Shown here in pieces: positions 1 to 64,000 of a stretch of 64,000 nt of DNA. The translations under genes were made by a program, and so were the position numbers. Positions within the stretch are counted from its first letter, which is position 1; every line of letters starts with the position of its first letter. Under the pieces are notes generated by a model. It had not been told where the DNA came from. It did no database searches and saw nothing but the letters and a program-made list of their open reading frames with translations. This DNA comes from Melanopsichium pennsylvanicum (Eukaryota; Basidiomycota; Ustilaginomycetes; Ustilaginales), in contig OAPG01000007.1 of the NCBI GenBank assembly GCA_900208305.1, positions 407,001 to 471,000 of the forward strand, in the 5' to 3' direction.

Positions 1-1235
1 ACTAGGGCGCTCGAGTGGCGTTTCCCTGTCATCCGGTAGTGATCAAGATGCTCAAGGTCTGGCATTTCAGGAGAGTTTAGAAGATTCGATTTCCAATTAA
101 CATGGAAAATTGGACCGAAAATTTGACCACGAAAAAACGAAGGCGAAATTGCCTCCTTAACCAGACTAGCAAGGGACACGACAGGAAGCTCACTCTACGG
201 TACTGGTTCAGCATATCCACGGTTCGACAACAGTATGTACCCAGCTCCTTGGTGTGCGCTGTGCAGCTGCAAGATCCCCAACGCTTTGGCTCGGCAAGAC
301 AAATTTGAGGTTCAACGTGACCAACACCGACATGAAGCACAGAGCGACAAGCCCGACAAGGCTGATCGTAATCTTGTGCCAACCGACAATGGATTTGAAG
401 CGAAGGGGTGGGGTTCAAAATCAGGCCAGTTGTGCCCCCGGGTGCCTGCATCTAATTCTTCACTTGTCATTCAAACGGTTGCACAGGATCCATGTTCGTT
501 TGCGTCCATAGGAGGCAGAAAAGGTTGAACGAGGGCAGAAAGCGAGTGATAGGATTATGGAAAGGTCAAGAAGAAGAAGCAGTCACGTGAGTGTGTTCGG
601 TCTGATCTCTGTCGCTGAGAGACCTAGACATCTGTGCCTCCCGGAGCTGCAGTGCAGTTTGCGACGTGCTGCTGCCTATCCTAATTCTTTGAGAGAGTCC
701 AAAACAGAGGACATCTAGCAAGGGAGCTGCCATGAGAAAAGGAGAGGATGCTGGAGAGCGGAGCACGGTTCCTGACTTGAACGCTTCTGATGGTTAAACA
801 AGCAGATGTCGACTTTAGTAAATCAAGACTTAAATTCCGCGGCAATTCCGATGTATTGCTCCGAAAGGTACTGCGAATTCAGATGTGCGCGTCATCATCT
901 TTGTGCCAGCTCCATTTCGACAATACCGGCTGCGCCCTGCTGATGATCCTCGTCATCTCGTCGATTCCCTTTCGTATCTTGCAACATTTGTGCATACTTG
1001 ATGCAGGCTTGCATGAATGGTCCCATCATTCACACACTCCACAAACCTGTTGCAAAACCGAAACAGCAAAGCATTGTCACGGTGGAAGAAATCCACTGCT
1101 AATCACAACACAAAGCAGAGCTCGCAACGGTCCACCTTGCTGACTTTGTAATCTGGAACAAGTTTGTCCGGGATCGGCCAGAACCTTTTTTTTGGCATGC
1201 TGAGTGGGCTCAAGTATGCTGACTGTGCCCGCTGA

Positions 1236-1276
1236 GACCCCATTACGCTAATTTGACGTTAGCGTGGCATGGGGTC
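1236..1276. repeat. Imperfect inverted repeat / hairpin
   Basis: GACCCCAT (1236-1243) and ACGCTAA (1245-1251) are mirrored by TTAGCGT (1259-1265) and ATGGGGTC (1269-1276). This gives 15 base pairs interrupted only by a 1-nt/3-nt internal loop, around a 7-nt terminal loop. It lies in gene-free DNA. It could be a protein-binding palindrome, a transcript structure or the remnant of a small inverted-repeat element; nothing nearby decides between these. Confidence 0.6.
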
Positions 1277-3357
1277 AAAACAAAAATAGGTCGGCCCACG
1301 TTCCAAAAATGGAATCGTTGGCTTTATTTTAAGATCACACATCTGCTTTCCCTCGAATGAAAAAAGAGATGACAATGCTTGTCGCCACACCCTTTCGCCA
1401 TTGTGGACCGGAGTTTACTGCATACGATCCTGACGTTACATGTTTTTAGCTCTCGACTACAAAGAGTGGTGGATGACCTGCTCATGCTACCTAATTCGAG
1501 AATCATCGCGAGAACAATGTGATGATGAGCGTCGATTTGCAGAAAGGGGGCGCGATGCAGTACTGCATGTTCGGATCCGACCTTCAGGAACAGACAATGT
1601 ACGAAAGCAGGATCTCGACAGATCTCGGATAACACGCTGCTTTGGGGTGTGGAGCAGCCACCTGACAAGTCCGACGTGGCTTTCGCGTTGAGACTCCGAC
1701 ACAGCGTCTTTCAGTGTTTGGTTCGGCTAGTTGTTGCCGTGCAAACCGTTCTCATGACCAAAACTATCGGGATCGCAATAGAGCCGGACTCTCTTGCTCG
1801 GTTCTTTCAACAGCTGCTCTGACACTGATCGGGTGGCCCGGTGCTTGAACCCCAAGATTGCTTTTGCGGTCGCAGGGCGCTGGTAAGCATCTACTAAACG
1901 TACAGTACAGTGCAGTGAATCATTGTATTGTAAATTAGTGTACAGTAGATATGAATTTCTGTGCCTGCTTTCGGCACTGACATCGGCACTGACATCGGCA
2001 CTGACCATCGCTATTGTCCCTCCACCGTTAGCTATGATTCATGTGCCAGTCATTAACAGCAATTCAGTCGACAGACCACCGCGATCGTGTCACAAAGGTT
2101 TTCATCCGACTGTCTGCAAGACGCTAAAGCCGACTTGGCTCGGTCATCGATTCACGCTTCAGTACTGCAACAAAACAAACACCAAAGCCGCATAGTAAAG
2201 ACAACTAGGCATGAAAGCTATCACGTCTGAATTGTTCCAGCTCAACATCAGCACTGGCTGCAGAGATTTGGCACCACCAAACAAGCCAGAGAGCACGACT
2301 GTGAGAACGAGGTCAAAAGTCAAAGGCCAAAGTCAAATTTCAAGTCGATCAAGAATAAAGGAAGGAATTTATTTGACTCTAAATTTCAGAACTCCCGGAT
2401 GATCTTGGATTCTTGCATAAAAATTTAACGCTTCTTTTTTTGGTCACCTTCCCTTCACCGACTCCGCTCTGTCCATCTGATTTTACAGTGAAAAAATCAA
2501 AATTAATTAATTGCTTATCCAAAATCAAAATTAACCAGAGAACCGCGGATGTGGTGTCTTCTTGGCGGCTGGTGGCTGTCTGTGACACAGCTAGCTACTT
2601 TACCAGTGTAAGGATTGTAGAGCTGCACATGCGGCAACTTCTCGAAAGCGAAGAAGCGAGCACTACACATGTCTGATTTGTGCATTCTTCCACTTCCTTC
2701 ATCATCTAATAGGGGGATGACGATACTTCTCTGACTTACTTTTACTGATTATGAAAAAAAAAGATCCTTGTGCTTAATTTACCGCCGTGGTTATCCCCGC
2801 CTGTCCTTCTGCCGGCTGTTCTTCGCCATGACACTTGTGCTTCGTTTTGTTCCCGTTTTTTTTTCTTGTTCTAGGCGCTTCATCCCAGAATCATATTGCC
2901 CGTTAAGCTCCCTCTCGCCACTCTTTTGTCACTCCCCTGGATCTAAGATACCAGGCTTTGAAGCTGTGCATCTGAGCTGCAATGGCAAGCCGCGAGGCGT
3001 AGTTGCTGATGCCGTCCATTCAGCAAAACGCTGCCCCTGATTTGGTTCCGCATCCTTCGGAATTGTGATTTCTCCAAACAAGCAAGTCCGCAACGACTGA
3101 CTCTAAAGCCTTCTTCTAACGCAGCAGTAATGCAGCAAATTGGACAACGGTTTCACCTCGGTTTCGTGTGATTATTCCAAAGACAGGAAAAAAGATAGTT
3201 GGACAAAAAGTAAAATTAAAACCAAATTCGGATGCACCTCTCACGCGGTCTACAAGCTAACTGGCTGGTCTCAGGTCAGTCTATTGTAGTCGGTGACGCA
3301 GTCGGCGTCTTTTTTTGGCCGCTACGCAATTTCGAGAGGCGATGATTAGGTAGCAGC

Positions 3358-3442
3358 AGCAGTAGAGCATCAACAGCAGTAGAGCATCAACAGCAGTAGA
3401 GCATCAATAGCAGTAGAGCATCAATAGCAGTAGAGCATCAAC
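3358..3442. repeat. 17-bp tandem repeat, five copies
   Basis: The unit AGCAGTAGAGCATCAAC occurs five times head to tail (3358, 3375, 3392, 3409, 3426), with only C/T variation at the last base of units 3 and 4. A degenerate continuation (GGCAGTGG) follows. It is a minisatellite about 0.5 kb upstream of the gene at 3961. There are no unique spacers, so it is not a CRISPR array. Confidence 0.85.
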
Positions 3443-3960
3443 GGCAGTGGTGCTAAAGCATGTTTCAAATTGGTTGGTGGTTATCAGCGTCACTTTCGAC
3501 CCCTCGTCTAAATTGGTTTCGTACCGCTCTAAGAAGTTGCCTCCGCTCTTGGGATCATTCTTCACTATTCTTCGAGACGACTTAACTCTTTCAACACTTT
3601 TCCGAGTCGCTCGTTAATTTGTCCCATCGCCTTCTTGTCAATTACGCCGTCCAGCTTCATGAGCGTCACCAATTGATCAGCTCACCACCACTACGATTAT
3701 CACCATCATTGTCAACGTTCGGACGCTTACACGCTCATCGGCTCTCTGCAATAAAACAACACAGTACCGCGAACGAGGCAACGGATCTCATACCTCGTCT
3801 TGTCTTTATATTCGCCAATCATATCTGACCTCTTGATCGACCTGTCAGCTTCCAGTCCATGTTGTCCGCTGGCACCAACCTGAACAGAAACGATACAGCG
3901 GTCCCTCGATGCGTACCTCTGCATTCGAAACATCTTCTCGGACATTGATCCAAGCATATC

Positions 3961-6630
3961 ATGTCGGGACGCGATCATCAGTCCCATCCCCACTCGGAAG
4001 CACATCGTCCTGTTTCAGACAAGGAAGAGATTGCCAGAGCTGCGCTCCGTTCTCTAGCTGCTCCCAGTGAAAGCTCTACACCAAGCGGTGCTCCCCTTCT
4101 GCCGCGTCCTTCGCTAGCTACACCATCCTATCCTGTAACAAAACTGCCTCCTCCGCTTCCTCTACAGTCAGCTTCTAGCCGAGACCATCCTCATCGGCGA
4201 ACCTACGACCAAGACTACCGCCACGATGCTCGTGAAGCATCCTTGGACGATGCGACATCTGTGCGCACCTCAACTCTCACTGCACATGACCATGCAAGAG
4301 GCAGCATGTCCAGAAACCACAGCTCATCCTCTTTCTTTCAGGATCAGGATTTCACCGCCTCGCCCGATTCGTCACCAAAGTTGGAACCTGCTGACTTTCT
4401 TCCGCCAACTCCTGTCCACAGATTTGCGCGGCACAGCGTTCCCACCACTTCAACCTCGGAAGAAATCCATAAAGTAGCTCTTCGCCGCGCCTCGTTGGCG
4501 CTTGGGGTCGACGTGGAAGAAGTCCGAAAGATTGTGCACCAGGCCTACATGTCTCGGCGCACATCCAATCCGTCCAGCGCAGCATCCGCATCTGCCTTCA
4601 GCCAGCGCTACGTGCCATCTTCAACAGCGCCAGAACACGAACTCGTCTACATGCGACAGGTTCTCGATGTCTACTGCCTGGAATCAGAAAGAGCATCGCA
4701 ATCACAGCCAGCCTGTGATGCACGCCGCATAGAGAGCTCACGCCCCTCCCTCGGCCCCTATGCAGAAGAGAGAGGCATCGCTGCACCCTCTGGCATGTCC
4801 TATAACGATGCTCACCGATCTTCGCCGTCGCACCACTATCAATCCGACCGTGGTACCTCCATAGCCTGGGGAACCCGATCAGACGAGCGACTGCCGACAT
4901 TCGACTCTCATCGTCCTGAGTCGAGCTTCCGCTCAGCACGTCCTGCACATTATGAAGCTAGACGACACGAAGCTTCGGCTTCTAGCTCGGCGGCACTGTC
5001 TGTCTCGGAAGAAAGAGGAGCATCCCCTTCTCCGTTTGCATACGATGCCTATCGAAGAATGTCTCAGCCCGTATCTCATGAGGCTGCTGCCGGTTCAAGC
5101 ACGATGACGTCCCGAGCCAGCCACGGATGTTTTGACGAGATAGCACGTAGTCGTACAATCGACGAAGAGCCCACTAGTGGCTCACGGTCTCGATACTCCA
5201 ATCCTGCCTATATGCAACAGCCACACCTGCCGCAAACCTTCATGTACGAGCGAAGAGTCAGGTCTATAGATGACTATCTCGAGCAGCAGCAGGCGCAACA
5301 ACAACAGCAGCAACGAGAACGCAGCGGCTCCATCACATACCATCCCGGCCGTCACAGCGGCATTGCGGAGCACGAAGAAGACCGACTCCCTGATCGGCAC
5401 ACCCGGACTGGTGTTAGGCATTCCTTCCAGCCGTATCCGCCACCCAGCAGCCGGCACGCTCCCGAATCCTCTGCAGCTGGATCGGTAATTCCGCCAGCTC
5501 AGTCTCCTCAGCTTTCTCCCAAAATGCCGGAGGCACTACCTTTGCAGCAATTCTCCCAACGCAGGTCGCCGCTGCTTCGATCGCCTGCTGCTGAGACTGT
5601 TGCCTCGGTGGCATCTTCCTCGGTTACATCCCTGGCTGCGCTGTCTCCTTCGCCTCTGCTCGGAGCGCTTGGTTCCTCATCAGCCAGTCTCACCCCTGAC
5701 CAGCGCAAACGTAGTCCCGCAGCGGAATGTGACGCGCAAAGCGCATCCCGCCGTACCTCTGAAGACACTGCAGCAGAATTTACTCGAGCCGGAGTTGCTA
5801 AAATGCAGATCGATGATGTGGGTGCATCCAAGGGACCCAAAGCCGGTGCTCGGAAACCGCGATCTTCTCGATCCTCATTTTCAAGCAATGATCGCGGATC
5901 TATTCCGCTCACACGGACCAACCTGTCTCACTCAGAGATCATGCAAAAGCTTCAGAACAAGGTTAAGAGCAGACTCGTTGCCAAAGGTAAAGCAGGATTG
6001 CTTGCTGAGTCTTCTTCCCGCACTAGTGGTGGCGAAGGTAAAGGCACAACGAGCGGCAACGGCAAAGCAGCAAAGCTTTCCAGGGTTGGCTCCGTCAAGC
6101 GTACTGCAGCAAGCGTGGTCAAGCCTGACGGCTCCCCACTTGCACCTCCAGCATCGCCTCAGTCGAGTCGATACAGCAGTAGCATGAGTAGCAATACTGC
6201 CACAGCCGAAAAGTCGGCCGCCCCGGTGGACGGTGTGCCAGCTCCTAAAGTCAGGCGCACTGTATCCAGCCAGCCGCCAAAATCACCCATCAAGCCACTT
6301 TCGGAGTCATCGTCGAAACCCTCTTCGCCTTCGAGACAAAGCAACACGACACCGACTTCCATCGAAGCAGCTCTGTTGTTGTCCACCGACACACCTACAC
6401 CGTCGGAAGCAGCCGCAAACCACGCTCAGAGTCTGTCCAGGTCACCCATGTCACCTGAAGGGGCGGTGGAGACGGCGTCAGGTCAGGCTTTGCCAGGCGA
6501 CTTGCCTGGAGCGAGCCAGATGAATGCAAGTTCGGCGACGAAACAGCAGACGTCGCATGCAGGGCTTGACTCGGTGTTGCAGACTGCTCAGGCCAACGAT
6601 CCGACCGAGACCAACTCTGCTATTGCCTAA
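3961..6630 (+). CDS. Ser/Pro-rich protein of unknown function, 889 aa
   Basis: I do not recognise this protein. The frame is open for 889 codons and starts MSGRDHQSHP in a plausible context (TATCATGTC). Most of it is low-complexity Ser, Pro, Ala and Arg sequence typical of intrinsically disordered basidiomycete regulators, with a Gln run near residue 443. Two segments look more constrained: a likely helical patch near residues 167-200 containing SLALGVDVEEVRKIV, and a basic amphipathic stretch near residues 657-680 containing SEIMQKLQNKVKSRLVAKGK. No signal peptide, membrane span or zinc motif is visible. Many Ser-Pro and Arg-x-x-Ser sites suggest phosphorylation, which is inference. A scaffold or transcriptional regulator is possible, but no function is assigned. 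It sits between two long gene-poor stretches. Confidence 0.8.
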   Translation: MSGRDHQSHPHSEAHRPVSDKEEIARAALRSLAAPSESSTPSGAPLLPRPSLATPSYPVTKLPPPLPLQSASSRDHPHRRTYDQDYRHDAREASLDDATSVRTSTLTAHDHARGSMSRNHSSSSFFQDQDFTASPDSSPKLEPADFLPPTPVHRFARHSVPTTSTSEEIHKVALRRASLALGVDVEEVRKIVHQAYMSRRTSNPSSAASASAFSQRYVPSSTAPEHELVYMRQVLDVYCLESERASQSQPACDARRIESSRPSLGPYAEERGIAAPSGMSYNDAHRSSPSHHYQSDRGTSIAWGTRSDERLPTFDSHRPESSFRSARPAHYEARRHEASASSSAALSVSEERGASPSPFAYDAYRRMSQPVSHEAAAGSSTMTSRASHGCFDEIARSRTIDEEPTSGSRSRYSNPAYMQQPHLPQTFMYERRVRSIDDYLEQQQAQQQQQQRERSGSITYHPGRHSGIAEHEEDRLPDRHTRTGVRHSFQPYPPPSSRHAPESSAAGSVIPPAQSPQLSPKMPEALPLQQFSQRRSPLLRSPAAETVASVASSSVTSLAALSPSPLLGALGSSSASLTPDQRKRSPAAECDAQSASRRTSEDTAAEFTRAGVAKMQIDDVGASKGPKAGARKPRSSRSSFSSNDRGSIPLTRTNLSHSEIMQKLQNKVKSRLVAKGKAGLLAESSSRTSGGEGKGTTSGNGKAAKLSRVGSVKRTAASVVKPDGSPLAPPASPQSSRYSSSMSSNTATAEKSAAPVDGVPAPKVRRTVSSQPPKSPIKPLSESSSKPSSPSRQSNTTPTSIEAALLLSTDTPTPSEAAANHAQSLSRSPMSPEGAVETASGQALPGDLPGASQMNASSATKQQTSHAGLDSVLQTAQANDPTETNSAIA

Positions 6631-8981
6631 ATTTGCGCCCTTTCGGGCAATATGGTCAATTATTGCAAATCGCATTGGGTGCTTGCCGCGATCTGCTTGC
6701 GACTGGAACATACACTTGAGAGAACAACTCACAATCTCGTGCTCTGCTTGCTTTAATGCTTGTGCTGAGATTCGTCATGCCAATAGTGCTCGGACTCAAG
6801 GCCGAGCAGCAAAACCAGAGCCTTAAGATGGTTCTGCATCACCTGACATACCGCATCCATCGTCATTCGCCGTGATCACCGCCTCAGGCTCGGATGCTTG
6901 GTATTGCTACATCGAATGCATCTAGATACTGTAGTATCTTGTCGCATGCCTACGACTTCATTCTTGTCTGCATGTTGTTCGATCCAAATATCGCAATCCA
7001 AATGTAATGTCGCACACACTATAGCACTGTCCACTATTCTCATTTCTTCGCATTTTCTCCATCTCTGCAATTTGTATTTCTTTCGTACCAAGCCTCTCAC
7101 GACTCATTTCCGTGATGCGACTTGTTTCAGGACGGCCTAGATTCAGGTCGCTATCCCTTTTCCGTCCCAATTTGAAGACGATAGGTGACGACTCAAACTC
7201 TGTTCGACGTGACCCCTGAAGCAAGACGATGCGATTGCTTGCTCTCGGACATCCTGTTTTCAGAGAGGTTCAAGGTGTTTGGCAAGCTAAGACCAGTGCA
7301 TGGAATGCCTCAGCCCACTCCTTGTGATGGATCAGGCACAGTGGTCTACATTGTCATAGTGGATCTGCACAATTGAATCAACCAGACCACTTGATTTCGA
7401 GTGCATATCAAGGTCTGTGGTGCTTCCACTTCTCATTCTGCAAAGCCTGGGATCCGAAGCAAAAAAAAAGGGGGGGGGGTCAAGGATTGTTTGGGTAAAG
7501 TGACTCTCGTTGCATGTTGTATCGATGTCGATCCCACTTTTTTTCCTTGTAGATGCGAAATTGAGTTTTGGCAAAAATGTGGCTTCATTCAATGTACACA
7601 CTGATCCGTGTGAATCAACCCACTAACATGCATTACTAGACAGGTTTTGGTGCCACGACCACATCGCGATCTTTGCCTCGGCTACCACCACCTCGAGAAC
7701 TTCGTACATCTGCAAACTTGGTGAGGTGTGGTGGTCGTTCACCTCGAAAACTTTGCTCGATTGAGGTTCTAGAGGTGAAAATTACCGTCACCTCAAAGAG
7801 GTTAGGGTTATCTGCTTGAATCTAACAAGACCCCACTCCCCTTTCGAAACTTATGCAAGGGCAAAGAGGTGGTCACCTCGGTGGGCTACTCAATCATCGC
7901 TGCCACTTCTGCCTCAGAACCTCGCTTAATTACGTTCTGAGGTGGGTGTGATGGTGGCACCGAAACCTCTGCTGACCGGATCAAGCTTGGGGGACATCGC
8001 AGCTCAAGAACGCCTGCATGTGCTAAGGTCGTCACGCGTTTTGATTCGCTAGTTAGTCAGCTCAAGAGAGCTACAATAGTTATTCGATGCATTCTCCAAA
8101 TTAGGAAGCCGTACTGCAGAGAAGCAACTTTGAAATCAACTTCCGGTTCGTAGAAGCTGTCGTGCTATTAACAAGCAGATGACGCCAATCTCGATCGACA
8201 TCGCTCACAAAGGCCCTATCTGTCTAGCCTTCTCGGATACCGTCACAAAAAAAAAAGTAGACTGAATTTTTTTCTATCCCAAAATAGTTGGTGGGTACGA
8301 ATGCCGGGCAAATCAAACCGAGCTCAATACCATTGATGAGGGAGGTGCATTTCACACGCACTAGCTGACACAATTGATAATTACTACTGCTGGCCCATCC
8401 CACCAACTGTAGGCCAACGAATGGTGACGGCTCGGACGGCTCGGACGGCTCGAGCGCCACTGCTATGGGCTTTTTCATATCCACCAATTAACAGTACAGT
8501 GCTGTACTTACTGTACGTGTATGTATCGGACTGTATGCTTCTTACCGTCTCCTAAGCTTACGAGGGCTGGCGGGTCGGTGGGTTGAAAACCACAAGTCAT
8601 TTCTCGTTGAGGTAACTTATACAGTACAGTAGCTCGACAATGTGAACCAATCAACACCCCCACTTTCAGGTCCCACACACTCAGAGCCAGCATCAGATGG
8701 TCTAGCACACTGCTGACTTCGAAGCACAAGCTGTCTGGGTTGGGGTACGGGCAAGTGCGCTCACTTAACATGAATTGCTGGCCCCAGGTTCATCCTGATA
8801 GAGATTATAAGGCTCGCTTGTCCGCCCTTCTCCTCCAGCTCTCTTCGTCGATCCCCATCCTATCCTCGTTCCTCCTTTACAGTCAAGCGGCCAATCTCGA
8901 CCTTTTTTAACTTGGAAAACTATCCTCACTTGATCTTTCTCCATCTCTTGCCCTTCTTTTTTTCACTATCTCACTTTCAAC
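6631..8981. other. Intergenic DNA, 2.35 kb
   Basis: No supportable gene. It holds the 3' flank of the preceding gene, an A9/G10 homopolymer junction near 7463-7482, a cluster of CACCTC/GAGGTG motifs (listed separately), and copies of a TACAGTACAG-type motif near 8491-8516 and 8620-8630. The last 150 bases are C/T-rich with a TATAAGG-like box near 8807, and probably form the promoter and leader of the GH30 gene. Confidence 0.5.
7680..7960. repeat. Cluster of CACCTC/GAGGTG motifs with an inverted repeat
   Basis: Within about 280 bp the hexamer CACCTC or its complement GAGGTG, or the close variants AACCTC/GAGGTT, recur about a dozen times in both orientations. CCTCAGAAC (7912-7920) and GTTCTGAGG (7934-7942) form a perfect 9-bp inverted repeat, with an outer TGCCAC/GTGGCA pair extending it. 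The density is far above background. It may be a binding-site array for a zinc-finger or bHLH-like factor, or the remnant of a small repetitive element. Confidence 0.5.
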
Positions 8982-11129
8982 ATGAGGACCATCAAGTCCT
9001 TCCCCGTTCTCGTGGCTTTTGTGGCCGCGAGTGCTCGTCTTGCCATGTGTGAAACTTTCATTATTGACAGGATGTGGAGCACCAACTGGAACGGCAGTCA
9101 GGTTCAGGAGTTCCACAACCCGGGTCTCAAGTTTGTTCCCGGAACACCCCTTACCGTCTCGGTCAATGTCACAGCTGAAGAATCTGCGCGAGCCGGCGGC
9201 CATCACGATCTCATCGGCATCAACATCCACGAAAATCAGGTGCATCAGATGGTCGACACTATTGGTGGTGGTATCACCGACAGTGTTGCCATCAATTTGC
9301 AGGATTTCAAGGACAAAAGTCCCAAGGAATATGGTGACCTGCTTAATTTGCTCTTTTCCCAAGATCCCGCCTGGTGGGTTCGTGGCGGTGCCGCTTTGAA
9401 CACTGTCCGTGTTCCACTGGGTGCAAGTGACTTTGGTGTCTCTCCTTACACCTACGATGATACTGAGGATGGCTCTGAAGACCAAAACTTGGAGCTCTTC
9501 ACCATCCAGAAAGCTCCTAAGCTTTGGAAGACACTCAAAGATATCGTTGCCATTAACAGCAAGCTCAAGATGGTGGTCGCTCCCTGGAGTGCTCCAGGCT
9601 GGATGAAAGAGAACACCAATGCCGACCAGCCTCTGTTCGGTGGCCATCTCAAAGCAGGCATGGAAGAGGTGTTTGCAAAGTACCTCATCAAGTCGGTTGT
9701 TACGATCAAGAAGGAAGAGGGCCTCGATATATTTGCGCTTTCCCTATTGAACGAGCCACAAATGGGAGAGCAGCAGTATCCTACGATGAAAATGTCGGCA
9801 GACCAAGCTGTCAAGGTCGGAAGGCTCGTCCGCGATGGGCTTGACCGAGCTGGTTTCAAATCGGTCAAAATGCTCGCTTGGGATTTCAATTGGGACAACC
9901 CGCAGTACGCGCTGGATGTGCTTAATGCTGATCCCACTCCCTGGAGCGGCGTCGCATGGCATGGATATTCCGGACAACCTCAAAGCCAGCTAGTTGTCGC
10001 CAATGCTTATCCGGACAAGGACACCTACTTTACCGAATTCACGCAGATCACTCAATTCTTCAGCGAGCCGTACAAGAACATGAAGAACACGGCTCGCAAC
10101 TTGATCATTGCTTCGATTCGAGACATGAGTCGTAGTCTCATCTCGTGGAATTTGGTTTTGCGTAAGGACGAAGATGGGTTCACCACTCCCCACTTGCCCA
10201 AAGTTTGCGATAATTGTAACAGTGCCATCTTACTCCTTCCCCAATCGACCGATGGAAGCCTCACATCTGGCGATCCCAACCACACCAAGACCGTCGCTGA
10301 GGCTAATGGCGTCTCCAATGCCGAGATGAAAGTTTCAATTGACAAGAGAGACCCGGCTGCTGCTCCTGGTGGCGTTTCTGTTGCTTCTGATTCTGGTACT
10401 TCTGCTCCTGGTGGCGTTTCTGTTGCTTCTGATTCTGGTACTTCTAATCCTGGTGCTGCTCATCGTGCCGGTGCTACTGATCGTGCTGGTGCTACTCATC
10501 GTGCTGGTGCTATTCGTCCTATTGGTGTTGCTGATTTTGCTGGCGCTCCAACTGCACAGCATGAACATAGCGTCATTCGACGTGCAAGTACGCCCAGAAT
10601 CGAGACCCTTACTTTTGCTCCAGCCAGTGCTCAGCTCAAAGGGGACAAGTTCAAGTCCGATCAAGCAGTATTGGCATCGAAGGTCATCGATGTTAAGAAG
10701 ACTGGTAATCCGCAAGTTTACTCTTCCGATCTTTTCAAGCGCACTTCGGATTTCTCTGTTCTCTCCCATCTCTCTGCAGCCGTTCGACCTACGGGAGACT
10801 CTAAGCAGTATTCTAGGCGAATCGGTGTCAAGAGTACGGATGAGACTTCCGAGCTAGGTGGACGTTTGTTGGCACAAGCTTTCCGACAGGATGGTGTCAA
10901 GTCAGGAATCACTCGCTTTTCGGTCGTGTTGCTCAACCAGAACGATCACTACGAAACGGGTGTGTTCGAGGAAGTGACCGCAAACATCGCTTTCCGTGGC
11001 CAAGTGGTTAACGTGACTACGCCGCCAGGGCTGTTTACGTTTTCTTGGGAAGCTCCTACGATGGAGCCGGTGAGCCTAAAGGAACAGCAGGCTAGCGTTC
11101 CTGACGTCAGTACTGGTGCTGATCAGTAA
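8982..11129 (+). CDS. Secreted glycoside hydrolase family 30 protein
   Basis: A 715-residue secreted enzyme of the GH30 clan-A fold, which in fungi covers endo-beta-1,6-glucanases, beta-1,6-galactanases and glucosylceramidase-like enzymes. Residues 1-23 are a signal peptide. Family hallmarks follow in order: GGGITDSVA, VRVPLGASDFG, YTYDD, VVAPWSAPGWMK, then SLLNEPQMGEQ with the acid/base Glu at about residue 258, and YFTEF with the likely nucleophile at about 352. Between the barrel and the C-terminal beta-sandwich is a low-complexity insert (about residues 458-520), with two copies of APGGVSVASDSGTS and several RAGAT units. The likely role is cleavage of cell-wall or host beta-glucan outside the cell, but substrate cannot be read from sequence. 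The start follows a C/T-rich leader. Confidence 0.88.
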   Translation: MRTIKSFPVLVAFVAASARLAMCETFIIDRMWSTNWNGSQVQEFHNPGLKFVPGTPLTVSVNVTAEESARAGGHHDLIGINIHENQVHQMVDTIGGGITDSVAINLQDFKDKSPKEYGDLLNLLFSQDPAWWVRGGAALNTVRVPLGASDFGVSPYTYDDTEDGSEDQNLELFTIQKAPKLWKTLKDIVAINSKLKMVVAPWSAPGWMKENTNADQPLFGGHLKAGMEEVFAKYLIKSVVTIKKEEGLDIFALSLLNEPQMGEQQYPTMKMSADQAVKVGRLVRDGLDRAGFKSVKMLAWDFNWDNPQYALDVLNADPTPWSGVAWHGYSGQPQSQLVVANAYPDKDTYFTEFTQITQFFSEPYKNMKNTARNLIIASIRDMSRSLISWNLVLRKDEDGFTTPHLPKVCDNCNSAILLLPQSTDGSLTSGDPNHTKTVAEANGVSNAEMKVSIDKRDPAAAPGGVSVASDSGTSAPGGVSVASDSGTSNPGAAHRAGATDRAGATHRAGAIRPIGVADFAGAPTAQHEHSVIRRASTPRIETLTFAPASAQLKGDKFKSDQAVLASKVIDVKKTGNPQVYSSDLFKRTSDFSVLSHLSAAVRPTGDSKQYSRRIGVKSTDETSELGGRLLAQAFRQDGVKSGITRFSVVLLNQNDHYETGVFEEVTANIAFRGQVVNVTTPPGLFTFSWEAPTMEPVSLKEQQASVPDVSTGADQ

Positions 11130-12463
11130 TCGGTACGTCCTTAGCCTGGTGAAGGTGATACAGCTCAGTCCAATCTGATCTTGCACTCTCGCGTTAGTTT
11201 TCTACACCGTTTACACAGCTCAATAGAACATCTTGTGTTTCTTGAAAACTCATGTTGAAAATAGCGCTCACCAAACTAACGTTGAGATAGGTGAATTTAG
11301 AAGGCATGTCAAACAGTGCCAAAGTATGATCTCGATATTCTATGCATAGCAGCAATTCTAAAAGGGGTAACTGAGTGTTGGCCGCTTTTTTAGGTTATTG
11401 ATCTTCTCGTACCAGAAACAGCGAGATCTGAGGTGTCGAAAGAGGGTTTTGACCCCGCTGAGTGCGTCATGATGATGGTCGTTTTGTCGCAAAATCAATT
11501 TACTGTACAGTAAGTTACGTGCAGCACATACAGAGAGTCTGTATCGAAGTCCCTTGGAAGCGAAATAGGTGGCAAAGTGGAGCGGGGCAAGAGCTCATCT
11601 CCAAAATAACTTTTTGTGGGGGAATGAAGGATGCAGACTGACGTCGAGCGAGACCACCTTGTCGCTGTGCGTTGACCGCGTGTCGATGCCAAATTTAGCT
11701 ACTCGTCGTACTGTGTACAGTAAATAATGTAATTTACTTTACATTTCCGCGCGCTTTTCCGTAATCGTTCAAGTTGGGGGCTTTCATTTCTCCCGACCCA
11801 ACTGCCAAGATTGATCCTGATATTGGTCTGTCCACATGCTTACGACGTCAACAGGTGCATCGAATGCATTGCTCCTTTGGTCACGAAAACGAGGTGTTTG
11901 GTGGAGAAAAAGGAGGGAGACAAGTTGAATTTGAGAGAGAGAAGGAGGAAGGACGGGTTAACGGACGGGATAACAGCAGTCCATAAACCTTGACGGCTGA
12001 GTTCTGTTTTCCGACTCCGCTGCTCAGATGCAGATCCTCATCATTGCGCCAGAAGCGGAAATAATAGCAAACATGCAATGCCGCACTTCTGTATACAGTA
12101 CCTGCTGAGTGGCTCCCACAGATGGAAGGGGGTGAGCAAGAGTGGAGGCCTTTAGAGTACGGTATCGGCTTGCTTGTAAGCGAGTTCATAACTGAGCTCT
12201 GTTTTTTGGCCATTTGACACTTCTCTTGGCTTTGCCCATCTTCTTTTCGCCAAGCACTCTGTGAATCATCGTGCCTCTTTTCTTATATCTCCCTCAGTTG
12301 CTATATAGTCTCTTCAGTCCCTTTTGTAGACCCTAACTTTGCATCCCATTCATCACGAACAATTCTCTTCCTCTTACACCATCGCACCCTCACTCTACTC
12401 TGTCTCTCTCTCTCTCTCTTTCTCTCTCTCCCTCTCTTTCTAGAACAAAGTTTTTCTTCAATC
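11130..12463. other. Intergenic DNA, 1.3 kb
   Basis: No gene seen. It contains a perfect 12-bp palindrome TACTGTACAGTA (11501-11512), further GTGTACAGTA-like copies near 11713 and 12091, and at 12404-12440 a (CT)n tract just upstream of the secreted-protein gene. A CTATATAG TATA-like box lies near 12301. Confidence 0.5.
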
Positions 12464-13171
12464 ATGAAGTTCATCAGCGCCTCGCTTCTCGTTCTCTCGG
12501 CAGCTCTGCTCGCCCACACCTCTTCAGCCACCCCTTTGGTCTTCAACGCCGACAATGACCAGATTTCGGTGCCCATCCAGCTCCCCTTTTCTTCCACTCC
12601 TCGCATTCTCACTTTCCCCAACTGGTTCCACAACTCTGCCTCTGCCTCTACCTCTGCTGATGATGACGATGACATCTGCCCACGTCTTCCGGTGCAGTGC
12701 GTTAAGGATGGCGAAATCGTAGGTGACCTAGGCGAGCAAGATTTCTGCCGACAAGGTCTCACTTGCAAAATGTGCCACCCTAAGAAGAAGGCACTCGACT
12801 GCAACACCAAGTACATCAAAGAATGCAAGGCTCAATGCGAAGCTCGTGGTCCCCTCGGTGGCAAAGCTGCCCAGCTGGAACACACTGTTGAGCTAATTAA
12901 GCACAAGGTCCAAGATCTGTTTGCAGAGGATGGTGGCGATGATGATGACATTTGCCCCGACATGAAGGTATCTTGCAAGAATGTGGATGGGAAGACGGTT
13001 GGCGATATCGGTAAAAAGCCTTTCTGCAGGGATGGTCTTACATGTGGTCAGTGCCATCAGACCGAGAACAGCGCAGAGTGCAATGTCAAATTTTTGAAGG
13101 ATTGCAAGGCTCAGTGCGAGGCCACCGGTCCTCTGGGCGGTAAGGGTGGCGTGTTTGTCCATCTTTTCTAA
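12464..13171 (+). CDS. Secreted cysteine-rich protein with two tandem 8-Cys modules
   Basis: A 235-residue protein with a clear signal peptide (about residues 1-22, ending HTSSA) and a short spacer. Two homologous modules follow, each opening with an Asp run and ICP. Cysteines lie at 72, 79, 95, 101, 104, 113, 121, 125 and at 164, 171, 188, 194, 197, 206, 214, 218, so spacing is conserved to within one residue. Both modules share GLTC, a C-x-x-C-H pair, a KAQCEA block and GPLGGK. No named domain is recognised. The acidic, disulfide-rich, secreted and duplicated design resembles candidate apoplastic effectors or cell-surface proteins of smut fungi, which is inference. The neighbouring gene at 8982 also encodes a secreted protein, but there are too few genes here to call an effector cluster. 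A CT-rich promoter tract precedes it. Confidence 0.88.
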   Translation: MKFISASLLVLSAALLAHTSSATPLVFNADNDQISVPIQLPFSSTPRILTFPNWFHNSASASTSADDDDDICPRLPVQCVKDGEIVGDLGEQDFCRQGLTCKMCHPKKKALDCNTKYIKECKAQCEARGPLGGKAAQLEHTVELIKHKVQDLFAEDGGDDDDICPDMKVSCKNVDGKTVGDIGKKPFCRDGLTCGQCHQTENSAECNVKFLKDCKAQCEATGPLGGKGGVFVHLF

Positions 13172-13420
13172 AAAGCCAACCGTCGTCTTGTCTCAATTCT
13201 GTCTCTGTCTCTGTCTCTCTCTCTCCCGTCCGTCCGTTCTTGACTCGCATTCGCATAACTGTATTTAATCATCACTGCCATGATGCCTTGATAATTTCAT
13301 GGCCCGAATCAGGACCAAAGCCACAAAGCCGATGAGTTGACAAGACTGAGGGGTAGGGAAAAAGTGGCACCCAATTTGTCTGAATCCATCGGTGAATGTG
13401 AAGCTGAAAAACACATGTAA

Positions 13421-14731
13421 TTAAAAGTGAGCTTTACCGTCCAACAAATCCCGATATCTCGCTTGACGATCTGGATCCAACTCGATCAACTTTTGCAACA
13501 CCTCTTGTGACCTTTTTCTAGATTTAGTGCGCTGTTGCGCATCATCATACAGTTCAGCTAGCAGTTGATGGTAATGGGCCAAACTGATGGCACACCATTT
13601 GCTGTCTGGTTCCAACTCGAACAGCTCTTGTATAACCTCAATCTCTTGTTGCAACACATTGATTCGTCTATGCTTTGTCGCTAGTTGATCTATTGTGGTG
13701 CTGTCATTCGACAAGAGTCTTTCGATCAACCAGCGGTGATAAAACCAGACACTCTGATCACTTGGATCCGTATACATGGCCTGCTTGACTAACTCCAATT
13801 CCCAATCCACCGCCTCATTCACTTGAACCACACTCAATCGTTTAGCCTTCCAAAGGTGAGGTAGCAATTGCGTCCTCTGATGCCATGCGGAAAAGTTGGA
13901 AAAGTTGCTCTCGATCTTTCTTAACGAATATCCCAATTCTGTCTCGGCCAAACTGAGCAGCTTGGCCTTGACTGGTGCATTCAATTGTTCATGTACAATT
14001 TCGTCGCTACTCAAAAGAGCAGGGAAAGCCAATGGAGTCTTGCTCGGATTTCGAGTACTGCTAGTATTGTTGAAGGACGAAGAAAGGATGATAGAGAGAG
14101 CAAGATGCTCAATGATGGCCCTTCGACAATTCCAACCATGGAAGTTTCGAGGGTCCAGATCCAGCATCTTTTCAACCAACTTGAGTTCTCGATGCCAAAT
14201 CCAGTTTTCATCGTCATAATTCGAGGCAGTAGCGATATGGTATTGGGTGAGACACCACATTCGATGGTTCCAAATCCAATACACTTTCGGATGGGCTCGA
14301 AGCGCATGTTCTGTCAAAGATAGGTCGTCTTGAAGCAGATTTCGATTCCTTGCCCCCCTTTCCTCTACCTCTTTTTCGGGTGTTTTTGAGTCCTCATGAG
14401 TGTTGTGAGGTGAAGATGATGTTGAATCGCGAAGACTAGCAAAGACATCGGGTTTGGATGTTGTCTCTTGTTCGACAAGAAGAGGACTGGCAAAGATGTT
14501 TAGCAAAACTTCGCGTCGATAATTCCAAACGGTGTACTGTTCCGGATTGAGAGTGAGCAACTTGGTGGTTTGGGCTAAAGCCTCCTGATCCTTCTTTCCT
14601 TGACGTTTGTAGGTGAAAAAGGTACGCTCGATTTCTAGGTAAGAGGCAAGTTTGGCTGCCTCTTTGGTTTTGCGTTCTGCTTTGGCTTGTGCAGACGCTG
14701 CTGTTTTGGGTTGCCGCTTGACCCCGTGCAT
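13421..14731 (-). CDS. BET4: Rab geranylgeranyltransferase subunit alpha
   Basis: This protein is the alpha subunit of the type II geranylgeranyltransferase. With the beta subunit and Rab escort protein it attaches geranylgeranyl groups to C-terminal cysteines of Rab GTPases in the cytosol. Five PFTA repeats are visible, each with the W-x-x-R core: TVWNYRREVL, WIWNHRMWCL, HGWNCRRAII, SAWHQRTQLL and SVWFYHRWLI. I place the start at the ATG at 14731 (MHGVKRQPKTAA), which matches the family's usual N-terminus. The frame is open upstream to an ATG at 14848, but that extension is Pro/Ser-rich and looks like leader. The predicted length is 436 residues, somewhat over the yeast protein because of loops near residues 100-140 and 240-260. 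It is divergent from the gene at 15044, about 310 bp apart, so they may share a promoter. Confidence 0.9.
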   Translation of the reverse strand: MHGVKRQPKTAASAQAKAERKTKEAAKLASYLEIERTFFTYKRQGKKDQEALAQTTKLLTLNPEQYTVWNYRREVLLNIFASPLLVEQETTSKPDVFASLRDSTSSSPHNTHEDSKTPEKEVEERGARNRNLLQDDLSLTEHALRAHPKVYWIWNHRMWCLTQYHIATASNYDDENWIWHRELKLVEKMLDLDPRNFHGWNCRRAIIEHLALSIILSSSFNNTSSTRNPSKTPLAFPALLSSDEIVHEQLNAPVKAKLLSLAETELGYSLRKIESNFSNFSAWHQRTQLLPHLWKAKRLSVVQVNEAVDWELELVKQAMYTDPSDQSVWFYHRWLIERLLSNDSTTIDQLATKHRRINVLQQEIEVIQELFELEPDSKWCAISLAHYHQLLAELYDDAQQRTKSRKRSQEVLQKLIELDPDRQARYRDLLDGKAHF

Positions 14732-15043
14732 CTCGTTGAATGACACTGAAGAGGGGCAAGGTGGTGGTGAGGGCGAATGAGTGAAAGAGAGAAAAGGAGG
14801 AGGAGGAGAATGAGCGAGGAGTGTTGGTTGCATCAAGCGTGGTTGCAAGATTAGTGTTGGGATTCCACAGGATAGGGTCCGATCTGTACTGCATTATTAT
14901 TGTACGCCGAAAGTCGAGATTTATAGGGTAAAGTGGAGAACAAGCGCTAAGTCAGATCCAACGACATGATCTATCCTGACTTTGCATTGTGACCATCGCT
15001 ATCCTCACCTCAAGGCTTTCTCCTTCCCCGCCGTGGATCGAAA

Positions 15044-16243
15044 ATGTTGCTCAAGATAGGCCTTATTGGCATTGCAGCGCCGACTGGTCGGACCACTGTC
15101 ATGTCACCGCTTAGGCTACTTGGTAGTTGCAAAACGGCTTGGCCCTCGAGGATGGTATCCACCATGCCGTCTCGCAATCCTAACACAAGCTCAGATCTCT
15201 CGCCACGACGTAGGACTCTATGTCTTCCGATCCTCCATTCCCAACCAGTAATATCGGTCATCAGCTTAGCCCTGAAGCCATACATACCCAATTTGCTGCG
15301 CACCTTCACTTCAACGCACCTTGCTCGCACTCAACCACCTTCCCAAACTCCTTCAACCTCGACAACTCGATCAGAATCTGCACCAACATCCACACCACCA
15401 CAACAACCGCTCTCAGAAGACATTCTCACTATCCCCAACTTGCTCACCATTTCGCGCCTCGCTTTGACGCCGTACATCGGCTACCTGGTAGCTACGCACC
15501 ATTTTGTACCCGCGGTGACGCTTTTGTTCATTGCCTCTGTCACCGATCTTCTCGATGGATGGCTTGCCCGAAAAACTGGCAAATACACTGTGTTTGGATC
15601 TATCGCTGACCCTGCAGCCGACAAAGCGCTTGTTACGACCATGGTCATCTCCCTAGCCATGTCCGGTATGCTTCCATGGATCGTAGCCAGCATCATTTTG
15701 GGAAGAGATGTAGCTCTGGTCATATCGGCTTTCATTATCCGATATAGGACGTTGCAAGAGCCCAAGACACTCAAGAGATATTTTAATCCCAAATTGCCCA
15801 GTGCAACAGTGACACCAACGCAGATTAGCAAGTACAACACTTTTCTCCAACTCCTCTTACTAGGTCTCCTCACACTTTACCCCATTCTATTCCCTAATCA
15901 ACAAAGTCCAACTCTGTCCTTCTCATCCACCACCTCTACTTGCAATACTTGCACTATCTCTTCCGAAAACAAGAGGACTGTGGAGAGTCAAGGAGAATCC
16001 AAATTGGTGGAGCGAACAAGAACGTCACTTGAACAAAAAGGCCTGGTTTCACCAAAGGCCAAAGCTTGGATCGACAAAGCAATCACAACGCTCATGTGGA
16101 TCACCGCCGCAACCACCGTCTATTCGGGTGTGGGTTACTTGGGTGGATCTGGAACAGGTAAAGTCCTAGCAGCAAGAGCTCACGGTGTCACAAAAAAAGT
16201 TAAACAGTCTTTCAAAAAACCTCCGCCTCCCTCCCAATCCTAA
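15044..16243 (+). CDS. CRD1: CDP-alcohol phosphatidyltransferase, probable cardiolipin synthase
   Basis: A 399-residue integral membrane enzyme. The diagnostic CDP-alcohol phosphatidyltransferase signature D-x2-DG-x2-AR-x8-G-x3-D-x3-D is complete at about residues 169-194 (DLLDGWLAR, then GSIADPAADK). It is preceded by LTIPNLLTISRLALTPYIGYLV, the typical entry helix of eukaryotic cardiolipin synthase, which joins CDP-diacylglycerol and phosphatidylglycerol in the mitochondrial inner membrane. The N-terminal 130 residues are basic and hydroxylated without acidic clusters, consistent with mitochondrial targeting. Several hydrophobic segments follow the motif, with a poorly conserved Ser/Thr-rich loop near residues 285-340. 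A phosphatidylglycerolphosphate synthase of the same superfamily is the main alternative. It converges on the ERO1 gene, leaving about 250 bp between stops. Confidence 0.83.
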   Translation: MLLKIGLIGIAAPTGRTTVMSPLRLLGSCKTAWPSRMVSTMPSRNPNTSSDLSPRRRTLCLPILHSQPVISVISLALKPYIPNLLRTFTSTHLARTQPPSQTPSTSTTRSESAPTSTPPQQPLSEDILTIPNLLTISRLALTPYIGYLVATHHFVPAVTLLFIASVTDLLDGWLARKTGKYTVFGSIADPAADKALVTTMVISLAMSGMLPWIVASIILGRDVALVISAFIIRYRTLQEPKTLKRYFNPKLPSATVTPTQISKYNTFLQLLLLGLLTLYPILFPNQQSPTLSFSSTTSTCNTCTISSENKRTVESQGESKLVERTRTSLEQKGLVSPKAKAWIDKAITTLMWITAATTVYSGVGYLGGSGTGKVLAARAHGVTKKVKQSFKKPPPPSQS

Positions 16244-16494
16244 GCTTACAATGTATAGTAGAAATAATGCAACAAGCAAAAATAAAACAATGAAAATGAC
16301 GAAATTGTTCGGTGCGCGACTGTATGCTTGGAGAACAAATGATGTTAAAAATACAAGATATTGTGTGTGTGTGTGTGCGTGTCTCTAAAAGGGCGCAGAG
16401 AACAGTGATGTAAATAATGACGGTAATGACGGCAAAAGCAAAAGCAAGTGAAGAGAAGTGTTGAAAAAAAAGGAATGGTCACTGGCGACATATT

Positions 16495-18360
16495 TCAGAG
16501 CTCCGAATGCTTGCTGGTGGTCGCGCTACTCTCGGTGGTGTATCCAGTGACAAAGCCAAGCGCATGCAAACACTGTACCACCGAGCGTTTGCATGCTTCG
16601 GCACGCTTCTCGAGCCAACTCAGCAAGCTCGCCAAGGTAGATTCCCCCTCTCTGTGCAGCTGTTCGAATGAAGTTGACTCGGTCTCATTGTCTCTTATTC
16701 TACCTTTGCAATTGTCGCTAAAGTGGTGTGATTTTGTTTCTCTGTTCCTTGTTTCTTGCTTCGCCTCGCTTCGTTCCTCCTCCCTCCTCGCTGGGAGCAG
16801 CGCTTGCTGCTCCTGGTACATGTCCCTGAACAACTCGACCGCTCTCAAACTCTCTGCGATTCTATGAGCCGCATTGACTAACGCCACCAACTCACTCTTT
16901 TGCAACCTCACCTCTTCGACACCTTCCTTCTCGTTCCTGTTAAACAGCAATTTCAACGCGGTCCCAATGCCGTTGACTTGCAACTTGCCCCATAACCTGC
17001 ATTTGTCGCAACCTACACAATCCATGATGGTCGAGATGTTCCTGAAATGCTGCCTGAACTCCTGTTTCAGCTCCAAACTCTCCCGATTCTGACCATTGAA
17101 CATTTGCGCCTCGTCAAACGTGGTGGGGCAAGCCCTGGCATCAGCGATGAGCTGATCGAGCTGAGCTACCGCAGTGGGATCTTGGATCGTGTCGCCAGCA
17201 CGAAGCGAGAAGTTTTGAGACGAATCTCCGAGTCGTGACAATGCACGCAGTAAGAGCACGTAATCAAAGTAGACGTTCTGCAATCGTTCCGGATGTTCGG
17301 CAATCCTGGTGATGAAGCATTCCAGATTGGGTGCCCATTCGCCCGTCTTTGTATCCAAAAAGTCGTGGCAAATGTGAATGCTGATGCTCGCATGCAAGCC
17401 CGAAATGATCCTGTAGAAGACTCGCTTCTCCAGACACTGTTCGCTGTCGCCACTATCCAACGGAGCTTGCAAACTCGAAACTAAGCCGCTGAACCCTCCT
17501 CCTCCAGCTAGTCCTGCCATGGCAGGACTCGAGCCCTGAAGCATCGTCTTGTCCACAAACCCTGTACCCCCACTCGACTGTGGCCTGGCGGGTTCGACAA
17601 ACTTGACGCCACTGAAACAATTTTCTTCATAGATACTTTTCCAGACACGGTTGGCACTTGGACCCGCATAACCGGTGAACCTCTCTGGATTCTTGAGCAG
17701 ATCCACATACACACCCTGTTCACCCTCTTCATCGTCCAAATGGCAAAACTCAGTGTGGCTGCACGAACAGCTAGCATCGCTGGCGGACATGACTACATCC
17801 TTGGGAGAAGCGGTGGTGACCGAACTCAATCGTTTGACTCGAAACTCTCGGGGAACGTTACTCTCGTCTTCGGTCTCGACCGAACAAGCGCGATTCATGC
17901 AGAATCCATTCTCGTTCCAAAAGGGACACTCTTTGAAAAGGTTGACCTTGTAAAACTTGAAAAAGTGGGTCTTGCGAAGCGTGTCGAGACGGTCAAAGAA
18001 CTGAGAGTTGATGGTTTCCACCGTTTCGTAGTCGCAGGATGCGTCTTCGATCTGACCTGTGGGTCTACATATGGGTGACGAGTTAAGAGGTGGCGTCGAG
18101 GGTTGTTTGGAGGGTTTGGTGAGGACTTGCTGGAGGAAATCGGCGCCACGCGAAGAGTGTGATGCTGGACTGCGGAATAGCGCAGGTCGGCTTGGATTGA
18201 TTGTAGTGGCGAGGACTGAAGCCGGGGTTGCGGCGAGCAGGAGGAGAGAGATGATGGCGATTGAGAGTAGAGCCAAGGATAGACTGAGCCGATGCAGGCT
18301 CCAGTGCTGACGAAGCGGTAGCCGTATGCTTTTGGAATTTGAGCCAAAGTGAGAATGCAT
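16495..18360 (-). CDS. ERO1: Endoplasmic reticulum oxidoreductin ERO1
   Basis: ERO1 is the flavoprotein thiol oxidase of the ER lumen that reoxidises protein disulfide isomerase and passes electrons to oxygen. Landmarks: CRPTGQIEDASCDYETVETIN near the N-terminus, the cysteine-rich shuttle segment CPFWNENGFC then ACSVE, the FTGYAGPSANRVWKSIYEENCF block, the SGLHASISIHICHDFLD flavin-binding region and the active-site triad CVGCDKC followed by RLWGKLQ. I favour the ATG at 18360 (MHSHFGSN), which puts a single hydrophobic signal-anchor at about residues 24-50. The frame stays open to an ATG at 18498, adding 46 unremarkable residues, so the longer form is possible. The C-terminal 130 residues contain charged, probably helical stretches beyond the usual end. 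It is divergent from EFR3 across 1.8 kb. Confidence 0.93.
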   Translation of the reverse strand: MHSHFGSNSKSIRLPLRQHWSLHRLSLSLALLSIAIISLLLLAATPASVLATTINPSRPALFRSPASHSSRGADFLQQVLTKPSKQPSTPPLNSSPICRPTGQIEDASCDYETVETINSQFFDRLDTLRKTHFFKFYKVNLFKECPFWNENGFCMNRACSVETEDESNVPREFRVKRLSSVTTASPKDVVMSASDASCSCSHTEFCHLDDEEGEQGVYVDLLKNPERFTGYAGPSANRVWKSIYEENCFSGVKFVEPARPQSSGGTGFVDKTMLQGSSPAMAGLAGGGGFSGLVSSLQAPLDSGDSEQCLEKRVFYRIISGLHASISIHICHDFLDTKTGEWAPNLECFITRIAEHPERLQNVYFDYVLLLRALSRLGDSSQNFSLRAGDTIQDPTAVAQLDQLIADARACPTTFDEAQMFNGQNRESLELKQEFRQHFRNISTIMDCVGCDKCRLWGKLQVNGIGTALKLLFNRNEKEGVEEVRLQKSELVALVNAAHRIAESLRAVELFRDMYQEQQALLPARREEERSEAKQETRNRETKSHHFSDNCKGRIRDNETESTSFEQLHREGESTLASLLSWLEKRAEACKRSVVQCLHALGFVTGYTTESSATTSKHSEL

Positions 18361-18498
18361 CGTAGAAGCGATGGCAGCACTTCCGATGCTTGGAAACTCT
18401 ATCGTCTGCCGGTGCTCGGAAGTACCGATCGAACTCGTCTGGCTCGGCACTGTAGTTGCGACGGCTGCTTGAGATTGTTTACAAGATGAGAGCGTCAA

Positions 18499-20264
18499 AT
18501 GAATGCAACACGCTATGTACAGAGATGTTTGATGGTCCAGGTCAATCTTGAGTTTGATAACAAGCTGGTTGGTGGCAGAAAAATTGAAGCCTGTTGCGAA
18601 GTTGGAAGAAAGTGTTGATGTTGGGAAAAAGATGCTTTGTTAATATTGAGCAAGATTTTGTGGCCCTGTTGGGGCAAGCGTTGACGTGCAAGTGCAGCAA
18701 GCGACAATGCCACCGTGTGACAGATCGAGAGAGAGAGAGATTGTGTGCGTGTGTGTGTGTGTGTGTTGTGTGGTGCTACGTGGAACAGAGTCAAAGTTGC
18801 GTGTCAGCTGTGGGTATATTCGGTGTTTTTGTGTTTGTGTGGAGTGGCAGAGCTATGCATGTCGCAGCATCGGCATGTTGCTGAGCAGGCAGACCACCAA
18901 ATTGGAAATTTCCAGGGTTTTCTCTCCAGGGTTTTCTCGTTTTGCTGCTCGGTGTTAAAAACACACACACACGCACTTCCAAAATTCAGAAAAGAAAGTG
19001 CCAACTTTCGGAGCGTGCCGCCCTCATGAGAGTGCAAGCTGTATTAAACAGAATGACCGAGCCCCAGTCGCTATAAAGCATTCAGGTGACGTGTCAGGAG
19101 TGAATTCTTGGCGAGTGTTAGACCACATCAGGAGACAAATTTAAAACACTTGCACTTTCATCAGCCTGACATAAGCTTGCGAAGGTATGCTGGGATTACA
19201 TTCTTCGCTTTCACGCGGCTCCTTACCATATGGTGTGGCTGAGATTTCTGCCTCCCACAAGCTCGTTCATCCCAACCCAGACTCACATTATGGGTTTTTT
19301 TTTTGTGTAGCATGCCCCGTTCCACATTAACATCCAGTCGCCATACCCAAAATGATGTGAACTCCTGATGAAAAGGTTCAACATACGAGTCAGGACGGGA
19401 TCAGGTGGACTGGACGCTGGTTGAACCAGCAAAAAAACGTTTTGTTGCGTATATCTGTTTATGCCAAGCTTCGTGACGTCCGCACAACATGGTCAGGCGG
19501 CTCCTGTGAAAACGTCTCTCTCTATGCAGCCTAAATACGCACAATGCAAATCATCGCACACATTTTATTTTATTTATTTATTTTCCAATGTTAATCCGCA
19601 AAGACACAGGGTAAAACGCACTCTGACCGCACTGACCCGCATGATTTCCATACTCGGCATTCTACTTTTTGACTTGAGTGGTCGGTTAGGCGTAGAATCA
19701 GTCTTGTCTACAGCTGCTTTGGCTTTCATCCGTTTCAGCCCACGAGTCCCAACCGCTGTTACCGCTGCTCTCTTGATCCACCAGTCGGACAATCCTACTG
19801 TCACTTGGCTCAACCGTTTGTGCTCCTCCTTCCTCACCTCGTTCTCTCACCTCGTTCTCTCACCTCGTTCTCTCACCTCGTTCTCTCACCTCCCGTCCTT
19901 CACCCTCATCTTTGCTTGTCATTCAGTCGTTGCCCTAATCAGGCAGCAGCACCACGACGTCGCACCAAGGTGTCGATCAAGTTGTCCTTTCGCTTACTAC
20001 CACCATCTCACCCACTCGGTCGGACAGCGGCCTCTCTTCTTCTTCTTCTTCTTCTTCTTCTTCGCCGCTATCATTCGTTCTTTGCCTTTTGGCTTCATTC
20101 GTTCTTTGCCTTTTGGCTTCATTCGTTCTCTAGGCGCATTTGATCATCTCCCATCTCGTAGCGCTCATCTGCATCCCACTCGCAACCGGCACAAGGACGA
20201 GACCATCGAACCATTACAAACATTCTTCCTTCCAAGTCGTCATATCCCACCCTCATAACCCATC
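18499..20264. other. Divergent intergenic region ERO1-EFR3 with simple repeats
   Basis: No gene supported. A long frame at 19461-20258 is built from simple repeats and ends just before the EFR3 start, so I read it as leader and promoter. It contains a (TG)n run near 18746-18767, a 13-bp tandem repeat CTCACCTCGTTCT four times at 19833-19884, a (TCT)n tract at 20038-20062, and a 24-bp direct repeat beginning CATTCGTTCTTTGCC at 20072 and 20096. Pyrimidine-rich leaders of this type are common before highly expressed fungal genes. Confidence 0.5.
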
Positions 20265-23200
20265 ATGTGCATCCCAAAGTCAAATCACAAGAAGCTAGTC
20301 GATGATTGCTACCCGGCTCCCAAGGCTCTGCCCACTTCCGGTCCCGAGTATCGTCCCAATTCGAATGAGCTTGGTCGACTCACCTACTATGCCGAGAACA
20401 AGCCCGCAAAGCTCACCAAAGTCGGAAACCTCCTCGAGTCCAAAGCTCAAGCCGACGCAAGAGCTGCCAAAGGCTCAGGTCTTGCTGCCGACAAGGGCAA
20501 AGCCGGCTTGATGATCACCCTGGCCATCACAAAGAACCTTCTCACAGAGTGCAAGTCCTCGCTCAACTACTTTATCAAACCCGCCCAATCCATCATCACT
20601 GCTGCTCTCGATGCTGCACAGCCTACACCCGCCCGTCCACGTGACCTCGAAATCAGCTCTCGAGCTGCGAGCTCCTTTTACGCTCTGGCAACCTTTCTCG
20701 ACCCTGCTACTACAACCGTCGACGATGCATTCCAGCACCTTTTGGGATCTTTTGCAGCTATGGCTGTAGAACGCTCCACTAACGCCGATCCTACCCTCGG
20801 CGAAGATGCTGAACAGCGCAACCGCACTCGTCTCATCGGCCTCGGTGCTCTTGCCGGTGCCGTCGCTTCCGACTCGATCTACTCGTCCAATTCCAAGCAC
20901 TTCCTCTCGCTCATCACCCCTGCCCTCGTCGAAAACGCAAAAGCCAACCGTGTTACCCTTGATTGGCTCCGCAGCGAGTCCAAGAAGGCTTCCGAGGGCG
21001 AGCCCAGCTACTCGGAGTTCAACATTTCCAAGAAGCCCCTTGCCATTCGTCGCACTCGTTCCATATCGGCACACGTGGCGGGCGAGAAGGGCCCTTCCTC
21101 CGAAGACGTCATCTCGGCTGCGATCGGCACTCTGCGTGGTCTCCTCCGCCATGCTGATGCCATCCAAGTGCAGAGCGTCGTGCAAAATGTCATCGTCTGG
21201 CTCGACAACAAGTCGGCCCTCACCATTCCCGCGCCTTCCGATGGACGTCACGCTGTCTCGCAGTGGGAAAATACCGATTGGTGTTGCTGGTTGGCAGAGT
21301 CGTTGTGCAGCTGGACCTCGCTCCAGTACCGCTTTGTCGTGCTCGACACCCTGGTCGACCACCTCGTCGAAAACTGCGAGGGCAAAGCTACCACCAAGCA
21401 CGTTTCGCTCATCGAAATGTCTCGCGCCATCCTCACGGGCCAGCTCAGCTTGATCGGCCTGAGCACTTCCGACACTCTAAGCAGCCTCTCCGCGCTTGCT
21501 GTCCGCAGGGTCTACAAGGATACCCGTGATAGCCTGCTGCCCCCTCTGGTCGACTGCATCAGCGGACTCGGAACGCACGTCTACTACGCCGATCAGATCA
21601 ACGACATTGTCGAAGAGATCGCTGCACGTATCGCTGCACTCCAGATGCCCGAATCTGCCTCAGATGCTGCTTCCGTCCAGGCCAACAACCTCGGCTCGGT
21701 TCACCGTGGGCAGCAACAGGACCTCAACAGCCACATCCAACGTCAGCGTCTCGCCAATGCAGGCCCCGAGCAGCGTGACGAGAGTATCCGGGTTCTTCTC
21801 TTCTGCATGCAAGGTGTGCTCCGAGCCACGCATCAATCCAGTGGTGAGATCCACGAGTCTGTGAATGTTAAGCCAAATCCAGGCAGCGCTTCTTCTGGTC
21901 AGCACGCGCGCGGCTCAGAGACCGAGAAGGGCAAGGCAGCTGCTTCTGGCGATGCCAAGATTGGCCTGGCTCACGCAGGCACGCGCAACCGCGTCGCACC
22001 CTCGTCAATTCTGCCTACCGCCAGCTTGCTCGCCTCTTCCAACCACGCCGTGCGTCTTGCGTACGCACAGACTCTCACCGCGCTCTTCAGAGACGAGTTC
22101 GACCGAGAACAGCTCGAGCGTGAAAGTTCCGTCTTCGCCGCCATCCCCATTGAAGAGAAGGTCGGCGACGCTATTGGTGTCCTACACGCCGTTGGTGCTG
22201 CTGTCCACGTCATGTGCCTCAGCAAGAGCCTCTCCCCGACTGCGCAGATTCTGTCCAACCTTGGCAAGTCTCCCTTGGAGCTGCTTCCACAGCTGGACCG
22301 CATCAACGCCGACTCGGGTCGCCCTGGCTCGCTCGCAAGCGGTGTCTCAGGTGCATCCGCCGGCGAATCAACTGCCGCTCTGCCTGTAGACTACGTCGCC
22401 GTGGCACAAGCACTCGAACATCTTGTCACTGCTCTTCCTTGCAGCGCAGCGCTGGCTCTCACGCCCATGCTCATCGCGCTGGACAGGGACGCTGGCAGTC
22501 GACTGGTTGTCAACGGTGCTGCTGTCAACACTGGGCTCGAGAACCAGCGTCGTCTTTCGTCGCGCATGGTCGCTGCTCGTGCACTCGCCAAGCTCGGCGA
22601 GACCTTTGATGCCCCCTCCGTCACTTCCTCGGCTCAGAACGTCTTGGCACAGATCCCATCGCTCGGCGTCGAACCCGGTCCGTCGCCCGTCGGCGGTCTG
22701 ACCCTGCCATCCGAGGTGGTGCCCTTCTCCCTCGTGGGCGGGATCAACGCTGCTGGAGAATCCTCCAACAGTAGCTCTCCTTCCATCGACGGCAACTCTG
22801 TCGTCGATGGCCTTGCCTCGAGCTCAAAGCTTCAAACCGCAACGCGTCTCGACTCAACGGTCCTCAAGCGCTTCTTGGAACGCGACTGGAACGTCAACAT
22901 TGCCGTGGACGAGGCTTTTGCGGGATCCAACCCCTACGCTCAATCCTCCCTTCCTTCTGCCTTGCAACAACCTTCGCGCAGACCGTCTTACACTCCGATG
23001 AACGGATTGGGCGCTGCGTCGTTGGTGAATGGCAGCAACGGCTCTTCCGCATCGGTGAACAGACCTAGCCGACTGAGCATCCAAGTTCCCTCGACTGGCG
23101 TCAACGACCTCCGTGAAGCTCTAGGAACCGCCTCGCCCATCTTGGCACGACACGCAAATGGTTCCAGCCACGACGGAGCTTTGAGCGCTGCCGATCTGGA

Positions 23201-23402
23201 AAATCGCCGTGCACACAGGAGGGAGTCGCGTCTTGGACCTGCGCTGGGTGTTTCCAACGGCAGCAATGGGAAGAGTGCCGTCGCTATCCTCGACTCGTTG
23301 AAGGTGGGTGAAGACGAGGACGCTTCCAAGCTAGGCCCGGACAGCTCGTTGTCGGCGATCAAGGGAAGCAATGCGGCTGTGGTGCCTCCTTACGCTTTGT
23401 AA
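20265..23402 (+). CDS. EFR3: EFR3-family plasma-membrane anchor of the Stt4 PI 4-kinase complex
   Basis: EFR3 is a peripheral plasma-membrane scaffold that, with Ypp1/TTC7, recruits the phosphatidylinositol 4-kinase Stt4. The 1045-residue frame opens MCIPKSNHKKLVDDCYP and continues with NSNELGRLTYYAENKPAKLTKVG, the conserved EFR3 N-terminus. The early basic residues and Cys2 could serve membrane attachment through lipid contact or acylation (inference). Residues 70-450 look like alpha-helical HEAT/ARM-type repeats. The second half is Ser/Gly/Asn-rich and ends with short conserved patches such as LKRFLERDWNVNIAVDEAFAG. Codon usage is strongly C-ending, which explains long spurious frames on the other strand. 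The start ATG lies 265 bases into a pyrimidine-rich leader block. Confidence 0.87.
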   Translation: MCIPKSNHKKLVDDCYPAPKALPTSGPEYRPNSNELGRLTYYAENKPAKLTKVGNLLESKAQADARAAKGSGLAADKGKAGLMITLAITKNLLTECKSSLNYFIKPAQSIITAALDAAQPTPARPRDLEISSRAASSFYALATFLDPATTTVDDAFQHLLGSFAAMAVERSTNADPTLGEDAEQRNRTRLIGLGALAGAVASDSIYSSNSKHFLSLITPALVENAKANRVTLDWLRSESKKASEGEPSYSEFNISKKPLAIRRTRSISAHVAGEKGPSSEDVISAAIGTLRGLLRHADAIQVQSVVQNVIVWLDNKSALTIPAPSDGRHAVSQWENTDWCCWLAESLCSWTSLQYRFVVLDTLVDHLVENCEGKATTKHVSLIEMSRAILTGQLSLIGLSTSDTLSSLSALAVRRVYKDTRDSLLPPLVDCISGLGTHVYYADQINDIVEEIAARIAALQMPESASDAASVQANNLGSVHRGQQQDLNSHIQRQRLANAGPEQRDESIRVLLFCMQGVLRATHQSSGEIHESVNVKPNPGSASSGQHARGSETEKGKAAASGDAKIGLAHAGTRNRVAPSSILPTASLLASSNHAVRLAYAQTLTALFRDEFDREQLERESSVFAAIPIEEKVGDAIGVLHAVGAAVHVMCLSKSLSPTAQILSNLGKSPLELLPQLDRINADSGRPGSLASGVSGASAGESTAALPVDYVAVAQALEHLVTALPCSAALALTPMLIALDRDAGSRLVVNGAAVNTGLENQRRLSSRMVAARALAKLGETFDAPSVTSSAQNVLAQIPSLGVEPGPSPVGGLTLPSEVVPFSLVGGINAAGESSNSSSPSIDGNSVVDGLASSSKLQTATRLDSTVLKRFLERDWNVNIAVDEAFAGSNPYAQSSLPSALQQPSRRPSYTPMNGLGAASLVNGSNGSSASVNRPSRLSIQVPSTGVNDLREALGTASPILARHANGSSHDGALSAADLENRRAHRRESRLGPALGVSNGSNGKSAVAILDSLKVGEDEDASKLGPDSSLSAIKGSNAAVVPPYAL

Positions 23403-23553
23403 GCGTTCGAGCTAAGGTCCGACACTGTGAATTTGATTCTTCGAGGTCTCGATAGTCTGCTGCTGGCTGCCGTATGCCTGTGCGAGGCTAATACACATTC
23501 GTTTGTTTCGCTGTCCAAGCTCTAGTCTTGTTTGTAGTGCTTTGACACACACA

Positions 23554-23610
<57 letters not shown>

Positions 23611-24622
23611 TTGCATGCGACCTTGCCGCGTCGTTGTGTTTGGTCTAATAATTGGATTCTCGTTCTTCACAACATTCACTCTGCGTGAGGTGATGCGGGT
23701 TTGAAGATTACGATTGAATGACTGTGAATTCAATGTGATTGCGAAACTGACATGTAAGATCAGTGCTGGAAGTGATCTAACAATTATGAATTTTAGCGAT
23801 TTGAGTGGCTCGCGTCTGAGGAAAGCAAAAATGGACGCAGACGTTTAGTGTTAGGGCCACGGCTCAACCTGTACTTGTCGTGCAAAACCGATTTTCTCCT
23901 CCTCGTCATATACCCTTCAAGACCGCATACTATAAATCTGCATTGAGATGTGTCTGGTGCCACCTTTACCTTTCGTCGGCCCCGAAAGGGGCTCGACATA
24001 TGATCTAACAAATAAACGATACAGAGAAGATTAGCATTGTTCTCAGAAAATGGATGACAATCTTGATCAGAAGAGAAGCTTTCTTCGGAAAGCAACTATG
24101 TTTTTGCTTCCATCTGGCATCAGCAGAACCTATAAATGGGTCTAATGAGATTTGATGGGTTGCGATGGTGTGAGTGCAGATTCTGGAGCATGAGACGCGC
24201 TGAAACACTTCGGCCATTTTTCAAATTTTGTCCACATCTGAACTTTTCGATCTCACACCACTCAAGATGACTTTCTATGCTGCCAATGTGACGCGTTACT
24301 TTTTCGGAAACTTGAGGTTTGGTAGGCGTCAGGTCAGCCAGGTGTGTGCTGCATTTGCATCTCATCGCAACGCACCCGCATTGCGTCTGTGCGTGTGAGT
24401 GAGTGAGTGAATAAATTAATGTATGTGTTAGCTCAAAGTGGAATATCTGGTTCGAGCGCAGGTGTCGCTGGCTATTCTTTTGCTTTAATCATCACAAACT
24501 CAACCCTTTTCTTCATCCGAGCCTATCACATCATCATCATCATTATCAACAGGTATCTTCCCTCTTCAGTCATTCTTCGAAGTCCGACCCACCGATAGTC
24601 AAAGTTGAAGCATCACCACACA
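23402..24622. other. Intergenic region carrying a microsatellite and a U6 gene
   Basis: Downstream of EFR3 is a (CT)n tract (about 23549-23597) running into (CG)n (23598-23610). Apart from the U6 snRNA gene listed below I see no gene. A TATAAAT box lies at 23931-23937. The final 200 bases before 24623 contain TCATCATCATCAT and CT-rich leader sequence. Confidence 0.5.
23975..24105 (+). ncRNA. U6: U6 spliceosomal snRNA gene
   Basis: The block ATACAGAGAAGATTAGCA (24019-24036) carries the invariant U6 ACAGAGA box, which pairs with the 5' splice site, and the AGATTAGCA segment that pairs with U4 and forms U2/U6 helix I. Upstream, GTCGGCCCC-GAAA-GGGGCTCGAC (23975-23997) makes the expected 5' stem-loop with a GNRA tetraloop, followed by ACATAT as in other U6 RNAs. 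ACAGAGA begins at nucleotide 47, close to the usual position. Downstream, ATTGT pairs with ACAAT to close an internal stem-loop that keeps GGATGAC. A GCTTTC-TTCG-GAAAGC hairpin precedes T5 at 24101-24105, a Pol III terminator. The TATA box at 23931 is about 44 bp upstream, a little far for Pol III. The 3' half is divergent, so a U6-derived pseudogene is the alternative. Confidence 0.82.
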
Positions 24623-26034
24623 ATGGTTCGCCTTTCTTTCACGCCGCTGGCACTCGCAGCCATAGCCGCCGCTGGATCAGTGTCAGCCAAGACGAGCCTC
24701 TATCTCTCGCCCGCACACAACCTCGCAGCTCCCATTGGTATCAACGCAGAGGAGGCACATCGTATCCTTTCGCATCACATCAAGATTGTCGCTGCAGACT
24801 CGGATGGCTCGCCCATTTGGGCGCATGTGTTGAACCAAGCCAAGGCGGATGATGTGCAGGTTGATCAACGGGCTATGGTCGAGAGGCTGTTCGATGGTCA
24901 CCAGGATGAGGAGAACAGGTTGCTTGTGCTGATGCATGGCACAGCGCACAATGGTAAGTAGCGCAGCCTCATTGTGAACAAAATGCTGCAAGCAACTTGA
25001 CATCTAACATCAATTCTGCTACCTATCGCTCTGACTTCTCAGATCTGATCCCGAACGGTATTCAAGCAACGCACACCATCAACAGTGCACCCAGCTCAAA
25101 ATCCTTTGATGCGCTTTTTGATAGCTACCTTTCCAGCCTTTCGTACACGCTAAAGTCGTCTGAATCTGCGCTCTCCCACCTCACTGGAGCTTTTGTGGAC
25201 GGATTCAGCGCGAGCGTTGAGTGGCTCACATCCAAATCTGAGGTCACCGCTGCCAGGTGGTCAAAGGAAGCAGCGTCGTTCAAGTCTCCTGCGTTTGTCA
25301 AGCTCGAAGAAGAGTTGCGATCGGTTGAAGCCCTGTTGGCCAAGTTAGAGAGTGACAAGCAGGAGGATCTTTCGATGCAACCTTTGCGTTTTTCGGGTCT
25401 TCAGAATGTCGAGAGTCGCTACGGTGCCGATAGTGAAGAGTTTGCCAAGGCCAAGGAGATGGTTCGTTGTGCAGTTGAGCAAGCTACCAAAGTATTTCAA
25501 GCTCGATCCCAAGAACATGGACGCCCTGCATCGGTGGCATTCGTCATCACTGACGATGCTGAAGCATCTCATTTGATCAAGCGCTCTTCATCGGACCTGC
25601 TCCGACCTTTCTTCAAACGCGCTTCCACCGTTATTCGCCCCAACAACACCACCACCAACAGCAACAACAACCTTGCCTCTTCCAAACCCAAACCACTGCC
25701 CAAGAACCTTGCGCGTACGTGCTTCACTTCGGCGTCTGATCTGGAGAAGGCAACCAACTCTTGCTCCGGTCACGGCAAGGCGGTCAAGACATCGAGGGGT
25801 GGAAAGCCATGCTACCGATGCCAGTGCCAAGCGACCGAGGTGCGTAAAGGCAAAAAGGTGTACTGGGCGGGAGCCGCTTGTGAGAAGAAGGATGTCAGCA
25901 CCGAGTTTATCTTGCTGGCGTCGAGCGTGGTGTTGTTGGTGCTGATCAGTATGGGCAGTGTATACTTTTTGTATGCGCAGGGAAGCGAGGAGCTGCCTGG
26001 TACTCTGGCTAGCGTTACAATCAGTCTCAAGTAA
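24623..26034 (+). CDS. Vps3844-type (DUF3844) type I membrane protein, two exons
   Basis: Exons are 24623-24953 and 25043-26034, with an 89-bp phase-1 intron (GTAAGT ... TCTCAG). Splicing restores Asp at the junction and gives 440 residues. Residues 1-22 form a signal peptide (ending SVSA). The luminal part is weakly conserved, with acidic and coiled-coil-like stretches. A Cys-rich module near residues 345-390 (CFTS, NSCSGHGKAV, CYRCQCQ, GAACEKKD) leads into one transmembrane span (about 398-418) and a short tail. This C-terminal arrangement is the signature of the fungal DUF3844 / Vps3844 family, linked to vacuolar sorting and the ER/Golgi. An in-frame TTG codon lies 18 nt before the ATG but is not needed. 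Confidence 0.82.
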
Positions 26035-26882
26035 GAGTGAGGACTTTGAACTGCTCGGTCAAGTGAAAATCGAATGCGGTTTATCTCGATCAGTGATTCA
26101 TGGTACATTTGGTTCTCGATTATACAAAGCTGGATCCGTTGCACAATACATTCACATTCGTTGGAATTGACCCGTGTGTGCCAGCATTCAGTGCTGTCCC
26201 TGATTGTGAAACAAAAAAGGGAACGGAGAACAACGATGCAGAGCGTTTTCAAGTCTTGTCAATTTAATGAGGCTGGCATCTGTGCTGAGTGAACACCGCC
26301 ATCGTGTTCACAAAGTACAGCACAGTCAGCCTGTTGATCATAGAAGCACAATATCGAGAATCGGGTAAGTCAAAGGGAAAGCGATCAACGCTGACCTTTA
26401 GTTTTTGGATTCGGACTCGGCTAGATCTTTTGGCGCTGAGTTGCGAAGTGTGTGTGTGTGGATGGATGGATGGGTTTCGCCTTTTTTGGACCCTGAAATA
26501 CGAGAATTTGCGTTCGGACCACTTCATCCCTCAATGCCTTTCTACTTGTGTCATTTCATCTATTCCATCTAGCTTAGCTTGCTACTCGTTGTCTCTCAGC
26601 TTCAACATCTCGCACTAACCCGCGTGTCTACTTGATAGCTTCGAATGACTTCTGCTCCATGCAGAGCCATGAAGCCGTGTACAGCCAAACAAGTCACCGG
26701 CATGTAAATCATGCTTGCCCTTTGGCAGACGCAGACGACATCATCCAAACGCGTAGCCTCGGTGTGCATACAAGTATCGCCGAGAATCACTTCGACATCT
26801 TCCTGACTCCAAACTTGCCTGCTCGAACAGCTACCCTCACAGCTACACTACTGCAACTTCACCGGGTCAGAACCCATACATC
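26035..26882. other. Intergenic DNA, 0.85 kb
   Basis: No gene seen. It contains the 3' flank of the DUF3844 gene, a (GT)n(GGAT)n run near 26447-26471 and, before 26883, a C/A-rich segment likely to be the leader of the kinase gene. Confidence 0.5.
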
Positions 26883-29381
26883 ATGGCATCGTCGCATCGT
26901 CCGTCACCTCTGAGAGCCTCAGATGCAACCTGGCTTAGCTCCTCCACCATCGTCTCTGAGCCTTCATCGTCATCTTGCGGCCAACGAGCCTCTTCAAGCC
27001 TCGATCTGGTTCCAGCACCTCGTGCAAGTGATCTTCAGATCGTCCTTCGAACCAGAGACCACGCAGCGTACTATGATCCCTCTAACAATGAGCTCTCTCT
27101 TCAAACACGTGCTTCTTCGCGCTCGCTCGATGCCTCCGCATCCGAACCTACCTCACCCGATGCCACCCTCATCCATCATCGCACTTCCAATCCCTCGCGC
27201 GCCTCTCAAAGCCTGCTGCAGCGCTTCACAACATCACCAAGCATCCCCAAGGCCTCGCGCAATCCAATCTGTCCTACCTGTGCACGTCCTTGGCCGCTAG
27301 CCAACGCAAATCACCTGGACTCGCACTTTGACACGCGGTTTCAACCTTCCACTTCCGACCGCGAAGATCCCTCTTTCATCGCTCCTAACTACTTTCGCCT
27401 CCTCGCTCAGGCCACCTCCAATACCGCTGCTTTCACTCGTCCCGCCACACCCCGCTTCAGCAACGGCAACCGCTTCGAATCAGCCTCGGGCAATTCCACA
27501 CCCGTTCCTCCATCTCGCTCCTCTTCCCCCTTGTCTGAATCAGAGCCCATCCATCCAAGCACCTCGGCGCAAGGCTACTATTCGCGCTTCTTTGTTGAAC
27601 TCAAACGTCTGGGTCGAGGTGCTCGCGGTCAAGTGTTTCTCTGTCAGCACGTTCTCAATGGCAACAAGCTCGGCAAGTACGCAATCAAAAAAATCCCAGT
27701 GGGTGATCACGCTCAGAGCTTATTGCAGAGTTTGAACGAGGTACATCTTATGGAGACGCTGCATCATCCGCATTTGATTCACTATCAACATGCTTGGATC
27801 GAAAGGTGTCAACTCAGTGCGTTTGGACCAGAAGTGCCCACTCTGTTTGTACTCATGATGGCTGCGAATGGAGGTAGCTTAGCTGATTGGATCAGTGCCA
27901 GGACCGGCGATGCAAGTGCGAATATCGATGCGAGAGATTCGCTCAGAGCATCCGGGGATACCAGCACGAAGATCAACGGCAAACGAGGCTCGAGTCAAGG
28001 TGATGGTGGGGATGGTCTCTATGATGGAGCTGGTCAAGAAATGAGCAGTGTCGGCAATCCAGAAGAACGACGCAAAATCGAACGGTTGAAGGCAGCATTA
28101 CGTCAACGCCGTGCAAAACGCAGCACAGCAACAACAACAACAACAACAACAACAACGCCTTCCTCCAATCTACCTCAAATACGTGGATCACCCAACATTG
28201 ATATCGAGGTGGGAGTCCATCTGCTAAAGACAGAAGAAATCCATTCGCTCTTGTTCGACATGACCTCGGGTCTATCCTTCTTGCACACCCGTGGAATCCT
28301 TCACTTGGACATCAAACCTGGCAACGTTCTGTTGCATTGGGACGAAGACTCGCTTATCCCTCGAGCGCTTCTTTCCGATTTTGGCTCGTCGCTTTTCTTA
28401 CACGACATTTATTCGAGAATCAGAAGCGGTCATACGGGCACTATGGAGTATATGAGTCCAGAAACCATCTTGACCGATCCCACCACGGGAAGGTTGAGCG
28501 AGTTGAGCAGTAAAGCGGATATTTGGAGTTTAGGAGTGGTGCTGCATTTGTTGGTTTTCTTTCGATTGCCGTTTTGCGAGACAGAGGATTTGGACAAGTT
28601 GAAGCAAGAGATGCGCAAGTATCCAGGATTCAGAACGGATCGGAACAGTGATGCAGGTGGTGATAATGATGATGCGGACAAGGTGAGAGGGAGGAGGAGG
28701 AAAGGAAGTGGGGACGAGGTTTTGCTAGGTTTACTTGAAAGCATGTTGCAGGTGGATCCGATCAAGAGGCCGACTTGTGAAGAAATATTGCATATTTTGA
28801 GTGTGGAACGGGATAAGAGAATGAGGAAAGGAGGTGGTGGTGATTATAAAGAAAAGTTCCAACGACAACGACGTGCAAAGCGAGACAAACGTCGGCAACC
28901 ACAAGGCATTAAAGATAGTCATGATGATGATGATGATGATGTTGATGGAGGGGTTTCGCTAGCTTTATATCGTCCATCTGCGCTTCCTCCTTTACCCCGT
29001 TTGGACGATGAGGAAGAAGAAGAAGAAGAAGAAAAAGAAGAAGCAACGATTAAGAATCGAGCGAGTTGGATCGTTATCAACCTGTTGGATTTCATTCCAT
29101 CACAAACAGTCGACATAGCTTTGGCCGTGCTAAAGTGTCTTTCACCCAAACTTGTCCTGCATATCTTTCCCCCTCAGCGATGGACAAGGCGAGCAACGGC
29201 GGATGATGATGGTGGTGGTGGTGGTGCGGTCGCCTTGTCATCAGATACAGTATCCACACTGATCCTGGTACTGGCATTGATCGATCTATCAGCACATAGC
29301 AGGATTGTCAAGGTGGCTTGTTGGGGGGGTCACTTTGTTGTCCTTTTCATGTACGTTTATGTGGCTGTAGGTTCCACGTGA
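26883..29381 (+). CDS. IKS1: IKS1-like Ser/Thr protein kinase
   Basis: An 832-residue kinase. The N-terminal 230 residues are Ser/Pro-rich and include CPTCARPWP, a short Cys pair typical of IKS kinases. The catalytic domain runs from FFVELKRLGRGARGQVFL (Gly-rich loop, about residue 237) through YAIKKIPVGD (ATP Lys about 267), LHLDIKPGNVLL (catalytic loop, about 474), LLSDFGSSLFL (DFG, about 500) and EYMSPET (APE-equivalent, about 522). HHPHLIHYQHAWIE and FGPEVPTLFVLM are also family-specific. A roughly 100-residue insert with poly-Thr (28130-28157) interrupts the lobes, as in other fungal IKS proteins. After the kinase come basic, poly-Asp and poly-Glu runs and a hydrophobic C-terminal segment that could be a tail anchor. 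The physiological substrate is unknown; the yeast gene was named for interaction with Ira1. Confidence 0.78.
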   Translation: MASSHRPSPLRASDATWLSSSTIVSEPSSSSCGQRASSSLDLVPAPRASDLQIVLRTRDHAAYYDPSNNELSLQTRASSRSLDASASEPTSPDATLIHHRTSNPSRASQSLLQRFTTSPSIPKASRNPICPTCARPWPLANANHLDSHFDTRFQPSTSDREDPSFIAPNYFRLLAQATSNTAAFTRPATPRFSNGNRFESASGNSTPVPPSRSSSPLSESEPIHPSTSAQGYYSRFFVELKRLGRGARGQVFLCQHVLNGNKLGKYAIKKIPVGDHAQSLLQSLNEVHLMETLHHPHLIHYQHAWIERCQLSAFGPEVPTLFVLMMAANGGSLADWISARTGDASANIDARDSLRASGDTSTKINGKRGSSQGDGGDGLYDGAGQEMSSVGNPEERRKIERLKAALRQRRAKRSTATTTTTTTTTPSSNLPQIRGSPNIDIEVGVHLLKTEEIHSLLFDMTSGLSFLHTRGILHLDIKPGNVLLHWDEDSLIPRALLSDFGSSLFLHDIYSRIRSGHTGTMEYMSPETILTDPTTGRLSELSSKADIWSLGVVLHLLVFFRLPFCETEDLDKLKQEMRKYPGFRTDRNSDAGGDNDDADKVRGRRRKGSGDEVLLGLLESMLQVDPIKRPTCEEILHILSVERDKRMRKGGGGDYKEKFQRQRRAKRDKRRQPQGIKDSHDDDDDDVDGGVSLALYRPSALPPLPRLDDEEEEEEEEKEEATIKNRASWIVINLLDFIPSQTVDIALAVLKCLSPKLVLHIFPPQRWTRRATADDDGGGGGAVALSSDTVSTLILVLALIDLSAHSRIVKVACWGGHFVVLFMYVYVAVGST

Positions 29382-29942
29382 TGCAAACATTTGGATGACT
29401 TTGAAAAAAAAAAAAAAGGGTAACGAAAGGTTCCGTTGATTTTTGGTGCAAGCCGAGTTTCGGAACGAGGTTCTTTGCTTATGAGCTTCTTTTAAAGACA
29501 TTATCATTGTTATTGTGTGTATATGTTTGTATGTGAATGTGTGTCTAGGAGAAGAAAAACCGATGGCGACTGGCCTGATTGTCATGCATGCAAAAGATGG
29601 AGGGAAGGGAAGAATGACAATTAGGATTTTCAAGAACGCAGAAAATAATGGTTGGGTTGATAGTTATGGTGTAATTTGTGCATGTAAAAAGCCATGCTAT
29701 GAACGCTACAGTAAATTGGCTAGTTAATGTTGGTTATAATTTTGGGTCTTCTCTCCTACTTGTCCTCCTGATTTCCTCTTTTCGCTTGACCTTGTCATCC
29801 TCTTTTATGCGTAATGATTCTCTGTTTCATCTTTCAACATGTACCATCACTACCATTCCCCTCGTTTGTTATCATTACTTACCTTTCATTTGATTTTTTT
29901 TTTTTGGAATTTATTAATATCTCTTCCCCTTCCCTTCTTTTT
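29382..29942. other. Convergent intergenic spacer
   Basis: Lies between the stop codons of the kinase gene and the BCD1 gene. It is A/T-rich with T10-type and A13-type homopolymers (29403-29417, 29894-29905) and shows nothing coding. Confidence 0.55.
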
Positions 29943-32117
29943 TTAGGTGCCCTCATTTTTTACCGCTTCCTCATCATCACTGGAATCATAGTTGGCCAAC
30001 AATTCACCCAAACCTCCTTGTGTAATCATCACATCTCCAGTTATTGAACTCAATCCCTCTTCAATAATCACCTTGTTCTTCTTCGCGTTTTGGTTTAGTT
30101 TCCAACCGTCATCATGGTCGTAGCTAGTTTGTTTTTCGGGCATCAGATTCACCCATTTCCCTTGTTCAGCACAAACGCCTGAACAAACAATTCGCAATTC
30201 CACAAATTCCACCACCGCATAACCCTCTGGAACATTATGCAACAAATAAGCCAAAGAGGTGATATCAGGAGACACAATATTGACAAGCATGGATTTGGCC
30301 TCTCCATTATTCAATATGTCATCGTCGGAGTTCTTTACTACTTGAGATGCGTTTCGAGCATTTACGCCAACATCAGCATTATTAATAGTAGTGGTGGTAA
30401 TAGCGGTTTGTGCGCCATCTGAAAGTAAACGTGAATCAATACCCGCCTGTAGACATGTCGACAATGATGATGATGATGATGGTGGTGATGATGCATCTTG
30501 TGATGTTTGTTGTTGTCGTCGTCCTAATCGCTCTTGCAACATTCTGAGTAAAGTACTTGAAACAATTCCACCTTCTGTTCCTGCTACTGCTGTTGCTGCC
30601 GTAACTTGTGGTGGTGGTGGTGGTGGTGGTGTAATTTCAACATTGACTTTTGATGCTGCAGATGCTTTCTGTTGAACTGATCCTCGTTCTCCCTTGTTCA
30701 CCTTTTCTCCTCCTTCTTCTCTTCTTTCCTCTTGTTGTTCTACATCTGTGCCACCCCAACGTCTTTTCTTCTCACCGCATTTGTAGCCACTTTGAAAGTT
30801 GTCCCCACCTTGATCACCCTCACCCTCACCCTCTTGCTGCTTCTGCTGCTCCTGCTGCTGCCCCTGCTGGTGCTGTTGTTGTTGTTGCGCGGCGGCAAGT
30901 TCAGGATTCGCTTCTTGCCACTTTCTCTTTCTCACCCACCAATCCAAATACTTTGTAGTGGATTCGTTGGTCAACCTCGTCGAATACACCGGCACAACCA
31001 CTGACCATTCACCCCCAATAGGCCAACCTCGCAATGCTATATATCTACCACTAGTAGTGCTGGAAGTACTAGACACATTTTCTTCATCCTCATCTGCGTC
31101 TTTTCTCATTTCGATCTCAGTCGTCGGGAGAGGCAATCCCATATCTTGGATTACGTTTTTCGAAATAATCCACAACTTCTGACCTTCTCTACCCTCAATT
31201 TTCAAAGGAATGGAAAAACCTTCTCTGACCTTTGCCAACTCCTTTTTTTTGGAAACAAAACTGCGATGTTGCATTTCACTGAGGATGATGTTTCCCACTG
31301 TCATTGTGGTAGGATCTTGTTTGTGAACTAACCACATACTCCCTTCTCCTCCTCCTCCTTTTCCTCCTCCTGCACGTACTTCTTGCGACTCTTGCCTAGG
31401 CGTTCTGAGCTCGACCGTCATCTCCATCCGTTTTTGTTTCGGATTGAAATGCGACAGATTGACTTTTCGTCGGTGCATCCCTTCGGGTAGGATCATGACT
31501 TTGTACCGTCGATAGTGCAGTTGTTTGATCAGTTGCTCCCGTTGTCGTTGTTGATTGCTCATCCTTCCACCACCACCACTACCATCAGCGTTGGATGATT
31601 GGTGTTTGTTTTGATAATTATCCAACGAGGACGGATTGAGATTGTTGGGGTTAGAAGAAGTGGAGTCGGGTAGAAGATTGAGCGACATGATCCTACGCCC
31701 ATTCTCAGCAGTTGTACGAGAAATGGAAGAGAGGAAGAGGTAATCTTGCAACATGTGCGATTCTCCATATTGCTTCAACGGTACGAATCCAAAACTACCT
31801 CGGTTACCCGTTGCTGTTGTTGTTGTTGTTGTTGCTGGTGATGATGATAATGATGATGCACCACCACCACTTGCATCCGCTGCTGTACTTGTTGAAAAAT
31901 TGAAAGGTCTGGATGAATTCGAAGCAGATGACGTTGAAGACCCAGAAGTAGAAGCTCCAGCGGCGATGCAAAGATTTTTAGCTGCAGTTGGATCCTTGTG
32001 CGCTTTGGTACAGCTCAAGGAACATGTACGAAGTTTACATTGCGGACAAGTGTATTTTGATGAATTTATTCCGCATTCTGCGCACACCACTGTTACAGCG
32101 GCTGCTTTCGAAGGCAT
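29943..32117 (-). CDS. BCD1: HIT zinc-finger protein, box C/D snoRNP assembly factor BCD1-like
   Basis: The 724-residue protein starts MPSKAAAVTVV, directly followed by a HIT-type zinc finger (about residues 12-50: CAECGIN, YTCPQC, CSLSCTKAHK, then a last Cys). The next conserved block, YKVMILPEGMHRRKVNLSHFNPKQKRMEMTVEL, matches the BCD1/ZNHIT6 core that binds Nop58/Rvb and promotes box C/D snoRNP assembly in the nucleus. Two low-complexity regions (Ser/Thr near residues 55-105; Gln/Gly and Pro near 415-520) make it about twice the length of yeast Bcd1. The last residues, YDSSDDEEAVKN, resemble an acidic CK2-type tail. Poly-Gln, poly-Pro and poly-Thr come from CAA, CCA and ACA microsatellites in the gene. 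No intron is needed. Confidence 0.8.
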   Translation of the reverse strand: MPSKAAAVTVVCAECGINSSKYTCPQCKLRTCSLSCTKAHKDPTAAKNLCIAAGASTSGSSTSSASNSSRPFNFSTSTAADASGGGASSLSSSPATTTTTTATGNRGSFGFVPLKQYGESHMLQDYLFLSSISRTTAENGRRIMSLNLLPDSTSSNPNNLNPSSLDNYQNKHQSSNADGSGGGGRMSNQQRQREQLIKQLHYRRYKVMILPEGMHRRKVNLSHFNPKQKRMEMTVELRTPRQESQEVRAGGGKGGGGEGSMWLVHKQDPTTMTVGNIILSEMQHRSFVSKKKELAKVREGFSIPLKIEGREGQKLWIISKNVIQDMGLPLPTTEIEMRKDADEDEENVSSTSSTTSGRYIALRGWPIGGEWSVVVPVYSTRLTNESTTKYLDWWVRKRKWQEANPELAAAQQQQQHQQGQQQEQQKQQEGEGEGDQGGDNFQSGYKCGEKKRRWGGTDVEQQEERREEGGEKVNKGERGSVQQKASAASKVNVEITPPPPPPPQVTAATAVAGTEGGIVSSTLLRMLQERLGRRQQQTSQDASSPPSSSSSLSTCLQAGIDSRLLSDGAQTAITTTTINNADVGVNARNASQVVKNSDDDILNNGEAKSMLVNIVSPDITSLAYLLHNVPEGYAVVEFVELRIVCSGVCAEQGKWVNLMPEKQTSYDHDDGWKLNQNAKKNKVIIEEGLSSITGDVMITQGGLGELLANYDSSDDEEAVKNEGT

Positions 32118-32736
32118 CTTTTCTTAACGGCAACGACCAGGAGGTGTAAAGAGGGGAGAGAAAAGTCCCCCTTGTGTTGTGGTTACGATTGTGGTTGTGC
32201 TTGTCCTTTGGAAATACCCAGCTAGCATCCGATCCACTTGTTGTATGCGCTGCAGTGTGCGTGAAAAAGGATGATGCTTCTAGGTGATAGGAAGCTGCAG
32301 AATGATATGAGATGGTATCAGGACGGCGATGATGATGAAGATGGTGGTCTTGTGGTGGACAAGAGCAAAGTGTACAGTAAATTTAGGTGTCACCTTTTCT
32401 TTTACTTTTTTTTTGGTTTCAAGCCGACATATGCAAATTTCTCAAATTCAGGGGGTCTTTTTGTGGAGGCGCAAAATATGGAGAACAAAAGATGTAGTCG
32501 ATATTATGCATGCCATCGTGTCTGCTAAAGCTCAAGCAGCGGCAGCACTGATACGGTATCGAGATGCGTAAGAGGGGAAGCGCTTGAATGCAGATGTGGT
32601 CAAGTACAAGTACATGGAAGTAGAAGTCGATGCGATGGATATCAAGTGGAAGACAATCGAAGAGCAAGACCGAAAACAAAAACAGAACAAAACAAAAAAA
32701 AAAATCCAAAAAAAAAGCTAGAAAGGTTGGGAATTC
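32118..32736. other. Intergenic DNA between BCD1 and RRP3
   Basis: Promoter side of BCD1 and downstream side of RRP3. It holds a TGTACAGTAAAT motif (32371-32382), a poly-T run and an A-rich stretch near 32683-32716. No gene seen. Confidence 0.5.
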
Positions 32737-34171
32737 TCAACGACGACCCTTCTTCCTGTTCTGATTCTGATGTCTACCATTGCCAGAGACAGGCAAACCT
32801 GCTTGAACCTGATCATCGTCTCTGTCCATATCATCTCCGTGCCTTCCATCCATCTTTCTCTTTCTCTTTCCACTACCACCTGCACCACCCACTCCTTTGT
32901 CCTTCAACTCTCTCACCGCAGCCCTGTGCGCCTCGGCCACCCTTTCACTCAACAACATGACCGCTTCCTTGTCATGACCACCAGGAAATTCTTCCATCTT
33001 CAACCCAATCACAGCTTCGATTCTCTGCAGCAACTCGACATCGTACTGCGTGACCAGCGTAACAGATCGACCCGACCTACCTGCACGGGCGGTACGACCA
33101 ACACGGTGGATGTAGTCCTTGGAGTTGGTAGGAATATCATAGTTGACGACGAGGTCAACAGCTGGAATGTCCAAACCTCGCGAAGCAACGTCAGTGGCGA
33201 CGAGGATGGAGCGACCACCTGTCTTGAACTTGTTAAGTGCACCTAGGCGTGCCTGTTGGCTCAGCTGACCGTGCAAAGGAATGGCGGAGAAACCAAGCAA
33301 TCGCAGAAGAATCGAGAGTCGTTGCGAGTCGTGAACGGTACGGGTGAATACGATGATGGAATGTCCAGCTTGTTCGTTGGCGAGATGGACGAGGTAGGTA
33401 TCCTTGTGTGCAAAGGGCATGAACAAGTAATGCTGTTTGAGCGTGGATACGGTGGTGTATTTGGTGTCGACTTCGACTCGAACAGGATTCTTGAGCGAGG
33501 CGCGTTGGAGCTTGGCCACTTTGGTCGTCATGGTAGCAGAGAAGAGCATAGTCCTCCTCTCCCTCGGAATGCTCTGCAAAAGCTTGTCAATGATGGGACC
33601 GAAATCCATATCGAGCAAACGATCCGCTTCGTCCATCACCAAATACTGCAAGCCTCTCAAGCTGAAACCTTTTGTATTCTCCAAGTGATCTTGCAATCGA
33701 CCTGGAGTAGCCACAATCACGTGCGGTCGCTTGGACAGAGCGATGGACTGCGACATCATGTCCATACCACCTACGATTGTGGCACTCCTCACACCGATGG
33801 TGCTACCCAACGCTTCGACTTGCTGTGAGATCTGGTAGGCCAACTCACGCGTGGGGGCGAGTACACATGCGAAGAAGGGCTTCGGATTGTCCCACAATGC
33901 TTGAAGGATGGGAATAGTAAAAGCGGCCGTCTTTCCGGAACCGGTCTGGGCGAGACCGATCACATCATGGCCTTTGATTGCTTCGGGGATGGATTTGACT
34001 TGGATGGGAGTGGGATGTTTGAAGCCCATGTTGGTGCACGCTTCCACAATCTGCGGGATGACACCGAGATGGGCAAATGAGACTTTGTTGCCGTCTTGTG
34101 CAATGGTGGCGCCTTTCTTGTGGTCTTCCTCTTCCGCCACGGCCTTGTTGGTGGCTGCGTCTTTATCATCG

Positions 34172-34216
<45 letters not shown>

Positions 34217-34473
34217 CTACCAATGTCACTGTTGGTTTCAACATGTGATATAGCAGCATCCCCGTTCGCAGATGATGCGTCTCCTAAGTCATCTTGCTGG
34301 ATTCCTTCTTGATCGACCACATCGCTGACACTTTCACCGGTTGACTCTGGTTCTAGTTCGGGTGATGGCGAGAGCGATGGTGATGGTGCGCGACTCTTCT
34401 TGAGCTTTGAGGAGGATTTTGAGCTGGAGGCCAAAGCCACTGTCTTTGCTGGCGACGCTGATCCTTTCGGCAT
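32737..34473 (-). CDS. RRP3: ATP-dependent RNA helicase RRP3 (DDX47 type)
   Basis: A nucleolar DEAD-box helicase needed for early 18S rRNA processing. All family motifs are intact in order: Q motif (FKHPTPIQ), [38 protein letters not shown], the motif IV region (SIIVFTRT), [23 protein letters not shown]. The residues [15 protein letters not shown] and the spacing match RRP3/DDX47 better than other DEAD-box groups. I start at 34473 ([10 protein letters not shown]), since the open extension to 34599 is hydrophobic and leader-like. The acidic N-terminal region holds an uninterrupted Asp run of about 17, encoded by a GAT/GAC microsatellite (about 34163-34218). The C-terminus is basic (KKGRR), fitting nucleolar targeting. 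Confidence 0.92.
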
Positions 34474-36155
34474 GTTGTACGGTGTTGTTCGTCGGTGCAA
34501 TGGTATTGGAGAATTGATGGTACAGGGAAAGGTAGAAAGAAGTAATAAAAAAAAATGCTCGCTCCACACTCTCAAAGAGACTGACTGGCCACCTCCCAAC
34601 CTCTTTTTTTTTTTTCTTTTTTTTTTTTAACCCTCCGCTCTTCCCTTGTCGGAAGCGGCTAAGCTTTTCTCGAAATTTGTTGCTCTGGAAACCCTGAAAT
34701 AATCTTCCGAGTTCCGATAATAATAATAAAAAAATTGTTGAAGTTCTCGCACGAATCAATTAGAAAGGAAAGTCTGAAGAATTGAAGCCGCAAATCGAGT
34801 CCCGATCAGAACAGGCTGCACGACAGTTTGGGAAAACTGCGCTGCTCGCCGCAAAAGCTCAGTCAAAATGTCGGAAGGTATTCATTTTCCTAAAAGGTGT
34901 CCCTACACGATCGTTGATCTTTCAATATCTGTCTTCTTTGTTGCTATAGACACTCTGATTAGAGCTATGATCATTCTACAAGCTTCACAATCGTCTAGAG
35001 GAAGCAGTATCAGAAAAGGTCGAAATGTATCGTTTAGAGCTTGGGGTTGATTGGGCTTCAAGCGCGTTGGAAGGGCGACGGTCAATTTGGCCGATAATTC
35101 ACACACACATACACACACACACACTCTCTCTCTCTCACTCTCACTCTCTCTCACTCTCTCTCCTCGCTCTCTCTCCCTTTCTCAATTTGAGCTGCGCGAA
35201 TCGGCAGCATCACAATTGCCGCCGACGTGCATCAGCCTCCATCGTCGCGCGACCTTTTCACCCACCAGCATCTCCTTTTACACCCTACTTGCTTGTACAG
35301 TAGCATATAGACGCTGTTTCGTCACTCTCTCATCCCATTTGATTCCAACATCACATACTTGGCTCCTCAAGCTACGTTTTCATAGCCACGTTGACACGCT
35401 TTGCGCTCGATTTGCATCCACAATTTCCCCTAGAAGTAGCCAAATAGCGATCCCCATTTGGCATAACGGCCGAAAAGACAGACAGAAAAAATAAAAAACA
35501 AAAAAAAAACACAACACTGCACGCGTTTTTGATTGTTGGTCGCTTATTCGCTCTCACATCATCCCCGAACCAACAAAACCTACTCTGGGCTAATCTCACA
35601 CTGCAGTATCCTCTGCTCATCTTTTGCCGCGGCACATCCGTCGTCGTCATCGTCATCGTCGTCGGTGGATGCGACGTGCATACATCGTATACATATTACA
35701 GTCCTAGCTCGACTGCTCACGACAGGTCTAGTCATCGTCGTCGCCCCTATTGCCTTCGGATATTGTCTTCGTGGTCCATCATCGACGCCCATTGTCAACA
35801 TCACCAAAATTGCGACCCTGACGCACGAGCCTCCTCTTCCGCTCCGCCTCTATCCTCGATATTCACGACGACAACGACATCAGCTCCGACCAGTATCAGC
35901 ATCGTAGCCTCACAACAATTTTATCGGCGTCTCATCCTCGCCTTTTGCGGCCGTGTCTGCCCTACTTTTTTTGCACAGCCATTTGCTGCTCGCCATCATC
36001 TTCGGTTGCTAAGCATCACCATCGTGATCAGCCAGAGCATACCACAACCACCAACACATCCAAGAATTTGGCCATCGTCTTGGATCCACTTTGTTTCCCA
36101 ACATTGCTGCGACTTGGTCACGTGGACGTGCATCAGGTCATAGACCCGCACAGCC
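34474..36155. other. Divergent intergenic region RRP3-ADA2
   Basis: No gene supported. It contains T9/T10 tracts (34604-34629), a (CA)n(CT)n microsatellite at 35100-35175, a TTGTACAGTAG motif near 35294, an A9 run near 35500 and a long pyrimidine-rich, C/A-rich stretch from 35550 to the ADA2 start, which I read as promoter and long 5' leader. Confidence 0.5.
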
Positions 36156-38747
36156 ATGACCGTCAGTCATCGCAAGAACAAAAAGACGCCCAAGTCCGAC
36201 GATGGCTCCACCTCAGCCGCTGCCGAACCGGGCGTACGCTACCATTGCGACGCTTGCGGTGCCGACATCACCCTCACCGTCCGCATTCGCTGCGCCGAGT
36301 GTGCCGACTTTGATCTTTGCGCATCCTGTTTCTGCTCAGGAGCACAGCCCAGCAAGCACAAGGCATGGCACGACTATCGCGTCGTAGAACAGCACTCGTA
36401 TCCCATCTTTTGCGACGATTGGGGAGCAGATGAGGAGCTACTCCTCATCGACGGCTGCCAGACATATGGTCTCGGCAACTGGGCCGACATTGCGGATCAC
36501 ATTGGCAATCGCACCAAGGAGGAGGTGCAGGAGCACTACATAACCGTCTATGTCGAAGGTCGCGACGGCGGTCAACACGGCCAAGAGCGTGCACAAATGG
36601 CACTGGAAACGTACCAGCGTGTTGCAAAGCCCGTGTTTGACCCACTCACAGACGAACAAGGCACAGGAAGCCGTGTAGCGTGTCAACTCTCAACCGAGGA
36701 ACCACCCGTCGTTGGGCCCTCCCTGTCCTTCATTCCCTCCATTTCGCAAGACGAGTTCCAGCGACGTAAGAGGCGACGAGTCGAAACTTTGCGAGAAGCG
36801 CAAGCGTCGTACTCTCCACCCAAATCAGCCAAACCGCTCGTCAGTGCACCTACCAACCATAGCGAGTTGGTCGGATTCATGCCCGGCCGACTCGAATTCG
36901 AACACGAATACGAGCAGGAGGCCGAACATCTCATCAAGGACATTGAATTTGGCCGTGTGTATGAGTTCGGAGGCGCAGATATGCCATCGGAATGGGAGGC
37001 GTTGGGCAGCAAAGCAACGCAGGGTCACGCGAGGATGGAAGCCAGTGGTCGAGGTGGGCCCACGAGCAAAAAGGCCACCCAAAATGCGCAAGATGACAAA
37101 CAAGCCAATGCGGACGGCGAAGCTGCGGATGATCAGCCGGCGACAGCGGATCAGGAAGACAAGGACAAAGACAAGGATGCCGAGCCCGAGGACAAACCTT
37201 TTGACTGGGACGAAGATCCGACCGACCTCCACCTCAAGCTGACGGTGATTGACATGTACAACGAGCGGCTCGACCGACGTTTGCGGCGAAAACACTTTAT
37301 ATTTGAACGCAACCTCGTCGACTACCGCCGAAACCAGGCTGCGGAACGTCGTCGAATCAAGGAGGAAAGGGAGCTTCTGTCGAGGACAAAACATTTTGCG
37401 CAGATGCAGACCGCGCTCGATTATGAGGATTTCATCAACGGGCTGTGCTATGAAGAGGCGTTGCGCAAAGCAGCCGCACAACTGCAGCACTACCGCAAGG
37501 TGGGCATCTTGACACTGGATGACGCGAGCACGTACGAGCGAGACAAGGCGGAGCGAGCGCGCAAAGCAGCCGAAGTGGCAGCTGGTGGTTTGGCCGCGTT
37601 CCCCGCTTCCGGAGCGGCAGCGACGCCCATCGCAGCGTCGGCTCGACCTCGAATCGATGCGGCACGAGCAAGGCAGCGTGACACGAGCACACCGACACCA
37701 ATGGAAGAGACACTCGCAGCTTCATCCGTATCGGCTGCAGCGTCGATATCCACAGCCAACGGCAAAGACGGCAAAAAGGACAAGGACGCCGCCACCACCG
37801 TCACCAGCACCACCGCCAAGGATATCAAATCGGACAAGGACAAGAGCAAAAAGGGTGGAGCGAATGGCGACGAGCCCAAGACACCGCGCAAACCACCGCA
37901 ACCGCTCAATCTGGCGCAAGCACCTTCTCTCAACCTGCTCACGCCTGCGGAAGCGCAACTGTGCTCTGCGCTACGGATCCTTCCTCAACCGTTCTTGTTA
38001 ATCAAGTCGACGCTGATCGCCGAATTTATCGCACGAGGTGGCAGGTTGACGCGGCGAGAGTGCCGTACGTTGGTCAAGATTGATGTGAACAAACTGGGTA
38101 AAGTGTGGGATTTTTTCAACGAGATGGGCTACTTTGATGCGGCGAGGCAAGCGGGATGGACGGGTGGCATTGGATCGCCGCCGAGGAGTAAGGACAAGCA
38201 AGTCAAAAAGCCGGATTGGTTGGATGGAAGTATGGCCATGTCTGCGAGTTATTCATTTGTGCCTTGTTATACCAATGGTGGGAATGGAGGGAAAGAAGGG
38301 AATTCGGACGGTATGGTGAATGGAATCAGCAATAGTGCGGGAGGTGGTGGTGGTGGTGGTGATGGGCTGTTTGGCAAAGCATTTGTTAATGGTAGCGCTG
38401 GTGGTTGGGGTGGGAGTGGTAGTGAAACTGGCAATGGCGGAGGATTGTTCGATTTAGCAGCTCACTCTGGTGGTAGCGGGGTGACATCGACACAGCAGCA
38501 GCAAGCTTTGATGATGCACAATGGACGTGGTGCACCGCTTGTTTCGACTGCTGCAAATACGAATGGCATGAATGGTACCAGCAACAACAACAACAACAGC
38601 AGCAGCAGCAGCAGCAGCAGTAGCAGTAACAGTCACAATCATGTTGGTGGTGGTGGTGGTAGTGCGACACCCAACATGAGTTCTGGAAGGTCTGGCTCGC
38701 AAAGTCCTAGCAAGGCCGAAAAGTATCGTCCAACCGCGGCTGTCTAA
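36156..38747 (+). CDS. ADA2: SAGA/ADA transcriptional adaptor ADA2
   Basis: Ada2 is the adaptor that binds and stimulates the Gcn5 histone acetyltransferase in SAGA. The 863-residue protein has the full architecture: a ZZ zinc finger (about residues 29-75: YHCDACGADI, IRCAECADFDLCASCF), a SANT domain (about 88-130: WGADEELLLIDGCQTYGLGNW, then ADIADHIG) and a C-terminal SWIRM domain (about 590-660: SLNLLTPAEAQLCSALRILP, LTRRECRTLVKID, FFNEMGYFD). Between SANT and SWIRM are the central KRRRVETLREA and LDRRLRRKHFIFERNL blocks typical of Ada2. After SWIRM, about 180 residues of Gly/Asn/Ser/Gln low complexity are unusual in length and come from GGT, AAC and AGC microsatellites. The start MTVSHRKNKKTPK follows a long leader; no intron is seen. 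Confidence 0.94.
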   Translation: MTVSHRKNKKTPKSDDGSTSAAAEPGVRYHCDACGADITLTVRIRCAECADFDLCASCFCSGAQPSKHKAWHDYRVVEQHSYPIFCDDWGADEELLLIDGCQTYGLGNWADIADHIGNRTKEEVQEHYITVYVEGRDGGQHGQERAQMALETYQRVAKPVFDPLTDEQGTGSRVACQLSTEEPPVVGPSLSFIPSISQDEFQRRKRRRVETLREAQASYSPPKSAKPLVSAPTNHSELVGFMPGRLEFEHEYEQEAEHLIKDIEFGRVYEFGGADMPSEWEALGSKATQGHARMEASGRGGPTSKKATQNAQDDKQANADGEAADDQPATADQEDKDKDKDAEPEDKPFDWDEDPTDLHLKLTVIDMYNERLDRRLRRKHFIFERNLVDYRRNQAAERRRIKEERELLSRTKHFAQMQTALDYEDFINGLCYEEALRKAAAQLQHYRKVGILTLDDASTYERDKAERARKAAEVAAGGLAAFPASGAAATPIAASARPRIDAARARQRDTSTPTPMEETLAASSVSAAASISTANGKDGKKDKDAATTVTSTTAKDIKSDKDKSKKGGANGDEPKTPRKPPQPLNLAQAPSLNLLTPAEAQLCSALRILPQPFLLIKSTLIAEFIARGGRLTRRECRTLVKIDVNKLGKVWDFFNEMGYFDAARQAGWTGGIGSPPRSKDKQVKKPDWLDGSMAMSASYSFVPCYTNGGNGGKEGNSDGMVNGISNSAGGGGGGGDGLFGKAFVNGSAGGWGGSGSETGNGGGLFDLAAHSGGSGVTSTQQQQALMMHNGRGAPLVSTAANTNGMNGTSNNNNNSSSSSSSSSSNSHNHVGGGGGSATPNMSSGRSGSQSPSKAEKYRPTAAV

Positions 38748-39632
38748 CGCGCCATTCATCTCGCTGGGAATTGGGGAGCAGTGATAGCTCTTGACAATCA
38801 GAAGAAAAACAAGATGTTTTGAGGGAACAGGCACTCAAATGTACTGTATGTTGAAATATGATTGTTTGTTGGAGTGATGCTTTGCATCACTTGTATACTA
38901 TCTCTGGCTTTGTTTTCTTGCATAAAGCAGGACGATGATCGCTCTTTTTCGTGTGCTCTTTCTCTCTCTCACTTTCTCTCTCTCTCCTTTTTTTCTTCTC
39001 TTGGATTGGATCTGAGTTGGATGGGATGTACATTACTGTAATTTACTGTATAGTTTGTGTGTATCTGTACAGAGTTGAATGAGGTGGTAGAGTAAGCAGT
39101 TGGAAAAGGTGAGACCGTGTGAGTTAGTTAGTTGCGAGCTTTGCGCGTCGACTTGGGAACGCAGAAAGAGTGCGGCGGAAGAGAGGGTTGCAGCTGGCGC
39201 GTGCGAATGCAAAAATCCCCTAAAAATCCAGCACAACTTAAGTCAACAGAGAGAGTGAGAGAGTGAGAGAGTGAGAGAGTGAGATTGGGCCCACACTAAG
39301 TCTCCTCTCTCATTGCCATCCGCATCGATCTATTGAATACACACCATACTTACTCGACCATTCCCAAAGCGAACGACGTAATCTCAATTATTCATTCCAA
39401 CCTCACCGAAAACGCTCAAGTCAAACGCGCACTTCTCACACTCAACAAACAGCTCTTTTAACTCACTCTACGTTTCATCGTACTTGGCTATACCTTGCGA
39501 ATCGAGAGCATCAAATAACGATCTATTGAAACATTACTTGGATCATTTTCACATCCTTTTTTTTCACCTCTCTGGTGCGTATGAGGTTGGTTCGCTCATT
39601 TTGACCATCATTCGGCCATATACCTCGCAATC
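38748..39632. other. Intergenic DNA between ADA2 and the Rab gene
   Basis: No gene seen. Features are TACTGTA/CTGTACA motifs at 38841 and 39033-39071, CT-rich runs near 38950-39000, a GAGAGAGT tandem repeat (39249-39282) and a C/A-rich leader before 39633. Confidence 0.5.
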
Positions 39633-40849
39633 ATGGCTCCCATCCGCATCCCAAGTGGCACGTACAACGCTTCTTCTTCTACTACTACTGCTCACGCTGG
39701 TGCTTCAACAGCATCGCCTTCCTCAGGTTGGGATTACATCCTAAAATTCATCCTTATCGGAGACTCTTGCGTAGGCAAATCTTCACTCTTGGTAAGACTC
39801 ACTGATGATCGATTCCTCATCGATCCTGATCCAACCATTGGCGTTGAATTTGGATCGCACCTCATTCAACTCGATAACGGCGAAACAGTAAAGGTTCAAG
39901 TTTGGGATACGGCAGGTTCGGAATCATTTCGAAGCATTACGAGGAGTTATTACAGAGGTGCAGCAGGTGCATTGTTGGTTTACGATGTCACGCACAGACC
40001 TAGTTTTTTGAATGTGAAAACTTGGTTGGATGATGTTAGGTCGAATGCAGAAGATAAGGTTTGTGTGGTTTTGGTAGGTAATATGTTCGATCTAGTTGAA
40101 AATGATGAAGATGATGATGATGATCATCATCAAGGGGAAGGGAAAGGGGAAGCGTCGATTCGGGAAGTAAGAGCAGAAGAACAAGGGCAAGCACAAGCCG
40201 AGACAACAAGCACGAAGAGAGAAAGAACAGATAGGAGAAGGAGTAGAGGTAAAACAAGGAGACAAGTAAGTTACAATGAGGCAAAACAGTTTGCGCAACA
40301 AGAAGGTCTGTTGTTCCTAGAAGCAAGTGCAAAGACCGGTCATGTAAGTTTCTACACAAAGTGTCTCTCTGATTTTTTATCTAAACTAAACCCATTGCTA
40401 CTCTTACTGGTATTAATACTGCTGCTGCTGCTGCTGCCGAAAAACAGAACGTTCAAGAAGCATTTGCACAAGCAGTTAGCGACATTCATTCTAAATTCTC
40501 GTCCGAAATCGATGCCTCATCCCACCCTGCTTCAGCGGCGAAGCGGACTGATGATGGAAAGAAAGGTAGTGGTGGAAGCAAGTATGATAATGCTACGCTT
40601 GGAAAACGATCAAGAATGCGCGCAAGAGCGGGAGGTAGGACAAGTGGAACCATTACGTTGGATGGTAATAGCTCGTCATCATTAATAGCAACAGCAGGAG
40701 GAGGAGGAGGAGGAGGAGGAGGAGGGAGGAATGTCAGTGGATTTTCCATTCGAAGTCTCACCGGTGGTGGTGGTGGTCAACAAGCGCAGAGCGAACGAGA
40801 TGCAGACGGTACATCATCAGGCACTGGAGAATGTTGTGTTATTTGTTAA
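39633..40849 (+). CDS. Rab-family small GTPase (Rab2/4/14-like) with insertion, two exons
   Basis: Exons 39633-40343 and 40448-40849 flank a 104-bp phase-0 intron (GTAAGT ... ACAG), giving 370 residues. Conserved elements: GDSCVGKSS (P-loop), TIGVEFGS (switch I), WDTAGSESF (switch II) and EASAKTG split from NVQEAF by the intron. The core is closest to the Rab2/Rab4/Rab14 branch, which acts in endosomal recycling or Golgi traffic. Oddities: the G4 motif is NMFD (residues 150-153) rather than NKxD, and about 55 acidic then basic residues are inserted after it. The C-terminal hypervariable region is also long and has a poly-Gly run. The C-terminus ECCVIC supplies prenylatable cysteines and reads as a CaaX box, unlike the usual CC or CxC Rab end. 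The BET4 product in this window would be expected to modify such proteins only if the ending is accepted. Confidence 0.85.
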
Positions 40850-41105
40850 CACGCTCAGTCTTTGTCAAACCAGCTATGCCATTGTATTTTACGTTCTAAT
40901 CATAATCCCTTTCCCTCCCCTCACATACGCACGCCCGTCGGTGCCGAATCATGTTTTTTTTGCATCGTGTTCACCCGTGTGTGTTGATGTTGTTGAGTGA
41001 GAGTGTCCACTGCATGCATTGCGATGAAAGTTTTTCAACATGGTTATGTGGAAAAGAGACAGGAAAGGGAAAGTAACGTATACGGTATATGGATGAATAT
41101 GAAAA

Positions 41106-42185
41106 TCAAGTTACCAAGTGTTTTCCTTTTTTCCAAATACGTAAAAGTTGTGTACCTTGACGTGTATACTCTTTCATTCTAACTTGATCATCATCTTTTA
41201 CAATTTGAAAATCAAAATACTTTTTCAACAAAATAAAAAATCTCCTATCCGCCTTCCTCCTCTTCTGATAACAAAACAAAATTTCAGTTCGACTACAACT
41301 TAATCCAACCATAGTATCAATCAAATTTTGAAATGCAGATTCAAGATAGACGCAATCCGCAAGTAACAAAACGTCAGGTAACCCAAATCTCGTAAATTCC
41401 AAAGGTATCGGTTGAGACCAATCCAATTCAGCTACGCGAACAAAGCTGGTTGATCCATCTTTTTTTATAATGTCGTCGCTTGTTGAATTGGAAGAGGAAA
41501 TTGAACAAGCTTGAGAAGAAGAAGAAGGAGAAAAGTTGAGCGAAAGATTTTGACGCATGAGCGGAAGCATTGCTGATTGATCCGTAACCCAAATTTTGCA
41601 ATTTTCGAGACAAAGTGCATGAACAAGGTATCCAACCAAACCAGTACCCGAACCAAGTTCGATGATGGTTTTGTTTCTCCAATCAAACTTGTGATGTGGA
41701 TAATCTGAATTTGTTTCCATCAACTTTCCATCCTCCTGTGATGATGCTGTTGAGGGAGAAGAGTATCGAGCTGCAATGTAAGCACCGAGAACTTCTGCTG
41801 CAGGCCAAATCTTTCCACCACATCCTGTCGTCATGTCTAATTTCAAATTTATATCCCAATATTCCTCCTGCCTTTGAGAAAAATGGTTAGAGGAGGAGGA
41901 GGAGGAGGAGGAAGGCTGATCGATCAATTGAGGTTTACGCGAAAGATCACGATAGTATCGAATGGTGGTATGCTGATTGATGATGGATTCGAGTTGATGA
42001 GGCACAATGGTATAGTCGTTTTTGCTCGGTGCATCTCGAATGTCGTCAAACGATCTTGTGAAATTCGATGTTTGATCTGAAGATGAGATGTTATCTTGGT
42101 GATTGTCAATGGTAAGAAAATGACGTAGGGGATCCACCAGGTCGAGTTCCTCCTCTCTTTCTAGTTCTGCTCGAATGTCGTCCAT
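41106..42185 (-). CDS. METTL21/EFM6-type protein lysine methyltransferase
   Basis: A seven-beta-strand, SAM-dependent methyltransferase of 359 residues. Signature elements: YWDINLKLDM and GGKIWPAAEVLGAYI ahead of the SAM motif I IIELGSGTGLVGYLV, VTDQSAMLPLMRQNL (post I), VRVAELDW and LLLADCVYLE, the D-x-x-Y motif characteristic of family-16 lysine methyltransferases. The C-terminal half ends in LFCYQKRRKADRRFF, seen in EFM6/METTL21 members that modify elongation factor 1A or chaperones. The N-terminal 100 residues are variable and Ser-rich. The exact substrate cannot be read from sequence. It is the last recognisable host gene before the repeat-rich region and converges on the Rab gene. Confidence 0.8.
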   Translation of the reverse strand: MDDIRAELEREEELDLVDPLRHFLTIDNHQDNISSSDQTSNFTRSFDDIRDAPSKNDYTIVPHQLESIINQHTTIRYYRDLSRKPQLIDQPSSSSSSSSNHFSQRQEEYWDINLKLDMTTGCGGKIWPAAEVLGAYIAARYSSPSTASSQEDGKLMETNSDYPHHKFDWRNKTIIELGSGTGLVGYLVHALCLENCKIWVTDQSAMLPLMRQNLSLNFSPSSSSQACSISSSNSTSDDIIKKDGSTSFVRVAELDWSQPIPLEFTRFGLPDVLLLADCVYLESAFQNLIDTMVGLSCSRTEILFCYQKRRKADRRFFILLKKYFDFQIVKDDDQVRMKEYTRQGTQLLRIWKKGKHLVT

Positions 42186-42978
42186 TGCGGTAACAAGAGA
42201 TTTGTTGGTTTGAGCCTGTGCTTACCAAGTTGTGATGACGAGGTAGGGATGCTGGAAACAGACAAGAAAGATCATGTTCGTGTTTGGAGACGGTGAAACA
42301 CAGGTAGAACAAAGTTAAAAAAACAGCAAGAGTATGACAAGGAGGACCCTTTAGCCTCGTAAAATAAGAAACATCTCTTTTGTGAATTTATGAAATCTCA
42401 CACTCTCCAACATATGGCCACATCGGAATTTCTCGCGTGATTACAGATGGAACCATTCACATAAAAATTGGTCAAGATGTGCACCTGTGATGCACTTCCT
42501 GGCGCACACCGTTTGAGTCAGTAATAGACCTGCTTTCTGCCACAGGTATATAGCGGGTCTAGCAGTGGCATCAGCATGGTTGACACAGGTTTGTGTGCTC
42601 TTGATTGCGCAATCTGGGTTTTGGCCTGTTCTTGAGGCTTTCTCAACACCACATACCAGCTCATACACAGCCACCAAAGCCAGCCTCAATTGCTGTATCA
42701 GTTGTATTCCAATAGGTGTGAGAATCATCAAGTGGCTTGTGGGAGGATTCAGTCATCACTATCATCAAAGAGGCCCATTTTCTGTCCCATCAATATTGTT
42801 TGTACCCAGATTCTCCTGTCGCACAATCCAAGCAAACAGTCTGTTGTCTATGAGCAAGATGTTGTCAGCATGTGGTAACACACATCCACTTGCCACTCTA
42901 ATCACTTACAAATCAATTCCTTGTACTCTGCTTGTGGCAATGGTGCAGCTGGTGTTGCTGGCAAAGTTCCTTGCATTG
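42186..42978. other. Boundary between gene space and CpG-depleted repeat region
   Basis: From about 42440 the composition changes: CpG becomes rare (about five by eye in over 500 bp) while TG and CA dinucleotides are frequent. No gene is seen. Element 1 is inserted here, and its left target-site copy CATTG is at 42974-42978. The same CpG-poor sequence type resumes after each retrotransposon. Confidence 0.6.
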
Positions 42979-43989
42979 TGTCACGGGAGTGGGTCCCAAG
43001 GAAGAGGTCTGCGCAGACCAGAGATGTTGAATCGGCTGAGATCCGGTGGGAGAGCATGTCTCAACGGATCTCAGGGAGATCTGGTGGATATTGGTGGGCT
43101 CATGGGATTAAAGGTTAGCGCAGGACCGAGAAGTTGAATCGGACGAAATCCGGTGAGAGAGCAGGTCTCAACGGATCTCACGGAAATTTGGCGAGTGGCA
43201 GTGACTCGCCGGATATCGAAGGTATTGATGGCAAGGGGAGCATCTGCGATGGCGGCGACCAACGCCACGCCGGAACGACACGTGGGCCAATCGACGCCCA
43301 GGGGGCAACGGAGAGGGAGCACGCGGGCGTGCTCGGAAGCACCCTGCCGAAGGACTAGGGGGCGGTCTTATCGTGCGGGGGTCCAAGCTCGACGCACGCA
43401 GGTTGTACAGTACCGATGGACCTTGCACACGATACATATATATAAATACTCTGTTCCCCGCTATCGGATGAGCGGAAGCTCATCCACTCTATCTTATATC
43501 TCAGTCACACATAGTTATCAGTACGTCGTACTTACCATACTCTTCACACGTCGCACATCGCAATACCACTTATTGCGATCCATATAGTCTGTGTCCCCGT
43601 CGGTGAACGGAGAACAACGTATAGACGTCGTTGACACCACAATCGACGCTGTAGCACCTCAACTACAGGCGGAACCTCAACCGCGGGCCTGGCACCACAA
43701 CCAGTCCCTCATAACTCCACCGGCAACGACGGCTGAGGTCTAACCCAGCCATCAGCAGTATCCCGTCGACGTCGTGACACTCGCGTCGACCAAATACCCC
43801 GTCCGAGCTTGCCGCGTTACCTCTGTACGGAGTGTCACCAGCGGTCAGCCGATATCCGTCGAGAGATCGCCACTCGCGGGATTCTCTTTGATATCCGTTG
43901 AGGCCAAGCTTAACCGCCGGAATTCACTGAAATCCGGCGAGTCGCGCTTTCTCACGGGAATTCGGATCTCTGGCACGCGACCGCTGACA
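42979..43989 (+). repeat. Element 1 5' LTR
   Basis: 1011 bp, starting TGTCACGGGAG and ending GCTGACA. U3 holds a direct repeat of about 60 bp (from 43023 and 43131, both with GTCTCAACGGATCTCA) and a TATA box TATATATAAAT at 43437-43447. A perfect 8-bp hairpin GGATGAGC-GGAA-GCTCATCC (43466-43485) lies just ahead of the predicted transcript start near 43482, where the sequence complementary to the primer site begins. Confidence 0.97.
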
Positions 43990-43990
43990 T

Positions 43991-44000
43991 TAGAGTGGAT
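43991..44000 (+). promoter_or_regulatory. Element 1 primer-binding site, self-priming type
   Basis: TAGAGTGGAT starts one base after the LTR end and is exactly complementary to ATCCACTCTA at 43482-43491 in the LTR, about 40 bp downstream of the TATA box. This geometry is that of Tf1/sushi elements, whose mRNA 5' end folds back to prime reverse transcription in place of a tRNA. Confidence 0.8.
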
Positions 44001-44029
44001 CGTACAAGCGACGCCCCAAGTTCACCAAG

Positions 44030-45400
44030 ATGGCCGACTCTGCACTACATGACAGACTCGACCGCCTCATCGCCCTCCTTGAGCAGCAGCAGGTAGACAA
44101 TGCCGCACTCAAGGCTCGGCTCGACCAACAGGAGACTCCATCCCCTGGTCAACGAGCCAGGGAGCATGATCTAAGCTCCCCAACCCGTCGAGCCTCGCAG
44201 CAGGCGGATGAGTCCTACCTCGGTGGTCTCGAGACACCCACGCCTGCGACTAGACCACACCCTCGGTCCGTCACCTTCGACATTCTCGACCGACGAGCGT
44301 ACACCGACCAAGAGAAGTACGCTACGCCTACTGGACCTCGGTATGTCAAACCGGTGACCCCGGAGGCATGGACCGGCACTGGCAGTGAACAGGACACTCA
44401 GCCCCACGCTGCCCTCAAGACTCCATTCCCCAAGCTCGACACTCGCAACATCGATATCTTCATTCTCGAGGCTGACGCTTGGTTCAAGGCTAATGGTGTG
44501 TACGACCATACTTTGATGATCCTACACACGGCAGCTCAGCTCAAGGGCACCGCTCGAGAGTGGTGGAAGGGTAAGCTCCGCGTCGACCGGCATCGTCAAG
44601 GGATGCTCTTCCATGATTGGAGCCACTTCACCACTCGACTCAGGGAGCTGTACAATCAGCGCAGCGACAGGGTCGATGCCTACAACAAACTCCTAGCGTT
44701 GAGGCTCATTACCGACACACCAGGAGCAGCAACGCGACATGTCGAGCAATTCCGAGACCTGGCAGCTCAGTGCCACATGGAGGACCCTGAGTTCGTCATC
44801 GACCTCTTCCGAGGGAGCCTTACTCGCTCACTTCAGGAGAAGTTCGAGCGTAACCCACCTGAAGACCAGTGGGCCTGGTACCGGGAGGTCGAGGACATTG
44901 ATTGCCAGCGTATGCGGCATCAGCAGAATGCTGTCCGCTTCGCCCCAACCCCAGCAATCAGGACTGCTCATACCGAACCGGGCATTCCCCAGAGAACTGG
45001 CTCTCGACCGTTGCCCCCTCATCTGGCACAGAAGCTGCCGGTACGGGAAGCACCACCGAGACCTCGCGACGACCAAAGGGTCGTCCCCGGCCCGACGACA
45101 TTTAACAGCGACGCTTGTAGGGTCTGCGGCAAGACCGGGCATTGGCAGCGGAACTGTCCAGACGCCAAGCCAACGGTTTACCCGGCTAGACCATCAGGAC
45201 CACAGATGCGAGCGCACGTGGTGTTGGAGTCGGAGAAACCACAGGACGGCTCACCAGAGGAAGGAGACGGAGCTGAAGACCATCGCAAAGACGATGGCGG
45301 TCTTGAAGACCACTTTGACCCCAACCTCTTCGCCGACGATCACGACGCAGGCGAGCCCTACCACGAGGACGAGGGAAACGACCTTGGAGCGATGCAATGA
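44030..45400 (+). CDS. gag: Element 1 Gag
   Basis: A 456-residue capsid/nucleocapsid protein, starting in a good context (CACCAAGATGG) 40 nt after the LTR. A coiled-coil-prone N-terminus (about residues 5-40) is followed by the retrotransposon Gag capsid domain (about 140-300, with WWKGKL, FTTRLRELYNQ, HVEQFRDLAAQC). A CCHC zinc knuckle CRVCGKTGHWQRNC lies near residue 362. The acidic C-terminus ends at TGA (45398-45400). That stop overlaps an ATG in the pol frame (ATGA) and sits inside the frameshift hairpin. The frame is intact. Confidence 0.95.
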   Translation: MADSALHDRLDRLIALLEQQQVDNAALKARLDQQETPSPGQRAREHDLSSPTRRASQQADESYLGGLETPTPATRPHPRSVTFDILDRRAYTDQEKYATPTGPRYVKPVTPEAWTGTGSEQDTQPHAALKTPFPKLDTRNIDIFILEADAWFKANGVYDHTLMILHTAAQLKGTAREWWKGKLRVDRHRQGMLFHDWSHFTTRLRELYNQRSDRVDAYNKLLALRLITDTPGAATRHVEQFRDLAAQCHMEDPEFVIDLFRGSLTRSLQEKFERNPPEDQWAWYREVEDIDCQRMRHQQNAVRFAPTPAIRTAHTEPGIPQRTGSRPLPPHLAQKLPVREAPPRPRDDQRVVPGPTTFNSDACRVCGKTGHWQRNCPDAKPTVYPARPSGPQMRAHVVLESEKPQDGSPEEGDGAEDHRKDDGGLEDHFDPNLFADDHDAGEPYHEDEGNDLGAMQ

Positions 45401-45419
45401 TGGCATGCATCGCTCTAAG
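45373..45419 (+). promoter_or_regulatory. Element 1 gag-pol -1 ribosomal frameshift signal
   Basis: The slippery heptamer G-GGA-AAC (45373-45379) is in the correct register with gag codons. Three nt later CTTGGAGCGATGCA (45383-45396) pairs with TGCATCGCTCTAAG (45406-45419): 14 base pairs, one of them G-U, around a 9-nt loop. The gag stop and the only candidate pol ATG both lie in that loop. The pol frame is -1 relative to gag and open from 45319. Confidence 0.8.
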
Positions 45420-48400
45420 ACCGCCTTCGCCATCACCTTGTATATGTCAAGATTGTTCATTATGTTTCTCTGCAGCTTCCGGTGCCTCAGTACTCGAGCT
45501 AACAGGTACGGTCAACCACCATCCTGCTAGCATTCTCGCCGACACCGGCGCTGCATTGTCTATAGTTTCAGCTCCGTTTGTTCGCAAGTACTCGATAACC
45601 ACAAAACCCATAAAAAACAGAACCGTACACGGAGTGACCGGACGTTCCCTCACGATCACGAGCGCTGCTGACGTCGACGTAGTCATAGGAGGACAACACC
45701 TAGGGATGCTCAAGGTCGCCGTCGCTGACGCTAGCAACTACGATTTCATCCTGGGGTACGATGAACTACGACGCCTACAGCCAAGGGTCCATTGGGATAC
45801 TGGACAGCTCAATTTTGGAAAACCCAACGAGATCCGGTCAGACGCGGTCGTTCAAGGGATTTCACCGAAATCCGCCGAGACCGGCCGATCTGCCGAATCT
45901 CGAGCAAACTTAGTAGTACATGGCTACGAGTTTGTCGACGCCAACGAGCTCGTTCAGGCGGCACTACAGGATGGCCCCATAGGGGTCATGCTAATCAGCG
46001 CTCCTCCGACGTCGCTCCCGTTGTTTGGCTTTGTCCCCACGGGAGGCGACAAAGGCATAGAGATGGAAACGACACTAGAAGAGCCTCCCACTGCCGTCGA
46101 CATCCCAGCCCCGTACTACCCCCTCAAGGATGTATTCGACAAGGTCGAAGCGGACAAGCTTCCCCCTCACACGAAGCACGACTTGCACATCGAGCTACTA
46201 CCCAGTTTGACGCCACCTCAAGGTCCGCTATATCTCAAGGGCCCTAAGGAGATGGCCGAGCTGAGGAAGTACCTCGAAGAGAACCTCGAGAAAGGATTCA
46301 TTTGGCCCTCAAAGAGCCCGGCGCGATCACCCGTCCTTTTCGTGCCTAAGAAGGACGGCGGCCTGCGACTCTGCGTAGACTACCGCGGTCTCAACGAGGT
46401 CACGGTCAAGAACCGAGCGCCACTGCCTTTAATCGAGGAGCAGCTGTTCCTCCTACGAAAAGCGAAGATCTATACCAAGCTGGACCTAAAGGCAGCTTAC
46501 AACTTGGTTAGGATCGCCGACAGGGACGAATGGAAAACCGCGTTTGGAACTCAACTCGGACTGTATGAGTATCTGGTCATGCCATTCGGATTGGCAAATG
46601 CGCCCGCGCACTTCCAATCGCTCATCAACACCATCTACCGCGACATCATTGGCGTATACGTAGTAGTATACCTGGACGACTTCCTGATCTTCAGCAACAA
46701 TGAGAAGGAACACATCGAGCACGTCAGGACGGTGCTCAGTAGGCTCAAGGTATGGCGGTTATTCGCCAAACTCTCGAAGTGCGTGTTCCATACCGATACT
46801 GTTGAGTTCCTCGGCTACATTATCAAGCCGTCAGGTATCGAGATGGACCCCGACAAGATCAGGACTATCAAGGAATGGCCGATGCCGGAGTCTATACACA
46901 ACATCCAACGCTTCCTCGGGTTCGCCAACTTCTATCGCAGATTCATCTCTCACTTTGCACGTATAGCGAGACCGCTCACTTCCCTTGTTAAGCCCACAGA
47001 GCGATTCAAAAAGTTCGACCTCCCTGACGACGCTCGCGCTGCTTTCCACAAGCTGGTGGAAATGTTCACCACCGCTGGGGTTCTCAAACACTTCGATTAC
47101 CATCGTCCTACCCGGTTGGAAACGGACGCAAGCGACTTCGCTCTTGCTGGAGTACTTAAACAAGAGCACGACGGACGATGGCACCCAATAGCATTCTACT
47201 CGCGCAAGATGGCATCGGCGGAGAAGAACTACGAGATCCATGACAAGGAACTCCTTGCTGTTGTCGTCTGTCTCAACCACTGGCGGCACATGCTTGCAGG
47301 ACTACCTAGTCAGCTCATTATTCTCACTGATCACGAGGCGCTCAAATACTTCAAATCTCAGCGGAAGATCACAGGTCGGCAGGCTCGATGGTCGGTGTTA
47401 CTCGCTGACTTCGACTTCGTACTCCAATACAGACCGGGAGATAAAGCGGGAGAGCCAGATGCGTTGACACGACGAAGTGATATGCAGCCGACCGCAGAAG
47501 AAGACCTACACAACGTCCGACAGCTGTTACCGGCACAAGTATTTGCCGAGGATTTCGAAAACCGCCGAGTGGACTCAACTCGGCGGATTTCACCAAAATT
47601 CGCCAAGAAAGAGCTACTCGCCGAATCTCAAATAAATATGCTAAAGCCAACGATGTCCAATATTGCGGAGGGAGGGCTGGTCCAACTCGTAAAGACTTTC
47701 CAGCCGCTCGATGCCGAGCTTGCGGAGCTTCATCAGAAGCAAACTTTCGAAGTTAGACATGGCCTGTGGTATTGCGACGGTCGGCTAGTGGTACCGCGAG
47801 TCACATTACCAGGTAAGAAAGGTCAACACAACACTCGGAGTGCCGCCGAAGCAAAAGATTGCTCGCTCTCGGTGGAGCACCTGAGGTACATGGTGATGTC
47901 CCAATGCCACGACGGCGCTACCGCTGGCCATGCAGGTCGAGACGCCACCCTCGAGCTCACAAGGCGGCATTATTGGTGGCCGAATATGGCGGCATGGGTT
48001 GCTGACTATGTAGCAACCTGCCCAGTGTGCGCTCGATATAAAGCACCGCGACACCGACCATATGGCCTTTTGCAGCCGCTGTCGACGCCGTCAAGACCCT
48101 GGAATTCCATCTCGATGGATTTCATTGAAGGGTTACCTAAATTGGAGGGGTATGACTCGATCTTCGTAGTGGTCGACCGGTTGACCAAATATGCCATCTT
48201 AACCCCGACGTACAAGACAATAACGTCGGAGCAGACGGCAAAGATGCTCAAAGACCAAGTTATGTCCCGTTTCGGGGTACCGGAGCACATTGTCTCAGAC
48301 TGCGGCCGACAATTCGTCTCGGCGGCATGGAAAGAGTTCACCGACAAGCTGGTCATCCACCACTCGCTCAGCACAGCCTACCACCCACAGACGGACGGGC

Positions 48401-49161
48401 AAACGGAGCGAGTCAATCAAGTTGTCGAGCAGTACCTCTGTATGTACTGCAACTACGAGCAGGACAACTGGGTAACCTGGCTGCCGATGGCCGAGTTCGT
48501 TTACAACAACACGGTCCACAGCAGCATAGGAGTCTCGCCTTTCTTTGCTTGCTACGGGTGGAATCCAAAGTCACACCCCAATCTCCCAGAACAAGTCGGT
48601 GTGCTCGACCCCAAGAGAAAAGAGTTTGCCACCCGAAGACAAGAATTTACGGAGTATCTACAGGAGCAAATCAGGTACGCTCAAAGCCGAACCGTTGAGC
48701 AATATAACCGCAAACGGAAGGACATCGAGTTCAAAGTTGGAGACATGGTCTACGTCAACCGAAAGAACTGGAAGACAGCTCGACCCAGTCCCAAACTCGA
48801 CACAAGGTTAGCAGGCCCGTTCCCCATCCTCGAACGAATCGGCAGAAGAGCATACCGGCTCCAACTCCCAGCAAGTTTGCGCGTACACGACGTTTTCCAT
48901 GTCTTGATGCTCGAGCCTCAAAAGGCGAGCTCACTCCCACAGCGCTCCACACTCAAAGTCATGCCGCCCCTACCGGACGACACTCTAGAATTTGAGGTAG
49001 AGGCTATTGTGGGAAAACGAAAACAGGGTAGGCAAGTGCAGTACAAAGTCCAATGGAGGGGCTACCCCGAGGAGGCAGCCTCGTGGGAACCGACAGACTG
49101 TCTCAACTGCCCAGACCTCATCCGGGAGTATGAGGAATCGGCGGGGGGACGGAGACACTAA
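45379..49161 (+). CDS. pol: Element 1 Pol polyprotein
   Basis: Read by -1 frameshift from gag, or from the ATG at 45397 by reinitiation; from that ATG it has 1254 residues. Domains: aspartic protease (ILADTGAALS, catalytic Asp about 49); reverse transcriptase (VPKKDGGLRLCVDYRGLN, then VVYLDDFLIFS, YLDD about 425-428); RNase H (LETDASDFALAGVL, YEIHDKELLAVV); integrase with an HHCC finger (from about 838, HAGRDAT, CPVCARYK) and a D,D,E core (SMDFIEGLP, VSDCGRQF, HPQTDGQTERVN). The chromodomain is at about 1198-1250 (EFEVEAIVGKRKQGRQVQYK, VQWRGYPEEAASWEP). All catalytic residues are present and there is no stop. The stop codon lies in the first copy of a 31-bp tandem duplication (49148-49178, 49179-49209). 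Confidence 0.95.
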   Translation, partial: RPWSDAMMACIALRPPSPSPCICQDCSLCFSAASGASVLELTGTVNHHPASILADTGAALSIVSAPFVRKYSITTKPIKNRTVHGVTGRSLTITSAADVDVVIGGQHLGMLKVAVADASNYDFILGYDELRRLQPRVHWDTGQLNFGKPNEIRSDAVVQGISPKSAETGRSAESRANLVVHGYEFVDANELVQAALQDGPIGVMLISAPPTSLPLFGFVPTGGDKGIEMETTLEEPPTAVDIPAPYYPLKDVFDKVEADKLPPHTKHDLHIELLPSLTPPQGPLYLKGPKEMAELRKYLEENLEKGFIWPSKSPARSPVLFVPKKDGGLRLCVDYRGLNEVTVKNRAPLPLIEEQLFLLRKAKIYTKLDLKAAYNLVRIADRDEWKTAFGTQLGLYEYLVMPFGLANAPAHFQSLINTIYRDIIGVYVVVYLDDFLIFSNNEKEHIEHVRTVLSRLKVWRLFAKLSKCVFHTDTVEFLGYIIKPSGIEMDPDKIRTIKEWPMPESIHNIQRFLGFANFYRRFISHFARIARPLTSLVKPTERFKKFDLPDDARAAFHKLVEMFTTAGVLKHFDYHRPTRLETDASDFALAGVLKQEHDGRWHPIAFYSRKMASAEKNYEIHDKELLAVVVCLNHWRHMLAGLPSQLIILTDHEALKYFKSQRKITGRQARWSVLLADFDFVLQYRPGDKAGEPDALTRRSDMQPTAEEDLHNVRQLLPAQVFAEDFENRRVDSTRRISPKFAKKELLAESQINMLKPTMSNIAEGGLVQLVKTFQPLDAELAELHQKQTFEVRHGLWYCDGRLVVPRVTLPGKKGQHNTRSAAEAKDCSLSVEHLRYMVMSQCHDGATAGHAGRDATLELTRRHYWWPNMAAWVADYVATCPVCARYKAPRHRPYGLLQPLSTPSRPWNSISMDFIEGLPKLEGYDSIFVVVDRLTKYAILTPTYKTITSEQTAKMLKDQVMSRFGVPEHIVSDCGRQFVSAAWKEFTDKLVIHHSLSTAYHPQTDGQTERVNQVVEQYLCMYCNYEQDNWVTWLPMAEFVYNNTVHSSIGVSPFFACYGWNPKSHPNLPEQVGVLDPKRKEFATRRQEFTEYLQEQIRYAQSRTVEQYNRKRKDIEFKVGDMVYVNRKNWKTARPSPKLDTRLAGPFPILERIGRRAYRLQLPASLRVHDVFHVLMLEPQKASSLPQRSTLKVMPPLPDDTLEFEVEAIVGKRKQGRQVQYKVQWRGYPEEAASWEPTDCLNCPDLIREYEESAGGRRH

Positions 49162-49627
49162 GCTGAAGAGGATCTTGCGACGGAGACACTAAGCTGAAGA
49201 GGATCTTGCGAGCCGCAATGCATGCCATCACAGGAGAGTAAGATGGTGAGAAGCTCGACAAGGACGAAGCTCGACAAGGACGATGTCGAGCGGCAAAGGT
49301 AGAAGGTTGCAGGAATCGAGATCCGGACAATGACCCTGACTCAGGGAATTTCCACGAAATCCGCCGAGTACTGCAGAATTCAACGGATCTCAGAAAAAAT
49401 TAAAAAAAAATCGCGGGGTAACGAGAACCTAAAAGTCACGAAATTCGCCGAGGAATGCATGATCCAAAGGATCTCAGGCCTTAACGGGCGATGCGAGTCG
49501 ACAAGTATATTCCTCAGAGTCGTCGCACCTGTTGCACACCGAAAGTCACACAATCAAGCTCACACTAGGTTCAATGGGTAACAAGGCACTGCCATTGCAA
49601 CAAGTCAACACAGCCAGCGGGCACAGA
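49162..49627. other. Element 1 spacer between pol and the antisense gene
   Basis: Non-coding on both strands as far as I can tell. It starts with the second half of the 31-bp tandem duplication and includes two copies of the element's dispersed motif (GAAATCCGCCGAG at 49356-49368, GAAATTCGCCGAG at 49440-49452). It is the convergent 3' end of sense pol and the antisense gene. Confidence 0.6.
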
Positions 49628-49915
49628 CTACTCCGCAGACTCGGGGGCTAACGAAGGCCCAGGTACCGAAGGAGGCTCGATATCCTCGAAGGGCGAGCGC
49701 ATGGACCGCAGTCGCCGCTGACGATCGAAGTATTCCTCGATCGTCGTCAGTACCGGGACGCGCCGACCGCGAGGCGAGGCAGACCAAATGATACGCATCG
49801 CGTACGCCCAGTTCGGGTCTGCCACACCATCCGAGTCACGGTCGAGGCCACGTACCTCTCCCAACCCTCGACCCCCCGCTCCCGTGACGTGAGCTCGCTC
49901 GACGCCACGCTCACC

Positions 49916-50774
49916 TCAATGCAGATGGCTAGGAGGGGCGTCGCCAGCGTATACCATCGTTGGCAACGCCCTCTCGGTTCGCACGCACTTCTTGTGGCCG
50001 CCCAGATGGCAATGCACACAAGCGCGCAGAGTTCGGCCCTTGCCACCGGCAGAAAGCACGTCAGCGAAGGCTGACGGGAAACAACTGGGACGAAACAAAA
50101 AAAGGGAAGAACCAGAGTCAGCAGTGAGTATCGAACGTTGAAGGGGGCAGTGGTACTTACGGTATACCAAGCTTGGCGCAGCGGGCGCATTGCCAGCTCG
50201 GCCAAGGCATGCAGCCTTCGGTTAGCCAAAGGAGAACCAGACAATGCAGTCGACCGGCCGTCACGGAACCCTCCGATACCACCCAAGTGGGGGGCCAGGC
50301 CTCGCACGCCACGAACACCAGCAACACCGGAGCGATAAGCGACTCCGCCCACAGCGCAACCTCGAGGTAGTTGGGCACATGAGGCCCAACGAGCGGAGCG
50401 ACAGGTTCCTCCCCGACCTTGCTAATCCTCCCTACAACCGACTCCTCCACCTCCATCGCCTCCAGCCGCTCTTCCTCCTCCTCCGCAACATCGTTTCCCA
50501 AAAACAGCGGTTCCAGTGGCCGCGGCGTCGACCGCAACGCGACGAGCTGCTTGGCAGCCACAATTTCGATGGGCTGCTTGCCAGCAGCAGGGGACGACGA
50601 AGCTGTGGCCTCGAGGCCGACAGCCGAAGGTGTTGTCACTGCCCAAGTGGCAGGATTTCGGTTGCAAAGCCTGGCGCTACGGCGCACAGGCTCTTCTGCC
50701 CTGAGGGCAGGCAGTCGTGTCGACGCTGGCCGCGATGACGCAGCGGAAGGGGCATTATTCGAGTGGTTCGACAT
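49916..50774 (-). CDS. Element 1 antisense spliced gene, paired-Cys-cluster protein
   Basis: Encoded opposite to gag-pol, between pol and the 3' LTR. Exon 1 is 50774-50161 and exon 2 begins at 50084, with a 76-bp phase-2 intron (GTAAGT ... TCCCAG). Splicing joins CARCAKLGIP to C and so creates Cx2Cx6C, followed 20 residues later by CVHCHLGGHKKC (Cx2Cx7C), a plausible two-zinc or Zn-cluster module. The product is 260 residues to a TGA at 49918-49916. After it the same frame stays open to 49628 (95 more residues, ending with FDRQRRLRSMRSPFEDIEPP), so the TGA is probably a mutated CGA. A TATA-like box (TTAAATAG on the minus strand, 50834-50842) lies about 60 bp upstream. The N-terminus is basic and Ser/Pro-rich, then acidic, then hydrophobic. 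No family is recognised; a nucleic-acid-binding or regulatory role is inference. Confidence 0.72.
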
Positions 50775-50863
50775 CTTGACGGTTTAGAAGGTGCTGTTGG
50801 TGGAAGAACAAGTCGGGGGAACACCCGCCGACCCTATTTAAGCCTCAACGGAGCTCGGCTCTT

Positions 50864-50876
50864 GAAGGGGGGGTAG
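50864..50876 (+). promoter_or_regulatory. Element 1 polypurine tract
   Basis: GAAGGGGGGGTAG lies immediately upstream of the 3' LTR, at the position used to prime plus-strand DNA synthesis. Confidence 0.85.
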
Positions 50877-51887
50877 TGTCACGGGAGTGGGTCCCAAGGA
50901 AGAGGTCTGCGCAGACCAGAGATGTTGAATCGGCTGAGATCCGGTGGGAGAGCATGTCTCAACGGATCTCAGGGAGATCTGGTGGATATTGGTGGGCTCA
51001 TGGGATTAAAGGTTAGCGCAGGACCGAGAAGTTGAATCGGACGAAATCCGGTGAGAGAGCAGGTCTCAACGGATCTCACGGAAATTTGGCGAGTGGCAGT
51101 GACTCGCCGGATATCGAAGGTATTGATGGCAAGGGGAGCATCTGCGATGGCGGCGACCAACGCCACGCCGGAACGACACGTGGGCCAATCGACGCCCAGG
51201 GGGCAACGGAGAGGGAGCACGCGGGCGTGCTCGGAAGCACCCTGCCGAAGGACTAGGGGGCGGTCTTATCGTGCGGGGGTCCAAGCTCGACGCACGCAGG
51301 TTGTACAGTACCGATGGACCTTGCACACGATACATATATATAAATACTCTGTTCCCCGCTATCGGATGAGCGGAAGCTCATCCACTCTATCTTATATCTC
51401 AGTCACACATAGTTATCAGTACGTCGTACTTACCATACTCTTCACACGTCGCACATCGCAATACCACTTATTGCAATCCATATAGTCTGTGTCCCCGTCG
51501 GTGAACGGAGAACAACGTATAGACGTCGTTGACACCACAATCGACGCTGTAGCACCTCAACTACAGGCGGAACCTCAACCGCGGGCCTGGCACCACAACC
51601 AGTCCCTCATAACTCCACCGGCAACGACGGCTGAGGTCTAACCCAGCCATCAGCAGTATCCCGTCGACGTCGTGACACTCGCGTCGACCAAATACCCCGT
51701 CCGAGCTTGCCGCGTTACCTCTGTACGGAGTGTCACCAGCGGTCAGCCGATATCCGTCGAGAGATTGCCACTCGCAGGATTCTCTTCAATATCCGTTGAG
51801 GCCAAGCTTAACCGCCGGAATTCACTGAAATCCGGCAAGTCGCGCTTTCTCACGGGAATTTGGATCTCTGGCACGCGACCGCTGACA
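50877..51887 (+). repeat. Element 1 3' LTR
   Basis: 1011 bp, colinear with the 5' LTR without indels. Mismatches occur at 51475, 51766, 51776, 51787, 51788, 51837 and 51861 (5' LTR 43577, 43868, 43878, 43889, 43890, 43939, 43963). All are transitions at CpG sites and six fit TCG to TTG on one strand or the other. Confidence 0.97.
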
Positions 51888-51892
51888 CATTG

Positions 51893-52915
51893 TTGCTGTT
51901 GGCCTTGGGGAAGCTAGCCTGAACTACATTTTGGATTGTTTGTAGTTGTGGTATTGCCATCTACAAGGTGGGATCATCTTGTACCCTTGTGTAGTGGCAG
52001 AGAATTGCAGAAAGTAACACTGTTTGAAATTGTTGGCTGGCATGGTGACAGAACATACAACCAGAGGTGGATTGCAATGGGGATGGTGATGTTTGAAAAA
52101 GAGTTGAATTGCAAGCAAGCTAACATACATGCCAAACAAGCTTGCCAAAACTCTCAAAGTCTTGATGGATGGCTTCCTCAATCAAGACGCCACTATGCAA
52201 TGCACATTCATCAATTGGTTTTACAAGCCTTGCTTTTGCAAACATTGTTTGGGATGTGCATCATGGTTGTGTGCTTGATGACTCACTCTCATAAGGGGTG
52301 AAGAACAGCATCAGGGATGCTCAAGGATGGTGTCAAGGAAGATGGTATGCAAACAATGCTCATTTACAACACCATCAAGTTGGACTGGTGTCAGATGACG
52401 CTCAGATGACACATGCAAGAGCATCATTTGGGCATTGTATACGCACATGGCAACAAATTTCAATGTGATTGGCTCAGCCATTGACAATGAATCAAGATTT
52501 TCAGACCATTGAACAAGCAACAGTGATGGTATAGCTATGGTAAGCTCACTCAGCACTCAGCCATTGCAGTCCTGCCCTTGGTGTACTGGCAATTCTAACA
52601 CTTTGCCATGTTTGCAATTGTGCTGAGAAACTTTAAGTAAACTCAGGCTCTGTGGCATTAGTTGTCCAGATTGATTGAAGCTTTACAAGACACTGACAAT
52701 GTGCCTGCCTTTGCCCTTTGAATTACAGAAACCGCTTAGGTGCCTGTGTCCATGGATCCTTGCATTGCCACAGGCTCTTCAAGGCCCATCAAAGATGACT
52801 CAACATTCTCTTGCACGCAAGGGTAGGAGGTGGAGGATTAATTTAGTAATCACAGTTGTTGGTTCATGGATTCAGATGTTTGATGGTCTTCTAGCCATCT
52901 TTTGTGGTAGCTTAC
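51893..52915. other. CpG-depleted, TG/CA-rich DNA between elements 1 and 3
   Basis: About 1 kb with only about five CpG by eye but abundant TTG, CAA, TGCA and CATTG words. Reading frames are short and carry no recognisable motif. I take it for old repeat DNA degraded by CpG-directed mutation. The left target copy CTTAC of element 3 is at 52911-52915. Confidence 0.55.
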
Positions 52916-53345
52916 TGTTAAGGCTGTAGGGTCTAGATACTGCGGGCGGCTACAGCCGGGATGGAGGCTACGGGTACGGAGAGGTCGTAGGCGGGGCGAC
53001 ACAGGCGGTCGGGGGTCAGAGCACACTACTGCGTTGCTATAGAGCTAACTAAGTAATACATGCGACGAGGTCCGGAGGCAACCTCATGTCAGGCGGGGGC
53101 GGGGTGGTAAGGTACAGGAACTATCGGTCACTTCCCACCGCGGCGTTACAATGTTAGGTTGCCGACGGTCGTATCCTACGTACGGAGGGGCCAGCCGCGG
53201 TTGGGCGGTAGGAGGATCGTGTCAGGCCGACCGCTCCGCTGCGAGGGGTCCGGAGAGGGTCGGTCGGGGCCCGATCACGACGATCGCTCAATCGGGAGGG
53301 GGGCCGAGCACCCCCTCTTTGGACTCCGGTTGGTAGGCACTAACA
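52916..53345 (-). repeat. Element 3 3' LTR (complete)
   Basis: 430 bp, reverse complement of the element 2 LTR, running TGTTAAGG...CACTAACA on the plus strand. It is followed at 53346-53359 by the reverse complement of the polypurine tract. Confidence 0.95.
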
Positions 53346-53646
53346 TTACCCCCCGGTTCAGGCCGACTGGTCCCCAGGCGGCTGATAGGACAGGAGGGCA
53401 AGGGGGGTCGTACTCCCCCAACCTTAATCCGCGCCAGGGACGCCTCTCTGTACAAGTCGCGACGCTCGTCTCGGCAATTTAATTGCGGATGCGCAGCAAT
53501 GAGGCAATACCACCCACAATGCCTTGGACCGGCGGAATTGACTGTGCGCCATTGCTCGTGCGTAGCTATCGAGGGGGGATATAAGGATTGGGGTCGACGG
53601 GTCTTCCTTCTCGATTTCCCCCATTCTTCCCCATTCCCTTTTTGCA

Positions 53647-53774
53647 ATGTCGTCGTCACCAGCAGACGCTATCATGGATTCCCCGGCCGACAACCCGTCG
53701 GCCGACATCAGTACCGTTCCCCCACCATCGCCTACGTCCGCGACGGCGGCAGCGTCGGCAGCAGCAGCAGCAGC

Positions 53775-53812
<38 letters not shown>

Positions 53813-54853
53813 CCGCTTCTGGAGGTGAGTCGGTCGTGGTTCCGTCGTGGTTCGGTTGTGGATGGGGGGCCCAGAGGGTCTGACAACCACCTGTCGGTGC
53901 CGTGGAATGGGTTACTGACATTTGTTCCCTCCCCCTTGTTTCGATTACGACAGATCGGCCGTCGGAGACCTCCGCTGGTCCCATCCGGAGGGTGCGCTGC
54001 TCCCCGCGTGCTCACCTTTCCCGGGGGGCCAACTCGGGCCGCCACGAGCACGCCGTGCGTCAACAGTCTGCCGATCCGTCGGTCAATCCTTCCTCCACCA
54101 CTTCCCTCGTCCTGGCGCCCCGGAATTCGATGCCGTGGTCGCGTCCTTCGGTTCCCATCGAGATCACTCCGGAACTTGTTGGTGATGGTAAGTATTTGTT
54201 CCATTGCTGTGTTGATTGGGATCGCTACTGACGTTTGTGTTTCCGTCGCCGCTGCAACAGATCTTGCCCCGCTATGGGGCGAGACGTGGGGCGATTGCTA
54301 CGCCTGCGTATGCGCCGGCGTTGCCTGTGAGCGGGCGGGAGGCAATCTCCGCTGCCGTCGGTGTCAGGGGCAGCACGGGCAACCCTGCGACGCGGATATG
54401 CGCGGTAAGTATTTCCGTCGGGCGTCTGTTGCGATGTATTGGGTGGTCGGCTGACTCTTGTTCTTCCTTTTGTTTTCCCCGACAGTCCCCCCACTTGGCG
54501 GCGCCCAAGGTCCCCTCCGAATGAGGGTTTACGCGTGCTTGCTTGAGAGGTGGAGGTCCGGGGGGGTCGGTTGGCGTTGCCGCCCCCACCCCAACGTCAG
54601 GTTGTTGCTGAGGACACTTGGCAAGATCCCGGAGGAGGAGGAGGAATTGAGGGAGGAGGTGGCTCGGGTGGGCGCGGTGGGTCGGGAGCGGGAGGCGGCT
54701 CGCAAGCGAGCTAGGTCCCGCCCCGACCGTCCAGCCAAGGCTGCCCAAGAGCGGCGCCGCACTTGGGCGCGGGCCCAAGGCCAGCCGGGGGAGTCCGCTA
54801 GAGGCCTTGCGTGTCGCCGACGCTTACCAAGCATTTGTAGGTTGGTAAGGTAG
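53647..54853 (+). CDS. Element 3 antisense gene, truncated C-terminus
   Basis: Relative to its element this gene is antisense, so it reads on the plus strand. Exons: 53647-53824, 53954-54187, 54261-54404 and 54486-54853. The three introns (129, 73 and 81 bp) have intact GT...AG ends (GTGAGT/GACAG, GTAAGT/AACAG, GTAAGT/GACAG). The frame stays open across all junctions for 307 residues. Exon 1 has a Thr run from an ACA microsatellite. Exon 3 carries CYACVCAGVAC and CRRCQGQHGQPC, a Cx2Cx6C / Cx2Cx7C pair separated by 8 residues. Exon 4 begins a Glu-rich then Arg-rich likely coiled coil and runs across the internal deletion into out-of-frame gag-pol DNA, so the last 20 or so residues are not native. 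A GATATAAG box (53578-53585) lies about 65 bp upstream. Confidence 0.7.
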
Positions 54854-55056
54854 GGTGTCGATGGATCCGGAGAACGGATCCCTCTTGCTCCACGACGGGA
54901 GTGTCGGTCCGGTGGGCTGCCCAGAATGCTGCGGCGAGCACCCGGAGCTGGCTTAGGTTGTCGATGGGTTCGGACCGAAGGAACCCATCGACCCTTAGTT
55001 TCCCTCCGGGGGATCCTCCGAATCCGATAGGTCACTGTCGGGGTTGGAGGCTGAGT
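54804..55056 (-). pseudogene. Element 3 gag-pol junction remnant
   Basis: Reverse complement of element 2 57038-57290: the end of gag, the GGGAAAC heptamer (54998-55004) and its hairpin (54960-54992, here 12 bp), and the start of the protease region. It is bounded by two deletion junctions. Confidence 0.9.
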
Positions 55057-55273
55057 CACTTCCCACCGCGGCGTTACAATGTTAGGTTGCCGACGGTTGT
55101 ATTCTACGTACGGAGGGGCCAGCCGCGGTTGGGCGGTAGGAGAATCGTGTCAGGCCGACCGCTCCGCTGCGAGGGGTCCGGAGAGGGTCGGTCGGGGCCC
55201 GATCACAACGATCGCTCAATCGGGAGGGGGGCCAAGCACCCCCTCTTTGGGCTCCGGTTGGTAGGCACTAACA
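55057..55273 (-). repeat. Element 3 5' LTR (truncated)
   Basis: 217 bp with the outer U3 half of the LTR, in reverse orientation and ending TAACA before the target copy CTTAC. The R/U5 half is deleted. Compared with the same part of its 3' LTR it shows several TCG to TTG or CGA to CAA changes. Confidence 0.93.
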
Positions 55274-55392
55274 CTTACTGACCTCATTTTGCTTCTTTGC
55301 CCCATCTTATTGAGCTTCAATGCAATCATCATACATACTTTTGCTTGGCATGCATCTGTGCAGCCCAAGCTCATCATCACAAACTGGCCTTG
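55274..55392. other. Short CpG-free spacer between elements 3 and 2
   Basis: 119 bp of non-element DNA including the target copies CTTAC (55274-55278) and CCTTG (55388-55392). It separates two LTRs in head-to-head inverted orientation. Confidence 0.85.
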
Positions 55393-55822
55393 TGTTAGTG
55401 CCTACCAACCGGAGTCCAAAGAGGGGGTGCTTGGCCCCCCTCCCGATTGAGCGATCGTCGTGATCGGGCCCCGACCGACCCTCTCCGGACCCCTCGCAGC
55501 GGAGCGGTCGGCCTGACACGATCCTCCTACCGCCCAACCGCGGCTGGCCCCTCCGTACGTAGGATACGACCGTCGGCAACCTAACATTGTAACGCCGCGG
55601 TGGGAAGTGACCGATAGTTCCTGTACCTTACCACCCCGCCCCCGCCTGACATGAGGTTGCCTCCGGACCTCGTCGCATGTATTACTTAGTTAGCTCTATA
55701 GCAACGCAGTAGTGTGCTCTGACCCCCGACCGCCTGTGTCGCCCCGCCTACGACCTCTCCGTACCCGTAGCCTCCATCCCGGCTGTAGCCGCCCGCGGTA
55801 TCTAGACCCTACAGCCTTAACA
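55393..55822 (+). repeat. Element 2 5' LTR
   Basis: 430 bp, TGTTAGTGCC...CCTTAACA. It differs from the 3' LTR at 55432 (T versus C), 55509 (C versus T) and 55598 (C versus T). The predicted transcript start is near 55672, where the sequence complementary to the primer site begins. Confidence 0.97.
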
Positions 55823-55823
55823 T

Positions 55824-55833
55824 TACATGCGAC
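55824..55833 (+). promoter_or_regulatory. Element 2 primer-binding site, self-priming type
   Basis: TACATGCGAC begins one base after the LTR and is exactly complementary to GTCGCATGTA at 55672-55681. Length (10 nt) and offset (one base) are identical to element 1 although the sequences are unrelated. Confidence 0.8.
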
Positions 55834-55861
55834 CTCCCCACGGGACGACGTCGTAACCAAG

Positions 55862-57097
55862 ATGAGTACACGCTCCAACCGACGAAACCAAACGGACGCC
55901 TCCCCCCAAGCGGAGGGAGACGCTCCCACCATCTCCCCCAGCGGAGACGAGCCCGCCAGCGTCGTTGCACCCTCGGGCGAACCGCCCGCCGCCCTGACCA
56001 CCTTGGTCCAAGGGCAAGTGGATATCCTGGCGCTTCTGCGTGAAACCTCTGAACAACAGCGGCGCATTACCGCTCTGCTAGAGGCCGCCTTCTTCCCCAG
56101 GGAGGATCAACCTAGACCGGAGTCTTCCCAGCACTACCAAGGAGCAACCGCTGCCCAGGTCCCCCCGCCAACCGTAGCCCCCGTCTACGTGGAGGCCGCG
56201 CCCCGCGAGCCAGAGATTTGACTCCAGGCTCCGGAATGGGACGGCAGCCAAGACAAACTGGAGGACTTCTTGGATCAATGCGAACTCAACTTCGAGGCTA
56301 ATCCCTCCAAGTTTCCAACGGATGCCCGTCGCATCATGTTTGCCATCGGCAACATGACGGGCAAACCACAAACCCGCATTCGCAATGTGCGACAACAGGA
56401 GGGGGAGGATCCGCCCTGGATGAGCTCCTGGAGGGCCTTTTGCGCCGACCTCCGTCGCGTCCATGGCGATCCCGACCCCAGCTACACCGCACGCCTCCAA
56501 CTGAATGCCCTCCGCCAGAAGGGATCAGTATCGGAGCACGCGGCGGAGTTCATGTCGCTGACGGCCAAATCGCACCTGACAGACCAGCAGCAGGCGTTGA
56601 TGCTGTTTGAACAAAGCCTCCGGCCGCGCCTACGGGAAAAGCTCACCCACGTGCCGATGACCGACATCCGTGACTTCATCAACGCCGCCATTGTCACGGA
56701 GCACCGGATGCAGGTGATACAGGAGGCCACGACAAGACCCGCGGAGTCACAGCTGCGACACCGACCGCCCCTCCCAGCCGTGACGGCCAAACGAGAGCCC
56801 CCGGAGGGACCCCGCAAAATGGAACGACCTCCACTACCGGCCAAGGACCCTACGCGTGATGCGGCGGAACGCCTCCGCCAGCACCGACGGACCAACGGGC
56901 AGTGCTTCGGCTGCGGTGGCAGCGACCATTTGGCCCGTGACTGCCCGAAGGCGCCCCAAACACAAAATCTCCGGGCACATGCTATTTCATTCGACAACGA
57001 TTCCGGGACTATACTCGTCAACCCCATGGATGACGGGTCAGCCTCCAACCCCGACAGTGACCTATCGGATTCGGAGGATCCCCCGGAGGGAAACTAA
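55862..57097 (+). pseudogene. gag: Element 2 gag, interrupted by one TGA
   Basis: The frame begins 39 nt after the LTR (AACCAAGATGAG) and is continuous to TAA at 57095-57097, apart from a TGA at 56219-56221. That codon sits in ATT-TGA-CTC and is most simply a CGA changed by TCG to TTG. The N-terminal part is acidic and Ser/Pro-rich with a short likely coiled coil (residues about 40-80). The capsid domain follows (LEDFLDQCELNF, YTARLQLNALRQKGSVSEHA, AEFMSL, FEQSLRPRLREKL). A CCHC knuckle CFGCGGSDHLARDC lies near residue 351. Without the stop it would encode 411 residues. Confidence 0.9.
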
Positions 57098-57132
57098 GGG
57101 TCGATGGGTTCCTTCGGTCCAAACCCATCGAC
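57088..57132 (+). promoter_or_regulatory. Element 2 gag-pol -1 ribosomal frameshift signal
   Basis: G-GGA-AAC (57088-57094) ends directly at the gag stop TAA. After 5 nt GTCGATGGGTT (57100-57110) pairs perfectly with AACCCATCGAC (57122-57132); the loop contains C-TTCG-G. TCGGTCC in the loop can also pair with GGACCGA at 57182-57188, a possible pseudoknot. The -1 frame is open straight into pol, and pol has no nearby ATG. Confidence 0.83.
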
Positions 57133-60100
57133 AACCTAAGCCAGCTCCGGGTGCTCGCCGCAGCATTCTGGGCAGCCCACCGGACCGACACTCCCGTCGT
57201 GGAGCAAGAGGGATCCGTTCTCCGGATCCATCGACACCCTACCTTACCAACCTACAAATGCTTGGTAAGCGTCGGCGACACGCAAGGCCTTGCCTTGCTC
57301 GATACCGGCGCCACCGCCTCTTTCATTACTCCCGAAATGGTCGCAACGGCCAACATTCCTACCCACTCCCTCCGTAAATCCGTCCACGCCACATTCCTCC
57401 AGGGCATGTCGGCCGCCATCAGTCGCCACGCGGCGGTGGATATCATCATCAACAACCACTGCATCACCTCACGCCACCGACTCTTCATCACCCCCATGAC
57501 CTCCCACGACGTGCTGTTGGGGATGGATTGGATCGAGGCCGCCAGGCCGGAGCCAAACTATACCCTCCGTACGTGGGACCTCCGGGTCCCCCACACCGTC
57601 ACGGTGCCCTCCAACCCCAAAATCGAAAAGAACGAACTCCACAACTTGGTCGGCCGGCGACAGCTGGTCTCCACTGAGGAGGACCTGCTGGTCCTCCCAG
57701 AACCGGAAGAGGAGCTACTGCCCCTCCGAGCTTCCGCGACCGACCTCGCCGTCCTACCGCCAGAGTACCGCGAGTACGCCGACGTCTTCGACGCCGAGAG
57801 GGCCGACCAATTGCCTCCCCACCACCCACACAACCACGAGATCAACCTGGAGGCTGGCAAAACCCCTCCCTATGGCGCACTCTACTCCCTGTCGCACCGC
57901 AAACAAGAGGAGCTCCGGAACTACCTCCAGAAGATGCAGGCCATTGGCTTCATCCGACCGTCGAGTAGCCAAGCTGCCGCGCCCCTCCTTTTTGTACCAA
58001 AGAAGGACGGTCGCCTCCGGCCGTGTGTGGACTACCGCGCCCTCAACGCCATCACCGTCAAGGATTGCTACCCGATCCCCCTCATCTCCGAACACCTTGA
58101 TCGGCTGGCGACGGCCAAGATCTTCACTAAATTTGACCTGAAGGGTGCCTACAACCTTCTCCGGATCGCCCCCGGCCACGAATGGAAGACCGCATTCCGC
58201 ACGCGCTACGGCAGCTACGAATACCTCGTCATGCCGTTCGGCCTCTGCAACGCTCCGGCGACCTTCCAACGGCTCATGAACCACGTGCTGTCGGATCTCT
58301 TAGACGTGTCCGTCATCGTATATCTGGACGACATCCTAGTCTTCTCCGACAACGAGGCCGACCACCACCACCACGTCTGCCAAGTGTTGGATCGATTACG
58401 GAAGCATCAGCTGTATTGCGCTCCAGACAAATGCAAATTCCACACCGACTCCGTCGAGTTCCTCGGCTACCTCGTCAGTCCCGACGGCCTCTCCATGGAC
58501 CCGACCAAGGTTAGTACAGTCTTGGAGTGGCCGCCACCACAGTCGATCCGACAGATCCAAGTCTTCCTCGGATTTGCCAACTTCTACCGTCGCTTCATCC
58601 GCCACTATTCTCGTGTAGCGGCCCCCCTCACCGACCTCCTGAAAGGAGGAGCCTCCGGAAAGGTAGATCTGCCCCCGGAAGCAACAGCAGCCTTCAACCG
58701 GCTGAAAGAAGCGTTCACCTCTGCCCCTATCCTCCGGCACTTCTCTCCAACGCTCTACACCGTCGTCGAAACAGACGCGAGCGATGCTGTGGTAGCCGCC
58801 GTGCTGTCGCAGTGGCACCCACAGCCGGGCGCCGACGCGAGCGCCGAGCCCAACAGCCGCTCGCATACCCTCCATCCTGTGGCATACTGGTCGCGAAAGA
58901 TGATCCCGGCGGAGCGTAACTACGAAATCCACGACAAGGAACTCCTGGCTATCGTAGACGCCTGCGGCGCTTGGAGACACTACCTCCATGGCCTCACCTG
59001 ACCGTTCCTCATTTACACCGACCACCAGGCGCTCCAGTATTTTCAGACGAAGCGACAACTCAACCGTCGCCAAGCCCGCTGGCAAGCCGACCTGGCTGAG
59101 TTCGACTTCGTCCTCCACTACCGTCCGGGTAAGGAGGCCGTCCGCCCCGACGCTCTGAGTCGCCGGCACGACTTGTTCCCCAACGGACCGTCGCGCCCAG
59201 ACCCCGCCAACCAAGCCACTCTCCTCCCTGCAAACTTGTTTGCAAGGGCAGCCGGCGTACACTCCTCGGACCCCCTGCCTACGGAGTGGATCGAAACCCT
59301 CCGGAAAGCGGCCAACCTCCCCCCAAACGTTGCCCTCCGCGATGGTGTCCCGTACACCACAGAGGGTCACGTCTACCTGCCACCCCAATTACGGGACAAG
59401 GCACTCCACCTACTGCACGACCACCCTACGGCGGGACATCCTGGCCGCAAGACAACCCTCCATCTCCTCCGTCAACGTTTTTACTGGCCAACCATGGTGC
59501 AGGACACCGACAGCTATGTCGCCTCTTGCGCGGCCTGTCGAAGGGCAAAACACCCCCGTCACAAACCCCACGGCTACCTTCTCCCGTCGGTCCCTCCCGA
59601 TCGGCCGTGGTCCACTATTACCATGGACCACATCACTGACCTCCCGCCCTCCCTTGCCAACGGCACCACCTACAACTCCATTCTCGTAGTCGTCGACCGC
59701 CTCACCAAGTTTGTGGTCTTCATTCCTGCAAACAAAACCGATACGGCGGAGACTTTGGCGTACCAGCTCCACCGCTACGTCTTTTCATACTTTGGCCTCC
59801 CGGACACCATTGTATCTGACCGAGGAACCACGTTTGTAGCTTCCGTTTGGACGGAACTCCTCCGGGCCCTCCGGATTAAAGGGTCTTACTCGTCGGCCTA
59901 CCACCCTCAGACGAATGGCCAGACCGAGCGAGCCAACCAGACCCTGGAGTTGTTCCTCCGCTTCTATACGGCCTACGACCACAGCAACTGGGCAACCCTC
60001 CTCCCGACAGCCCAGCTCGCGCTGAACCAAAGACCGTCGGCGACAACAACCATCGCCCCGGCTATGGCTTGCTTCACATTTGCACCTCGGGCACACCCCT

Positions 60101-60657
60101 CCATCCCCCTGGCCACCTCCAACGTTCCGTCGGCGGATAAAGTGCGGGTGTGCCAGGACGCCATCGCCAAAGCCAACCTTGCCGTCGCGAAGTGGTTTAA
60201 CCGTCGCAGGAGCGACGTCTTGTTCCGCCGGGGGGACCTGGTGCTCCTCCGTACCAAGCACCTCCGCAGCGACCGACCCTCCCACAAGCTCTCCAACCCC
60301 CTCGCCGGCCCGTTCAAAGTCGACGAGGTGATTAGCGACCGAGCCTACCGACTCCTCCTGCCCCCGTCGTGGAAGGTCCATCCCGTCTTTCACGTACAGA
60401 TGCTGGAGCCATACCCCGACGGAGTCAGGGAGTCCAGCGACGCCCCCCAACCGACTACTCTGGAGGACAACTACGCCGATTTCGAAGTCGAGGGCGTATT
60501 GGACTCCCGCCGCCGCGCCGGACGCCTACAGTACAAGGTCTCCTGGGTAGGGTACCCCCCAAGCTGGGTCCCGGCGGAAGACGTGGACCGCGCCCCGGAT
60601 CTGGTCGCTGCGTACCACGCCGCGAACCCGACCAAGCCGGCCCCTACCTGGCGTTAG
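57094..60657 (+). pseudogene. pol: Element 2 pol, interrupted by one TGA
   Basis: In the -1 frame after the slippery site it encodes about 1187 residues: protease (LALLDTGATASFIT), reverse transcriptase (VPKKDGRLRPCVDYRALN, VIVYLDDILVFSDN), RNase H (VETDASDAVVAAVL, YEIHDKELLAIV), integrase (HPTAGHPGRKTT, CAACRRAK, TMDHITDLP, VSDRGTTF, HPQTNGQTERAN) and a C-terminal chromodomain-like module (DFEVEGVLDSRRRAGRLQYK then VSWVGYPPSWVPAEDV). The only disruption is TGA at 58999-59001, inside RNase H just before PFLIYTDHQAL and probably from CGA. Catalytic residues are otherwise preserved. Lack of an ATG at the start supports frameshift expression. Confidence 0.92.
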
Positions 60658-60840
60658 GCACGGATACGAGCGACGGTCGCCGTCGGGAGACCCCCCCGCC
60701 GGAGCCAAAACCCCTCCGGTCCCCGACCTCTGGGGTAGGAGACCCGGTCGGGCTCCCCTCACCCCCACTCCCACACATGGACACACACACACGCAAGCGA
60801 CAGAAAAGAAAACAAGTGCATTCGAGGAGGGGCCCCGGGG
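60658..60840. other. Element 2 convergent spacer
   Basis: Short purine/pyrimidine-skewed spacer between the pol stop and the antisense gene stop, with a (CA)n run near 60781-60792. Nothing coding. Confidence 0.6.
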
Positions 60841-62296
60841 CTAGTCCCTCAGGAAGCCCTCCAACCACGCCCAGACCACGTCCACCTGCTGTCGCGTGTT
60901 CTGCGACAGTTGCTGGATCTCGCTGATCCGGCGGAGCTCTCGCTTGCCGCCGGTCCTCAGCGACTCTGTCAGCAACAGCGCAGCCACGTCGGCCAGCCCC
61001 TGTTGAAATAACTCAGTCCCCTCCTGCACCCCGTGGAAGAGGGACTCGGCACGCCTTACGGCCGCACCCAGGTCCCCCAGGCCCGTAGCGGACTCCCCCG
61101 GCTGGCCTTGGGCCCGCGCCCAAGTGCGGCGCCGCTCTCGGGCAGCCTCGGCTGGACGGTCGGGGCGAGACCTAGCTCGCTTGCGAGCCGCCTCCCGCTC
61201 CCGACCCACCGCGCCCACCCGAGCCACCTCCTCCCTCAGTTCCTCCTCCTCCTCCGGGATCTCGCCAAGTGTCCTCAGCGACAACCTGACGTTGGGGTGG
61301 GGGCGGCGACGCCGACCGACCCCCCCGGACCTCCACCTCTCAAGCAAGCACGCGTAAACCCTCATTCGGAGGGGACCTTGGGCGCCGCCAAGTGGTGGGA
61401 CTGTCGAGGAAAACAAAAGGAGGAACAAGAGTCAGCCGACCACCCAGGACATCACGACAGACGCCCGACGGAAATACTTACCGCGCATATCCGCGTCGCA
61501 GGGTTGCCCGTGCTGCCCCTGACACCGACGGCAGCGGAGATCGCCTCCCGCCCGCTCACAGGCAACGCCGGCGCATACGCAGCCGTAGCAATTGCCCCAC
61601 GTCTCGGCCCATAGCGGGGCAAGGTCTGTCGTATCGGCCACGGAAACACAAACGTCAGTAGCGATCCCAATCAACACAGCAATGGAACAAATCCTTACCA
61701 TCACCAACGAGTTCCGGAGTGATCTCGATGGGAACCGAAGGACGCGACCACGGCATCAAATTCCGGGGCGCCAGGACAAGGGAGGTGTTGGTCGATGCAG
61801 AGGAAGGAATGGCCGACGGATCGGCAGACTGTTGACGCACGGCGCGCTCGCGACGGCCCGAGTTGGCCCCCCGGGAAAGGTGAGCACGCGGGGAACGGCG
61901 CACCCCCCGGATGGGACCAGCGGAGGTCTCCGACGGCCGATCTGTCGTAATCGAAACAAGGGGGAGGGAACAAATGTCAGTAACCCATTCCACGGCACCG
62001 ACCGGTGGTTGTCAGACCCTCTGGGCCCCCCATCCACAACCGAATCACGACGGAACCACGATCGACTCATCCCCGGAAGCGGGTAACGTTGTTGTTGTTG
62101 TTGGTGCTGTTGTTGTTGTTGCTGCTGCTGCTGTTGCCGACGCTGCCGCTGTCGCGGACGTAGGCGATGGAGGGGGAACGGTACTGACACCGGCCGACGG
62201 GTTGTCGGCCGGGGAGTCCATGGAAGCGTCTGCTGGTGACGACAACATTGCAAAAAAAAGACACTCCATGGAAGCGTCTGCTGGTGACGACGACAT
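60841..62296 (-). CDS. Element 2 antisense four-exon gene, paired-Cys-cluster protein
   Basis: Located between pol and the 3' LTR on the opposite strand. By comparison with element 3, exons are 62296-62071, 61941-61699, 61625-61482 and 61400-60841, in total 391 codons. Introns 2 (GTAAGG...CGACAG) and 3 (GTAAGT...GACAG) look normal. The first donor reads AT where element 3 has GT (position 62070), so this copy may be mis-spliced. Exon 1 contains a tandem duplication of about 50 bp that repeats the start codon region, and an Ala/Thr run. Exon 3 carries CYGCVCAGVAC and CRRCQGQHGQPC (Cx2Cx6C, 8 residues, Cx2Cx7C). Exon 4 is a long likely coiled coil (EEEEELREEVARVGAV...) ending VWAWLEGFLRD. A TATATAAG-like box (minus strand, 62360-62367) lies about 65 bp upstream. 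The C-terminal half has no known family. Confidence 0.7.
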
Positions 62297-62585
62297 TGCG
62301 AAGAAAAAGAATGGGGAAGAATGGGGAAAATCGAGAAGGAAGACCCGTCGACCCCCATCCTTATATCCCTCCTTGATAGCTACGCACGAGCAATGGCGCA
62401 CAGTCAATTCCGCCGGTCCAAGGCATTGTGGGTGGTATTGCCTCATTGCTGCGCATCCGCGATTAAATTGCCGAGACGAGCGTCGCAACTTGTACAGAGA
62501 GGCGCCCCTGGCGCGGATTAAGGTTGAGGGAGTACGACCCCCCTCGCCCTCCTGTCCTATCAGCCGCCTGGGGACCAGTCGGCCT

Positions 62586-62599
62586 GAACCGGGGGGTAA
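62586..62599 (+). promoter_or_regulatory. Element 2 polypurine tract
   Basis: GAACCGGGGGGTAA directly abuts the 3' LTR, the expected plus-strand primer site. Its ending GGGGGGTAA resembles GGGGGGGTAG of element 1. Confidence 0.85.
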
Positions 62600-63029
62600 T
62601 GTTAGTGCCTACCAACCGGAGTCCAAAGAGGGGGTGCTCGGCCCCCCTCCCGATTGAGCGATCGTCGTGATCGGGCCCCGACCGACCCTCTCCGGACCCC
62701 TCGCAGCGGAGCGGTTGGCCTGACACGATCCTCCTACCGCCCAACCGCGGCTGGCCCCTCCGTACGTAGGATACGACCGTCGGCAACCTAACATTGTAAC
62801 GCCGTGGTGGGAAGTGACCGATAGTTCCTGTACCTTACCACCCCGCCCCCGCCTGACATGAGGTTGCCTCCGGACCTCGTCGCATGTATTACTTAGTTAG
62901 CTCTATAGCAACGCAGTAGTGTGCTCTGACCCCCGACCGCCTGTGTCGCCCCGCCTACGACCTCTCCGTACCCGTAGCCTCCATCCCGGCTGTAGCCGCC
63001 CGCGGTATCTAGACCCTACAGCCTTAACA
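62600..63029 (+). repeat. Element 2 3' LTR
   Basis: 430 bp, identical to the 5' LTR except at 62639, 62716 and 62805, all C/T at CpG. It is followed by the target copy CCTTG at 63030-63034. Confidence 0.97.
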
Positions 63030-63034
63030 CCTTG

Positions 63035-64000
63035 CTCATGCATGACATTCTTGACACTTTGTTTTGTCTATTCCATTTCCAAAATGTGCTCTGTTGCCAT
63101 GGTCTATAGCTTTTCATGGTGGGGTAATGATGCACATCCCTTCTTGTGCTCTTCTTGGCTCATGCTCTTTTCTTGTGCCTTGTTGTGCAGATATTGGTAA
63201 GTGCTCAATCTCTCATCTTTGCAGCTTTGCCATTGCCGTCACCATTGCTGTCACCACCTCCTGCACCAACATATTCACACTTGCAAGCAATAACAACAAC
63301 AGCAACAGCAACAACAGCAACACCTTGCACAACATTCAGCACAGCGTTATGTACATCTTATACCCCAACATGCCTCTGCCAATCCCTCCTCCAACCCCTC
63401 CTTCCTCCGCTCCTCCCCGTGAGGTCTGACACCACTGCTTGATGGCCTACAACATGGTCTGCGGCCTGTTTGGCGTTGTTGTTGCCTTCTTCTGCTTGTG
63501 CTGTTGCCTGCGCAATCACCTTGATGGTCTTATTGACTAGGTCAGTGCTCTCCTTTCTCTCTTGATCTCTCGGAGCTACACTTGCTAACATCACAGACTG
63601 TCTCTTGCTTACTTCTTGTGTTTGTACAGTCTTTTGATAGCTCTTCACATTCTCTTTTGATGCGCACCAATTGAGTGCAGTGCTTCAATACAACATTGTT
63701 CCCAATCACCATTGCTTATGTGTGCTGTGTGGACCCAATGAGAGTGCCAAGCAAGCTGGGCTACAGATATCTGTATCATGCTTAGTCAGCAGATGTATTG
63801 GTGCAATGGCCTGCTGGTTCATTGCAAATGACATGTTTTGGCTCATTGATCAATCAGTAATGGTATCTAATGGCACACAGTTTCATTGCAAATGTTTGAC
63901 TGAACCATCACTCTTCATTGTCAATGGTGTGGTTGAACCATTGGTGATGCATACAACAACTTGTAGTTTTTGTACAGATATTGACCATCACCGATGGTAT
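63035..64000. other. CpG-depleted, TG/CA-rich DNA to the window end
   Basis: No gene recognised. Only about ten CpG are visible in almost 1 kb, while CATTG, TTGCA, CAATGG and CCATTG words are abundant. A (CAA/CAG)n tract lies near 63292-63322. Same sequence class as 42440-42973 and 51893-52910. Confidence 0.55.

What the first reader, a model, noticed from the sequence alone, without database searches (positions are those of the whole stretch)
49628..50774. A spliced antisense gene with a paired cysteine cluster inside LTR element 1
Opposite to gag-pol, between pol and the 3' LTR, there is a gene with a canonical GTAAGT...CCCAG intron. Removing that intron brings the third Cys of a Cx2Cx6C motif into frame, ahead of a Cx2Cx7C motif. 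A TATA-like box lies about 60 bp upstream of its ATG. Extra genes between pol and the 3' LTR are usually env-like and sense-oriented; a separately promoted, spliced antisense zinc-cluster protein is unusual. It could bind element DNA or RNA, control copy number or counter host silencing (inference).
Basis: partly seen in the sequence, partly recalled or inferred. Interest (0 to 1): 0.88.

Follow-up and report, generated by a model that had tools for sequence, protein, structure and literature searches.

The report
Spliced antisense gene in smut retrotransposon
A jumping element in a smut fungus carries, on the strand opposite to its other genes, a real intron-containing gene for a probable zinc-cluster protein that is kept in most copies yet is far more varied than the parts around it, which suggests that the element uses it to regulate itself.

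Summary
The antisense gene is real. The host is Melanopsichium pennsylvanicum; the element is a Ty3-type chromovirus (42979-51887).

Of 41 genomic matches, 30 were examined: ATG and TATA-like box in 30 of 30, donor GT in 29, acceptor CAG in 30, the six cysteines in 29, the whole 349-356-codon frame in 16. Exon indels are multiples of three; the intron varies freely (70-93 nt). dN/dS is 0.28, 0.11 over the cysteine cluster. The window copy stops after 260 codons.

Ustilago homologues and sister family B share the gene and the intron position. A distant family D has an analogous three-intron antisense gene with its own cysteine cluster; homology not shown.

New here: in the 3.7 kb profiled, the gene is an island of old, recombining diversity (dS 0.20 versus 0.057 in the pol end of the same 27 copies). 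In family B the gene-less form is commoner (20 against 6, lower bounds).

Best reading: a trans-acting accessory regulator, perhaps self-limiting. Antisense accessory genes are already known (maize Grande, Retand, Botrytis Boty). Expression, zinc binding and function are untested.

The parts
42979..43989 (+). 5' LTR (TG..CA), preceded by target duplication CATTG at 42974-42978
   Evidence: 7 differences from the 3' LTR over 1012 aligned positions; ends read
43994..45400 (+). gag reading frame
   Evidence: Open frame; Retrotrans_gag and CCHC zinc knuckle
45319..49161 (+). pol reading frame: protease, RT, RNase H, integrase, chromodomain
   Evidence: 1280-aa open frame; Pfam matches
50161..50774 (-). 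Exon 1 of the antisense gene, from the ATG
   Evidence: dN/dS 0.32 in this frame
50085..50160 (-). Phase-2 intron, GTAAGT..CAG
   Evidence: Donor GT in 29 of 30 and acceptor CAG in 30 of 30 copies, length 70-93 nt; same position and phase in family B
49628..50084 (-). Exon 2 as in copies with the full frame (stop 49630-49628); in the window copy the frame already ends at 49918-49916
   Evidence: dN/dS 0.22 in this frame
49985..50189 (-). Paired cysteine cluster C-x2-C-x6-C-x20-C-x2-C-x7-C, split by the intron
   Evidence: Six cysteines in 29 of 30 copies; most constrained region, dN/dS 0.11
49916..49918 (-). In-frame stop of the window copy after 260 codons
50834..50841 (-). TATA-like box TTAAATAG about 60 bp upstream of the ATG
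   Evidence: Identical in 30 of 30 aligned copies; promoter function is inferred
50864..50876 (+). Purine-rich stretch (GAAGGGGGGGTAG) next to the 3' LTR, a probable polypurine tract
   Evidence: Read from sequence; the role is inferred
50877..51887 (+). 3' LTR, followed by target duplication CATTG at 51888-51892
49370..50820 (.). Island of raised diversity between family-A copies, covering the antisense gene and part of its 3' flank
   Evidence: Mean pairwise difference 0.06-0.14 over the gene and 0.04-0.06 in the near 3' flank, against 0.01-0.04 in LTR and pol windows (27 copies)

Best explanation
[quoted passage not shown] Shown: gene structure, purifying selection in the spliced frame, the cysteine cluster as the most constrained region, homologues in other smuts, and old recombining diversity of the gene. 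Inferred: since the gene runs against the element's genomic RNA, its intron is not spliced out of that RNA and survives retrotransposition, while the antisense mRNA can be spliced and translated. The protein probably binds zinc through the cysteine cluster and acts in trans on element expression or transposition. I think self-limitation (copy-number control) is the likeliest form: the gene is not needed in cis (family B copies without it are the more numerous), and many old alleles persist in an otherwise uniform element, as expected of a factor that acts best on its own type.
For: Frame, splice-site and cysteine conservation; dN/dS 0.28 overall and 0.11 in the cluster; homologues in Ustilago and intron position kept; 34 of 35 full-length family-A RT loci have the gene downstream on the opposite strand, two of them 10-12 kb away; diversity island with mosaic breakpoints, not explained by CpG decay; gene-less family B copies commoner, 20 against 6; parallel with Ty1 copy-number control, where a divergent gag module governs restriction (abstract only).
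Against: No RNA or protein data. No domain or fold match. 14 of 30 copies have a truncated frame. Variants shared by exactly two copies have N/S 2.67, above the neutral expectation. The cysteine cluster hardly varies between alleles, so an allele-specific target would have to be read by other parts. pol and LTR trees also conflict, so recombination is not confined to the gene. In U. hordei 27 of 904 LTR elements were seen expressed in two conditions (passage). Gene loss in family B fits a dispensable or helper role as well.
Confidence: 0.5

Rival explanations
1. Positive accessory factor: the protein helps the element (nuclear entry, integration or countering silencing), and gene-less copies use protein made by others.
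For: Kept in 34 of 35 family-A RT loci and under purifying selection; a review likens antisense accessory proteins to retroviral accessory factors; two verified pol-deleted family B copies keep the gene.
Against: Gene-less family B copies outnumber gene-carrying ones, 20 to 6; a helper does not by itself explain many old alleles.
Confidence: 0.27
2. The antisense RNA is the active part: it pairs with genomic RNA and feeds RNA interference, and diversity lets elements escape silencing by other copies.
For: The island also covers the intron and part of the 3' flank; Argonaute (1 match) and RdRP (4 matches at 3 loci) are present in this genome.
Against: A pure RNA role does not need a kept frame, six cysteines or dN/dS 0.11, nor amino-acid conservation across genera.
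Confidence: 0.13
3. Passive history: the gene is an old passenger, and the island only reflects recent sweeps of gag-pol-LTR plus exchange with older relatives, without selection on gene diversity.
For: Recombination is general: pol and LTR trees also reject each other. Family B lost the gene and went on.
Against: Purifying selection comparable to the pol end: N/S 0.51 of expectation against 0.62. The raised diversity falls on both sides of the gene.
Confidence: 0.08
4. Chance open frame, or a sense-strand gene.
For: One sense-strand frame also has lowered N/S (0.60 of expectation; pairwise 0.45 in exon 1 and 0.33 in exon 2).
Against: Lowest dN and highest dS lie in the spliced antisense frame in both exons; splice sites, cysteines and homologues fit that frame only.
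Confidence: 0.02

Closest known systems
Antisense gene brtn of Boty-like chromodomain retrotransposons, Botrytis cinerea (Zhao et al. 2011; paper not held, known here from citing passages)
   Same: Fungal element with a chromodomain in gag-pol and an extra antisense gene; the review places it between pol and 3' LTR
   Different: brtn sequence, introns and domains were not seen here; an ascomycete element; no brtn-named protein was among our hits
Plant antisense accessory ORFs: Grande gene23, RIRE2, Retand, PvRetro13 (review sections; passages)
   Same: [quoted passage not shown] gene23 has its own promoter and a nuclear product
   Different: Described with SMC or TRP28 domains or none; no paired cysteine cluster or conserved intron is mentioned in the passages read
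HTLV-1 HBZ (passage; that it is spliced is recalled)
   Same: Retroelement gene on the antisense strand with a nuclear regulatory product
   Different: bZIP protein (recalled), transcribed from the 3' LTR; no sequence likeness was tested
Ty1 copy-number control factor p22 (abstract; listing)
   Same: Works like: self-encoded trans restriction, with a divergent module and recombination in otherwise similar elements
   Different: p22 is a sense Gag fragment of a Ty1/copia element; not a relative
Fungal Zn(II)2Cys6 cluster (Gal4 type; consensus recalled)
   Same: Two C-x2-C-x6/7-C halves
   Different: Linker of 20 residues (18 in family B) against about 5-12 recalled; no Pfam match; family D's linker of 8 fits the recalled spacing but also has no Pfam match

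Membership tests
Antisense accessory ORF between pol and 3' LTR (aORF-3R) | Lies between pol and 3' LTR, opposite to gag-pol | tested here: met
   Coordinates; opposite strand in 34 of 34 family-A RT loci with a gene found downstream, of 35 examined
Antisense accessory ORF between pol and 3' LTR (aORF-3R) | Present in most copies, conserved like other element proteins | tested here: met
   34 of 35 RT loci; N/S relative to expectation 0.51 against 0.62 for the pol end
Antisense accessory ORF between pol and 3' LTR (aORF-3R) | Antisense transcript from its own promoter | not testable with these tools
   Only a conserved TATA-like box, 30 of 30; no RNA data
Chromovirus (Ty3-type with chromodomain) | RT, RNase H, then integrase, with C-terminal chromodomain | tested here: met
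   Pfam order and chromodomain E 2.9e-15
Boty brtn family | Sequence homology to BRTN | not tested
Fungal Zn(II)2Cys6 | Match to a curated domain model | tested here: not met
   No such match at E up to 1 in 16 family members or at E up to 5 in one family B and one family D protein
Fungal Zn(II)2Cys6 | Spacing C-x2-C-x6-C-x(5-12)-C-x2-C-x(6-8)-C (recalled) | tested here: not met
   Linker is 20 residues in family A
Fungal Zn(II)2Cys6 | Two zinc ions bound by six cysteines | not testable with these tools
   Needs purified protein
Env-like gene | Sense orientation downstream of pol | tested here: not met
   Antisense

The most novel reading that the evidence does not exclude
The antisense gene is a polymorphic immunity module: each allele restrains elements of its own type in trans, rare alleles therefore spread, template switching moves alleles between otherwise uniform elements, and lineages that drop the gene become escapees. 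Smut chromoviruses would then carry allele-specific superinfection control on the strand opposite to gag-pol.
Probability: 0.18. Interest if true: 0.87.

Novelty: new variant of a known kind. Interest (0 to 1): 0.63.

Why it matters
A review calls the function of antisense accessory genes of LTR retrotransposons unknown. This genome offers natural comparisons: more than 30 gene-carrying copies of one family with 13 gene classes among 27 copies, a sister family with gene-carrying and gene-less members, and a distant family with an analogous three-intron gene. It also illustrates how an intron can persist in a retroelement: antisense orientation hides it from splicing of the genomic RNA (inference).

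Tried and rejected

Common origin of the family A/B and family D cysteine domains was tested by profile comparison and not found (probability 0.3%); the D alignment held only two near-identical rows, so the test is weak.

A CpG mutation hot spot as cause of the island was rejected: transversions are raised too (0.021-0.022 in the exons, 0.003 in pol, 0.004 in LTR), and copy pairs with near-identical pol carry very different genes and the reverse.

What I say is not in print rests on search listings in an open-access library only. Seen: two of three parts of PMC7264820; passages of PMC9603552, PMC11963269, PMC8365987, PMC5987419, PMC4227169, PMC3248453 and PMC7763443; the abstract of PMC7055915. 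Zhao et al. 2011 and the Melanopsichium genome paper are not held.

Not done: RNA data; DNA context of the Ustilago homologues (only proteins were available), so that they lie in elements is an inference; diversity of gag and RT by alignment (only identity lists).

Dropped rows: 11 of 41 gene matches had no fetched locus; L023 was left out of dN/dS and diversity counts and L009 and L022 where the pol end is missing or partial; three partial RT matches at 94-96% identity were left out of the 35 family-A loci; one 71% pol match was left out of the 41 family D places. Family B: L034 gave 325 aa, L036 439 aa, L035 no result by my anchor. Family D: 5 of 6 distinct fetched loci gave 390 aa, one (L055) failed the start anchor, and the window copy failed at the first donor.

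Full report
Setting. The window lies in a 21.1 Mb assembly. Matches named MEPE_ identify it as Melanopsichium pennsylvanicum, a smut fungus. The element spans 42979-51887: two LTRs (TG..CA, 7 differences over 1012 aligned positions), a 5-bp target duplication CATTG, gag with a zinc knuckle, and a 1280-codon pol ending in a chromodomain. It is a Ty3-type chromovirus.

The gene. On the minus strand the ATG at 50774 opens a 614-nt exon, followed by a 76-nt intron GTAAGT..CAG and a second exon. Splicing completes C-x2-C-x6-C-x20-C-x2-C-x7-C. In the window copy the frame ends after 260 codons at 49918-49916. Of 41 genomic matches, 30 loci were fetched. ATG is present in 30 of 30, donor GT in 29, acceptor CAG in 30. 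Exon 1 is 614, 605 or 593 nt, the intron 70-93 nt. 16 of 30 keep 349-356 codons. TTAAATAG is identical in 30 of 30. The six cysteines are kept in 29 of 30.

Selection. Pairwise dN/dS over 29 copies is 0.28 in the spliced frame (exon 1 0.32, exon 2 0.22); the ten alternative exon frames range from 0.33 to 1.79. One sense-strand frame is low in each exon because it shares third positions, but the spliced frame has the lowest dN and highest dS in both exons. With a mutation spectrum that allows for CpG decay, N/S is 0.51 of expectation for the gene (29 copies), 0.62 for the pol end (27 copies), 0.60 for that sense frame and 1.20-1.76 for the other four. By region dN/dS is 0.58 in the N-terminus and 0.11 in the cysteine cluster. 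Against a simple picture, variants found in exactly two copies have N/S 2.67, perhaps from decay after insertion.

Relatives. A single-sequence search gave 36 proteins and a profile search 88, among capped candidate lists; those that bear names are from Melanopsichium and Ustilago (U. hordei, U. nuda, U. tritici, U. bromivora and two Ustilago sp.), a few have no name, and many of the weaker ones are fragments. A third search led by the family B protein gave 6, all from smuts. Ustilago rows are 33-42% identical to the first family-A row. The block P-W-P-x-W-x-C-x2-C and three of the four other cluster cysteines are invariant in 11 rows across genera. P0034-P0036 end exactly at the intron position, while P0025 continues across it.

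Presence across element families. The RT search scored 100 of 129 candidates. It gave family A (96-100% protein identity, 35 full-length loci), family B (85-86%, 22 loci), shorter matches at 79-83%, and family D (56-58%). In family A, 32 of 35 RT loci have the gene within 4.5 kb downstream on the opposite strand, 2 at 10-12 kb (probably split by nested insertions), none on the same strand, and 1 has none. In family B the gene has the same phase-2 intron, 71 nt; of three copies examined one encodes 439 aa, 32-34% identical to four family-A proteins. Of family B matches, 20 run across a junction lacking about 1.36 kb that holds the gene, and 6 carry it; these are lower bounds. Two gene-carrying copies share a pol deletion (L035, L036), and a third on C4 looks alike by its RT match. 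The gene is therefore not required in cis.

A second, analogous gene. Family D, to which the second element of this window belongs, has an antisense gene in the same place: TATA-like GATATAAGG, four exons, three phase-1 introns, 390 aa, and C-x2-C-x6-C-x8-C-x2-C-x7-C in the third exon (5 of 6 distinct loci). Of 41 family D pol matches, 36 have it directly downstream and on the opposite strand in all 36; the other five are partial pol matches. Profile comparison finds no homology with family A/B, so this is likeness of architecture only.

The diversity island. In 27 family-A copies the gene has dS 0.198 and dN 0.055; the pol end in the same copies has dS 0.057 and dN 0.017; the two dS values correlate weakly (r 0.15). 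In 100-nt windows the mean pairwise difference is 0.01-0.04 in pol and LTR, 0.06-0.14 across the gene and 0.04-0.06 in the near 3' flank. gag is 98-100% identical to the window copy in 31 of 32 full-length gag matches, itself included, and 96% in one. Transversions are raised too, and at 4% single linkage there are 13 gene classes in 27 copies. Pairs such as L014/L030 and L021/L029 switch between near-identity and 8-19% difference inside the gene. Gene and flank trees reject each other, but pol and LTR trees do so as well, and the AU test used fewer replicates than advised. Recombination is thus general; the old diversity of the gene is what is special. Family D gives a weaker hint: 12 of 36 loci have gene identity of 95% or less with pol at 97-99%, and the one divergent copy inspected shows a patchy rise, 0.007-0.093 in the gene against 0-0.033 in pol.

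Mechanism. Shown: a conserved, spliceable, antisense protein gene under selection, and its diversity pattern. Inferred: antisense orientation shields the intron; the protein is a trans-acting regulator. Diversity, recombination and gene loss resemble Ty1 copy-number control, where a divergent gag module matters for restriction (abstract). A helper role and an RNA-level role remain open. Argonaute (1 match) and RdRP (4 matches at 3 loci) are present in this genome; a review states that U. maydis lost RNAi while U. hordei kept it (passage). In U. hordei 27 of 904 LTR elements showed expression in two conditions (passage), which warns that expression may be rare.

Known ground. [quoted passage not shown] In the searches listed under Tried and rejected I found no report of such a gene in smuts, or with a conserved intron and paired cysteine cluster, or as a diversity island. 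I file it as a new variant of a known kind.

Noticed in passing
window 60841-62340 (-): The second LTR element of the window (family D, pol ending at 60657) has its own antisense gene with C-x2-C-x6-C-x8-C-x2-C-x7-C (open frame 61432-61755) between pol and 3' LTR; the first donor site found in other copies was not found in this copy.
   Followed up: partly
window 52913-57290 and 61079-63029: Large inverted repeats (arms up to 726 nt, 94-100% complementary): a nested, inverted piece of a family D element, with its antisense-gene copy near 53546-54807.
   Followed up: no
L033 near 3250 and L034 3265-4624: Family B exists with and without the antisense gene; the gene-less form lacks about 1.36 kb and is commoner (20 against 6 copies).
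   Followed up: partly
L001-L030, gene alignment: Copies decay by CpG transitions: 50 of 100 single-copy variants in the gene are C-to-T or G-to-A at CpG positions, which are 232 of 1068 sites.
   Followed up: partly
P0060 (also P0048, P0062, P0063 by name only): Some Ustilago gene models named 'related to Mig1 protein' or 'related to monocarboxylate permease' are hits of this family; P0060 is 59% identical to P0025 over 239 columns, so at least that name is probably a wrong transfer.
   Followed up: partly
L035, L036: Family B copies that lost a large part of pol but keep the antisense gene, at two loci; a third on contig C4 looks alike by its RT match.
   Followed up: partly
window 49148-49211: Perfect 31-bp tandem repeat, 2.1 copies, overlapping the end of pol.
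   Followed up: no
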